Below, in pieces: positions 1-34,328 of a DNA stretch of 34,328 nucleotides. The notes under the pieces are model-generated. The model did no database searches and was not told the DNA's origin. It worked only from the letters and a program-made list of their open reading frames with translations. Position 1 is the first letter of the stretch; each line of letters opens with the position of its first letter. Origin of the DNA: a virus. Location of the stretch: positions 1 through 34,328 of IMG/VR virus record IMGVR_UViG_3300046474_000385. The stretch is one strand, 5' to 3'. The translations under genes and the position numbers were made by a program.

Positions 1-312
1 CCCGGCCGCGCGACGGGCCAGTGCGGTGAGCGCCATGATGCCGCCCTCGCCCTGGTTGTCGGCGCGCAGCACGAACATCATGTATTTGATCGACACGACC
101 CAGATCAGCGACCAGAAGATCAACGACAGAATGCCCAGCACGCCGTCGTGGTTGACCGGTACGCCGTAACCGCCGGAAAACACTTCTTTGAGGGTGTACA
201 ACGGGCTCGTGCCGATGTCGCCGTAAACTACCCCGACCGCCGCGACCAGCATGCTCAGCGGCTTGGAGGCCGAACCCTCGGCGCCTGCCGCATGACTACT
301 TGCCTGACCCAT
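1..312 (-). CDS. kup: Kup family potassium uptake protein, N-terminal part
   Basis: Proton-coupled K+ transporter of the inner membrane (KUP/HAK/KT family). The minus strand reads 104 codons from ATG at 312 to the window edge. They include the family's first-helix signature [18 protein letters not shown] and a second hydrophobic stretch ([20 protein letters not shown]) followed by [13 protein letters not shown], all typical Kup. A good Shine-Dalgarno (AGGAG, complement of 319-323) precedes the ATG. The gene is divergent from rimO, a chromosomal arrangement seen in Pseudomonas, so it marks intact host DNA left of the prophage. Only the C-terminal majority is missing, because the window ends. 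Confidence 0.95.
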
Positions 313-482
313 CCAACACTCCTGATTTTAGAACCGGCTTCTTTGAATGAAGCACTATGCTTTGTGGTGCAGCATGCGCTGTTTTACCTGTTGTTACAGA
401 CGTTTTGTTGACTGTAAAAAATTGGTAAAGCTCAACGGCGCGAAGCATAGCGCAGCACTCGTCGTATTTCCCTGCATAAAGC

Positions 483-511
483 TGGTCAAGTGCGTTGCTC
501 GCCGCTAGAAT
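483..511 (+). promoter_or_regulatory. Native host rimO promoter (now cut off from rimO)
   Basis: TGGTCA (483-488), 17 nt, then TAGAAT (506-511) fits a sigma-70 promoter for the rimO start at 602. Since the integration it can transcribe only the 20-codon stump, and then whatever follows in the prophage. The 313-482 stretch upstream, between kup and this promoter, shows no other gene. Confidence 0.5.
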
Positions 512-601
512 TGCGCACTTTTTGATCAGAGGCGCGCCCTAAGCGCCCGTCCGTCGGCTTTCGCACCCAGAAAGCGATGTCACAAAATACCGAGGTTAGA
601 C

Positions 602-664
602 ATGTCCACCACTCCTGCGCCGGCCAATCCAAAGGTTGGCTTTGTATCTCTGGGTTGCCCTTAG
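602..664 (+). pseudogene. rimO: rimO 5' stump left of the prophage
   Basis: ATG at 602 opens MSTTPAPANPK followed by VGFVSLGCP, the start of RimO and of its UPF0004 [4Fe-4S] domain. The next codon is TAG (662-664). The stop lies in phage DNA: the host sequence ends at the TG of the Cys codon (656-657) and the phage arm supplies the T-TAG. This is the severed start of the gene that continues at 33690 on the other side of the prophage. The 20-residue product should be non-functional. Confidence 0.9.
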
Positions 665-669
665 GATAC
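644..669 (+). other. attL (host/phage junction)
   Basis: Host half-site GTATCTCTGGGT, the TG core at 656-657, then the phage half CCCT-N3-GATAC. The counterpart is attR at 33690-33715. Swapping the halves gives an attP of GTATC-N3-AGGG, TG, CCCT-N3-GATAC, which is symmetrical at 9 of 12 positions in each arm. The attB would be uninterrupted rimO. The length and symmetry fit a large serine integrase; the TG crossover is inferred. Confidence 0.8.
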
Positions 670-800
670 CGAAAATACACACCGCAATCGCTTGAGCTGG
701 AAGCCGAAAAGCTTCAAAGCAACTGGGCCCTCCAGTAGCGCTCCTTTCGCGCCCGTAGTAGCTTGTAGGCATCCCTAGCCATGGACAGCGTTTCACCTAA

Positions 801-1664
801 ATGGATAACCACAAAAAATTATTGGAATCCCAAATTTTTAGAGCGGCGCTCTTCACTCCTGTAGTCATTGGAGCAGCTTTATTATGCGTGACGGCCTACT
901 TCAACTCTAATTATTCCGCATGCTTTTCCTCCGACTGTATAAACAACTTCTTCACTCTTTATAAATTCCCATTATCAATCATGGGTATTGGAGTACCACT
1001 GAGTGCGATTGCTGCAGCAATCCACCGATCTGAAGAAACATCATTACAGATACGGACATCCCAACACCAACTTGACGAAACATTGAAACAGAATAAATTC
1101 AACAACTACATAAAACACAAAGAAGAATTTCTCGAACTACTCGAGAAGATAGAAGTACTTTGCAACTGCAAATTCAGCGACCCACTTCAGCTCTACAAGC
1201 AAATCTTCCCAAAAAACAGTTACCACAATGTTAGTTTCATTGCTCACTGCAAGGATGACTCAGATCATATTCCGAATACATTCCTAACAGAATTAAAAAG
1301 CGAATTATGGGATTTCGTGAACATCCTTTACAATGAGAAATCCGACAGTAGTGAATATACGGATGCCATTTTCACAATTCACAATATAACGACAACTTTG
1401 AAGCTAAGCAGGAGTCCTGATACATATTCCACAGGAAGCAAAATACTTATCTGGCCGGATAATTTCGCTTCAACTTCGTTCGACCATATAAAACACATCA
1501 TTCGAAGCTTTACTTCTTTTTCCTCCTACGAAGAGCCAAGCAATGAAAAGCGTGATAATGCTCTGAGACTTATGAGAAGGGAAGGGTCCGGTCACGTCAG
1601 GCAACATAATCTACTCGGAATCGATAACCTCTCGTCTGGGATAGATGATTTTCTATTCGACTAA
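801..1664 (+). CDS. Two-TM membrane protein of unknown function (left-end cargo)
   Basis: 287 aa, not recognised. Two hydrophobic segments lie near the N-terminus (about residues 13-33 and 50-72). A charged, probably helical stretch (about 75-120, ending in HKEEFLELLEKIE) and a soluble C-terminal domain of about 165 residues follow. This layout (short membrane anchor plus cytosolic domain) resembles putative abortive-infection (putAbiC-like) and other defence effectors, but no diagnostic motif is visible, so the function is open. The gene is clearly more AT-rich than host or late phage genes. It has no obvious Shine-Dalgarno before ATG 801 and no clear terminator between attL and it, so the stranded rimO promoter may drive it. 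Its position beside attL is typical for lysogenic-conversion genes. Confidence 0.75.
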   Translation: MDNHKKLLESQIFRAALFTPVVIGAALLCVTAYFNSNYSACFSSDCINNFFTLYKFPLSIMGIGVPLSAIAAAIHRSEETSLQIRTSQHQLDETLKQNKFNNYIKHKEEFLELLEKIEVLCNCKFSDPLQLYKQIFPKNSYHNVSFIAHCKDDSDHIPNTFLTELKSELWDFVNILYNEKSDSSEYTDAIFTIHNITTTLKLSRSPDTYSTGSKILIWPDNFASTSFDHIKHIIRSFTSFSSYEEPSNEKRDNALRLMRREGSGHVRQHNLLGIDNLSSGIDDFLFD

Positions 1665-1695
1665 CTATCAGTCCATTGCTGGATAACAGACTACC

Positions 1696-2055
1696 ATGCT
1701 AAAGCCCCGCTCTTTTGCGTCCATTCCGAAAATTGAAATCATCAAAAACGGTGTCCGCTGGGAGGTTCACTGGGATTACCAAGAGGCTCCCGAAAGTTCG
1801 ATCCTGTTCCAGCGCGGCGAATATCTACGCGGCTATATCGACGGCACCATGGATAGCCTGGGAATTCATCCCGACAATGTGTGCTGTGCCAGCGGGCAAA
1901 CCGGGACCGTCAAGAAGCTGAACGAAGACCAGGCTGTGAGGTTGCGTGATGCTTTGAACCGCGTGCTAATCCCGATCGTGACTAAGGAATTCACTCGCCT
2001 TCAGAACATGAACAACCTTCCTCACCTTCGAATGATTGACGCTCAAGAGGCGTGA
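1696..2055 (+). CDS. Small hypothetical protein
   Basis: 119 aa, soluble, not recognised. It starts 31 nt after the stop of the upstream membrane-protein gene, on the same strand, so the two could be co-transcribed, but base composition jumps back to GC-rich and suggests a different origin. The sequence is mixed alpha/beta in look (EIIKNGVRWEVHWDY, RGYIDGTMDSLGI) with no metal or nucleotide motif. A hairpin follows 25 nt after the stop. No role can be assigned. Confidence 0.6.
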   Translation: MLKPRSFASIPKIEIIKNGVRWEVHWDYQEAPESSILFQRGEYLRGYIDGTMDSLGIHPDNVCCASGQTGTVKKLNEDQAVRLRDALNRVLIPIVTKEFTRLQNMNNLPHLRMIDAQEA

Positions 2056-2080
2056 AATCCTTAGAAATGCTGCGGTCCAC

Positions 2081-2109
2081 CTACAAGCCTTGCCCCGCTT
2101 GGCTTGTAG
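2081..2109 (+). terminator. Hairpin, possible terminator
   Basis: CTACAAGCC (2081-2089) and GGCTTGTAG (2101-2109) form a perfect 9-bp stem with an 11-nt loop, just after the 119-aa gene. The T-run is weak (GAATTTT), so intrinsic termination would be modest. Confidence 0.45.
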
Positions 2110-2566
2110 AGAATTTTCCCTCCCCCGCATACAGCAGATACGTGCCTGAGAAATAACGTGCGCGTTTTGGAAAATACACAGAAATCCACGTTTTAAAAGT
2201 TGCCGTCCAATGAAACCGGGCACTCCAGCGCTTGGCCCTCCGTGTGCGCCGTTCGCGTAGCTGTGCAACCGCACTGCATTTCCCTTCAAAACTTTGCATT
2301 CTGTGAAATGGCCGATCACCTGCAGAGCCCCACGGCCCGCTTGGGCTGCAGGTTCGTTTGCACTACATCTGGATTTGCACAAAAAACGGACGCAAAGCCC
2401 GTCGGCGGGAGGGGGATAAGTGCTTTTTCAGGAGATTTTTTCTTTGCTGCAGGATTTTTCAGGGGACGATCATCTACAGGCATTGGAACAGTCGCGCACC
2501 CTTTCCAGTGATCGCCATTCGCCGTCAGTCGCTCCGTTGATGTAGAAGAGTGCGCCTACCGATATA
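2110..2566. other. Non-coding stretch without a supported gene
   Basis: Open frames exist on both strands here, but none has a convincing ribosome site, a known motif or a natural protein composition. Several CTGCAG and T-rich patches are present (for example 2430-2460). Nothing else is supported before the LexA box. Confidence 0.5.
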
Positions 2567-2582
2567 CTGTTTGTATATACAG
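2567..2582 (+). promoter_or_regulatory. LexA (SOS) box
   Basis: CTGT-N8-ACAG, a perfect match to the gammaproteobacterial LexA operator. It overlaps a TATACT -10-like hexamer (2563-2568) and lies 25 nt before the start at 2608. It predicts DNA-damage induction of the next two genes. An almost identical box lies at 30714-30729. Confidence 0.85.
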
Positions 2583-2607
2583 CATCCCGACAAGGCAAGC
2601 GTGGCCG

Positions 2608-2859
2608 ATGAGCTTAGAATCTGTTGGAAACCTAACCAGAGAAGCTCCCGCGATGGCGCGGTGGCGGATCATGTTGAGTGATCAGGCGTCGTTGCTCGCA
2701 ATGCCTGGCGCCCATCACAAAGCGTTGCTCAGGCAAGCGCATGCGCTGCACCAGGGCCTAGTGATTGACGCTGACGAGCTTGGCGACTTGCTTGAGCTAG
2801 CGGACGCGGCGCTGGCCTACGCGGTTGAGTCGTTACTTGACCTCGACGCTGACGAGTAG
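2608..2859 (+). CDS. SOS-controlled small protein, unknown function
   Basis: 83 aa, mostly helical and acidic at the C-terminus (ELADAALAYAVESLLDLDADE). No known domain recognised. ATG 2608 is 25 nt after the LexA box. An internal ATG at 2653 (MARWRIMLSDQ) is an alternative start, and neither has a strong Shine-Dalgarno. The gene is followed after 8 nt by another small gene on the same strand, so the two form an SOS-inducible operon. Size, acidity and control would fit a small modulator of a DNA-repair or host protein, but that is only inference. Confidence 0.65.
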   Translation: MSLESVGNLTREAPAMARWRIMLSDQASLLAMPGAHHKALLRQAHALHQGLVIDADELGDLLELADAALAYAVESLLDLDADE

Positions 2860-2867
2860 GGGGAGCC

Positions 2868-3164
2868 ATGCACGTACTGGTCACGCCTATGCGCCTACGT
2901 GGTGTCGCGCTAGATCCGAAGGAGCGGCGCCGCTACCCGGCGATCCGGGGCAACGTAATGGTGAACTCTAATGTCTGTCACGAATTAGGCCGTGCAACCA
3001 ACGTCGCCCGCGTTGAGGTCGGAATGCCCCTTGATTCTGATCCACTGCCCCCCTTGCTCGATGCCACCTTAGCTGGAATGGCTGTGACTGGATTTGTTCT
3101 GAGCGGAATCGAGTACATTGATGGTTGTGCGTATGCTCAGTCCTGGTGGTGCCGACAAGAATGA
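2868..3164 (+). CDS. Small protein in the SOS operon, unknown function
   Basis: 98 aa, not recognised. ATG 2868 is preceded by AGGGGGAGCC, a strong Shine-Dalgarno that overlaps the end of the upstream gene and supports both the start and co-expression. The N-terminus is basic (PMRLRGVALDPKERRRYPAIRGN). The rest is mixed and ends in SWWCRQE. The next gene begins 71 nt later with a sharp fall in GC, so the operon probably ends here. Confidence 0.65.
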   Translation: MHVLVTPMRLRGVALDPKERRRYPAIRGNVMVNSNVCHELGRATNVARVEVGMPLDSDPLPPLLDATLAGMAVTGFVLSGIEYIDGCAYAQSWWCRQE

Positions 3165-3235
3165 AAGAATGTTAGTGCAACTCTTAGGACTTTGAGTCAA
3201 TCTCACCAGAGCTTATCTAACGAAGGGATGATGTT

Positions 3236-4723
3236 ATGGGCAAGGTATCGTCTGGTGGGGTTACTGAATCTGAACGGCTGTTAGCGCAGTTCTGCCAAAA
3301 ATCTTTTTTGAAACTTTGGACTTATCCCAATCCTTACAAAGACGATGGCAAGGAATTTTGTGATTCGATAGCCGTGTTTGGAAATGATGTCTTTGTTTTT
3401 TTTGATAGGCGGAGTGAGTTACCAATAAGCAAAGATAAAGATCCTCTCGTACTATGGAACAGATGGAAGAAAAATGTCATTGATAAGCAGATCGTTACCG
3501 CTCACGGAGCGGAACGTTACTTAAAGGCTGGCCGCCCGCTATATCTAGATGGAAAGAAAACAGATGCATTCCCTTTAAATATCGACCCTAAAAAATCTGT
3601 AATACATAAAATCATTGTCGCTCACGGCGCCAAAGAGGCGTGTTTGCACTCTTCCCCTGACAATATATATGGCAGTTTGGGAATCTCTTATACTGAAACA
3701 GATGGAAATAAAATTTCTGCATTAGAAGCAGACCATCCATTTACCTTAATACTAGATAAAAAATCGCCAGTTCACATCCTTGATAGTCACAACTTGTCCA
3801 TAATTCTTGGTGAATTAGATACTGTTACGGATTTTGTAAATTATCTGAACGAAAAGACAAGAGCAATCGCCCACCTAGACATATTAACTTACTGCGGCGA
3901 GGAAGATTTGCTTGCAAATTACTACAAGAATTATGACAAAAAGCAAAGGCGGCACTACATTGGCACGAATGATAAGAAAATTAATGGAATCATGCTTGAT
4001 CAGGGTGAGTGGAGAGACTTTATAGAGTCAGAAACCTACTCAGCAACTAAAAGCGCCAACCAAATATCCTATATGTGGGACGAGCTTATACAGAAAACTT
4101 GTCAGAACTCTATTGACGGAACAATAGGGGGAAATGCCGATTTGTCGCGGGGGCCGAGCGCCATTTATGAGATGGTAAAGGAACCGAGATTTATGCGACG
4201 AGAGCTTGCAGACGGAATGATGGAAGCTATTGAAAAATTTCCTAATACAACCGTTGCGGCTCGACAAGTCAGATTAATGCCTTCGATCGATCCAAAATCA
4301 GCGTATGTATTTTTGCAACTTAAGTTAACAAAGGATATGGAGAGCGCCCCCGATGTGCGTATAAGACGCCAGACTGTACTGGAGATAGCATGCGGAGCTG
4401 CTAAGAACAAATTCAAAAACTTCGAGAAAATTGTAGGCATTGGGATGGAGCCGCCGAAATACTCGGAAAACGTTGCTGAAGATTTTATTCTTATGCCATG
4501 CGAAAACTGGCCGAAAGAATATCAAGAACATTACAAATCTCTTAACGTAGGCTGGAACTTTTTTGAAACCAAATCACTAACGAAGCGGGAAATTACCGTT
4601 AGTGAATTTGTGCAACCCAAAGCAAAGAATCAGGGAAAAATCGGACGGAATGAGCCGTGCCCTTGTGGCTCAGAAAAAAAATATAAAAAATGCTGTGACA
4701 GACAGCAGGTAAAACAATCTTAG
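3236..4723 (+). CDS. SEC-C motif protein with nuclease-like N-terminal domain (candidate defence gene)
   Basis: 495 aa. The C-terminal end (about residues 468-487) is a textbook SEC-C zinc motif, GRNEPCPCGSEKKYKKCC, as at the end of SecA and of many stand-alone proteins. The N-terminus has a possible PD-(D/E)XK-like pattern: an early Glu (TESERLLAQF), KEFCDSIAVFGNDVFVFFDRR, and a WNRWKK helix. In nucleases of that kind the strand usually ends in a Lys; here the position reads Arg, so catalysis is uncertain. The roughly 400 residues between are unrecognised. AGGGATGATGTT precedes ATG 3236 as ribosome site. The gene is AT-rich against its surroundings and forms a unit with the DUF4238 gene 27 nt downstream. 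The role is unknown; phage defence or lysogenic conversion is the inference. Confidence 0.7.
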   Translation: MGKVSSGGVTESERLLAQFCQKSFLKLWTYPNPYKDDGKEFCDSIAVFGNDVFVFFDRRSELPISKDKDPLVLWNRWKKNVIDKQIVTAHGAERYLKAGRPLYLDGKKTDAFPLNIDPKKSVIHKIIVAHGAKEACLHSSPDNIYGSLGISYTETDGNKISALEADHPFTLILDKKSPVHILDSHNLSIILGELDTVTDFVNYLNEKTRAIAHLDILTYCGEEDLLANYYKNYDKKQRRHYIGTNDKKINGIMLDQGEWRDFIESETYSATKSANQISYMWDELIQKTCQNSIDGTIGGNADLSRGPSAIYEMVKEPRFMRRELADGMMEAIEKFPNTTVAARQVRLMPSIDPKSAYVFLQLKLTKDMESAPDVRIRRQTVLEIACGAAKNKFKNFEKIVGIGMEPPKYSENVAEDFILMPCENWPKEYQEHYKSLNVGWNFFETKSLTKREITVSEFVQPKAKNQGKIGRNEPCPCGSEKKYKKCCDRQQVKQS

Positions 4724-4750
4724 ACACAACCACTAGAAGCCAAAAGACTT

Positions 4751-5758
4751 ATGAAAAATAAAGCAACAGACAAATTAGAAATCATAAAAAAACACCATTA
4801 TGTCTGGGCTCATTATCTACGGCAGTGGTCCAACGGTGACGACATTTGGTATATCAGCAGCAAAGGCGGAAATATTCGCTGTGACAGCGTTTATGGACGT
4901 TCACAAGATTTACACTTCTATAAAGTAACCCCTCTTGACGAAAATGACGTCAAGTTTATCGAACGGCTTCCCACTTCAGATTCACTGATAGTGAAAAAAT
5001 TTCACACTTCCCAGCTAGAGTATTTTAGAAAGATCTCAATGCTTATTAATACTCCTGCAACGCTGAAGGCGATCGCCTCAGAAGAAGATTTAGAAGAACT
5101 GAAAAAAATATCAGAGTGGGCGTCCAACAACTCTCTTGAAAAAACCTATACCGCGATAGAATTATTGGCTCGCCCGATAATGGACGAGCTGTGGAAAGGG
5201 GATGTGAGCTGCCTCAATATACGATCCAACATGGTCGCTTTCTGTAATTACCTAGCTCATCAGCTTGCAAGAACAAGAAAAATGCGCGACCGATCATTTG
5301 AGTTGATGAATAAGGTTAATCAAGACAATGAGCTATGGATAGAGCATATAAAACTATTCGAGAAGAATTGGTGGTTTATAGCCTATAAGATGGGCATCAA
5401 TTTAGGATTCGGCCTCGAACAAAGCGCCGACACTACAAACCATATACTTATTAGAAATACAACAAGCATTGATTTTATAACTAGCGACCACCCTGTTATC
5501 AATATTCACCAATGCACCCAAAATGCAACCCCCGGAAAGGTGGTAGACAAACTAGACCTCTACTATCCTCTATCGCCAAAGCTTGCGTTCATGATGAATG
5601 ACTCAGAGCATTACAATCACCTCAGGCATTTTGTGAATGAAGAGGATGTAATAAGTCTGAACCGCTTAATGGCAGACCGGTCGCATAAAAACATTTATGG
5701 TTCATCAGAACAGGCATTGAAAGATGTCAGAAAATCATACCGAAACCTTAAAGCGTAA
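4751..5758 (+). CDS. DUF4238 family protein
   Basis: 335 aa. The opening KKHHYVWAHYLRQWS is the hallmark start of DUF4238 (HHYVP-type motif followed by YL..FS). The later FITSDHPVINIH (around residue 240) and YYPLSPKLAFMM fit the family's conserved C-terminal half. The family has no established reaction; the paired His at residues 15-16 and the TSDHP motif suggest a metal- or phosphate-dependent active site, which is inference. It lies 27 nt after the SEC-C gene, on the same strand and equally AT-rich. Its stop overlaps the last codons of the convergent tail gene by 11 bp, which marks a sharp cargo/late-operon border with no room for a terminator. Confidence 0.8.
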   Translation: MKNKATDKLEIIKKHHYVWAHYLRQWSNGDDIWYISSKGGNIRCDSVYGRSQDLHFYKVTPLDENDVKFIERLPTSDSLIVKKFHTSQLEYFRKISMLINTPATLKAIASEEDLEELKKISEWASNNSLEKTYTAIELLARPIMDELWKGDVSCLNIRSNMVAFCNYLAHQLARTRKMRDRSFELMNKVNQDNELWIEHIKLFEKNWWFIAYKMGINLGFGLEQSADTTNHILIRNTTSIDFITSDHPVINIHQCTQNATPGKVVDKLDLYYPLSPKLAFMMNDSEHYNHLRHFVNEEDVISLNRLMADRSHKNIYGSSEQALKDVRKSYRNLKA

Positions 5759-6719
5759 TTGGTTCAAGCTGTGCAGAAAGCGTTGATGCAGTTCCGGCGT
5801 TAGCTGTAAATGCAGCAGCATTTCCAGGCGGCGGGCTCGCACCATGAACGTGTGTCGCGATTTCGGTATTCATTTGCTCAAGCAACTCGAGCATTTCGCA
5901 TGCGATTCTAAAAATGTTGACACCTTCAGAACCTACCCAGCTTTTCGGCGCTTGCATCCGTTGACTCACCCCGGCCATGCTGAGGCGCAAGCCTTCAATC
6001 CGTTCCCGCATATCGCCGCCTACCGTGGTGTTGTGCTTCTGACCCACCACTACGTTCAAATCACGACCGGTCGCTTGGTGCAGGTCATCGACCGCCGCCA
6101 GACTTGCAGACCCACCGGACAGCAACTTGAGCGCGCCCAGCGCCTCAATCTTCTTGATGCCGCCCACTGACTCGGTCGAATGGTCGTCGACTATCCTGGT
6201 GTGGGTCTGGAAACTCTCGGTGTTGTCCAGGGCTTCGACCTCGCGCTCGATCGCCTTGTCCTGGATCTTCCCATCGGTCTGGCGCAGCCAGTTGCCATCG
6301 GCATCAACGCGCTGCTGGCAGGCTTCGCTGTGCTGCCACACCTGGTCGCCCTTCGGCACCCGGGGCAGGCTCAGACCGTGCGGCAGGATCTGCGTGATAA
6401 ACGGCTTGTGTGGCAGGCCGTAGGCGAAGCTGATCACGACGGTGGTGCCCTCCTCCGGAAAGCCAAACATCCCCGCTTCTTGTCCGCCCATCGGCGCCGG
6501 CAATGGCAGGCCTTCGAGGATCGGCAGATCCGGATCAGGCTCGCCATCAGCCAGCAGCACCTCGACGTCGACGCCAAAGCGCGGCCGGAAGTCGTCACAC
6601 AGCTCGGGCGCCGCCGGCGCATCCGGTACCGCAACCACGCGGCCAAAGCGCGGCAGGTGGTAACCGCCGCTCAATTCGGGAAATTGGCGCGCTACGCTGC
6701 GCTTTATTGCGTCGTCCAT
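5748..6719 (-). CDS. Baseplate spike / gpV-like assembly protein
   Basis: 323 aa from ATG 6719 (MDDAIKRSVARQFPEL); the longer open frame upstream is out of context because it runs through the neighbouring gene. An OB-fold-like N-terminal half (GRVVAVPD..., LPILEGLPLPAPMGG) is followed by GTTVVISFAYGLPHKPFITQILPHG, typical of phage baseplate V / Mu gp45-type proteins that form the central membrane-piercing spike. The C-terminal half is rich in short repeats and ends in a helix (ACEMLELLEQMNTEIATHVHG). The start overlaps the end of the hub gene by 16 bp. It is the last gene of the late operon and ends inside the convergent DUF4238 gene. Confidence 0.7.
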   Translation of the reverse strand: MDDAIKRSVARQFPELSGGYHLPRFGRVVAVPDAPAAPELCDDFRPRFGVDVEVLLADGEPDPDLPILEGLPLPAPMGGQEAGMFGFPEEGTTVVISFAYGLPHKPFITQILPHGLSLPRVPKGDQVWQHSEACQQRVDADGNWLRQTDGKIQDKAIEREVEALDNTESFQTHTRIVDDHSTESVGGIKKIEALGALKLLSGGSASLAAVDDLHQATGRDLNVVVGQKHNTTVGGDMRERIEGLRLSMAGVSQRMQAPKSWVGSEGVNIFRIACEMLELLEQMNTEIATHVHGASPPPGNAAAFTANAGTASTLSAQLEPITL

Positions 6720-7396
6720 TTGATCGCCATTTGGTTGCCGGCAAGCGTCACACTGGTGATCCGTTCGCCCTGGTTGATGGTTGCGCCTGGTCGAAGCCCC
6801 GGAAGGGGCGCGATCATCGCGCTTTGATTGCCCTGGTAGCCGTCGAACAGTTCGACCGGCAGCTGCAGCGCAGCGCGGGTACCGAAAAAGCTGTCGGCCC
6901 AACTGCCCACAAACACTTCGCCGTCGCCCTGCTGCTGCCAGATGAAGTCGGGGATGTTGAAGACGTTGGCCAGACTGTCCATCGCCAAATAGCCCGCCGC
7001 CAGGCTATAGAAATACGGTGCTTTGACCTTGGCATAAGCCTTGTCGGGAACCCGAAAGCCCAGCCCGGTTTTCTCGCTGATCTCGGCCAGCACCGCCTGC
7101 AGGTCGACGTGACGCAGGTTCAGCGGCAACGGGTTGGCCAGGATCGAGGACAACTCGCGGCAAGCCACCATCTGCTGGGTGCTGTTGGCGGCGGTCGACC
7201 GTTCGACGTAGCCAAGGAAGTGACGCTGCAGCGTGCGCTCGTTGTAGCCGATATCCAGCGTCACCAGACCTTTCAACGATTCGCCGGCCTGCACCGTGAA
7301 CGTCGCACGGCCAGGGCTCTTGATGTCCAGACGCACTTCGTCCTTGATCAGCGGGTAGACCTGGCCGGCGATCGTCAAAACCTTATGCAGTTTCAT
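6704..7396 (-). CDS. Baseplate hub / gpD-like tail protein
   Basis: 230 aa. It begins MKLHKVLTIAGQVYPLIKDEVRLDIKSPGRATFTVQ, has GYVERSTAANSTQQMVACRELSS-type strands and FRVPDKAYAKVKAPYFYSLA, the pattern of gp27/gpD-like hub proteins that adapt the tail tube to the spike. It is shorter than P2 gpD (about 390 aa), so the hub function may be shared with the next proteins. The ATG overlaps the preceding gene's stop (ATGA) and its own end overlaps the spike gene, so translation is coupled through the cluster. Confidence 0.55.
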   Translation of the reverse strand: MKLHKVLTIAGQVYPLIKDEVRLDIKSPGRATFTVQAGESLKGLVTLDIGYNERTLQRHFLGYVERSTAANSTQQMVACRELSSILANPLPLNLRHVDLQAVLAEISEKTGLGFRVPDKAYAKVKAPYFYSLAAGYLAMDSLANVFNIPDFIWQQQGDGEVFVGSWADSFFGTRAALQLPVELFDGYQGNQSAMIAPLPGLRPGATINQGERITSVTLAGNQMAIKWTTQ

Positions 7397-7938
7397 GTTT
7401 TCGGCGCCAGGTAGTCGTCCAGCTTCTTGAGGGTCTTTTCAAAGCCGCTCAGTTCTTGGACCTCGCCTCCAGTACCACCACCGGCTGCGGCGCCGCCGAC
7501 CGCCTGGCCGGGTGCTGATTGCGCGCTGACGCCGTTCGCTGCCCGTCGCTGTTCAACCTTCTCGGGATTCGAGGCTTTTTCCGACAGTGTGAACTGGACC
7601 AGCCAAGCGGCCAGCGTGTCGTCTTCCCGGGCGCTGACACCGTCCGAAAACTGCACCTCACGGATGCCGAACGCGGCGGCGGTATCGTTGACGATCCGAT
7701 ACATCTTGAGCTGGCCACCGCCGGCCGTGGCCTCGGCCAAGCGCATGATCGTGCGCATCTGCACCGCATCGACGAAGGGAATCATCAGCGACACCGCTAG
7801 GGTTTTCGGCTTGAAGCCCTTGTGGGCAGTCTCGGTGTTGCTGGTTTGGCCAGACAGGTCATCGGCTTCGATGCGCAGGTTGGCGGTGATCTTCATCCGT
7901 TTGCCCAGGACCTGCTCGCCGTCGAGTAATAGCGTCAT
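7393..7938 (-). CDS. Baseplate-region tail protein
   Basis: 181 aa from ATG 7938, which overlaps the upstream stop as ATGA; the longer frame upstream is a shadow. The globular first 130 residues (MTLLLDGEQVLGKRMKITAN..., FGIREVQFSDGVSAREDDTL) are followed by a low-complexity Gly/Ala linker (GGAAAGGGTGGE) and a C-terminal helix (GFEKTLKKLDDYL). By position between hub and virion genes it is a baseplate or tail-tip component, perhaps replacing P2 gpU. The exact homologue is not recognised. Confidence 0.55.
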   Translation of the reverse strand: MTLLLDGEQVLGKRMKITANLRIEADDLSGQTSNTETAHKGFKPKTLAVSLMIPFVDAVQMRTIMRLAEATAGGGQLKMYRIVNDTAAAFGIREVQFSDGVSAREDDTLAAWLVQFTLSEKASNPEKVEQRRAANGVSAQSAPGQAVGGAAAGGGTGGEVQELSGFEKTLKKLDDYLAPKT

Positions 7939-8858
7939 AGGCCGACCAACTCCCGCACGAAGCTCAAGCCTTCCAGCGACCCCACCAGCAGCACGCCTGC
8001 AGACAGCACCCACTCATGACCCGGGGCTTCGCCATCGAGCAGCGATCGGCGCAGCTCGTTGACATCACCAGGACCGATCAGGCGCGCGCGCATGCTGGTG
8101 TCAGCGGATCCGCCGGCCACCAAAGCCTTGAGGTCGTTCAGTTGCTGATCGCGGCCCTGCTGCTGAGCGGCCTTGCGCATGGCCAGCGCGGCCAGATCGC
8201 CCATCGGCGAGCTATCGGCCGCGTAGCTCTCCAGCACCGCCAGTTGGCCGGACATCGATCGCTTCGCGGCCTTGACCAACGTGCAGCGCTCGAGCGGCAG
8301 CGATTGCCAACGCGGCAATGGGCCAGAACTCGGGATCTCCCACTTGTCCGTCTCCAGCGTCGACAGGTGTCCGGCACGACGTTCGGTGCGCACCAGGTCA
8401 GGAATCGGCAGCAAAGCGTTGAAACGCGACAGTGTGCTGGCCAGTTGGTCGTAGTTCGTGCCCAGGAACAACACTGACAGCGCGTACTGTGGCCCGGCCG
8501 GGCGTCCGAAATCAGTGCCGTCGATCAATTTGCTCGCCAATTGCTGCAGCAGATTCGGCGCAGACAGAAAACGCTGGTTGCCGCGTCCCTGGCCAATGCC
8601 GCTCTGGAACGGCGTCACCACCAAGCACGCCGGCGCCTCGCCCATCTGCCCCGCCATCGCGGCACGGCCGGCGGCGATTGCATCTTTTGCGGCGTCACCG
8701 ACCGGCCCCGGGTTGGTACTGGTCAAACCGTCAAGGCTCGCCAAGCGTAACGCGGTGCTGGCCAGCTCACCGCGAGCCAGATCCTTGGCCGCGCCCAATC
8801 CATCCATCCATTGCGTGGCCTGCTCAGGCCAACGCATGGTCACCGGTGCCCAATTCAT
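7935..8858 (-). CDS. Putative virion/baseplate protein
   Basis: 307 aa, mostly helical and Ala/Leu-rich, with no recognised domain. ATG 8858 overlaps the stop of the fibre-assembly gene as ATGA, and its stop overlaps the next start in the same way. It therefore belongs to the baseplate translation-coupled block. The length and the conserved-looking QYALSVLFLGTNYDQLASTLSRFNALLP-type segment fit a structural protein of the tail tip, but this is from context only. Confidence 0.5.
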   Translation of the reverse strand: MNWAPVTMRWPEQATQWMDGLGAAKDLARGELASTALRLASLDGLTSTNPGPVGDAAKDAIAAGRAAMAGQMGEAPACLVVTPFQSGIGQGRGNQRFLSAPNLLQQLASKLIDGTDFGRPAGPQYALSVLFLGTNYDQLASTLSRFNALLPIPDLVRTERRAGHLSTLETDKWEIPSSGPLPRWQSLPLERCTLVKAAKRSMSGQLAVLESYAADSSPMGDLAALAMRKAAQQQGRDQQLNDLKALVAGGSADTSMRARLIGPGDVNELRRSLLDGEAPGHEWVLSAGVLLVGSLEGLSFVRELVGL

Positions 8859-9427
8859 GGCTGCACGCCCTCCCAGCTCACTGCCTCGAGGCCGGCCAGA
8901 TCACCGGCCGCCAGCGCCTGATCCAGCTGCTGTTTCAGTTCGTTGGCCTTCTGCAGCAACTGCAACTTGAACACGGTGAAGTCGTCACTGACCTGGCGTA
9001 GCTGCGCCCGGGTATGAACGCGAAAAGCTTTGGAACCCTGTTCGTCGCTGCACGGATACGCACTGTCGACGTCCAACAACACAACACCGGTCAGATTGAG
9101 CTGATCCTCCAGCTGGCTGCTGTAAACGTATCGAGCGCCCAAGGCAGCCGAGTCAAACCCCGAGGTGATTTCAAGTTCGCACGCCGTATTGATCGCGGCG
9201 AACAGCGCGGTATGACGCTCTACCAGGTGCGCGCCGGCATCGAGCTGCGGCGGGTCAATCAAGATAGGCAAACCGTCAAGATCATGGCCGCGCACTTTCT
9301 GCGGAGCAGGATTGGCGATCACTTGCAAATAGCGCTCGTCGCTAATGGGCTTCGCATCAGCGGGCATCGTGGTGTGAATAGACGACAGGTACGTGGTGCC
9401 GGTGCTTGCACTGTAAAAACGTTGCAT
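8855..9427 (-). CDS. Tail fibre assembly protein (gpG-like)
   Basis: 190 aa from ATG 9427; the ORF continues upstream but runs into the fibre gene. The N-terminus MQRFYSASTGTTYLS...MPADAKPISDERY is the usual fibre-assembly chaperone opening (short beta strand, then PADA..I.D..Y). The C-terminal half is a helical region typical of DUF4376-like proteins (LLQKANELKQQLDQALAAGD). It should help fold and trimerise the fibre encoded immediately upstream, 11 bp away. The pairing of a fibre with its own chaperone is the rule in P2-like phages and the pair is often swapped together. Confidence 0.7.
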   Translation of the reverse strand: MQRFYSASTGTTYLSSIHTTMPADAKPISDERYLQVIANPAPQKVRGHDLDGLPILIDPPQLDAGAHLVERHTALFAAINTACELEITSGFDSAALGARYVYSSQLEDQLNLTGVVLLDVDSAYPCSDEQGSKAFRVHTRAQLRQVSDDFTVFKLQLLQKANELKQQLDQALAAGDLAGLEAVSWEGVQP

Positions 9428-9438
9428 GGTGATGTTCC

Positions 9439-10911
9439 TCAGTGCCCGATCAAAAAGAAAATAACCCCGACGGTGGCCACGTTGCTGGCCACTTCGTTGT
9501 TGTTCATGTAGCCAATCCAATCAATGGCGTTATTTCCCAAGTACGTGTAACTCGTGTCGACAGTGACGTAGCCACCCGAACCCGTCGCCAGATTGATTTT
9601 TGACGCCGCTAGGCAGGCATTTGGAAATGCCATTGGATACGGCGACCGGGAGTAACCAGAACCAAGGTTGTTGCTGTTCGAGGTGTACATCCATTGGATG
9701 ATTGCGCCTCCGAGCCACGTCGGGAACACGATGTAGCCATTGGGTGCCAAGCTGATGGAAAAGCCCAGGCGCAGCTTTTTCGGGGTGATAAATGTTGTGT
9801 CATCGGTCCCCGCATTGGTTTGAGTTTGCGTGGCGACCTTGGCAATACCCTTCACCGTTTCGGTGGCTTGCACCAACTTTCCCACCACGAAATCAATGGC
9901 GAATTTCACCGCTTTGGTGGTCGCCAGAATGACACTGCTGTCCGTCTCCGGATCGTCGCTTTTGGCATTGGGCAGATTCCCCAGCCCGACGTCCTCCTTG
10001 GTGGTCGATCGGGCACGCAGGTGTGCGTAGTCGCCGTTACGAGCGGCAAAGTAAGTCACCAATGGCCCGCCGATCGCCTCGACAGATCGGCGATCGATCA
10101 CGGTGTTGGAATTGGTCAGCTCGGCGAGCGCGACGCAGTAATGACGCACGCCGGCGCTGTCGGTGTAATCGGATTTATCAGCGCCGAACACCACCTGCCA
10201 GCTGGCGACGACGTCGCTCAATTCGCGCTGCAGGGCGACGTCGAGCCAGGCTGTGGTCGGGAATGACGGCGGCACGATGGGCAACACCGCCGAGCGCTCC
10301 AGGCGGATGCCCTCGACGTAAGCGGTACCGGGTTTAACCTGGTAGACGCTGCCGATTTTTTCCACCTGCAGCGAGCTGCCGAAAAAGCACGACCGCCCGA
10401 AGACGTCGCGGTTGCTCAATCGCTCGCGCTCATCGATGCCGGCCAGGCGCACGGTAAAGTCGTGCTGCCAAGTGCTGGCATCGATGGTGATGCCGGTCAG
10501 CGCCTGGGCGCCGTCGAAGGCCACCAGAAAGTTGCGCGTGAGGTTGTTGCCGACCTGCAACGGCGGGATGTTACGGCGCTTGATCTGCAGCGGTACGTAG
10601 GCCACGGCAAATAGCACACCCTCGGCCGTCTCCAGGCCGATCCAGTTGAAATCCCAGTCACCAATGTCAGAGCCGATCTGCGAGCTGTACACGACCTGGT
10701 TGGGATTCACATAGCCGGCGTTGTCGTCCGGGATGTCGTAGACGTGGACGATTTGCTCGGCAGCAGGTTTGGGTGCTGCGCGATCGACCGGGCCATTTGG
10801 GTCAAGCCCTGGAACGTTCGCAAAAATGAACCGCGACACATCAAGTCCGAGTTTTGCGGCGTGTTTCTGCGCAATCAGGCTTTCGCCCGCAAGGGTAATG
10901 CTGGCTCCCAT
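9439..10911 (-). CDS. Tail fibre protein (gpH-like)
   Basis: 490 aa. The N-terminal ~150 residues (MGASITLAGESLIAQKHAAKLGLDVSRFIFANVPGLD, later NQVVYSSQIGSDIGDWDFNWIGL) match the P2 gpH-type baseplate-binding domain (DUF3751 family). The middle holds a fibre repeat with KEDVGLGNLPNAKSDD and TKAVKFAIDFVVGK. The C-terminal ~110 residues are Gly/Ser/Asn-rich and probably form the receptor-binding tip. It follows gpI by 8 bp. The tip is the part expected to vary most between relatives and to set host range. Confidence 0.85.
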   Translation of the reverse strand: MGASITLAGESLIAQKHAAKLGLDVSRFIFANVPGLDPNGPVDRAAPKPAAEQIVHVYDIPDDNAGYVNPNQVVYSSQIGSDIGDWDFNWIGLETAEGVLFAVAYVPLQIKRRNIPPLQVGNNLTRNFLVAFDGAQALTGITIDASTWQHDFTVRLAGIDERERLSNRDVFGRSCFFGSSLQVEKIGSVYQVKPGTAYVEGIRLERSAVLPIVPPSFPTTAWLDVALQRELSDVVASWQVVFGADKSDYTDSAGVRHYCVALAELTNSNTVIDRRSVEAIGGPLVTYFAARNGDYAHLRARSTTKEDVGLGNLPNAKSDDPETDSSVILATTKAVKFAIDFVVGKLVQATETVKGIAKVATQTQTNAGTDDTTFITPKKLRLGFSISLAPNGYIVFPTWLGGAIIQWMYTSNSNNLGSGYSRSPYPMAFPNACLAASKINLATGSGGYVTVDTSYTYLGNNAIDWIGYMNNNEVASNVATVGVIFFLIGH

Positions 10912-10919
10912 GAGGGCTC

Positions 10920-11444
10920 CTAAAGGCTTGCAACCAGCGTTTGCTGGTCATCGTTGAAGTCGACCACGGCGATGCGGAACGGCACCGGGGTAATGGTCAC
11001 AAAGTCATAACGGCGGCACGTGCGCCCGTACTGTTGAATCAGCACACGCAGCAGCTCGGGGTTTTGCGACAGTTGGGTGTCAGAGAAACGCAGCAGCACC
11101 ACGTCCCAATCTCGGTCGGGCATGCGCTCCTCGATCTCGACGTAACCGACACCGAGGCGCTGCAGAATGCGTTTCATGCCGGCGGTGCTGCCGGCGTCCA
11201 CCGCGTTGATAAAGGCGTACTTCACACGCAGGCGGTAAAGGGTCTCGGGTTCACCCTTGAAGCGGGTGATATCGCGCTGCCAGGCCAGCAGATCGAGAAC
11301 AGTCAGGTGGCAGGTATCAGCATCCATCTGCAGCAAGGGCCAGCGCAGCCAGCCCTCGACCTTTTCCCACCAGCCCTGGGCAGCGTCCTTGAGCTTGGTC
11401 AGCTCTGTACCGGCCAGCCAGAATTTCAGATCGAGCTTAATCAT
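10920..11444 (-). CDS. Tail protein I (baseplate wedge, gpI)
   Basis: 174 aa, close to the usual length of P2 gpI. It has the typical LLAWQRDITRFKGEPETLYRLRVKYAFINAVDAGS, which in gpI-like wedge proteins follows the N-terminal helix and precedes the mixed fold (GYVEIEERMPDRDWDVVLLRF). It forms the baseplate wedge with gpJ. The start overlaps the end of gpJ by 8 bp. Confidence 0.85.
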   Translation of the reverse strand: MIKLDLKFWLAGTELTKLKDAAQGWWEKVEGWLRWPLLQMDADTCHLTVLDLLAWQRDITRFKGEPETLYRLRVKYAFINAVDAGSTAGMKRILQRLGVGYVEIEERMPDRDWDVVLLRFSDTQLSQNPELLRVLIQQYGRTCRRYDFVTITPVPFRIAVVDFNDDQQTLVASL

Positions 11445-12612
11445 TGCTCAGCACCTGCAGGCTCTGAATCCGGGGGATGTTCAGCTCCGAGAGGATGTCG
11501 TCGTTGTCGAAGTGCAGCGACTCGATGCCGGGGAACTGCTGGTGCAACTCTTCACCCAAGCGGCTGAAGGAAAAGCGCGACTGTGGATAAGTCAGCGTCG
11601 GCTGGTAGTCGCCCGTCGTGCTCTCACGAAAGGCTGCACGGATAAACAAGGCCGTTTCGTCCTGCAGGGTTTGACGCTGGGCAGCGGTCAAGGTCGAGCG
11701 CGGCCAGAGCGTCACGCGCAGGTCGTGCTGGGTTTCGGGCATGACCATCACCAGCAGGTCGTCGCCGTGACCATGGTTGCCCTGGTCGCGGATATGGGCG
11801 TTGATTTGCGCCAGGTACGTTGCCGCCGGCACGTCCGCATCGAACAACACGAAGGCATTGGCACTGCCAGGTCCACGCGGGGCGCCGTGTTCGAAATACA
11901 CGCCGTCCGGACGCACGCCCGGGAAGGCGGAAATCATCGCCCGGTACACCGCGTCGGTGTGCCACTGGTTCACTGCCGAGAATTGGTTGCGCACCCGCAG
12001 ACGCAGCTCGTCGTTGGGCTCCCGATCGGCCCCGGGCGTGGTCAACCAGCCGTCCGCGTTGGCGACCTGGGCAATGCCGGGAATCGGTACCGGCAACACG
12101 GCGTAGTAACCAGGCGCCAAGTTGAAACCACTACCGACGTCGACCGCTTCAACCGGTACCAGCGACTGCATCACGCCATCGGTAAAGGTCCCGATCGCTG
12201 TGGTCACGAGTTGGTAAACGTGGCCATTGATCGCGGCCGACTGCACGACCGTGCCCTTTGCGACCTCGAGGGCGCCGCCGGGGGCCACGCGGGTGAACAG
12301 CAGAAAACCTGTGGCCTTGGTTGCGCCCTTGCGTTCAACGTTCACGCCCCAGGCCAGCATGTCGAGCCAGGCATCCACGGCGGTTTTGACGAAGAAGTTC
12401 GGCAGTACGGTGCTGATCAAAAAGTCCAGAATCCACATCACCGGCTTGGTCACCAACGCGGTGACCACCCGCCAGAACGGCGACCAGGTGCTGGTGTTGC
12501 TCAGTTTGCTGCCCTGGGCGATCACTTCGGCTTCCCACGCCTGGCGCAGGCCGGCCTCAGTGGTCGGAATGCCGGCATCGGACAGGGCCTGTTTGAAATC
12601 CACGTCACTCAC
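11437..12612 (-). CDS. Baseplate J family protein
   Basis: 391 aa. It belongs to the gpJ/Mu gp47 family of baseplate wedge proteins: central LLFTRVAPGGALEVAKGTVVQS, GSGFNLAPGYYAVLPVPIPGIAQVANADGW, and REPNDELRLRVRNQFSA are the hallmark segments. About 80 residues longer than P2 gpJ, with an added N-terminal helical region. ATG 12612 overlaps the stop of the W-like gene (ATGA). Confidence 0.88.
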   Translation of the reverse strand: MSDVDFKQALSDAGIPTTEAGLRQAWEAEVIAQGSKLSNTSTWSPFWRVVTALVTKPVMWILDFLISTVLPNFFVKTAVDAWLDMLAWGVNVERKGATKATGFLLFTRVAPGGALEVAKGTVVQSAAINGHVYQLVTTAIGTFTDGVMQSLVPVEAVDVGSGFNLAPGYYAVLPVPIPGIAQVANADGWLTTPGADREPNDELRLRVRNQFSAVNQWHTDAVYRAMISAFPGVRPDGVYFEHGAPRGPGSANAFVLFDADVPAATYLAQINAHIRDQGNHGHGDDLLVMVMPETQHDLRVTLWPRSTLTAAQRQTLQDETALFIRAAFRESTTGDYQPTLTYPQSRFSFSRLGEELHQQFPGIESLHFDNDDILSELNIPRIQSLQVLSND

Positions 12613-12926
12613 AACATCACCTCGATACTGCCGAATTTCAGGGTTGTGGCCGTCACCAGGAACTGCCCAGGCTCAAGCTGGGTAATCAGTGCCGTACCCG
12701 GTACGAGGCGTTCGTCCGCCTCGACCAGCAGCTCCAGTTGCTGAATGCAGTCGCGCTGTTTCAGGCGGTTGCGCTCGGCCACCAACGTCACCAGCAGGCC
12801 GCTATCGCGGATCATGTGAGCGATGTCCTGAGCGATGCTGGCCCGGTCATCGATCAGCTCGGGCTGGCGGGACGGATCGAGCACCAGGTCGTTGTCATGG
12901 ATCAGCAGGTCGATGTATTCGCTCAT
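12609..12926 (-). CDS. DUF2590 family baseplate protein (gpW/gp25-like)
   Basis: 105 aa. MSEYIDLLIHDNDLVLDPSRQP, then RASIAQDIAHMIRDSGLL and RLVPGTALI, match my memory of DUF2590, a small family of Mu/P2/HP1-type phages with a gp25/lysozyme-like wedge fold. It sits directly before gpJ as P2 W does. Start and stop both overlap neighbours as ATGA. Confidence 0.75.
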   Translation of the reverse strand: MSEYIDLLIHDNDLVLDPSRQPELIDDRASIAQDIAHMIRDSGLLVTLVAERNRLKQRDCIQQLELLVEADERLVPGTALITQLEPGQFLVTATTLKFGSIEVML

Positions 12927-14908
12927 CCCGGTACCGCCATGTTCACCATGTTTTCCATCTCCAGCTGAGTCATAGGCTTGCTGTTGTGGATCTCGACTTT
13001 CTCCACGTGCATGCCTTTGTTCTGGCTGCTGTTGTTGTTCTGAATGCTGGTCAGCAGGCCACCCGGCGGCACTACGTTAGGTCGCGCTGGCGACAGGCTT
13101 GGAATGGCTGCGTTGATGGTCTGCTGGGCTTTTTGCGCAGCTGCAGAGGCATCCACGTTGTTGACGCCAATGTCGGTACCGGGCACTTCAGGCATGGCGC
13201 CGAACTTGGTCTTGATGTCGACGCCGGGGATCTTGTTCAGCATCTCGATCAGGCTGTTGATCGACTTGTGAAAGATCGCGACGATGCCGTCCCAAGCGGC
13301 CTTGGCCATGCCACTCCAGCCGCCCATGGACGTGAACCAGTCAGAGAGTGCTTGGAGCTGCGCGCTGACCCACTTGAACGCCTCGGTGTTCATCAGCGCA
13401 GACGTCCAGTCATCCCAGTAGTAAATGGCGACGGCGACCAGCGCGATCAGAGCGGCGATCCCCATCACGACTACGCCGATAGGGTTGGCCGTCAGAGCAA
13501 CGTTGACCAGCCAGATCGCGCCCTGCCACAGCAGCATGGCGGCGCGAATGATCCCCATCGTGGTGTAGAGAATCGTCAGGCCCGCGACATACAGCGCGAT
13601 CACTGCCACCTGCAGGACGAAGCCGGCCACGGCGCGCAGATTGAGCAGCTGCACCACTTTCCAGACCGTCACCATGGCCATCCACGCCATCCGGCCGGCA
13701 CCGACGGCAAACGTCAGCAGGGACATGGCGGCGATGAGCGCCAGGATCGTCAACGAGACGATGCCGATCACCCGCGTGATGTTGGGGAACATCTGAGTCC
13801 AGCGCGTCATGGTTCCGGCAATGCCGGACAGCTTGGCCATCAGCGGCGTCAGGATGGGGATCAATGCCTGGCCGAAGGCGATGCGCAGCGCTTCGACCGC
13901 TGCCGCAAATTGTTGCCACGGGTCGACCATGGCTTTGGCCATGGTCTCGGCGTCCTCGAGGCCGCGCACCTTGCCCAACTTATCCATGCCGTTGCGCAGC
14001 CTATCGGTGTCCTTGGCCAGGGACGTGATCACCTGCGCACCCTCCCCGCCGAACGCCTCCATCAGTTTGGTGTTGGCCGACGCGCTGGTCAGGTCGCCCA
14101 GTTTGCCCTGCAGCTTTTCCATGATCTGCAGCATGGGCAACGCCTTTCCGTTGGAGTCCGTGAACTTCATCCCCATCTTTTCGGAGGCGGCGCCCAGGTT
14201 CTCGAAGAACGCCTTGTAACGGCCGCCGGCATCGCCGCCTTCCATGGTGCTGCTCAGCGAGCCGATCACCGCAAACTGCTCGGCGATGTCCACGCCGGCG
14301 GCGGTGGCGATCGAGCCCACTTCCTTGAACGCGTCCTTGAGTTGGGCACCGTCGGTTCGGAACAGTTGAACCGCGAGGGCCGTCTGCCCGCCCAGCTTTT
14401 CAACCCATTCGCCCTTGCCCATGGCGTCCGCCTGGCCCTTGAACAGGTTGTACATGGTGCCCACATAGGCGCCCATCGTTTCGGCGTCGGACTTGGTGGC
14501 CTTGGCCAACAGGTTGCTGGTGTTGGTGAAGGTGGCTAACTGGTTGCCGGTCAGGCCCTTGATAGCGCCCTCGATGGTGTACGCCGAGGCGACGAAATCC
14601 CGGGCGTTCTCGCCATAGGCCACCGAGAACTCCAGAGATTTTTGATTCAGCGCCGTGAGCGCGTCCTCAGCCACGCCCAAGGATTTGACCTCGCCCAGGG
14701 CGCGGTTCATTTCCAGCGCAGGTTGCAGCGATTCGTTGATACCGACGAAAGCGCCCGTCACACCGGCCAAGCCCATGCCCATCGTTTTGATGTTCTTTTC
14801 GCTTTGCTCGGCAAGGTCGGAAAAACCCGTTTTCACCTTGCCCAACGGTGCAGTGACCTTGTCGGTCAGGGCCAGGATGAAGTCCAGGCGGGCGCTACGG
14901 TCGGCCAT
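12923..14908 (-). CDS. Tail tape measure protein (TP901 family)
   Basis: 661 aa. The N-terminal third has the TP901 core (LDFILALTDKVTAPLGKVKTG, then ARDFVASAYTIEGAIKGL). The middle (about residues 375-515) has several strongly hydrophobic segments, and the C-terminal part is rich in Asn/Pro. It sets tail length and is threaded through the tube. P2 gpT is about 815 aa for a 135-nm tail, so by proportion this tail should be near 105-110 nm (inference). ATG 14908 follows the frameshifted chaperone stop by 7 bp, with AGGACAC as ribosome site. Confidence 0.92.
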   Translation of the reverse strand: MADRSARLDFILALTDKVTAPLGKVKTGFSDLAEQSEKNIKTMGMGLAGVTGAFVGINESLQPALEMNRALGEVKSLGVAEDALTALNQKSLEFSVAYGENARDFVASAYTIEGAIKGLTGNQLATFTNTSNLLAKATKSDAETMGAYVGTMYNLFKGQADAMGKGEWVEKLGGQTALAVQLFRTDGAQLKDAFKEVGSIATAAGVDIAEQFAVIGSLSSTMEGGDAGGRYKAFFENLGAASEKMGMKFTDSNGKALPMLQIMEKLQGKLGDLTSASANTKLMEAFGGEGAQVITSLAKDTDRLRNGMDKLGKVRGLEDAETMAKAMVDPWQQFAAAVEALRIAFGQALIPILTPLMAKLSGIAGTMTRWTQMFPNITRVIGIVSLTILALIAAMSLLTFAVGAGRMAWMAMVTVWKVVQLLNLRAVAGFVLQVAVIALYVAGLTILYTTMGIIRAAMLLWQGAIWLVNVALTANPIGVVVMGIAALIALVAVAIYYWDDWTSALMNTEAFKWVSAQLQALSDWFTSMGGWSGMAKAAWDGIVAIFHKSINSLIEMLNKIPGVDIKTKFGAMPEVPGTDIGVNNVDASAAAQKAQQTINAAIPSLSPARPNVVPPGGLLTSIQNNNSSQNKGMHVEKVEIHNSKPMTQLEMENMVNMAVPG

Positions 14909-14915
14909 GTGTGTC

Positions 14916-15379
14916 CTATCCGTTCAGCGCGTGGGCGATGCCGTTGGCTACAGCAAATTCCATGCGCTTCCAGTGTTCGTCTTCCAGCCACTTGGCCGTG
15001 CCCATGTTCTCGATGGTGGGCTCGGCGCCAGGCAGCCAACGGTTGGTCAGGGCCATCAGTTGGCCCAGCCCGTCCTCGGTCAGGCGGTCAGCGTGCTCAA
15101 GGGCTTTTTTACGATGATCCCGATGTCAGGGGCGTACTCCTCGAGCAGCGCGCCGGCGATCTGCATGGTGTTAACCGGGTTAACCATCAGCTCGCGCAGA
15201 TCAGCCTTCTGCGCCGGCAGCACGGTAGTGCTCAGCAAGTTGAAGGACGGCGCGACCTTGTTGTTGGCGGTCATGGCGTTGAAGTACTTGGTCACGTCCT
15301 GGGGCGTCAGGTTGAAGGCGAATTCTTTCTCGCCGATTTCCAGGGTAATTTCGCGGGATTGGATCTGGCTCATATTCAT
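14916..15379 (-). CDS. Tail assembly chaperone, -1 frameshift product (gpE+E'-like)
   Basis: If ribosomes slip -1 at the heptamer (15104-15110), 92 codons of the chaperone fuse to 62 codons of the -1 frame and make a 154-aa protein ending at TAG 14916-14918. The added part (LTEDGLGQLMALTNRW... EDEHWKRMEFAVANGIAHAL) is a natural, helical, Trp-containing sequence and fills the whole gap to the tape measure, so it is surely coded. No independent start serves it. Lambda G/GT and P2 E/E' use the same device. Confidence 0.85.
15080..15379 (-). CDS. Tail assembly chaperone, zero-frame product (gpE-like)
   Basis: 99 aa. It starts MNMSQIQSREITLEIGEKEFAFNLTPQDVTKYFNAM and resembles putative tail assembly chaperones (Phage_TAC type) that coat the tape measure before tube polymerisation. 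The gene sits immediately before the tape measure, as gpE does in P2. The zero-frame stop is 24 nt after a slippery heptamer; the frame-shifted product is listed separately. Confidence 0.8.
   Translation of the reverse strand: MNMSQIQSREITLEIGEKEFAFNLTPQDVTKYFNAMTANNKVAPSFNLLSTTVLPAQKADLRELMVNPVNTMQIAGALLEEYAPDIGIIVKKPLSTLTA
15104..15110 (-). other. Programmed -1 ribosomal frameshift site
   Basis: A AAA AAG in the right phase: zero-frame codons are GTA AAA AAG, so X XXY YYZ is satisfied. This heptamer is among the most slippery known in Escherichia coli. The downstream -1 frame is open for 62 codons. Confidence 0.85.
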
Positions 15380-15416
15380 GTCCGTTTTGGTGGTTGGGTT
15401 AAAGGGGTGATTCGGG

Positions 15417-15869
15417 TCAGCGCAGGCACACCTGGCTGACGTAGTCCTGCAGGCCCAGGATCATTTGCTTGCTGAGGGCAAGCTGATCTCTGAGGGTGAA
15501 ATAATCCGGTCGAGCGTCTGCTGCGAGTTCGGCGGTGCTTGCATCAGCCACGCCGCCGGCGCCGGTGGCGTTTGACGGGGTGCTGCAGGTGGCTTTGACG
15601 CGCAGCCGCTGACGGCCATCGGCAACGTCAAGGCGCAAAGCATCGATTTCAGTGCGTGCATCGTTCAGTTCCTGGGTACGGTTACGGTCGATCGCGTCTC
15701 GGGCGGCGATCATTTCGCCGCTGATTCGGGCCGCTTCACGCAGGCCGCTGGCTTCGTACTGGGCGGCATCTCGCTCTGCCCGTGCGCTATCACGCTGCCC
15801 TTGCAGGATGTCGAATCCGATGTAGGCCAGCAGGCACACCAACAGCGGAAACAGGATCTCGCGCAGCAT
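15417..15869 (-). CDS. Rz-like inner-membrane spanin
   Basis: 150 aa from ATG 15869, which overlaps the endolysin stop by one base (TGATG). One N-terminal membrane anchor (LREILFPLLVCLLAYIGFDIL) is followed by a long charged coiled coil (SARAERDAAQYEASGLREAA..., RNRTQELNDARTEIDALRLDV), the standard i-spanin layout. It spans the periplasm and, with Rz1, fuses the membranes at lysis. The Rz1 gene is embedded in its 3' half in another frame. Confidence 0.88.
   Translation of the reverse strand: MLREILFPLLVCLLAYIGFDILQGQRDSARAERDAAQYEASGLREAARISGEMIAARDAIDRNRTQELNDARTEIDALRLDVADGRQRLRVKATCSTPSNATGAGGVADASTAELAADARPDYFTLRDQLALSKQMILGLQDYVSQVCLR
15461..15661 (-). CDS. Rz1-like outer-membrane spanin lipoprotein (nested in Rz)
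   Basis: 66 aa in a different frame inside the Rz gene. Signal peptide MHALKSMLCALTLPMAVSGC with a lipobox (AVSG-Cys20), so it should be lipidated. The mature part is short and Pro-rich (PPAAPRQTPPAPAA), as in Rz1 proteins. The fully embedded arrangement is that of lambda Rz/Rz1, and the features together leave little doubt. Confidence 0.88.
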   Translation of the reverse strand: MHALKSMLCALTLPMAVSGCASKPPAAPRQTPPAPAAWLMQAPPNSQQTLDRIISPSEISLPSASK

Positions 15870-16402
15870 CACAAACCCTCCGCGCACATGGCCGCTTCGG
15901 CTCGCCGGCGAGCGTGCAGCCCAGGCACAAACTGCTTGCGGCCTTGGGCATCGGTGACCGATGACCACACCGGTGTTTTGCCATCCGGCGCCCAGGCCAA
16001 CGCCTTGCAACCCTCGGCAATACGGCCGGCATTGATCAGGCCGACGGCTCGACTGGCGCAGGTACTGGGCACACCGAAGTTGTGGCCATGGCTGCTCAGG
16101 GCGTCGAAAGTCTTCTGGCCGATCGCCTGATTGCTCAGGCAGTCCGCCAGAGCCAACTGGCCTTTCTCGACCACCAGTTGCTCCACCTCGGAACAGCGTG
16201 CCGGCGACCAGTAGTCACCAACGATCAGCGGATACGGACTGGTGTAACGAGTGATGCCCTTGCACACCGTAGGCAGACCACGGGCCAACTTATCGGCGTA
16301 CACGACGTTCTGACCGTTGCCTTCCCACTTGCCCAGGAACGCGAGCAAAGGCGCGCTGGCCAGCACGATGACGCCGGTGGCGATCTTGTTGCGCAGGCTC
16401 AT
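15869..16402 (-). CDS. SAR-type endolysin (lysozyme, GH24)
   Basis: 177 aa. It cleaves peptidoglycan glycan strands. The N-terminus (RNKIATGVIVLASAPLLAFL) is a weakly hydrophobic signal-arrest-release segment rather than a cleaved signal, as in P1 Lyz and phage 21 R. The catalytic region follows directly: Glu27 in KWEG, Asp37 in YADKL, Thr45 in LPTVCKGIT, with the Cys47 that SAR enzymes use for disulfide control. The C-terminal part (FDALSSHGHNFGV, INAGRIAEGC) fits the family. ATGA overlap with the upstream gene. Confidence 0.92.
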   Translation of the reverse strand: MSLRNKIATGVIVLASAPLLAFLGKWEGNGQNVVYADKLARGLPTVCKGITRYTSPYPLIVGDYWSPARCSEVEQLVVEKGQLALADCLSNQAIGQKTFDALSSHGHNFGVPSTCASRAVGLINAGRIAEGCKALAWAPDGKTPVWSSVTDAQGRKQFVPGLHARRRAEAAMCAEGL

Positions 16403-16695
16403 GGGAACAGGATCCTGAGCAAAGCCGGCCCGACCATCTGCGCAACTACGCCCAGGACAGTCAGCACGGCGAGCATGCGGGTCACCTTGGTGCCGATGTC
16501 GGACACGGTGGCAGTCAGTTCGCGCTGGCCGTTATTCAGATCCGAGAGCTGGACGGCCATGTGTTCGAACTCGCCCTCCAATCGTGTAACCCGCGTCGGC
16601 ACGGTTTCATGGCGTTCTTCAAGATCGCTGACACGGTGCTCAAGCACAGCAAAGCGGCTCTCCAGACTGGCTTTCGGCGTGGCGCGAGCGTTCAT
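16399..16695 (-). CDS. Holin candidate: coiled coil plus one C-terminal TM
   Basis: 98 aa from ATG 16695, which overlaps the TraR-like stop as ATGA and has AGGA upstream; an earlier ATG at 16728 is less likely. A long coiled coil (ESRFAVLEHRVSDLEERHE... DLNNGQRELTATVSDIG) ends in one hydrophobic helix (MLAVLTVLGVVAQMVGPALLRILF). This is the topology of XhlA-like haemolysin/holin proteins. It is the only membrane gene just before the endolysin, so it is the best holin, or pinholin partner for the SAR endolysin, but the assignment is positional. Confidence 0.65.
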   Translation of the reverse strand: MNARATPKASLESRFAVLEHRVSDLEERHETVPTRVTRLEGEFEHMAVQLSDLNNGQRELTATVSDIGTKVTRMLAVLTVLGVVAQMVGPALLRILFP

Positions 16696-16904
16696 CGGCG
16701 CGGTCCTTGTTCGACTAAGGTTTGGCATGGCACGCAGCGGGTCATACCGCCCAGCGCCTGGCGTTTTTCCGGGATCGGTTTATCGCAGTCTTCGCAGTGA
16801 GTAAGGCTTGGCCCGCTCGGCAGCGCACGGGCTAACTGGGCGGCGATCGCCTGATCACGCTGGCGTTGCTCCAGCGCCTGGGCACGGTCGAACGGGCAGA
16901 CCAT
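16692..16904 (-). CDS. TraR/DksA-type C4 zinc-finger protein
   Basis: 70 aa. CEDCDKPIPEKRQALGGMTRCVPCQ is the C4 zinc finger of the TraR/DksA family, preceded by a helix (DRAQALEQRQRDQAIAAQLARAL). Such small proteins bind the secondary channel of RNA polymerase and mimic DksA plus ppGpp. It sits between tube and lysis genes, with start and stop overlapping both neighbours (TGATG, ATGA), so it is made with the late proteins. The regulatory target is unknown. Confidence 0.85.
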   Translation of the reverse strand: MVCPFDRAQALEQRQRDQAIAAQLARALPSGPSLTHCEDCDKPIPEKRQALGGMTRCVPCQTLVEQGPRR

Positions 16905-17353
16905 CAGCGCAGGCCCTCGATCTCGGCCGCAGCCAGGTACGGCACACCGTTGATGCGCACGAAGTCCGGACTGGAAACGTCGAACGGCACCTTGTGCTTG
17001 GTTTTCTCGCCGCCTTTCGGGTCGACGCTGAGCAGGCTGGACACCTTCAACTTGCAGCCGAAGGCCTCGATGCGAAGTTCCTCGTCGCCGGCTTTGGCGA
17101 AGAACACCGAGTCAAAAGGCTCCAACTGGCGGAAGCTGCCGGCAGAGCGTGCCGCCTCGATCAGCAGGTTGAAGTTGTTGGTGTCGAACTCGAACTCGCC
17201 ACTGGCAGACACATCGCCGTCAACGGTGCCGTTGGGCACGCCACGGGTTTGCGCCACGGCTGTGTTGTCGGTGATATCCAGGGTGCAGCTTTCGACATGG
17301 ATCTGCAGATCGCCCAGGTTGATGTCGAAGTTTTTACCGCCAATACGGGACAT
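16904..17353 (-). CDS. Tail tube protein (DUF2597 family)
   Basis: 149 aa. MSRIGGKNFDINLGDLQIHVESCTLDITDNTAVAQTRGVPNG and VDGDVSASGEFEFDT match the DUF2597 family of HP1/K139-type phages. It takes the place of P2 FII directly after the sheath gene (5 bp), so it should form the inner tube. Beta-rich throughout, as expected. Confidence 0.8.
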   Translation of the reverse strand: MSRIGGKNFDINLGDLQIHVESCTLDITDNTAVAQTRGVPNGTVDGDVSASGEFEFDTNNFNLLIEAARSAGSFRQLEPFDSVFFAKAGDEELRIEAFGCKLKVSSLLSVDPKGGEKTKHKVPFDVSSPDFVRINGVPYLAAAEIEGLR

Positions 17354-17358
17354 AAGGG

Positions 17359-18474
17359 TTACTCCGAATCTTCGCTAGAAAGGTCGAGGGCGATGTTCGC
17401 CGTGAGGTCTTTCGGGCAGTTGAGCGGCCGTATCTTGATGTAGATCTCAACCTTGGTTTTGCTGTGCCACACCAGCACGATGTCGCCGTCCTTCGGCGAT
17501 TCGATCTCGCCCGGGAACACCTCACCGGCGAAGGTCGTGGACTTGGCCATCTGGCGCAGCGGCTTCATGAATGCGCTGATAGCGGCAGCCATGCTGTTGG
17601 GCGAGTTGTTCAAGCGACGATCACCCACACGGCGGATCAGCAGCGGACGAACTTGGCGAGCGGCCTTGTCGGCCAGGCGCAGGTACTCGACCACCTGAAA
17701 GTCACTGGCAGGCGCATCGAGCATGTTGCCGTCGCCCCAGAACACGCCCGGGTAATCGGCATAGGTTTGCGACACGGAGAAACGTGCGGCATCCAGCTCG
17801 GCGCGAATGGCGGACGGCAACGGCACGCCTTCCTTGTCGACGGGAACGGGGCCCAGGCCCAGCAGAGCACCAGACGCCACGCGCATCGGACTATCGGCAA
17901 TGCTCACGGCGGCGTTGGCCAGTCGGCCAGCCAGCACGCCCAGGTCATTGCCGTGCAACTGCGGCACGACCAGGACACGCGGCGCAGCCAGATCGGCGGT
18001 GATTGCCTTCTGCTCGATCAGGTATTCCGCCCAGGTCTGCTGCACAGTGATGCCGGCACTTGCCGCCATGACAAAAGCGCGACGGCCGAAGGTGTTGTTC
18101 AGTCCGATCGCCGCGTCATGCATGACCGACAGTTCATTGCCGGCTTCAACTGGCGTGGTAATCACCACCGCCTCGACGGAAAAGCCTTTCTGCTGGGCGT
18201 TGGTCAGTGCTTCGGACCAGTTACCATCGGCCGCGATCGGAGCCGCCAGGCACGCCCAGCGATCGCCGCCATTGAGACGTGCTGCAGTGATCTGGGTTTT
18301 CAGATCACTGGCCGGAATACCCAGCGAACCGTCGAGGTCGCTGTCGGTATTAAGTGCGAGCAACTGGCCGACGTTTTTGGCGGCGCTGCCGATGAAAAGG
18401 AAATAGCGTTCGATCTCAGTCACGGCACCCTGGCCGAGATTGAGGTTGTTTACGCTGACTTTGCCGAGTGCCAT
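17359..18474 (-). CDS. Tail sheath protein (DUF2586 family)
   Basis: 371 aa. MALGKVSVNNLNLGQGAVTEIERYFLFIG opens the protein, with the long central domain (VVPQLHGNDLGVLAGRLANAAVSIADSP, RVASGALLGLGPVP) and a C-terminal handshake-like part (GDIVLVWHSKTKVEIYIKIRPLNCPKDL). I recognise it as DUF2586, the contractile sheath family of HP1-like phages, distinct from P2 FI. Contraction of this sheath drives the spike and tube. Confidence 0.85.
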   Translation of the reverse strand: MALGKVSVNNLNLGQGAVTEIERYFLFIGSAAKNVGQLLALNTDSDLDGSLGIPASDLKTQITAARLNGGDRWACLAAPIAADGNWSEALTNAQQKGFSVEAVVITTPVEAGNELSVMHDAAIGLNNTFGRRAFVMAASAGITVQQTWAEYLIEQKAITADLAAPRVLVVPQLHGNDLGVLAGRLANAAVSIADSPMRVASGALLGLGPVPVDKEGVPLPSAIRAELDAARFSVSQTYADYPGVFWGDGNMLDAPASDFQVVEYLRLADKAARQVRPLLIRRVGDRRLNNSPNSMAAAISAFMKPLRQMAKSTTFAGEVFPGEIESPKDGDIVLVWHSKTKVEIYIKIRPLNCPKDLTANIALDLSSEDSE

Positions 18475-18485
18475 GCAGTGCCTCG

Positions 18486-19169
18486 TTAGCGGGGTGAATT
18501 AAGGATTTGTTCGAGCACCTGGTTCAGCAGCAAGCCAGTGTCTCGTTCGGTGCTGACGCCGATGAACTGGCGCTTGGGCAGGGTGATTTCCCAGCTCTGC
18601 GCGCCACTGCTCTCGGCTTTTTCATCGTCCAAGATGCGGATCAGCAGCCCCGCCTTGGCGTAGTTCACATGCTCTTGAATCCATGCCACGGACGGACGGG
18701 TCAGCGACTTTTTGCCCTCCTGGCGAACCTTGAAGCCCAATCGGCGTAGACGCTTCGCCTGCTTTTCGGTCGCTGCCAACCCCTCCGGAACCTTGTTCCA
18801 CCGTTTCATCTGCGCGGCGGTGCGGCGTTCGCTGACACCGTTGTGTTGCTGCGCCGCGACCCAACTGGTCAGGGCGTTTTTCCAGCCCAGCACGGCTTCG
18901 TCAGGGCTGACACGGGTGACCTGCATCAGCTTGGCCAACCCCGCCTCCATCTTTTTCTTGCCCTTTCCCGAACCTTTGCGTGCCTCAAAGGGCGAACCGT
19001 CCAGGTTCTGCTGGTCGCGCACACGCTTGCGGCTCATCGATCGCACGCGCTTGGAGACGTTGTTCAGCAGACGCCGGCGCAGTTGCGGCGGCAGACTCAG
19101 TAGCGCCATTTGCTCGCGCACGCCGAGGTAGCCCCGGACGTCGAGCTCGAACGTGCTAGGCCCGGCCAC
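18486..19169 (-). CDS. Virion morphogenesis / tail completion protein (gpS-like)
   Basis: 227 aa from GTG 19169. GAGGTG lies 8 nt upstream, and the resulting N-terminus (STFELDVRGYLGVREQMALLSLPPQLRRRLL) aligns with the start of P2 gpS-type proteins; starting at the internal ATG 19109 would lose it. RRRLLNNVSKRVRSMSRKRVRDQQNLDGSPFEARK is the family signature. It is longer than P2 gpS (about 150 aa) because of a basic middle segment. The start overlaps the gpR-like gene by 14 bp. Confidence 0.8.
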   Translation of the reverse strand: MAGPSTFELDVRGYLGVREQMALLSLPPQLRRRLLNNVSKRVRSMSRKRVRDQQNLDGSPFEARKGSGKGKKKMEAGLAKLMQVTRVSPDEAVLGWKNALTSWVAAQQHNGVSERRTAAQMKRWNKVPEGLAATEKQAKRLRRLGFKVRQEGKKSLTRPSVAWIQEHVNYAKAGLLIRILDDEKAESSGAQSWEITLPKRQFIGVSTERDTGLLLNQVLEQILNSPR

Positions 19170-19602
19170 GGCTCGACACCTCGCCGTGTTCGGCGACCCA
19201 TAGGTCAAACGGGATGAACGACCAGGTCTTACCAAAGCCCTCGATTTCGCCCTCCGGATCCTCGGCCAGATATTGCGGCTCGATGAATTCAAGGGTGATG
19301 TCGACGTCGGCTAAATCGCTGTCGAGCATGGTGATGTCGAACTTCGCCGCCGGCAGTTCGTCCCGCTCCTGGTCGTTGCCCTCGAGCCAACTGCCCACCA
19401 ACGCCATCAGACGCCCCGGGTGATCGGCGAAACGCTCCAGCGCGATCGTGGCGCTGTAGCGCATGTCACCCATGCGCATGCCGCCGACGTCGGGTTTCCA
19501 GATCAGTTCGAGATTCACCTGGTTGGTCCAGCTGTCGAGCTGCTCGGACTCGACCAGGCGGCGCTCGATCAGGTAGGCGGTCAGGGCGCGAAGCTTGATC
19601 AC
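19156..19602 (-). CDS. Tail completion protein R-like
   Basis: 148 aa from GTG 19602, which overlaps the gpL stop as GTGA; the ORF upstream is a shadow of gpL. VIKLRALTAYLIERRLVESEQLDSWTNQVNLELIWKP is the gpR-like opening, and IALERFADHPGRLMALVGSWLEGND follows. It should act in joining tails to heads. Position between L and S matches P2-like order with X, Y and K missing. Confidence 0.7.
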   Translation of the reverse strand: MIKLRALTAYLIERRLVESEQLDSWTNQVNLELIWKPDVGGMRMGDMRYSATIALERFADHPGRLMALVGSWLEGNDQERDELPAAKFDITMLDSDLADVDITLEFIEPQYLAEDPEGEIEGFGKTWSFIPFDLWVAEHGEVSSRGRA

Positions 19603-20060
19603 AGGAGTGCCGCCGTGATGCGGCCACGGCCCTGTAGCGAGCGGACGGCCTGCTGACTGAACTCGAGGAATGTTTCCTTGCGCTCGGGGGCTTCCTTGCC
19701 CAGGTTCTCGGCACTTTCGCGACGGATGATCGAGGCGAATTCCGGCAGTAAGCTGGCCTTGGCGCGGCAATACACGGCGCGCTTGTACGTCTCAGCTTGA
19801 AAGGTGCGCTCTGGCAGGACGGTGGTGTCTGCAGATTCAACGCGTGACACTCCAGCGCCCTGCCAGCGCGCTTTTAACTTGGCGAGGTCACTGTTGACCT
19901 CAGTCATGGCTGTAGCCAGGTTGATGACCAGCATCTCTACCAGGTGCTCCGCCGGCAGGCGGTAACCCTTCTGAAACTCGGTCACGGAGAGGTCCGGCCA
20001 GAAGCCGTCGTTCTCGATCGCTTGTTCCACAAAGGTGGTGGGTTTCCCGGAAAAGCTCAT
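19599..20060 (-). CDS. Head completion/stabilisation protein gpL
   Basis: 153 aa. FVEQAIENDGFWPDLSVTEFQKGYRLPAEHLVEMLVINLATAM is close to the P2 gpL pattern (FWP...F...YRL...V....L..A....N..L), and YKRAVYCRAKASLLPEF continues it. It forms the neck ring on the filled capsid. A 98-nt gap without a gene separates it from the small terminase, the widest gap in the late operon. Confidence 0.85.
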   Translation of the reverse strand: MSFSGKPTTFVEQAIENDGFWPDLSVTEFQKGYRLPAEHLVEMLVINLATAMTEVNSDLAKLKARWQGAGVSRVESADTTVLPERTFQAETYKRAVYCRAKASLLPEFASIIRRESAENLGKEAPERKETFLEFSQQAVRSLQGRGRITAALL

Positions 20061-20158
20061 TGCTGGGCACTCGAATAGGGGCGGGAAAACTGTTTCAGTG
20101 GGTCAGGGCCATAAATGGTTGGCTCACATCCACAGTTTCTCGCCGGGGGGGTAGTCGG

Positions 20159-20875
20159 TTATTCGGCGGCTTGGATAGCCAGTTCTTTTGCGAGCGCCTT
20201 GCGAGCGCCCTCCAGGCGTGTGCCTACGCCAATCGCCTCGTACAACTCAGTGGCGCGTTCAAAGTGGCTGATGGCTTTCGTCCACTCCCGGTCGGCCAGA
20301 GCGCGAATCCCAAGCAACTTGTGGTACTTGGCCGGGATCTGCTCAGTGAGCTGCCATTCGCCGTCGACACGCGGTAGCAAGTCGCTCACATACGGCTCTG
20401 GACTGCGCCCTGCCTTCTGCTCGGCCTCGGCCCACTCGAACACCGCATCAGCCACAAACGTCGGCACGTCGCGCTTGAACCGCTCAGGCATCGGCTGGTT
20501 TTGCGCCATGGCGAAGTTGGCCAAGTCCAGGCCAACTTCGAACTGCACCGTGTCGAACAGCCAGACCAAGACCTGCATCACTACCGAGTTCGGGAAACTC
20601 AATCCGGAATCGCGGTAGCGCTGCACGTAGTCCAAGTACTTGGGCAGCAGCTCGTCACGCTTGAGCTGCTGACGCAGTTCGCGGCTGTTGATCGCGCTGA
20701 CGCGCTCCAGATCCTGGGCCAACGCGTCTTCCATCAGCTTCAGGTGTTTCTTGGCGTTGGCGGGGCTGGACAGCGCGGTGGCGGATGAATACACCACCGC
20801 TTCGGCACCGGCGCGTGCAGCAGCTGCAGGGCCTTCGGCTTGAACGCGGCGCTTGTGCGCCAGTGCCAGGCTCAT
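20159..20875 (-). CDS. Small terminase subunit gpM
   Basis: 238 aa, matching the length of P2 gpM (about 247). It has KRDELLPKYLDYVQRYRDSGLSFPNSVVMQVLVWLFDTVQFEVGLDLANFAM, the family's core, with MPERFKRDVPTFVADAVFEWAE after it. It recognises the cos/pac end and regulates the large terminase. Start overlaps the capsid stop by one base (TGATG). Confidence 0.9.
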   Translation of the reverse strand: MSLALAHKRRVQAEGPAAAARAGAEAVVYSSATALSSPANAKKHLKLMEDALAQDLERVSAINSRELRQQLKRDELLPKYLDYVQRYRDSGLSFPNSVVMQVLVWLFDTVQFEVGLDLANFAMAQNQPMPERFKRDVPTFVADAVFEWAEAEQKAGRSPEPYVSDLLPRVDGEWQLTEQIPAKYHKLLGIRALADREWTKAISHFERATELYEAIGVGTRLEGARKALAKELAIQAAE

Positions 20876-21891
20876 CAGATCAACTCCACGTTTTCAGCGG
20901 CCGCGAACTTCTCCAGCTGCTCGATCACGTAGCCTTCGTTGCGGCCGTTGTAATCCTCGACGCGGGAGCGTTTCGGGTTCTCGAGCAGGTGACGGCGCCA
21001 GCTGCTGTCCTGGAAGTAAATCGACAGGTTGTCCCAACTGGTGACGACCACGGCGTTGACCGGGAAGTGCGGTACGGTGAAGGTCGGCAGACCGCCGTAG
21101 GTCGCAATGACCTGCGCGCTTTCGATGCGTTCTTTCTCGGTGGGTTTACCGGCCTGGCTGGAATACAGTTTGGCCTTGTCGGCTGCCAACAGGTCGCTGC
21201 CCACGATCGCCACCAGGTCACCGCCATCGCGGAACACCGAGCTGATCATCTGCTTGGTGTCGTGCACCAGGGCGTCGAGGTTTTCGTAATCGCCGCCGGC
21301 GCCGAGGGTGATTTTCCCGTCGGCTGCGCCTTCGTGAAGCACCTGCTCAGGAATCTGCTCACGCGCCAGTTGCAGCCAGCCTTTGTTGACGTCCTGCAAC
21401 ATCGGGTGGGTGCCGAGATCGGTCTGGATCGCGGCGGTAACGCCGTGCCAGCCGATCATGATTCGGTCCAGGGCAATTTGCTTCTGCACCGCCGCCGAGT
21501 AGCGATCGGCGAAGTCTGGGAATTTAGCCCAGCTGTCGATCTTGGCGAACGGCAGGCCTACATCGGACTCAGTCGCGTAGAGCTCGTAGCCCAAACCGTT
21601 GAGGTCGGAAACGTCCTTGGCTTCGCGGTCGGTGGTCTTGGTGTTGGTGCGACTGGTCACCGGACCGTTCACACCGAACATGACCTTCTGACCCTTGATT
21701 TCGGTCACCGGCACGACGTTGATGCGCTCGAGGAAATCGGCACGTTCGGTGATCTTGTCGTTCAGTTCTTGAGCGATGCTCGGCTCGACGTTGAACTGTC
21801 GGGTGACGTCGACGCTGTAGGTTTCACCGATCGCTTCACGCAGAGCGGCGTACTGCTTTAAAGCACGATTGGACAGAGATTGTTGGCTCAT
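20875..21891 (-). CDS. P2-type major capsid protein gpN
   Basis: 338 aa, close to P2 gpN (357). SVDVTRQFNVEPSIAQELNDKITERADFLERINVVPVTEIKGQKVMFGVNGPVTSRTNT is the standard N-terminal part, and PHFPVNAVVVTSWDNLSIYFQDSSWRRHLLENPKR the C-terminal one. HK97-fold shell subunit; the N-terminal residues may be cleaved by the gpO protease. It follows gpO by one base. Confidence 0.95.
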   Translation of the reverse strand: MSQQSLSNRALKQYAALREAIGETYSVDVTRQFNVEPSIAQELNDKITERADFLERINVVPVTEIKGQKVMFGVNGPVTSRTNTKTTDREAKDVSDLNGLGYELYATESDVGLPFAKIDSWAKFPDFADRYSAAVQKQIALDRIMIGWHGVTAAIQTDLGTHPMLQDVNKGWLQLAREQIPEQVLHEGAADGKITLGAGGDYENLDALVHDTKQMISSVFRDGGDLVAIVGSDLLAADKAKLYSSQAGKPTEKERIESAQVIATYGGLPTFTVPHFPVNAVVVTSWDNLSIYFQDSSWRRHLLENPKRSRVEDYNGRNEGYVIEQLEKFAAAENVELI

Positions 21892-21892
21892 A

Positions 21893-22795
21893 TCACAGCA
21901 CCCGTGTTTTGGTGCCGGCTGGGCCGGTAGTGCGTGGAACTTGTCGAGTTTTAACCGTGTTGAACGCCTTGTTCAGCATCTTCTCGATGTTGGCCAAACG
22001 CTTATCGGTGTTGCCGTTACGAGCAAACTCACGATCGGCAGCGGCTTGCTCGACGATGTCGGAAACAGCGGTTTGAACATCGTCGACTTCGTCAACGATC
22101 GGATCCGTGACTTCTTCAGTGACGGGCTCGATCACAGTCTGAATGCCTGCGGCAACGAGCAGTAATTGCTCCAGCAGTGCTTTCAGCGCCTTGGCTGTAG
22201 CTTCATCCATTGGGGTTGTGCTCTCGGTAGGGGTTTGCGGGGATGCGGGGGTTTCTTCGATACCGAAGCGCTTGAACAGCCCGGTGAACATGCCCAGTAG
22301 CTTGGTCAATTCGCTTTGGGGCTGGTCATCGCGCAACGGGCCGAGCTCGAGGGAGGCAGCGAAATAAGCGGTCTTGCTCGTCTTCTTCGAGAAGTAGAGT
22401 TCTTGGGTGCCGAGGCTGGCGGGCTCGTCAGTCACCGCAAGGCCGGTCAGATAGGCTTTGCCGGTATTTGCGAAGTTGGGAGTGATCTCGATGCTGGTAA
22501 ACAGTTTTTCGCCCTGGTCGTTAAGCCAAAGCAGCTTGTCGTTGGGCTTCAACTGCGCTTCTAGAGCGATCTGACCTGGAACTAGGTCGTCGCCCTCTTC
22601 CACCAGACGCACCGCGTAAACAGTGCCGTGGGAGCCGTACCAACGTTCGTGCTCGCACCAGATCACCGCCGTGTAAGTAGCAGCTTTATAGGTCTCAGCG
22701 ATATCGCGCAGTTCCTGGGGAAGGATCTCGCGGCCATCTACGGTCGGGCCGCTGGTGGCGACACGTTTCCAGAACGAAACAAGGGAACGGGGCAT
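21893..22795 (-). CDS. Capsid scaffold/protease gpO
   Basis: 300 aa. N-terminal serine-protease half with VDGREILPQELRDIAETY, VIWCEHERWYG, NFANTGKAYLTGLAVTDEPASLGTQEL, where the conserved His and Ser of P2 gpO are plausible in WCEHERW and in EPASLG. The C-terminal half is a Gln/Glu/Thr-rich scaffold helix (NIEKMLNKAFNT). It shapes and then clears the procapsid. First gene of the minus-strand late operon, divergent from terminase across 162 bp. Confidence 0.92.
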   Translation of the reverse strand: MPRSLVSFWKRVATSGPTVDGREILPQELRDIAETYKAATYTAVIWCEHERWYGSHGTVYAVRLVEEGDDLVPGQIALEAQLKPNDKLLWLNDQGEKLFTSIEITPNFANTGKAYLTGLAVTDEPASLGTQELYFSKKTSKTAYFAASLELGPLRDDQPQSELTKLLGMFTGLFKRFGIEETPASPQTPTESTTPMDEATAKALKALLEQLLLVAAGIQTVIEPVTEEVTDPIVDEVDDVQTAVSDIVEQAAADREFARNGNTDKRLANIEKMLNKAFNTVKTRQVPRTTGPAGTKTRVL

Positions 22796-22900
22796 GGGCG
22801 TTAACTGCGCTCAATCGGTGATTTGAGCCGCCACGATAGGGAGCCAACGCGCCCCAAACAAACGGTTCAATTGCGCGTTTCTCCTATATCCGTGATCTAG

Positions 22901-22932
22901 GTGAAACGCGGAATTTAACCCCGCGTTTTCAC
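22901..22932. promoter_or_regulatory. Inverted repeat in the divergent late-promoter region
   Basis: GTGAAACGCGG (22901-22911) and CCGCGTTTTCAC (22921-22932) are complementary except for one extra base. The pair lies between gpO and the large terminase, where late promoters for both directions are expected, so it may be an activator (Ogr-type) site. I see no classical TGTTGT-N12-ACAACA. Confidence 0.4.
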
Positions 22933-22957
22933 TGTTTTCGCCGCATAGACTGCGGCC

Positions 22958-25021
22958 ATGCCATACGCCCCCGAACTAAAAGAAGCCGCCAAACGCCTGT
23001 ATCTGCGCCGCTGCAAGCCGCGTGAAATTCAGGCGCAATTGTCCCTGCCCAACATCCGGATCGTTTACTACTGGATCCGCCAGGGCGAGTGGGACGACAT
23101 GCTGTCGGACGAAGAACCGCTGACCGCCGTCGGCCGGCGAATCACCCTCCTCCTGGACAAAACCACGTCGCTGACCAAGGCCGATCTGGACGAGCTCGAC
23201 CGATTGACCACCGTTCGCGAACGGCTGTTGAAGCAATCGGCGAAACCGGCACCGGCGCCGATCGGTGATCCGCCGGCGGACGATCGCCAGCGCCAAGATA
23301 ATCAACGCAGTGAACGTCGGGACAGAGGCGATCGCAGCGACAAGGGCGGAAAAAAACGAGAGAAGAAGGCCAAAAACGAAGTCGGTGACCTGAGGGAAGT
23401 GGACTTTCTCGACAAGTTCATCAGCAAAATGTACGGCTATCAGAAAGAGCTATTCGCCGCCAAACAGAACCCGCTGACAGCGCGGATCCGCAACATCCTG
23501 AAAAGCCGTCAGGTCGGCCTGACTTATTACTTCGCCGGCGAAGCGTTCATGGACGCCGTGCTCACCGGTGACAACCAGATCTTCCTGTCGGCCAGCCGAG
23601 CCCAATCGGAGATTTTCCGTAGCTACATCGTGTCGTTCGCCCAAGAGTGGTTCGGCCTCGAGCTGACCGGCAACCCGATCGTGCTGAGCAAAGACGGCAA
23701 GCCATGGGCCGAGCTGCGCTTTCTCAGCACCAACAGCAGCACTGCCCAGGGGCACCATGGCCACGTCTACGTCGACGAGTACTTCTGGATCCGCGACTTC
23801 GAGAAACTGAACACCGTCGCCAGCGCCATGGCGACCCACAAGAAATGGCGCAAAACCTACTTTTCAACGCCCAGCGCCGTATCGCATCAGGCGTACCCGT
23901 TCTGGACTGGCGAGAAATTCCGCAACAGCAAACGCAAAAACGCCAAAGACCCATGGCCTAGCGAAGCCCAAGCAGCGGCTGGCTCACTTTGTCCGGACGG
24001 GCAATGGCGCAAGGTCATCACCATCCTCGACGCCATTGCCGGCGGCTGCGATCTGTTCGACCTCGAGCAGCTGCAGCTGGAGTACGACGAGGACAAGTTT
24101 CAGCAGCTGTTCATGTGCAAGTTCATCGACAGCACGCAAAGCGCCTTTTCCCTGGTCGACTTGGAGCGCTGCTACTCCGACCTGTCGTTGTGGACCGACT
24201 ACGACCCTGACGATCCGCGCCCATTCGGCAACAGCCCCGTGTGGATAGGCTACGACCCGAGCCGCACCCGCGACGATGCAAGCTGCGTGGTCATTGCCCC
24301 GCCGCTCGAGGACGGCGGCAAGTTCCGGATCCTGGAGAAACACAGCTGGCGTGGGCAGTCGTTCAAGTACCAGGCCGAGCAGGTCAAGAAACTCACAGAG
24401 CGCTTCAACGTGCAGCACATCGGCATCGACACCACCGGCATCGGTTACGGCGTGTTCGACCTGGTGCGCGATTTTTACCCGCGTGCGACCTCGATCCACT
24501 ACAGCCTCGAAACCAAAAACACCTTGGTGCTCAAAGCGCAGGACACGATTCAGGGCAGCAGGATCGAGTGGGACGCCGGCTGGAATGACATCGCGCAGGC
24601 CTTCCTGACGATCAAGCGTGGCACCACCGGCGGTGGCCAAGTCACGTACAGCGCGTCGCGCACTGACGCCTCCGGACATGCCGATATAGCCTGGGCCATC
24701 ATGCACGCCTTAGCCCACGAACCTCTCAACACCAACAAACAGCGGCGTAGCCGCTACACACTCAGCGGACCAAGCACCCATGGGCAAACCAGCAATAAAC
24801 CAGCCGCAAAAACCAGTACCAGGTCCGATGCGGGCGTTTTCATTCGGTGCACCGGAACAGGTTTTGACCGAGAACATCGGGCATTACCTGGGCGTGTTCG
24901 CCACCCACGACGGCCAGACCTACACGCCGCCGGTGTCACGCCAAGGCCTGGCCAAACTGCTACGCGCCAACGCTCACCACGGCGCCATTCCCGGGTTCAA
25001 GCGCAACCTGCTGCTACGTGA
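22958..25021 (+). CDS. Large terminase subunit gpP, with long overlap into portal
   Basis: 687 aa. An N-terminal HTH (ELKEAAKRLYLRRCKPREIQ, YYWIRQGEWDDM) precedes a basic linker (about residues 100-145). The ATPase has a deviant Walker A region (NILKSRQVGLTYYFAGEAF) and Walker B HVYVDEYF near residue 272. The nuclease domain has GYDPSRTRDDASCVV near residue 431. P2 gpP is 590 aa. Here recognisable protein ends near residue 600 (RTDASGHADIAWAIMHALAHEPL), and about 80 more Arg/Pro/Thr-rich residues are read out of phase across the portal start (overlap 242 bp). This tail looks like noise after a lost stop or small indel. Confidence 0.9.
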   Translation: MPYAPELKEAAKRLYLRRCKPREIQAQLSLPNIRIVYYWIRQGEWDDMLSDEEPLTAVGRRITLLLDKTTSLTKADLDELDRLTTVRERLLKQSAKPAPAPIGDPPADDRQRQDNQRSERRDRGDRSDKGGKKREKKAKNEVGDLREVDFLDKFISKMYGYQKELFAAKQNPLTARIRNILKSRQVGLTYYFAGEAFMDAVLTGDNQIFLSASRAQSEIFRSYIVSFAQEWFGLELTGNPIVLSKDGKPWAELRFLSTNSSTAQGHHGHVYVDEYFWIRDFEKLNTVASAMATHKKWRKTYFSTPSAVSHQAYPFWTGEKFRNSKRKNAKDPWPSEAQAAAGSLCPDGQWRKVITILDAIAGGCDLFDLEQLQLEYDEDKFQQLFMCKFIDSTQSAFSLVDLERCYSDLSLWTDYDPDDPRPFGNSPVWIGYDPSRTRDDASCVVIAPPLEDGGKFRILEKHSWRGQSFKYQAEQVKKLTERFNVQHIGIDTTGIGYGVFDLVRDFYPRATSIHYSLETKNTLVLKAQDTIQGSRIEWDAGWNDIAQAFLTIKRGTTGGGQVTYSASRTDASGHADIAWAIMHALAHEPLNTNKQRRSRYTLSGPSTHGQTSNKPAAKTSTRSDAGVFIRCTGTGFDREHRALPGRVRHPRRPDLHAAGVTPRPGQTATRQRSPRRHSRVQAQPAAT

Positions 25022-25802
25022 GTTTATTGCCTCAGATGGCTGTTCGGTCCAGACCATGAGCAGAGCCGGGTTGGATTTCATGGTTTTTGGCGAGGCTTAC
25101 TTTCTGCGCAATCGCAATGCGTTCGGCCAAGTGCTGGAAATGGAACACCTGCCAACTATCAACATGCGGGTCAGGGTTGGTGGCGGGTTTGTGATGCTGC
25201 TGCCGGACGGCAAGAAAGTGGAGTTCGAAGAGGATGAAGTCGAGCACGTCATGAACTACGACGTGGAACAGAACATTTACGGCGTGCCCGACTACCTGGG
25301 CGGCATGCAGGCGCTGTTGCTCAATGAGGCCGCTACCCTATTCCGCCGCCGCTACTACAGCAACGGCGCGCACGCGGGTTACATCTTCTACACCAACGAT
25401 CCGAACCTGAGCGAGAAGGACGAAGAGTCCCTGCGCGATCAAATCAGCGCGAGCAAGGGTGTGGGCAACTTCCGATCGATGTTCGTGAACATCCCCGGCG
25501 GCGCCGAGAAGGCCATCCAGATCATCCCGGTGGGGGATTTTCAGGCCAAGGACGAGCTGGAGAAGGTCAAGAACATTACCCGAAACGACGTGATCGCCGC
25601 GTGGCGCATGAACCCCGCGTTGGCCGGCATCATCCCTGAAAACAGCGCTGGCTTTGGCGACATCGAAAAGATCGATCGCGTGTACACCAGTAACGAGATT
25701 CGGCCGATCTGCCAGCTGTTCAACCAGGTCAATGACAGCCTGCGGGAAGACAGGAGAATTAGCTGGAGGACTCCAGAGAAAGAAGCAAAAACCACTGACT
25801 AA
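24780..25802 (+). CDS. Portal protein gpQ
   Basis: 340 aa, the length of P2 gpQ (344). MRAFSFGAPEQVLTENIGHYLGVF, then YTPPVSRQGLAKLLRANAHHG, YYSNGAHAGYIFYTNDPNLS and GIIPENSAGFGDIEKIDRVY match P2/PBSX portal. It forms the dodecameric DNA gate bound by terminase. The ATG at 24780 must be real, because the homology begins about 15 residues after it, inside the terminase overlap. The ORF is in the +1 phase relative to terminase. Confidence 0.95.
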   Translation: MGKPAINQPQKPVPGPMRAFSFGAPEQVLTENIGHYLGVFATHDGQTYTPPVSRQGLAKLLRANAHHGAIPGFKRNLLLREFIASDGCSVQTMSRAGLDFMVFGEAYFLRNRNAFGQVLEMEHLPTINMRVRVGGGFVMLLPDGKKVEFEEDEVEHVMNYDVEQNIYGVPDYLGGMQALLLNEAATLFRRRYYSNGAHAGYIFYTNDPNLSEKDEESLRDQISASKGVGNFRSMFVNIPGGAEKAIQIIPVGDFQAKDELEKVKNITRNDVIAAWRMNPALAGIIPENSAGFGDIEKIDRVYTSNEIRPICQLFNQVNDSLREDRRISWRTPEKEAKTTD

Positions 25803-25815
25803 ATACACAGTAGTA

Positions 25816-25828
25816 GGTGATTATCACC
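25816..25828 (+). promoter_or_regulatory. 13-bp palindrome before the Ogr-like gene
   Basis: GGTGAT-T-ATCACC, perfect, 46 nt before the start at 25875 and upstream of a CATAAT -10-like hexamer (25839-25844). It is a possible operator for the activator gene. Confidence 0.35.
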
Positions 25829-25874
25829 ATAGGTAACGGCATAATGATGGCTCTAAAACCCTGGGGAGGGAAAC

Positions 25875-26135
25875 ATGCGAATTTACTGCACTGCCTGCGA
25901 CTACAAAGGACGTATCAGTTCACGGGAGGAAATTACTCGTGGCTATGTGAAGCTCTACTGCCAGTGCCTGGACGCGAAGTGCGGGCACACTTGGGTATCC
26001 GAACTTACATTCAAACATTCCTTGAGACTTCCAGCCCAACATCTCGACACAATCCTTCTAGAGAGAATCAGAAGTTTGCCGGCGGATCAGCAGCAAGAAC
26101 TGTTCCTGCAGGTCGGTTCCTCGCAATCAAGCTGA
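25875..26135 (+). CDS. ogr: Ogr/Delta-family zinc-finger late transcription activator
   Basis: 86 aa. MRIYCTACDYKGRISSREEITRGYVKLYCQCLDAKCGHTWVSELTF has the C-X2-C...C-X-C-X4-CGH pattern of Ogr and Delta, which bind upstream of late promoters and recruit RNA polymerase through its alpha subunit. Length fits (P2 Ogr is 72 aa) with a longer C-terminus. GGGAGGGAAAC just before ATG is a very strong ribosome site. It follows the portal by 72 bp and is the natural switch for the gpO, gpP and later tail genes of this phage. Confidence 0.93.
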   Translation: MRIYCTACDYKGRISSREEITRGYVKLYCQCLDAKCGHTWVSELTFKHSLRLPAQHLDTILLERIRSLPADQQQELFLQVGSSQSS

Positions 26136-26224
26136 CCCAAGTACCCTGTTCGCAACCTCCCCGGCGCGACCCAGCCCCCCCGTTCTCGTGGCCCCACTGC
26201 ACATCTCTCAACACCCACACCGGA

Positions 26225-26243
26225 ATGCCTGCAGCGCAGGCAT
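26225..26243. repeat. Perfect hairpin ATGCCTGC / GCAGGCAT
   Basis: 8-bp arms with an AGC loop. Part of the candidate origin region; it could also be a terminator for the Ogr-like or RepA transcript, but no T-run follows on either side. Confidence 0.7.
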
Positions 26244-26468
26244 ATAAGCCGCCTACACGATCTCACCTGACACCCACAACTCTGGCGCGGCGGAACCCGA
26301 GCAGCGGCCGGTGGTCTGACAATTTCGCCCCAAAAATCTCCGCCGCGCCGCCCAATCGTGCCCGCGACCGCCGCTCGCAAATTTCAATTGCACCTCGGCG
26401 CGCCCGATTACTGCTTTTGACGCCTGATGGATCCACGGCACTGGGGTGCCGGGTATCCAGCACCGGGT

Positions 26469-26508
26469 GCAGGGCACTGCCCTGCCGCTGTGCGGGCGCG
26501 TAGCCCGC
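26469..26508. repeat. Two adjacent GC-rich inverted repeats
   Basis: GCAGGGCA-C-TGCCCTGC (26469-26485) is a perfect 17-bp palindrome. GCGGGC-N5-GCCCGC (26492-26508) follows 6 bp later. Two stable foldbacks this close suggest an origin or strong pausing/termination element. Confidence 0.7.
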
Positions 26509-26606
26509 GATCCTCATTAAAAGCTGAGCGCAGCGAACTGAGCCCTTGGGCGAAGGCATCATCTTGTACCCAACACACCGCCCCTGTGGACACCTCGGAA
26601 GCCTCT

Positions 26607-26643
26607 TTTTATACCCACCGGGGGTGCTGAAGGGGGTATAAAA
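26607..26643. repeat. Inverted repeat TTTTATACCC / GGGTATAAAA
   Basis: Perfect 10-bp arms at 26607-26616 and 26634-26643, around a 17-nt GC-rich spacer. Each arm contains a TATA-rich DnaA-like core. It could be an initiator-binding or strand-opening element. Confidence 0.6.
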
Positions 26644-26840
26644 TTCCATTTAATTCAAAGGCTTTCTGGTTGCCCCGTTTGCGCGCCGGCGGCGCGGCTA
26701 AATCGCGCTGTAAAGGAGACGTACACACGGCCGATTGCCGCCATGGCGATGCACGGCGGAAGGTTGAGTGCTGAGATAGGGTGTTTTCTTGACTGCCAGA
26801 CGTAGCCTGGCCTCGCAGGGGTTGCGATCGTTTCGGAGGG

Positions 26841-27746
26841 CTAGGTGTCTTTCTTGACCTGGATGCTGCGCATCAGGCGCGCCAGAGATTCGTCCACGCC
26901 ACCAGGCCTACTGTCGGGTGTCTGGGAAGCCCTAACACGACCGGGTGAATTGACCTGCTCTGGCATCTCCCCTTGGCTGTGAGCCACTTTGCGTGCCTCA
27001 CTACGTTCCCAGTTGGTACGTGACGTCTCGCGCCGTAAGGCTTCCAGAGACGCCTTCTCCTGACGCGCTAGGCGAAGCCCGCTGATGTCACGCAGCTCCT
27101 TTTCACGCTTCTTCAGTGCGGCCTTTTTCGCCCGATGCCAGAGGTACCGTACACCGAGGTCAGCAAAGAACTTTTCAGTGAATCGCACCAGGACACGAGT
27201 TCGCACCAGATTAAGTCCAGCTTCGTCCTTTTCATCCAAGCGAATTTTCTCCACGCGCCGGTAAACATAGTCGGCCAGTTCCATGCTGTGCAGCAGGCGA
27301 TTGAAGGACGCAGCAGAGACCCCGCTATCCTCTGCGACACCGCACTGGGTGTTGAGGAAAAACTGCCCCCGCTCGACGTCGAGCCACCCCATAACGCCTG
27401 TCGCCAGATCTAGGCGTACAAGCATCTGCTCGGCAACCTTAGCCAGCGCATCGAATTTCTCAGAGCGGGTACGGCGGCCACCATGAATGGTGTCCAGATC
27501 ACGTAGATACATACCGCGCAGGTCGCCGATTTGGCTCAGGCGCTTGAACGCCATCCGCAGAAGGGGGTTTTTGAGCTGCTGGCCAGTCAACCGGCGAGGA
27601 GCGGAATACCGGGGTGCGCGAGCAGGCGCTCGCAGAGCCGCGTGGGGATCTTTCTTGTCGCGATGCACAGCAGTAGGTCGGCCCTTTCTGGGGCCGGCCT
27701 TGCGGTCGCTCGTTCGCGATTTGATGTCCTTATCCGGCTGAGTCAC
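26841..27746 (-). CDS. RepA-like (IncFII-type) plasmid replication initiator
   Basis: 301 aa from GTG 27746, which overlaps the upstream stop as GTGA. A basic N-terminal 60 residues precede LTGQQLKNPLLRMAFKRLSQ, GGRRTRSEKFDALAKVAEQM, LNTQCGVAEDSGVSAASFNRLL (winged-helix-like), VRTRVLVRFTEKFFADLGVRYLWHRAKKAALKKREKELRDI. This resembles RepA initiators of IncFII-related Pseudomonas plasmids (RepA_IncFII family). It would bind an origin and load host helicase, not nick DNA like P2 gpA. No copA-like antisense RNA region is possible upstream, because the gene is fused to the early operon by overlap. The family call is from memory of the pattern; a generic phage initiator is the alternative. Confidence 0.6.
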   Translation of the reverse strand: MTQPDKDIKSRTSDRKAGPRKGRPTAVHRDKKDPHAALRAPARAPRYSAPRRLTGQQLKNPLLRMAFKRLSQIGDLRGMYLRDLDTIHGGRRTRSEKFDALAKVAEQMLVRLDLATGVMGWLDVERGQFFLNTQCGVAEDSGVSAASFNRLLHSMELADYVYRRVEKIRLDEKDEAGLNLVRTRVLVRFTEKFFADLGVRYLWHRAKKAALKKREKELRDISGLRLARQEKASLEALRRETSRTNWERSEARKVAHSQGEMPEQVNSPGRVRASQTPDSRPGGVDESLARLMRSIQVKKDT

Positions 27747-28375
27747 AGGCGGGTATTCACCTGTTGCGGGATAGGTTTCTGGTGCTGCTCGAGCAGCACG
27801 TCTTCGGCACGCGAGCGAAGCTCACAGCACCGCGCTTCGACTGACCGGAGCCTATCGACAAAGCTAGGTAGCTTGTCGATGTCTTGGAGGTCGATATGAC
27901 CGTCTGCAAGGATCTCGCTGCCCAAAGCTACTGTATCGCCCAGCCTGGCCACGAGCAGGCCAAACGCACACAGCGGATTACCGTCACCTTCCTGCTCGCG
28001 TGCGCCAGTCAGACCGTGACGACTGGCAAGCTCATTGATGCAATCGTCTTTGAATTCGCCGTCAAGAGCTTCTACCCAAGCCTCTTCAAGCCAGCACGGC
28101 AAATCTACCTCACCGTTAAGCCAGCGGCCAACGCGACGCAGCCAGGCCCCTGATGCTTTCAGAAACACCGGCGCGTCGTTGCCCTTGGCAAGCTCATCGA
28201 AATCGGGCACGTCCTTACTAGCAGCCTTGTCTGGAACGATGCGATGCAGGTTACTGCTCAGTAACTGGGCAAAGTCGTCCTGGCTGAAACCGGTGCGCGC
28301 GATCATCTCAACGGCATGAGCAATAAGTACTTGATCACGGGAAATGGACTGCTGTCCGTGTGTGGACGTGGTCAA
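27743..28375 (-). CDS. Early-operon protein, unknown function
   Basis: 210 aa. The reading frame starts at TTG 28375, which overlaps the upstream stop as TTGA and has only a weak Shine-Dalgarno. A later ATG (AHAVEMIARTG, in frame) is a second choice. It is acidic and helical, with FSQDDFAQLL and GRWLNGEVDLPCWLEEAWVEAL patterns but no known domain. It lies between the Cro-like gene and RepA in a coupled operon, so a role in replication or the switch is likely, but is not shown by the sequence. Confidence 0.6.
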   Translation of the reverse strand: MTTSTHGQQSISRDQVLIAHAVEMIARTGFSQDDFAQLLSSNLHRIVPDKAASKDVPDFDELAKGNDAPVFLKASGAWLRRVGRWLNGEVDLPCWLEEAWVEALDGEFKDDCINELASRHGLTGAREQEGDGNPLCAFGLLVARLGDTVALGSEILADGHIDLQDIDKLPSFVDRLRSVEARCCELRSRAEDVLLEQHQKPIPQQVNTRL

Positions 28376-28632
28376 GGCTGCTTACCGCATTTAGGCTGCC
28401 CCAACGCTTTTTCGTGGCCGGACTTAAAGCCATCGGGCGACGCCGAGTGTTCCTGGCAAGGAAACGGGCGGGTCTCCCGGGCTGCGCAAGTACCGTCGTC
28501 ACCGATCGTTACGATGATGTTTCGCTGAGCTCTTAGAGCTTTCGCTATCGACGCCGGTTTCACACCGAGCGCACGCGCTACCGGCGCCTGACCCATCCGT
28601 TGCACTAAATCACTAAGGGACATCTCTTCCAT
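28372..28632 (-). CDS. Cro-like repressor
   Basis: 86 aa from ATG 28632, with AGGTG six nt upstream; a GTG at 28641 is an unlikely alternative. The first 40 residues (MSLSDLVQRMGQAPVARALGVKPASIAKALRAQR) form a Cro/YdaS-like HTH, then NIIVTIGDDGTCAARETRPFP, the dimerisation strand typical of Cro. A 25-residue Lys/Gly-rich C-terminus is extra. It faces the S24 repressor gene across a 107-bp operator region and is the first gene of the early operon Cro-like, 210 aa, RepA. Confidence 0.85.
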   Translation of the reverse strand: MEEMSLSDLVQRMGQAPVARALGVKPASIAKALRAQRNIIVTIGDDGTCAARETRPFPCQEHSASPDGFKSGHEKALGQPKCGKQP

Positions 28633-28662
28633 GTCATACACCTAAGATTGATGAATGACCGG

Positions 28663-28725
28663 AAGATTAACCGCTAACATATTTTTTATCAATGCCTGCG
28701 GCTAATCTTATGTGTTAGCCAGCGG
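28663..28725. promoter_or_regulatory. Operator region of the lysogeny switch
   Basis: Repeated half-sites of the form GCGGYTAAY: GATTAACCGC (28665-28674, complement), GCGGCTAATC (28698-28707) and GTTAGCCAGC (28714-28723, complement variant). GGCTAA-N9-TTAGCC (28700-28720) makes a palindromic pair. They overlap both early promoters and are the likely targets of the S24 and Cro-like repressors. Confidence 0.65.
28664..28692 (-). promoter_or_regulatory. Early rightward-type (PR-like) promoter of the Cro-like/RepA operon
   Basis: On the minus strand TTGATA (complement of 28687-28692), 17 nt, TAATCT (complement of 28664-28669). The -10 lies inside the first operator half-site, so repressor binding should block it. 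Confidence 0.7.
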
Positions 28726-28727
28726 CT

Positions 28728-28733
28728 TATACT
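28728..28733 (+). promoter_or_regulatory. -10 element of the repressor promoter (PRM-like)
   Basis: TATACT, six nt before the ATG at 28740. The -35 window (28705-28710) is poor, as in lambda PRM, which needs activation. Transcription would begin at or next to the ATG, giving a leaderless message. Confidence 0.55.
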
Positions 28734-28739
28734 TCGACA

Positions 28740-29459
28740 ATGACTAAGAAAAAGCCCATCGCCCCTGCCCTATTTGCGGAATGCCAAGCAGCCCACGAGC
28801 TCTATCTTTCTAAGAAGAACGCTCTCAAGCTGAATCAACGGAAGATTGCCGATGCCGCAGGCATAACACCGGTTTCGGTGAACCATTATTTGAAGGGTAT
28901 AAATGCGCTCAATGCCCGCTTTGCTTCGGTGCTGGCGAAGCTGCTAAATGAGCCGGTCGAGAGCTTCAGTCCACGCCTTGCTGCCGAAATCGAGGGGATG
29001 GCGGCTACAAGTGGTCATTCCAACATTTCTCCAATGCTGCAACCTCACCGAGAGGCCCGGGAATATCCATTGATCTCATGGGTTGCCGCCGGCGAGCAGA
29101 TTGAATCTTCCGTCTGCTATCCGACCGGAATTGCAGACGATTGGCTGTCGTCTACGGAGAACGCAGGGCCACGTGGGTATTGGCTCAAGGTCAAGGGAAA
29201 GTCGATGACATCGGACACCCCGCCTAGCTTCCCGGAAGGCACTCCGATATTGATTCGCCCTGAAGGCTTTGACCTCATCAGCGGCAAGTTCTACATCGCC
29301 CGCCACACCGTGAGCGGCGAAACCACCTTCAAGCAATACAATCTAGATGCTGGGGTAGGCTACTTGGTGCCACTCAATCCAGAGTACAAGGCGGTAGCTC
29401 TGGACGGTACTTGGGAAATTATCGGCCGTGCGATCGATGCGAAAATCACCGGCATGTAA
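28740..29459 (+). CDS. CI-type XRE/S24 cleavable phage repressor
   Basis: 239 aa. N-terminal HTH (KLNQRKIADAAGITPVSVNHYLKGINAL, about residues 30-57). The C-terminal LexA/CI autoprotease domain has a cleavage site Ala117-Gly118 in WVAAGEQ, nucleophile Ser155 in VKGKSMTSD and Lys198 in GETTFKQY. It should hold lysogeny by blocking the early promoter and be inactivated by RecA in SOS. No Shine-Dalgarno precedes the ATG. The gene is divergent from the Cro-like gene and converges on the 97-aa gene 53 bp after its end. Confidence 0.95.
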   Translation: MTKKKPIAPALFAECQAAHELYLSKKNALKLNQRKIADAAGITPVSVNHYLKGINALNARFASVLAKLLNEPVESFSPRLAAEIEGMAATSGHSNISPMLQPHREAREYPLISWVAAGEQIESSVCYPTGIADDWLSSTENAGPRGYWLKVKGKSMTSDTPPSFPEGTPILIRPEGFDLISGKFYIARHTVSGETTFKQYNLDAGVGYLVPLNPEYKAVALDGTWEIIGRAIDAKITGM

Positions 29460-29512
29460 CGTCGTTGATAACCCACCGGCGTGCCTTAAAGCATTCCGAT
29501 CAGCTTCGCAGC

Positions 29513-29806
29513 TCATCCTCTAGCCTTGCGTGGACATAACTTGCCTGCATCGCCTTGAGCTGATCCAGGCGGGGCACTGTGCACCACGATATGACCTTGG
29601 CCAATTTTGAAGTTCTTCATTACAGCGATGCACACGTTCCACGCCTCGCGTGCAACAGCATCGCCGGTTTCGACCACATTGCCCTGGTCATCGATAATCG
29701 CTAGACGTGCAGGACGCCCGTCGGCTGTGCTGAATTGATAACCGCTGCTGACATTGGCACTGATACGGCCAAGCTCCAGCGTGCCTGTCTTGGGGATCCC
29801 GATCAT
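29513..29806 (-). CDS. Small early protein, unknown function
   Basis: 97 aa, not recognised. A compact beta-rich first part (MIGIPKTGTLELGRISANVSSGYQF, ARLAIIDDQGNVVETGDAVAREAWNVCIAVMKNF) ends in a 20-residue basic, disordered-looking tail. ATG 29806 overlaps the upstream stop as ATGA, so it is translated with the 168-aa gene and under the same repressed promoter. Expression is expected on induction. Confidence 0.6.
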   Translation of the reverse strand: MIGIPKTGTLELGRISANVSSGYQFSTADGRPARLAIIDDQGNVVETGDAVAREAWNVCIAVMKNFKIGQGHIVVHSAPPGSAQGDAGKLCPRKARG

Positions 29807-30309
29807 GGTCTTACCCCTACTTCAATACCTACAGAGCACTTGTTCACGATCAAAGCGATCGTACTGGCGTGGAGATCACGGCGACTTTGGGCTGTGTGTA
29901 TCGCGCTCCAGTTTTCTTTTGCAATTGCGGCATCGAGTTCCGCGTTTGCACTCCGATACCCCTCAATACTTTGACTGAACAGTCGTTTCGTATTTGGCTC
30001 CAGGATGGAAATGGTCAACTGCCCATCGGCGTCTGGAGTGATTCTCGGATCGTTGCAAAGAGCAAGCTCCTCAAGAAGGCGCGCAATTCGTTCGGCAACG
30101 TGATCAGTTTTCGGGATGGTCAAACTGTTTACAGTGCTACCCAGTCTGACCTGTACAGATACATCTTCTAAGCCCTGCTCAATGGCAACAATGGCCGTCG
30201 CGCAGCAGCGTCCGTCTTCTGCAAAAAAATGGTGCGAAAAGGTGCCGTTCTGAGTGACCTGGTCTGATAACTGAGCGCGCGCATGCGGCGAAAGGCAAAG
30301 GGCGTACAT
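29803..30309 (-). CDS. Early protein, unknown function
   Basis: 168 aa from ATG 30309, which has GGAGG 9 nt upstream; the upstream continuation of the frame has no ribosome site. Begins MYALCLSPHARAQLSDQVTQ. It contains FAEDGRCCATAIVAIEQGLEDVSVQVRLGS and a helical C-terminus. No domain is recognised. First gene of a two-gene operon driven by the repressor-controlled promoter at 30369-30397. It is between the switch and the integrase, where early anti-host or immunity genes often lie. Confidence 0.65.
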   Translation of the reverse strand: MYALCLSPHARAQLSDQVTQNGTFSHHFFAEDGRCCATAIVAIEQGLEDVSVQVRLGSTVNSLTIPKTDHVAERIARLLEELALCNDPRITPDADGQLTISILEPNTKRLFSQSIEGYRSANAELDAAIAKENWSAIHTAQSRRDLHASTIALIVNKCSVGIEVGVRP

Positions 30310-30368
30310 CGTGTAAACCTCCAAAGCGATCAGGGCACCGCAACGCAATACCCTGAACTGATGGAGAC

Positions 30369-30397
30369 AAATTAGCCTCAGGCTAATTTTATGTCAA
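30369..30397 (-). promoter_or_regulatory. Second early promoter (PL-like) with repressor palindrome
   Basis: On the minus strand TTGACA (complement of 30392-30397), 17 nt, TAATTT (complement of 30369-30374): near-consensus. A perfect palindrome (AAATTAGCCT, C, then its complement; 30369-30389) fills spacer and -10. GGCTAAT-Y-TTATGT is shared with the switch region (28700-28713) and a half-site copy GTTAGCCGC lies at 30425-30433, so the same repressor should silence it. Confidence 0.8.
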
Positions 30398-30440
30398 ACA
30401 CCTGCGGCATATTTTTTGTCTTTTGTTAGCCGCTGGATAA

Positions 30441-30695
30441 TCAGAAGGGGTGATGATTGGTCCAGCTCAATTGCGCAATCCCGTCGCCTAGGTGCTTCAA
30501 GCGCACGCCTTCCTCGTTATTCAATTCCTCTAGAAGTCGATCCCAGTCAGCGGAGCGCTCGCCGGATAATCGCCGTATTAACGTTCGCCGCAGGACTTGG
30601 GCGGAGGCACTGTTGACCTGTCGGTAAATACGGCATGCAAGTTGGTCGAATGGGGTCGACGGCTGCATTGGAAAAACGCGGTTTTGCTGAAGCAC
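30441..30695 (-). CDS. SOS-controlled DUF1654 family protein
   Basis: 84 aa from GTG 30695 (AGGA 7 nt upstream; an in-frame ATG at 30668 has no ribosome site). STPFDQLACRIYRQVNSA, then AQVLRRTLIRRL, SADWDRLLEEL and LGDGIAQLSWT follow the pattern of DUF1654, a family mainly found in Pseudomonas and its phages, function unknown. A LexA box lies 19 nt upstream. It is on the integrase strand, 67 bp after the integrase stop, so it may also be reached by read-through. Confidence 0.82.
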   Translation of the reverse strand: MLQQNRVFPMQPSTPFDQLACRIYRQVNSASAQVLRRTLIRRLSGERSADWDRLLEELNNEEGVRLKHLGDGIAQLSWTNHHPF

Positions 30696-30713
30696 AAAAG
30701 CATCCTGCTACTG

Positions 30714-30729
30714 CTGTATATCCAGACAG
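30714..30729 (-). promoter_or_regulatory. LexA (SOS) box
   Basis: CTGT-N8-ACAG, perfect. On the minus strand it overlaps a TATACT -10-like hexamer, and 20 of 22 bases (TATACTGT to ATACAGCA) equal the box region at 2563-2584. Confidence 0.87.
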
Positions 30730-30762
30730 TATATAGTAAATGTAGCTTTGCTAATATTTGGC

Positions 30763-32391
30763 CTAATCCCAGTCCTCACTCGCCACCCAATCGCCTGTTT
30801 TCCGATGGATCCGAAGCAGACGGTGCTGTCCCGTACGCGAGAGAAGCTGCACATCAATGAACTGACCTTCGCGGTCGGTTGCGTCCACACCCCGCATGAA
30901 AATGACAATTCGACTGAATGTGTCCATGACCAACTGCCTGACGCTTTCTCTTGCCCCGTAATCTCCCGCTTCCACTTGGACAGACAGATCCGCCCATCGC
31001 TCTGCCTGGGCTGGTTGAGCAGCCCCTGCGGATATTGAGCTCACCTCATACTCCAGTGTTGAAACGCTTTGTTCAGCATCTCTAAGTTGTGATTCCAACT
31101 CCCTTGCCTTACGGACAAACGCCAGAGGGGCGGCGCCACTCTCATCTGCTAAAAGCGCATCAGTTACCTTGCCTAACTGACCTGTGATCTTCGCAACAGC
31201 CGCCCTTGCATCCACAAGCTGACGATGGACAGCCTGGCCATCATCGCTTGGTTGCATAAGTCGCTGGAGGTTGAGCTGATCCGTGCAGAACTTGAGTAAC
31301 GCTTGCTCGATTGGGACAACGCTGCAGCTTCCACCGGCGGAGCACCCGCCGTTTTTACTGTAGGAAGTGCAGTGCAACCTGCGATTGCCGTCTGCAATAC
31401 TTCCATCCACACGCCTACGCTTCATTATGTTTTGCGCAACTAGCGCTGTACCGCAGTAGCCGCAGTAGGCCAATCCGACCCCGGTGATGATGCCTGGTAT
31501 CTCCCCCGCTCCTCGACGACGCAACCGTTGGGCAGCAAGGTGCTGCAGATCATTCCATTCTGCATCGGACAGTACACGCGGGTAGTACTCCTCCAACTCG
31601 TAATCCTCGCCCTCCAGACTCAACCGTTTGACACCCCGCAGCGCAGGCAACTTGATCGTCCGGTAGATCTGTAATCCGGAGATTCCTCCCTCAGTCAGTT
31701 GAAATCCCTCTTCATGCATGATGTTTGCAGCACGGCCGGCACCGAGTCCCAAACGATAAAGCTCAAGCGCCCGCTTTACTGCTGCGACACGCTCTGGGAT
31801 CAACTCCCATCCCCCATTGGTCAATCGCACCCACTGTGGGTCTTTACCGTTGCGGATCACCCCACGAAACGAACCGGATATCCAACCTTCACATTGACGA
31901 CGGATTGCGGCTTTGACTCGCTTGCTCTTCGTGTCGGACTCTTCATGCGCCCTGATCATCACCAGGAGCGAATACACCAGGTCCATAGGCTGAGCTTTCA
32001 AACCAGCCCTGTTGTACTCGCGGCCGTCGCTTGCGGTAACTACCGTGATACCCGCATTGATAATCTGAGCAAGCTGAGCCTGGGCTTGGATAGGTTCAGC
32101 TCGACTAAGACGATCCAGTCCCTCAACGATTAGAACAGAGCCATCGTTGATACGACCGTCCTCCACTGCCCGCAAAAATACCCCTAAAGCGCCTTGCTTC
32201 ACATGGCGTTGGTGATATGCGGAAAGGCCTTCGTCTCTCAGAGAAAGAGACTCATCTAAAATAAAACCGTTTGATTTAGCCCAGCGCTGAGCATATTGAA
32301 GTTGACGGTCAGCACTATTACCCAACGCTTGTTTTGGATCAGAAAATCGAAGATAGCTGTAGACCTTACGCCCCCCTAGTTGCGCATTCAT
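30763..32391 (-). CDS. Large serine integrase
   Basis: 542 aa. N-terminal resolvase domain with YLRFS at residues 13-17 (Arg15, nucleophile Ser17) and DGLSAYHQ, VEGLDRLSRA, REYNRAGL. The recombinase domain (residues about 180-280) is followed by a zinc ribbon (CGYCGTALV, LHCTSYSKNGGCSAGGSC) and a coiled coil (VRKARELESQLRDAEQSVSTLEYEV). It should recombine attP with the rimO attB across the TG core without host help; excision needs a directionality factor I could not identify. ATG 32391 overlaps the stop of the membrane-protein gene (TAATG), so it is translated with it. Most P2-type phages use tyrosine integrases. Confidence 0.95.
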   Translation of the reverse strand: MNAQLGGRKVYSYLRFSDPKQALGNSADRQLQYAQRWAKSNGFILDESLSLRDEGLSAYHQRHVKQGALGVFLRAVEDGRINDGSVLIVEGLDRLSRAEPIQAQAQLAQIINAGITVVTASDGREYNRAGLKAQPMDLVYSLLVMIRAHEESDTKSKRVKAAIRRQCEGWISGSFRGVIRNGKDPQWVRLTNGGWELIPERVAAVKRALELYRLGLGAGRAANIMHEEGFQLTEGGISGLQIYRTIKLPALRGVKRLSLEGEDYELEEYYPRVLSDAEWNDLQHLAAQRLRRRGAGEIPGIITGVGLAYCGYCGTALVAQNIMKRRRVDGSIADGNRRLHCTSYSKNGGCSAGGSCSVVPIEQALLKFCTDQLNLQRLMQPSDDGQAVHRQLVDARAAVAKITGQLGKVTDALLADESGAAPLAFVRKARELESQLRDAEQSVSTLEYEVSSISAGAAQPAQAERWADLSVQVEAGDYGARESVRQLVMDTFSRIVIFMRGVDATDREGQFIDVQLLSRTGQHRLLRIHRKTGDWVASEDWD

Positions 32392-33545
32392 TATGTCGAT
32401 GCCGCCGGCTTATCATCTTTTGCAGAAACTTTTAATTTTTCTACGAGACTTGAAACGGATTCAAACATAGCGATCATGTGATTTAGATCTCCTGATTTCT
32501 GGGGAGTTGGCTCAAGCCACTTAACATCCTCTTCAAGGACCTTCAACATCTGCACCCTCATACCTACGAGATGCTCACCAGAGTTAGAAAACTCTTTAAT
32601 CGCCAAATAAGACAATAGATATCGATTGAAAACCGATTTCACACGCACTAGATTAAATGAAGAATCAGTAAAACTTTTGTACTGACGCAAAAACCAAGCC
32701 GCTAGGAATTCAACAACCAAAAAAGTTAGAGAGCAGGAGACCATCCCCCAAACGGCAAACTTTCCAACCTCATATAGAGAAGTAGTAACTTGCCAAACCA
32801 CTATGGAGCAAATATAAAAAAATATACCTCGCCACAGATACGTCGTCCCTTTATCTAAAAGCAATGACGCTTTATTTTCAGCGAGATTGATATGAAGATC
32901 CAACGAACGGACGAGCGAATTCATGTGGCGCTCAAAGCCAGTCACCTCATGGCTTTGGCTTGAAGGTTTCTCGTCAACTTCGGAAAGAAATTTCGGGGAC
33001 ACAGCATCTTCTATAGAGACGGCATTGTAATAGCGTTGCGGTTCTTTCTTTCTTTTCAATATTGCCCTGAGAACATCCACACCCTCAGCTTTCTTCAACT
33101 CGTCCCCTTCAACCTGACGACGTAGTATTTTTTCGTCCAGATCTACAAAACTCTCTTTTCGTGTACCAGATAAAAGTGCCAAAAGAAACACAAGTGCGAG
33201 TAGTGAAAGGCTGCCAACAGCCATTGCGGCGACAAGTACACTTCCTTCGAAGAATCTTACTATGCTTGGAAGCGCGGCGATAATCAGAGCACTCCCCATC
33301 ATAAATCCAGCGAGCATGGTTAACGCGAGTCTGAGTTTATCAACCCAACCCACGAAACTTCGCACTGGAGGTTTAAAAATTTCCTCGTTTAGCTGTTCAA
33401 ATTTTTTATTGAATCTTTCGCGTTCTTTTTCCAGAGCCTCGCGACTCCATTCGTCGTGATCTTTCACCTCGACGAACTCGTCCTCTTCTGACTTCTCTGT
33501 CTCCACCGCGTCACTAATAGGACGCTTTAAGTTACGATCTTCCAT
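32391..33545 (-). CDS. Four-TM membrane protein of unknown function (right-end cargo)
   Basis: 384 aa from ATG 33545 (GGGG 8 nt upstream; a TTG two codons earlier is the alternative). An acidic/charged N-terminus (about 60 residues) is followed by two hydrophobic segments (around 70-95 and 105-125). A charged loop (about 130-225) then leads to two more (LWRGIFFYICSIVVW; FAVWGMVSCSLTFLVVEFLAAWF), and a helical C-terminus. The NLAENKASLLLDKG motif before TM3 is reminiscent of membrane effectors such as PycTM, but this is weak. AT-rich. Stop overlaps the integrase start. Function unknown. Confidence 0.75.
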   Translation of the reverse strand: MEDRNLKRPISDAVETEKSEEDEFVEVKDHDEWSREALEKERERFNKKFEQLNEEIFKPPVRSFVGWVDKLRLALTMLAGFMMGSALIIAALPSIVRFFEGSVLVAAMAVGSLSLLALVFLLALLSGTRKESFVDLDEKILRRQVEGDELKKAEGVDVLRAILKRKKEPQRYYNAVSIEDAVSPKFLSEVDEKPSSQSHEVTGFERHMNSLVRSLDLHINLAENKASLLLDKGTTYLWRGIFFYICSIVVWQVTTSLYEVGKFAVWGMVSCSLTFLVVEFLAAWFLRQYKSFTDSSFNLVRVKSVFNRYLLSYLAIKEFSNSGEHLVGMRVQMLKVLEEDVKWLEPTPQKSGDLNHMIAMFESVSSLVEKLKVSAKDDKPAAST

Positions 33546-33560
33546 GTCCAAACCCCAAAA

Positions 33561-33575
33561 TGATAATCATTGTCA
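33561..33575. promoter_or_regulatory. Fur-box-like palindrome
   Basis: TGATAAT-C-ATTGTCA differs from the 7-1-7 Fur consensus (TGATAAT-N-ATTATCA) at one of 14 bases. It overlaps a TTGACA hexamer (complement of 33571-33576) before the four-TM gene and is 10 bp from the rimO promoter. Confidence 0.4.
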
Positions 33576-33585
33576 ACAAATCTTT

Positions 33586-33614
33586 TTGCGCATTTTTTGA
33601 TCAACGTATAGAAT
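33586..33614 (+). promoter_or_regulatory. Phage-side promoter for rimO
   Basis: TTGCGC (33586-33591), 17 nt, TAGAAT (33609-33614) in phage DNA, 48 nt before the new rimO ATG. Spacer length and the -10 are the same as in the host promoter at 483-511. Confidence 0.5.
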
Positions 33615-33662
33615 CGCGCGCCTCGAAATTTACCCAGGGTATGCCCTGCAGGCTGTGAGTAT

Positions 33663-34328
33663 ATGAGTAATAACCCACGTGTAGGGTTTGTATCGCTAGG
33701 GTGCCCGAAAGCACTGGTCGACTCCGAGCGCATCCTGACCCAGCTGCGCATGGAAGGCTATGACGTGGTGTCCACCTATCAGGACGCCGACGTGGTCGTG
33801 GTCAACACCTGCGGTTTCATCGATTCGGCCAAGGCTGAGTCTTTGGAAGTGATCGGCGAAGCGATCAAGGAAAACGGCAAGGTCATCGTCACCGGTTGCA
33901 TGGGCGTGGAAGAAGGCAACATCCGCAACGTCCACCCGAGCGTGCTGGCCGTGACCGGTCCGCAGCAGTACGAGCAAGTGGTCAACGCCGTGCACGAAGT
34001 CGTGCCGCCGCGTAAGGATCACAACCCGCTGATCGACCTGGTGCCGCCGCAAGGCATCAAGCTGACCCCGCGTCACTACGCGTACCTGAAAATTTCCGAA
34101 GGCTGCAACCACAGCTGCTCGTTCTGCATCATCCCGTCGATGCGCGGCAAACTTGTCAGCCGTCCGGTCGGTGATGTGCTCGACGAAGCTCAGCGTCTGG
34201 TCAAATCCGGCGTTAAAGAGTTGCTGGTTATTTCGCAAGACACCAGCGCTTACGGCGTTGACGTGAAATACCGCACCGGTTTCTGGAACGGCGCGCCGGT
34301 GAAAACCCGCATGACCGAACTCTGCGAA
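33663..34328 (+). CDS. rimO: Ribosomal protein S12 methylthiotransferase RimO (phage-supplied start), 3' end outside window
   Basis: 222 codons to the window edge. RimO adds a methylthio group to Asp89 of S12 through radical SAM chemistry. UPF0004 domain: [22 protein letters not shown] with the cluster Cys in the TGC of the att core, VVNTCGF and [10 protein letters not shown]; radical-SAM CNHSCSFC follows (about residues 146-153). Codons up to and including the TG core ([13 protein letters not shown] and part of Cys) come from the phage side of attR; the host version has MSTTPAPANPK before VGF, five residues longer. The protein is otherwise uninterrupted, so RimO should remain functional in the lysogen. 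Confidence 0.95.
33690..33715 (+). other. attR (phage/host junction)
   Basis: Phage half GTATC-N3-AGGG, TG core 33702-33703, then host CCCGAAAGCACT, in the codons for VSLGCPKAL of RimO. The paired site is attL at 644-669. Confidence 0.8.

Follow-up and report, generated by a model that had tools for sequence, protein, structure and literature searches.

How a phage with P2-type virion genes copies its DNA when it carries no P2 replication gene is the question raised by this locus. P2 is the textbook rolling-circle phage. A sequence-only reading of the 34,328-nt stretch of viral DNA analyzed here (the window) had proposed that the gpA nickase is missing, that an IncFII-type RepA initiator stands in its place, and that hairpin-rich DNA directly downstream holds the origin. 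Our results agree with a plasmid-type initiator in place of gpA and with a cis-acting origin directly downstream, but they assign the initiator to another family, the RepJ proteins of Pseudomonas plasmids.

A P2-type prophage without the gpA nickase

The window is an integrated, temperate Pseudomonas prophage of the P2/HP1 type (Table 1). Read from its right end, it carries the host gene, a serine integrase gene, the CI gene on the plus strand, and then the Cro, CII-like, and RepJ genes, all on the minus strand. Beyond the RepJ gene come 705 nt, followed by Ogr (plus), portal and terminase (plus), and then capsid, HP1-type tail, lysis, and baseplate genes (minus). The arrangement at the center of the earlier proposal, in which the last gene of the early operon (26841-27746) is followed directly by a 705-nt gene-free region (26136-26840), is confirmed. 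The capsid, terminase, portal, scaffold, GPL, and Ogr proteins of a Peduoviridae virion are all represented (PF05125 at 6.6e-115, PF05944, PF03237, phrog_73, PF05926, and phrog_603). By terminase, the nearest named phages are UFJF_PfPro (77%) and phi3 and its relatives (70-71%).

Several other parts of the window deserve mention. A 386-aa gene without a family match fills the interval between the serine integrase and the host gene (32391-33551, minus strand), and some sister phages have relatives at 32-54% identity in the corresponding position. Beyond the tail module lies a set of cargo-like genes (801-5758, plus strand) that encode a weakly 2TM_IV-like protein, small proteins conserved in phages, an SEC-C protein of 495 aa, and a DUF4238 protein, possibly a defence or moron island. 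The tRNA-Arg that ARAGORN places at 10004-10092, inside an opposite-strand tail-fibre gene (9439-10911), is probably a false positive.

Table 1. Features of the prophage, listed from the right end of the window.
Feature	Position	Strand	Evidence or remark
Host gene fragment, MiaB/RimO-type	33663..34328	+	UPF0004 and radical SAM domains
Large serine integrase	30763..32391	-	PF00239, PF07508, PF13408
CI-like repressor, HTH and S24 peptidase	28740..29459	+	PF00717 (1.8e-19), PF01381
Cro	28372..28641	-	PF09048 (5.3e-24)
CII-like transcriptional activator	27743..28375	-	phrog_4834 (8.8e-33); 4-nt overlap with repJ
repJ-type initiator, 301 aa	26841..27746	-	RepJ homology; last gene of early operon
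Region without recognisable gene, 705 nt	26136-26840		between repJ and Ogr
Stem-like block GCGAGGCCAGGCTACGTCTGG	26796..26825	-	directly past repJ stop; 86-89% conserved in phages
Conserved core of proposed origin, TTTGAATTAAATGGAATTTTATACCCCCTTCAG..CCCC..GGGTATAAAAAGAGGCTTCCGAGG	26591..26664	-	177-250 nt past repJ stop
Perfect 10+10 inverted repeat, TTTTATACCC / GGGTATAAAA	26607..26643	-	in core element; partly kept in other phages and plasmids
Hairpin GCGGGC-TACGC-GCCCGC, 6-bp stem	26492..26508	-	kept in 21/21 phages
Hairpin GCAGGGCAGTGCCCTGC, perfect 8+8	26469..26485	-	all pairs kept in 21/21 phages
Perfect 11+11 inverted repeat, GGCGCGGCGGA	26284..26349	.	weak cos candidate, by inference only; motif absent from most sister phages
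Hairpin ATGCCTGC-GCT-GCAGGCAT, perfect 8+8	26225..26243	-	pairs kept in 19-21/21 phages
Ogr/Delta-type late activator	25875..26135	+	phrog_603 (4.7e-18); converges on origin region
P2-type portal gpQ	24780..25802	+	PF04860; phrog_68 (8e-123)
P2-type large terminase gpP	22958..25021	+	PF03237, PF17289; 71-77% to phi3/UFJF_PfPro

The family profile of gpA (PF05840) matches nothing in a six-frame translation of the window and nothing in 13 sister records, and the positive control, phage SMHB1, is matched at 5.7e-112. The absence of the nickase noted earlier is therefore borne out. Replication domains were not found in the other scanned genes of the window, and PADLOC and family scans of its remaining unknown genes returned no replication gene. 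The discovery of a nickase or another initiator elsewhere in the phage would have counted against a swapped replication module, and none was found in the genes scanned.

The premise that P2 relatives replicate with gpA holds for SMHB1 but is too general. Phages phi3 and UFJF_PfPro also have no gpA match, and so this protein is not universal in the Peduoviridae group; each carries instead a protein of about 900 aa with a TOPRIM domain in its early region. Given RepJ here, TOPRIM in phi3 and UFJF_PfPro, and gpA in SMHB1, replication genes appear to be exchanged within this virion type. The TOPRIM genes of these closest named phages (25291-28002 in UFJF_PfPro, L144, and 25310-28000 in phi3, L145) are likely replication genes and would represent a third replication solution among P2-type virions.

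The gene order serine integrase-CI-Cro-CII-RepJ-origin-Ogr-portal-terminase recurs in more than 40 prophages or contigs, none of which is a named phage, and it is kept both in IMG/VR contigs and in the chromosomes of Pseudomonas species. Every phage-type locus of sufficient length has the downstream element after RepJ, with CI, Cro, and CII on one side and Ogr, portal, and terminase on the other, although a Cro match is missing from one phage-type locus (L046). None of these six flanking genes was seen in any plasmid-type RepJ locus.

The last early gene encodes a RepJ homologue

The 301-aa protein is 55% identical to the RepJ protein of plasmid pPsv48C over 247 aa (E 2e-63). A plasmid search with this protein yielded 33 records, 31 of them from Pseudomonas and mostly at 50-60% identity. 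Because the matches include the repJ gene of pPsv48C and that of pA506, also named repJ in the published work (PMC5304414), RepJ is the right name for the phage protein. Judged by its sequence, the gene is a RepJ-family initiator homologue of the Pseudomonas plasmid type. It starts with a GTG codon that overlaps the cII stop by 4 nt, and an alignment of the RepJ family (A2) has more than 60 invariant columns. The protein by itself has no good family match in Pfam, PHROG, or NCBIfam and no match among 50,697 phage records, and no named phage was found to carry the gene.

What is known of RepJ function comes from plasmids. In pPsv48C, RepJ is an essential initiator: replication is lost when repJ carries a premature stop, and a minimal replicon of 1,375 nt (29386-30760) is sufficient (PMC5304414). 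A chromosomal, non-phage homologue without the REx-C control module replicated solely once REx-C drove its expression (PMC5304414), as expected if expression alone were missing. The idea that the chromosomal PSA3335_1080, described in the same paper (PMC5304414), is this phage gene finds no support: it is 72.7% identical to plasmid RepJ, compared with 49-62% for the phage RepJs. Two further loci (L138 and L139) are of a similar non-phage kind.

Fold analyses point to a winged helix. MarR-type winged-helix Pfam profiles match 13 of the 23 RepJ family members examined (best 9e-7), and an AF2 model of the 301-aa protein has confident helices and a wing in the middle of the protein, with a mean pLDDT of 65 (moderate confidence). 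Sequence searches of the PDB and Foldseek fold searches returned just generic MarR-type winged helices, nothing below 0.001, and no recognised replication domain was found in RepJ.

A conserved element downstream of repJ in phages and plasmids

The core element of about 74 nt downstream of repJ is shared with plasmid RepJ loci at 77-89% nucleotide identity over 38-84 nt; between the phage and plasmid repJ genes themselves, identity is 53-58%, and 30-40% at third codon positions. Local alignments of the core element between phage and plasmids score 56-77, compared with a shuffle maximum of 24-27. Its motif has a sole match in the window and none in 100 shuffles. Every complete phage locus examined has the element about 163-194 nt past the stop codon, and so do nearly all plasmid-type loci that are intact; the exceptions are L138, with a degenerate copy, and L140, with a larger spacing of 257 nt. 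RepJ homologues at about 30% identity also have a related block some 180 nt downstream. The AT-rich stretch proposed from the letters exists, as about 25 nt inside the core, the most conserved element, but the GC content of the full 705-nt region exceeds that of the window.

In pPsv48C, the DNA past the repJ stop, within 242 nt, is essential for replication (PMC5304414). We confirmed the frame of this gene, with an ATG at 29700 that has the published RBS and with 30760 falling 242 nt past the stop. The pPsv48C copy of the shared element starts at about 30709 and overlaps the stretch required for replication. The conserved downstream cis region expected of a RepJ family member is present in the phage, and the block concerned overlaps the 242 nt of the minimal replicon. 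We infer that 26591-26664 is the core of a phage origin that would be active in the phage and include a RepJ binding site.

The remainder of the 705-nt region is also structured. The perfect hairpins described earlier hold up as repeats of 10+10, 8+8, 8+8, and 11+11, and three hairpins persist in nearly every one of 21 phages. The hairpin at 26492-26508 shows one compensatory change (C-G to T-A). A stem similar to the 26225-26243 hairpin is also found 3' of plasmid repJ, and plasmids have a block related to 26796-26825 at the matching place. No iterons were found in the 705-nt region, its overall folding is ordinary for DNA of this composition (z = -1.4, not significant), and GC skew, which also tracks gene direction, makes no clear turn at the proposed origin.

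Distribution of the RepJ loci

IMG/VR holds 30 loci with the gene and more that are found through the DNA motif, and GTDB holds 23 RepJ loci, of which L121-L131 are phage-type. A RepJ homologue occurs in 17 of 399 Pseudomonas genomes; in a 369-genome sample of the class, RepJ was present solely in the genome of the query itself. In a tree without a settled root, a single branch (support 92/100) separates the phage RepJs as a group from the rest, and so one transfer between plasmid and phage is enough to explain them. By blastn, most plasmid repJ genes have REx-C upstream, and no phage locus has it. We found no report of RepJ in phages in the open-access literature, and the word phage does not occur in the text of PMC5304414.

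Among the other loci, L139/L183 of P. viridiflava comprise two RepJ genes with REx-C and the origin element, 3 kb apart and near a TraG/TraD-like and a umuC gene. A Pseudomonas-type RepJ on a contig of a cyanobacterial MAG (Kaiparowitsia, L134) is probably contamination.

A proposed replication module and its alternatives

The segment is very probably the replication module of a P2/HP1-type phage, homologous to the REx-R half of RepJ plasmids (repJ plus downstream origin) and placed under lysogeny control. This reading brings together the homology, the cis element and its spacing, the absence of gpA and REx-C, and the conserved cassette. With induction, the early promoter governed by CI, Cro, and CII would fire and yield RepJ as its last, translationally coupled product. 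RepJ might then act on 26591-26664, about 180 nt past its own stop codon, and open the DNA or load a helicase, after which host enzymes would replicate the circularised phage DNA, probably in the theta mode. Such copying would produce closed monomeric circles, which are what a P2-type terminase packages, and so a nickase would not be needed. In the lysogen, CI would silence repJ, with lysogeny control replacing the antisense copy-number control that REx-C provides in plasmids.

Could the initiator nevertheless be a true IncFII-type RepA with a CIS/oriR? The similar size, the winged helix, the downstream origin, and a weak collinear stretch found by hhalign (P-value 0.038) all speak for it. The hhalign probability, however, is 1.4%, a BLASTP comparison gives only a 20-residue match, and the RepA_IncFII profile (PF02387), against which the sequence-only reading had suggested searching 26841-27746, is silent in the window even at E 10 and also in 23 family members. 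The DnaA-box-like sites reported earlier reduce to a single one-mismatch site within the 705 nt, where the density in the window predicts about 0.6. The analogy to CIS and oriR likewise finds no support; the conserved element is a different one that is common to RepJ plasmids. Given also the strong match to RepJ, the IncFII reading is extremely improbable and already refuted at the level of sequence. A further alternative is that the RepJ homologue regulates transcription of the early or late operon and that the element serves as its operator or in late control, with replication left to the host or to an unrecognised gene. The similarity of RepJ to winged-helix proteins is of the MarR-like kind only and would also fit a transcription factor, repJ adjoins Cro and CII, and Bardaji et al. 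suggest that some chromosomal homologues may serve a non-replication role (PMC5304414). Nonetheless, the same gene and element make up the replication half of functional plasmids, no other candidate initiator was found in the phage, and its closest relatives have a TOPRIM primase-like gene in the early region instead. We regard a purely regulatory role as quite unlikely.

The 705 nt probably also hold the cos site and late-control signals, and some of the conserved blocks therefore need not belong to an origin. The cos site of P2-like phages, which we take to lie beyond gene Q, would fall within the 26136-26840 interval here, and several blocks of the region are phage-specific. We nevertheless consider it unlikely that the conserved blocks are mainly a P2-type packaging site rather than an origin, for the block best conserved across elements is common to plasmids, which do not package DNA. 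The cos site may well be located in the Ogr-proximal half, beside the origin. A candidate based on the P2-like motif GGCGnGGCGG was rejected, as this motif occurs in the window but not in most sister phages.

The replication module proposed above also raises the question of whether the phage might persist extrachromosomally through RepJ, as the sequence-only reading had envisaged. A plasmid-type initiator and origin would permit this, and a distant RepJ relative is carried by pPAC1.3b, a circular 42.8-kb element with head, tail, CI-like, and ParA genes. For the phage in the window, though, the evidence does not favor a phage-plasmid state. Its sister copies reside in chromosomal contigs, the longest of several megabases; the integrase and a host gene are adjacent, REx-C copy control is absent, and no partition gene was recognised. 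Among plasmid records, none matched this terminase at >=60%, nor did any match a phage-type RepJ along most of the protein. We view this lifestyle as very unlikely here.

Taken together, however, the members of the RepJ family do include a likely phage-plasmid, given the distant RepJ of pPAC1.3b. Two P. aeruginosa plasmids, L186 (pPAC1.3b, NZ_CP097559.1, gene at 19827-20660) and L187 (CP124676.1, circular, 48.4 kb, gene at 11806-12660), each carry a RepJ-family gene at about 33% identity and are likely phage-plasmids. The former also has a terminase gene; the latter has phage tail genes and mercury-resistance transposons. No relative of their RepJ genes was found in the named phage collection. 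Two further homologues at about 30% identity occur in Pseudomonas genomes G718 (L180, ~7840-8736) and G723 (L181, ~8267-9253); they are about 50% identical to that of pPAC1.3b, adjoin contractile-tail genes, and are followed some 180 nt downstream by a conserved block of their own.

Implications and relation to known systems

A lineage with P2 virion genes appears to have swapped its rolling-circle mechanism for a plasmid replicon. It seems likely that the replication half of RepJ plasmids is a portable module that a P2-type lineage uses instead of gpA, with a fixed origin, no nickase, and lysogeny rather than antisense control, and that initiators of the RepJ family occur in plasmids, in integrated phages, and in a phage-like plasmid. 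For this poorly understood family the phages are a second natural setting, and they allow its origin to be studied by comparison, through an initiator and one element of about 74 nt common to phages and plasmids. Phage repJ could also account for some of the chromosomal repJ homologues without a control module, and the findings suggest exchange of control and replication modules between plasmids and phages. The reading predicts the position of the origin, independence from a nickase, and possible interaction with resident RepJ plasmids.

The IncFII replicons R1 and R100 resemble the phage module in outline, with an initiator gene followed by an origin, but phage RepJ lacks sequence membership in their RepA family, a tap leader, and an above-chance DnaA box. 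Far closer are the RepJ plasmids pPsv48C and pA506 (PMC5304414), with initiators 49-62% identical, the element some 180-190 nt past the stop, downstream stem-loops, and the REx-R arrangement in common. The phage differs from them in having neither the REx-C control module nor a repI leader, and its repJ gene has a longer N-terminus and belongs to a CI/Cro/CII early operon in an integrated prophage. Plasmid pPAC1.3b shares a RepJ-family gene at about 33% identity and a related block about 180 nt downstream, but it represents a different phage type with head and contractile-tail genes, carries ParA, and is listed as a plasmid. With the P2/HP1-type phages phi3, UFJF_PfPro, and SMHB1, the prophage has its capsid, terminase, portal, Ogr, and HP1-type tail proteins in common. 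The replication genes set these phages apart: SMHB1 has the gpA nickase that the RepJ phage group lacks, phi3 and UFJF_PfPro pair the TOPRIM protein with a tyrosine-type integrase, and the RepJ phage group pairs RepJ with a serine integrase.

Follow-up and report, generated by a model that had tools for sequence, protein, structure and literature searches.

A single repressor very probably controls two promoter regions in the viral DNA analyzed here. The window, IMG/VR virus record IMGVR_UViG_3300046474_000385 (34,328 bp), is from a Pseudomonas-type prophage with a lambda-like repressor. We put at about 0.88 the probability that it carries a lambda-type immunity system, in which CI at OR1-3 and OL1-3 governs the promoters PR and PL; the arrangement varies the OR/OL design of lambda and is not a new kind of system. 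CI would bind OR1-3 between cI and cro and, at a distance of 1.7 kb, OL1-3 in front of an early operon of two genes. Sequence and comparison establish the identity of the operators, their geometry and the covariation of both regions with the HTH domain of CI; we infer CI binding, repression, PRM activation, cleavage, induction and OR-OL looping.

Gene content and likeness to lambda

The following genes surround the two control regions.

27743 to 28375, minus strand: CII-like activator family (phrog_4834), 3' of cro
28372 to 28641, minus strand: Cro (PF09048), 38% identity to lambda Cro (24/64)
28740 to 29459, plus strand: cI repressor, 239 aa, HTH_3 and Peptidase_S24 domains, 38% identity to lambda CI (90/237)
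29513 to 29806, minus strand: 97-aa protein, gene 2 of the PL-type operon, conserved in relatives
29803 to 30309, minus strand: 168-aa protein, gene 1 of the PL-type operon (phrog_29828/15582)
30441 to 30695, minus strand: DUF1654 protein (PF07867), upstream of OL/PL and codirectional with the operon
30763 to 32391, minus strand: serine integrase

CI and Cro are thus both homologues of the lambda proteins (NC_001416). As in a lambda-type system, the divergent cro lies directly across the operator from cI, and the cI product combines an N-terminal HTH with a C-terminal S24 autoprotease domain. The AG, SMT and TFK segments of CI align with lambda CI, are presumably the cleavage and catalytic positions, and fit RecA-dependent self-cleavage. 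Unlike lambda with its rexAB genes, the window encodes nothing on the cI strand downstream of cI.

Operators and promoters in the two control regions

The original prediction took a 14-mer shared by the two regions to be the operator. The 14-mer is indeed present at both places (GGCTAATCTTATGT at 28700-28713 and GGCTAATTTTATGT at 30381-30394), which are the only exact matches to GGCTAATNTTATGT in the whole record, yet it is the wrong unit, consisting of one operator half and non-conserved sequence. We rejected it as an operator because its TTATGT half is not conserved in the relatives L009-L014, which read GGCTAATCTTTTG or similar and whose CI is 99-100% identical to that of the window; in the second region, TTATGT runs up against the PL -35 box (read on the complementary strand) and overlaps it. 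The predicted perfect 21-bp palindrome AAATTAGCCTCAGGCTAATTT occupies 30369-30389, and no perfect palindrome elsewhere in the window is longer.

The operator is instead TTAGCC-N3-GGCTAA, 17 bp with its flanks. The window contains one perfect copy and two copies with one mismatch, all within the two regions (0.005 and 0.02 expected, respectively). With the pattern relaxed to TTARCC-N3-GGYTWA and at most one mismatch, we count seven strand-matches against 0.45 expected (reached in 0/100 shuffles), corresponding to four places, one of which lies outside both regions (28117). We assign six operator sites and three promoter elements as follows.

28664 to 28692, minus strand: PR-like promoter for cro, TTGATA-N17-TAATCT, 8/12 to consensus
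28666 to 28682: OR1-type operator within PR, centred on 28674, 66 bp ahead of the cI ATG; core 28667-28681 TTAACCGCTAACATA
28690 to 28706: OR2-type operator overlapping the PR -35 box, centred on 28698, 42 bp ahead of the cI ATG; core AATGCCTGCGGCTAA
28714 to 28730: OR3-type operator overlapping the likely PRM -10 box, centred on 28722, 18 bp ahead of the cI ATG; core TTAGCCAGCGGCTTA
28728 to 28733, plus strand: likely PRM -10 box, TATACT, 7 bp before the cI ATG
30369 to 30397, minus strand: PL-like promoter, TTGACA-N17-TAATTT, 9/12 to consensus, directed towards cI
30371 to 30387: OL1-type operator, perfect palindrome ATTAGCCTCAGGCTAAT, centre 30379
30396 to 30412: weak OL2-type operator at the PL -35 box, centred on 30404, position conserved in relatives; core AACACCTGCGGCATA
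30425 to 30441: OL3-type operator in contact with the DUF1654 stop codon, centred on 30433; core TTAGCCGCTGGATAA

Out of 12 positions, about 5 are mismatched in OR1 of the window, 3 in OR2 and 6 in OL2; sites this degenerate do not stand out singly, so their assignment rests on spacing and conservation. The OR centres lie exactly 66, 42 and 18 bp before the cI ATG in 15 of the 18 loci scanned (seven of the 15 being the window and its near-copies L009-L014), and in those same 15 loci 68-70 nt separate OL1 from the start codon of operon gene 1. L019, L020 and L022 deviate in both measures, the OL1 deviation being partly due to a start coordinate that was set by alignment. The distance of OL3 varies among relatives, and its spacing is irregular.

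The geometry closely resembles that of lambda, where the OR centres are found 66, 42 and 19 bp from the cI ATG. In both systems the operators are 17 bp long and share CC at equivalent half-site positions, OL comprises three operators (the OL-OR distance is 2.3 kb in lambda and 1.7 kb in the window), and an O1 site lies over the -10 box and spacer. The half-site itself, TTAGCC, differs from that of lambda. PR and PL share the layout TTGAYA-N17-TAATYT, with O1 centred 5 bp from the first -10 base and O2 at the -35 box. The second operator cluster is of the same sequence type as the first and covers another putative promoter.

The promoter of the second region had been called near-consensus. The hexamers are present as described on the minus strand (30397-30369), but the term is generous for a 9/12 match with a perfect -35 box and a -10 box matching 3/6. 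The -10 boxes of PR and PL each match TATAAT at positions 1, 2 and 6, and neither promoter was listed by our consensus scan because this requires at least 4/6 per hexamer. The scan returned two promoter-like matches elsewhere, which is below the shuffle mean. TATACT lies so close to the cI ATG that PRM probably yields a leaderless message, as in lambda, and by analogy OR2 would occupy the lambda activator position next to PRM.

Could the shared sequences reflect chance, or the base composition of AT-rich intergenic DNA? The 14-mer with three mismatches allowed occurs at the shuffle level (4 versus 4.14), and the predicted half-site GCGGYTAAY, although its three copies in 34 kb (28666-28674 minus, 28698-28706 plus and 30425-30433 minus) all fall within the two regions, is only mildly enriched (0.95 expected; 10/100 shuffles reach three). 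Against this reading, three near-perfect sites in the correct register compare with about 0.025 expected (0/100 shuffles), the positions are conserved and OR and OL covary (see below). We consider coincidence negligibly probable.

Covariation of both regions with the repressor

A search with CI recovered 42 viral and 7 genome loci. Those of them that are syntenic have the order cI, the 97-aa gene, variable genes, a 168-aa-type gene, OL, DUF1654 and integrase. L003-L008 represent the same contigs as L009-L014, and L027, L029-L050 and L054-L057 were left unused, having a distant CI or no synteny. For 14 loci we compared OR with OL, omitting L009-L014 and L052 as near-copies, and L021 and L023 with OL outside the available sequence stretch. 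With each of three scores, OR-OL similarity was higher within a phage than between re-paired phages, and 0 of 100,000 permutations reached the observed value; the operator windows and scores had been picked after inspection of the sequences. The same comparison restricted to ten cluster representatives gave 2, 0 and 0 of 100,000 permutations, and a rerun with 13 loci (without L026) gave 2 and 0 of 20,000. When OL was replaced in these 13 loci by each of four coding stretches located beside OL, in cI and in cro, 1,547 to 16,337 of 20,000 permutations reached the observed value.

The relatives share ancestry, and the locus counts are therefore not independent, a problem eased by the ten representatives and by two natural domain replacements. 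In L025 and L026 the C-terminal domain of CI is retained, and the N-terminal HTH domain is very different. L025 carries a new operator, ATAGGAATACCC, that matches in both regions, and L026 carries new repeats (AAACACA-N5-GTGGTT) that match between both regions. These replacements are the strongest single evidence for covariation in our sequence comparison. Smaller changes in the repressor follow the same pattern across 21 loci of the lambda-like class. Five loci from three lineages have the recognition helix P-A-A-V-A, with three GGT-type and no GGC-type half-site matches; the other 16 have S-V-N or S-V-S and at least two GGC-type matches each, seven of them also with one GGT-type match.

The sites bound by CI are normally also Cro sites, as established for lambda, and here too Cro may bind in addition to CI. 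One could accordingly view the second region chiefly as a site for Cro or another regulator, or as the relic of a duplicated cI/cro control region, with no CI regulation there in the lysogen; the similar appearance of PR and PL fits such an origin. Both regions, however, track the HTH domain of CI through substitutions and replacements, and a duplication relic would not follow the changes of the other region. We regard this explanation as very unlikely.

Since the operators change in step with the repressor among relatives, one protein very probably silences both promoters. The prediction of one repressor for two control regions is thus strongly supported by the common operator, the common promoter-operator geometry and the covariation, natural HTH-domain replacements included; repression of the operon in the lysogen and its turn-on at induction would follow from this support. 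With CI as the shared repressor, its binding to OR1 and OR2 would shut off PR, and with it cro and onward genes, and at OR2, beside PRM, CI probably activates its own gene. At OL1 and OL2, CI would cover the -10 box and spacer and the -35 box of PL, keeping the operon for the 168-aa and 97-aa proteins off. RecA-stimulated cleavage of CI, or infection of a repressor-free cell, would open PR and PL together.

The PL-type operon

The operon is PL-like in its predicted control, as had been proposed, but not in its direction. In lambda, PL transcription runs away from cI, whereas the operon of the window lies between OL and cI and points towards cI; we do not hold the direction away from cI to be defining for a lambda-type system. 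The convergent orientation is found in 20 of the 21 loci for which cI and the N-terminal part of the first operon gene are available (window and near-copies included). Only in L026 does the operon point away from cI, the block of DUF1654, OL and operon being inverted. L026 also has a tyrosine-integrase-like gene nearby, as read from its open reading frame alone.

Because PL points towards cI, its transcript would extend into the 3' end of cI. In the stretch from there to the operon, a terminator scan located no intrinsic-terminator-like site on either strand; folding of this stretch produced hairpins, none with a T run. We would thus expect convergent transcription and cI antisense RNA on derepression, and derepressed PL could oppose cI expression. 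Neither convergent PL promoters nor these operators were found among the literature matches listed, in the open-access text of PMC9936078, PMC10305613, PMC2647930, PMC8944484, PMC12894663 and PMC3121763, which is weak evidence of absence.

Neither the 97-aa nor the 168-aa protein has a Pfam or NCBIfam match or an informative PHROG match. The 168-aa protein looks like a fusion at the sequence level: its first ∼100 residues match a 183-185-aa protein and the remainder a 72-86-aa protein, which are encoded by separate genes in other phages, sometimes with genes between them. A short-pattern search of genome contigs returned no relatives of the 168-aa protein; genome loci carrying its N- or C-terminal part were recovered via the CI search. 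The AlphaFold model of a full-length 185-aa relative (mean pLDDT 81.8, pTM 0.50) gave no Foldseek hit in the PDB with E ≤0.001 (best Z-score 4.9, r.m.s.d. 3.0, 69 aligned).

The PL leader contains one further predicted element.

30324 to 30361, minus strand: PL-leader RNA hairpin (predicted), 11 pairs, between the start site and the ribosome-binding site

Across 16 leaders, 91.9% of cells are paired versus 86.3% in shuffles (1/500), and the covariation score is 0.270 versus 0.187 (2/500), values to be read with the caveat that related sequences may beat such shuffles without any structure. Two pairs changed on both sides, which is not above the shuffles. A covariance model of the hairpin matched 14 PL leaders in 20 sources, 13 of which are in its own alignment and the 14th of which, L014, is a near-copy; the PL leaders of L019, L025 and L026 gave no match. 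The model also returned a weak match in L018 (6086-6127, E 1.6) and, at five of these positions, echoes on the opposite strand; it gave no convincing second copy of the nutL/nutR kind in the 20 sources searched. None of 10 genes scanned matched the N family.

DUF1654 and a LexA-type box

Unlike in lambda, OL is flanked by a DUF1654 gene with a LexA-type box.

30714 to 30729: LexA-type box CTGTATATCCAGACAG, before DUF1654, 13/16 to the consensus CTGTATATATATACAG

We scored a box at 11/16 or better with CTG and CAG required, a cut-off of our own setting. A CTG-N10-CAG box precedes DUF1654 in 20/20 syntenic loci, a count that takes in the window and its near-copies as well as L025 and L026 with their different CI operators. 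In Pseudomonas and Azotobacter genomes it precedes DUF1654 in 35/35 strand-corrected loci, compared with 0/35 in each of two equal-length control stretches. These 35 loci are sets of 6 and 30 with one in common, the 30 being the best-scoring among the matches, and they include L063-L065, prophages already counted among the relatives. DUF1654 also occurs outside these prophages, and it is present in 85/99 genomes of the genus of the PB120 genome.

Seventeen named-phage records had a DUF1654 match, and of the seven examined, six have the box 30-33 bp before the start codon and one, TC7, lacks it. DUF1654 lies between the left operon and cI in phi297, TC7, LESphi3, P54 and LPPA33. The P. aeruginosa phages phi297, LESphi3, LPPA33, YMC11/07/P54 and D14S, in which DUF1654 is likewise on the PL side of cI, combine this position with the box at 30-33 bp. 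Their left operon is oriented as in lambda, pointing away from cI and divergently from DUF1654, and operators and repressors differ from those of the window; by eye, repeated ATAAG-type half-sites can be made out in this interval of phi297. The AlphaFold model of DUF1654 (pLDDT 87.1) predicts a small alpha/beta protein and yielded no Foldseek hit with E ≤0.001 (best Z-score 6.6, r.m.s.d. 2.1, 60 aligned, tied with Smr, S8 and CodY entries).

With a LexA-type box in front of the gene upstream of the PL operon, CI need not be the only regulator of the operon. Taken further, the operon could be controlled mainly by the SOS response, LexA acting on a DUF1654 promoter that reads through OL, and CI at OL could serve mainly as a roadblock or looping anchor. 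The consistent presence of the box in the syntenic loci speaks for this, as does a scan of 27600-30800 that detected no minus-strand terminator-like site. Yet a promoter with a perfect -35 box sits inside OL, an operator covers its -10 box and spacer, and this layout is conserved; LexA control of DUF1654 is, moreover, compatible with CI control of PL. We therefore judge predominant SOS control of the operon to be unlikely and favour CI repression of PL.

Speculatively, two keys could act at one place, host LexA on DUF1654 and CI on PL in OL. DNA damage might then produce a LexA-controlled transcript that crosses OL and the PL operon and enters the 3' end of cI, DUF1654 might help to unseat or bypass CI, and lysogens of different CI specificity might share one SOS-driven induction accelerator; the unit of LexA box, DUF1654, OL and PL (inverted in L026) might be mobile, with its operators re-tuned to the resident CI. 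We advance this proposal as tentative. The LexA-controlled antirepressors of the Gifsy prophages are likewise small prophage proteins encoded behind a LexA-type box (PMC3121763). They differ from the case described here in that DUF1654 adjoins the immunity region and is found beyond these prophages as well, and in that the window CI keeps its S24 protease domain, the mark of a Gifsy-type antirepressor being a cognate repressor that escapes cleavage; the available text reveals no link between them and DUF1654. Among the open-access papers searched, one mentions DUF1654, with no description there of LexA control of the gene, again a weak indication of absence.

Significance

The immunity region described here stands above an ordinary lambda-like system in its natural covariation series, in a PL that converges on cI and in the LexA-type box of the adjacent gene. 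Natural variants in which the recognition residues of a repressor and the operators of two regions have changed together are useful for studying repressor-operator evolution, and the series is useful for predicting mutual immunity among prophages. The OR/OL logic is extended to Pseudomonas and Azotobacter phages with a convergent PL, and the DUF1654 family gains a testable role as an SOS gene kept by phages beside their left control region.

LexA-type boxes and DUF1654 genes

A LexA-type box, predicted by its match to the CTG-N10-CAG-type consensus, lies immediately 5' of DUF1654 (PF07867) genes in phages and in Pseudomonas and Azotobacter genomes, including 35 of the 35 genome loci examined, most of which were the best-scoring among the matches listed.

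Window 30441-30729: LexA-type box and DUF1654 gene
L009-L019, L022, L024-L026, L028, L051-L053 (related phages and prophages): box 5' of DUF1654
L060-L065, L067-L095 (genomes) and L096, L098-L102 (named phages): box 5' of DUF1654

With this upstream box recurring across phages and bacterial genomes, DUF1654 probably represents a family of SOS genes. Phage YMC11/07/P54 (L099 4668-5315) is annotated with two neighboring, divergent DUF1654 genes. A second LexA-type box in the window, CTGTTTGTATATACAG (2567-2582, 14/16 to consensus), is located ∼26 bp 5' of an 83-aa ORF (2608-2859) belonging to phrog_6137, a family without assigned function.

Architecture of the PL operon

The block comprising LexA box, DUF1654, second operator cluster (OL) and first operon gene is reversed relative to the repressor gene cI in L026 (6112-7060), and the operon promoter PL thus has the orientation found in lambda. 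The PL leader contains a hairpin just 5' of the ribosome-binding site (window 30324-30361, minus strand), which is present in most relatives and may serve as a nut/put-like element or in controlling translation. By sequence comparison, the 168-aa first gene (window 29803-30309) appears to be a fusion whose two parts other phages carry as individual genes (L018 5044-5304 and 5279-5836; L051 6927-7484). Other genes occupy the site between the two counterparts in L020 and L022.

Genes downstream of cI

In the Azotobacter prophage L053, cI is followed by an endonuclease I gene.

L053 5873-6892 and 7102-7641: endonuclease I (PF04231, tested in this locus); cargo ORF with weak SecB/PD-T4-9_C similarity

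Several chromosomal DUF1654 genes (e.g. L094 1722-2411) are followed by endonuclease I-like ORFs, as judged by eye. Some relatives encode a BRCT-domain protein immediately 3' of cI, on the cI strand.

L017 4745-5383, +, and L024 4743-5768, +: Pfam BRCT and partial PADLOC PDC-S48 matches
L022 4748-5386, +: BRCT-type, partial PDC-S48 match
L051 5747-6385, +, and L026 4559-5194, +: BRCT-like by eye only

Lambda rexAB occupy the same place relative to cI, and the BRCT-domain gene is possibly a lysogen-expressed defense gene.
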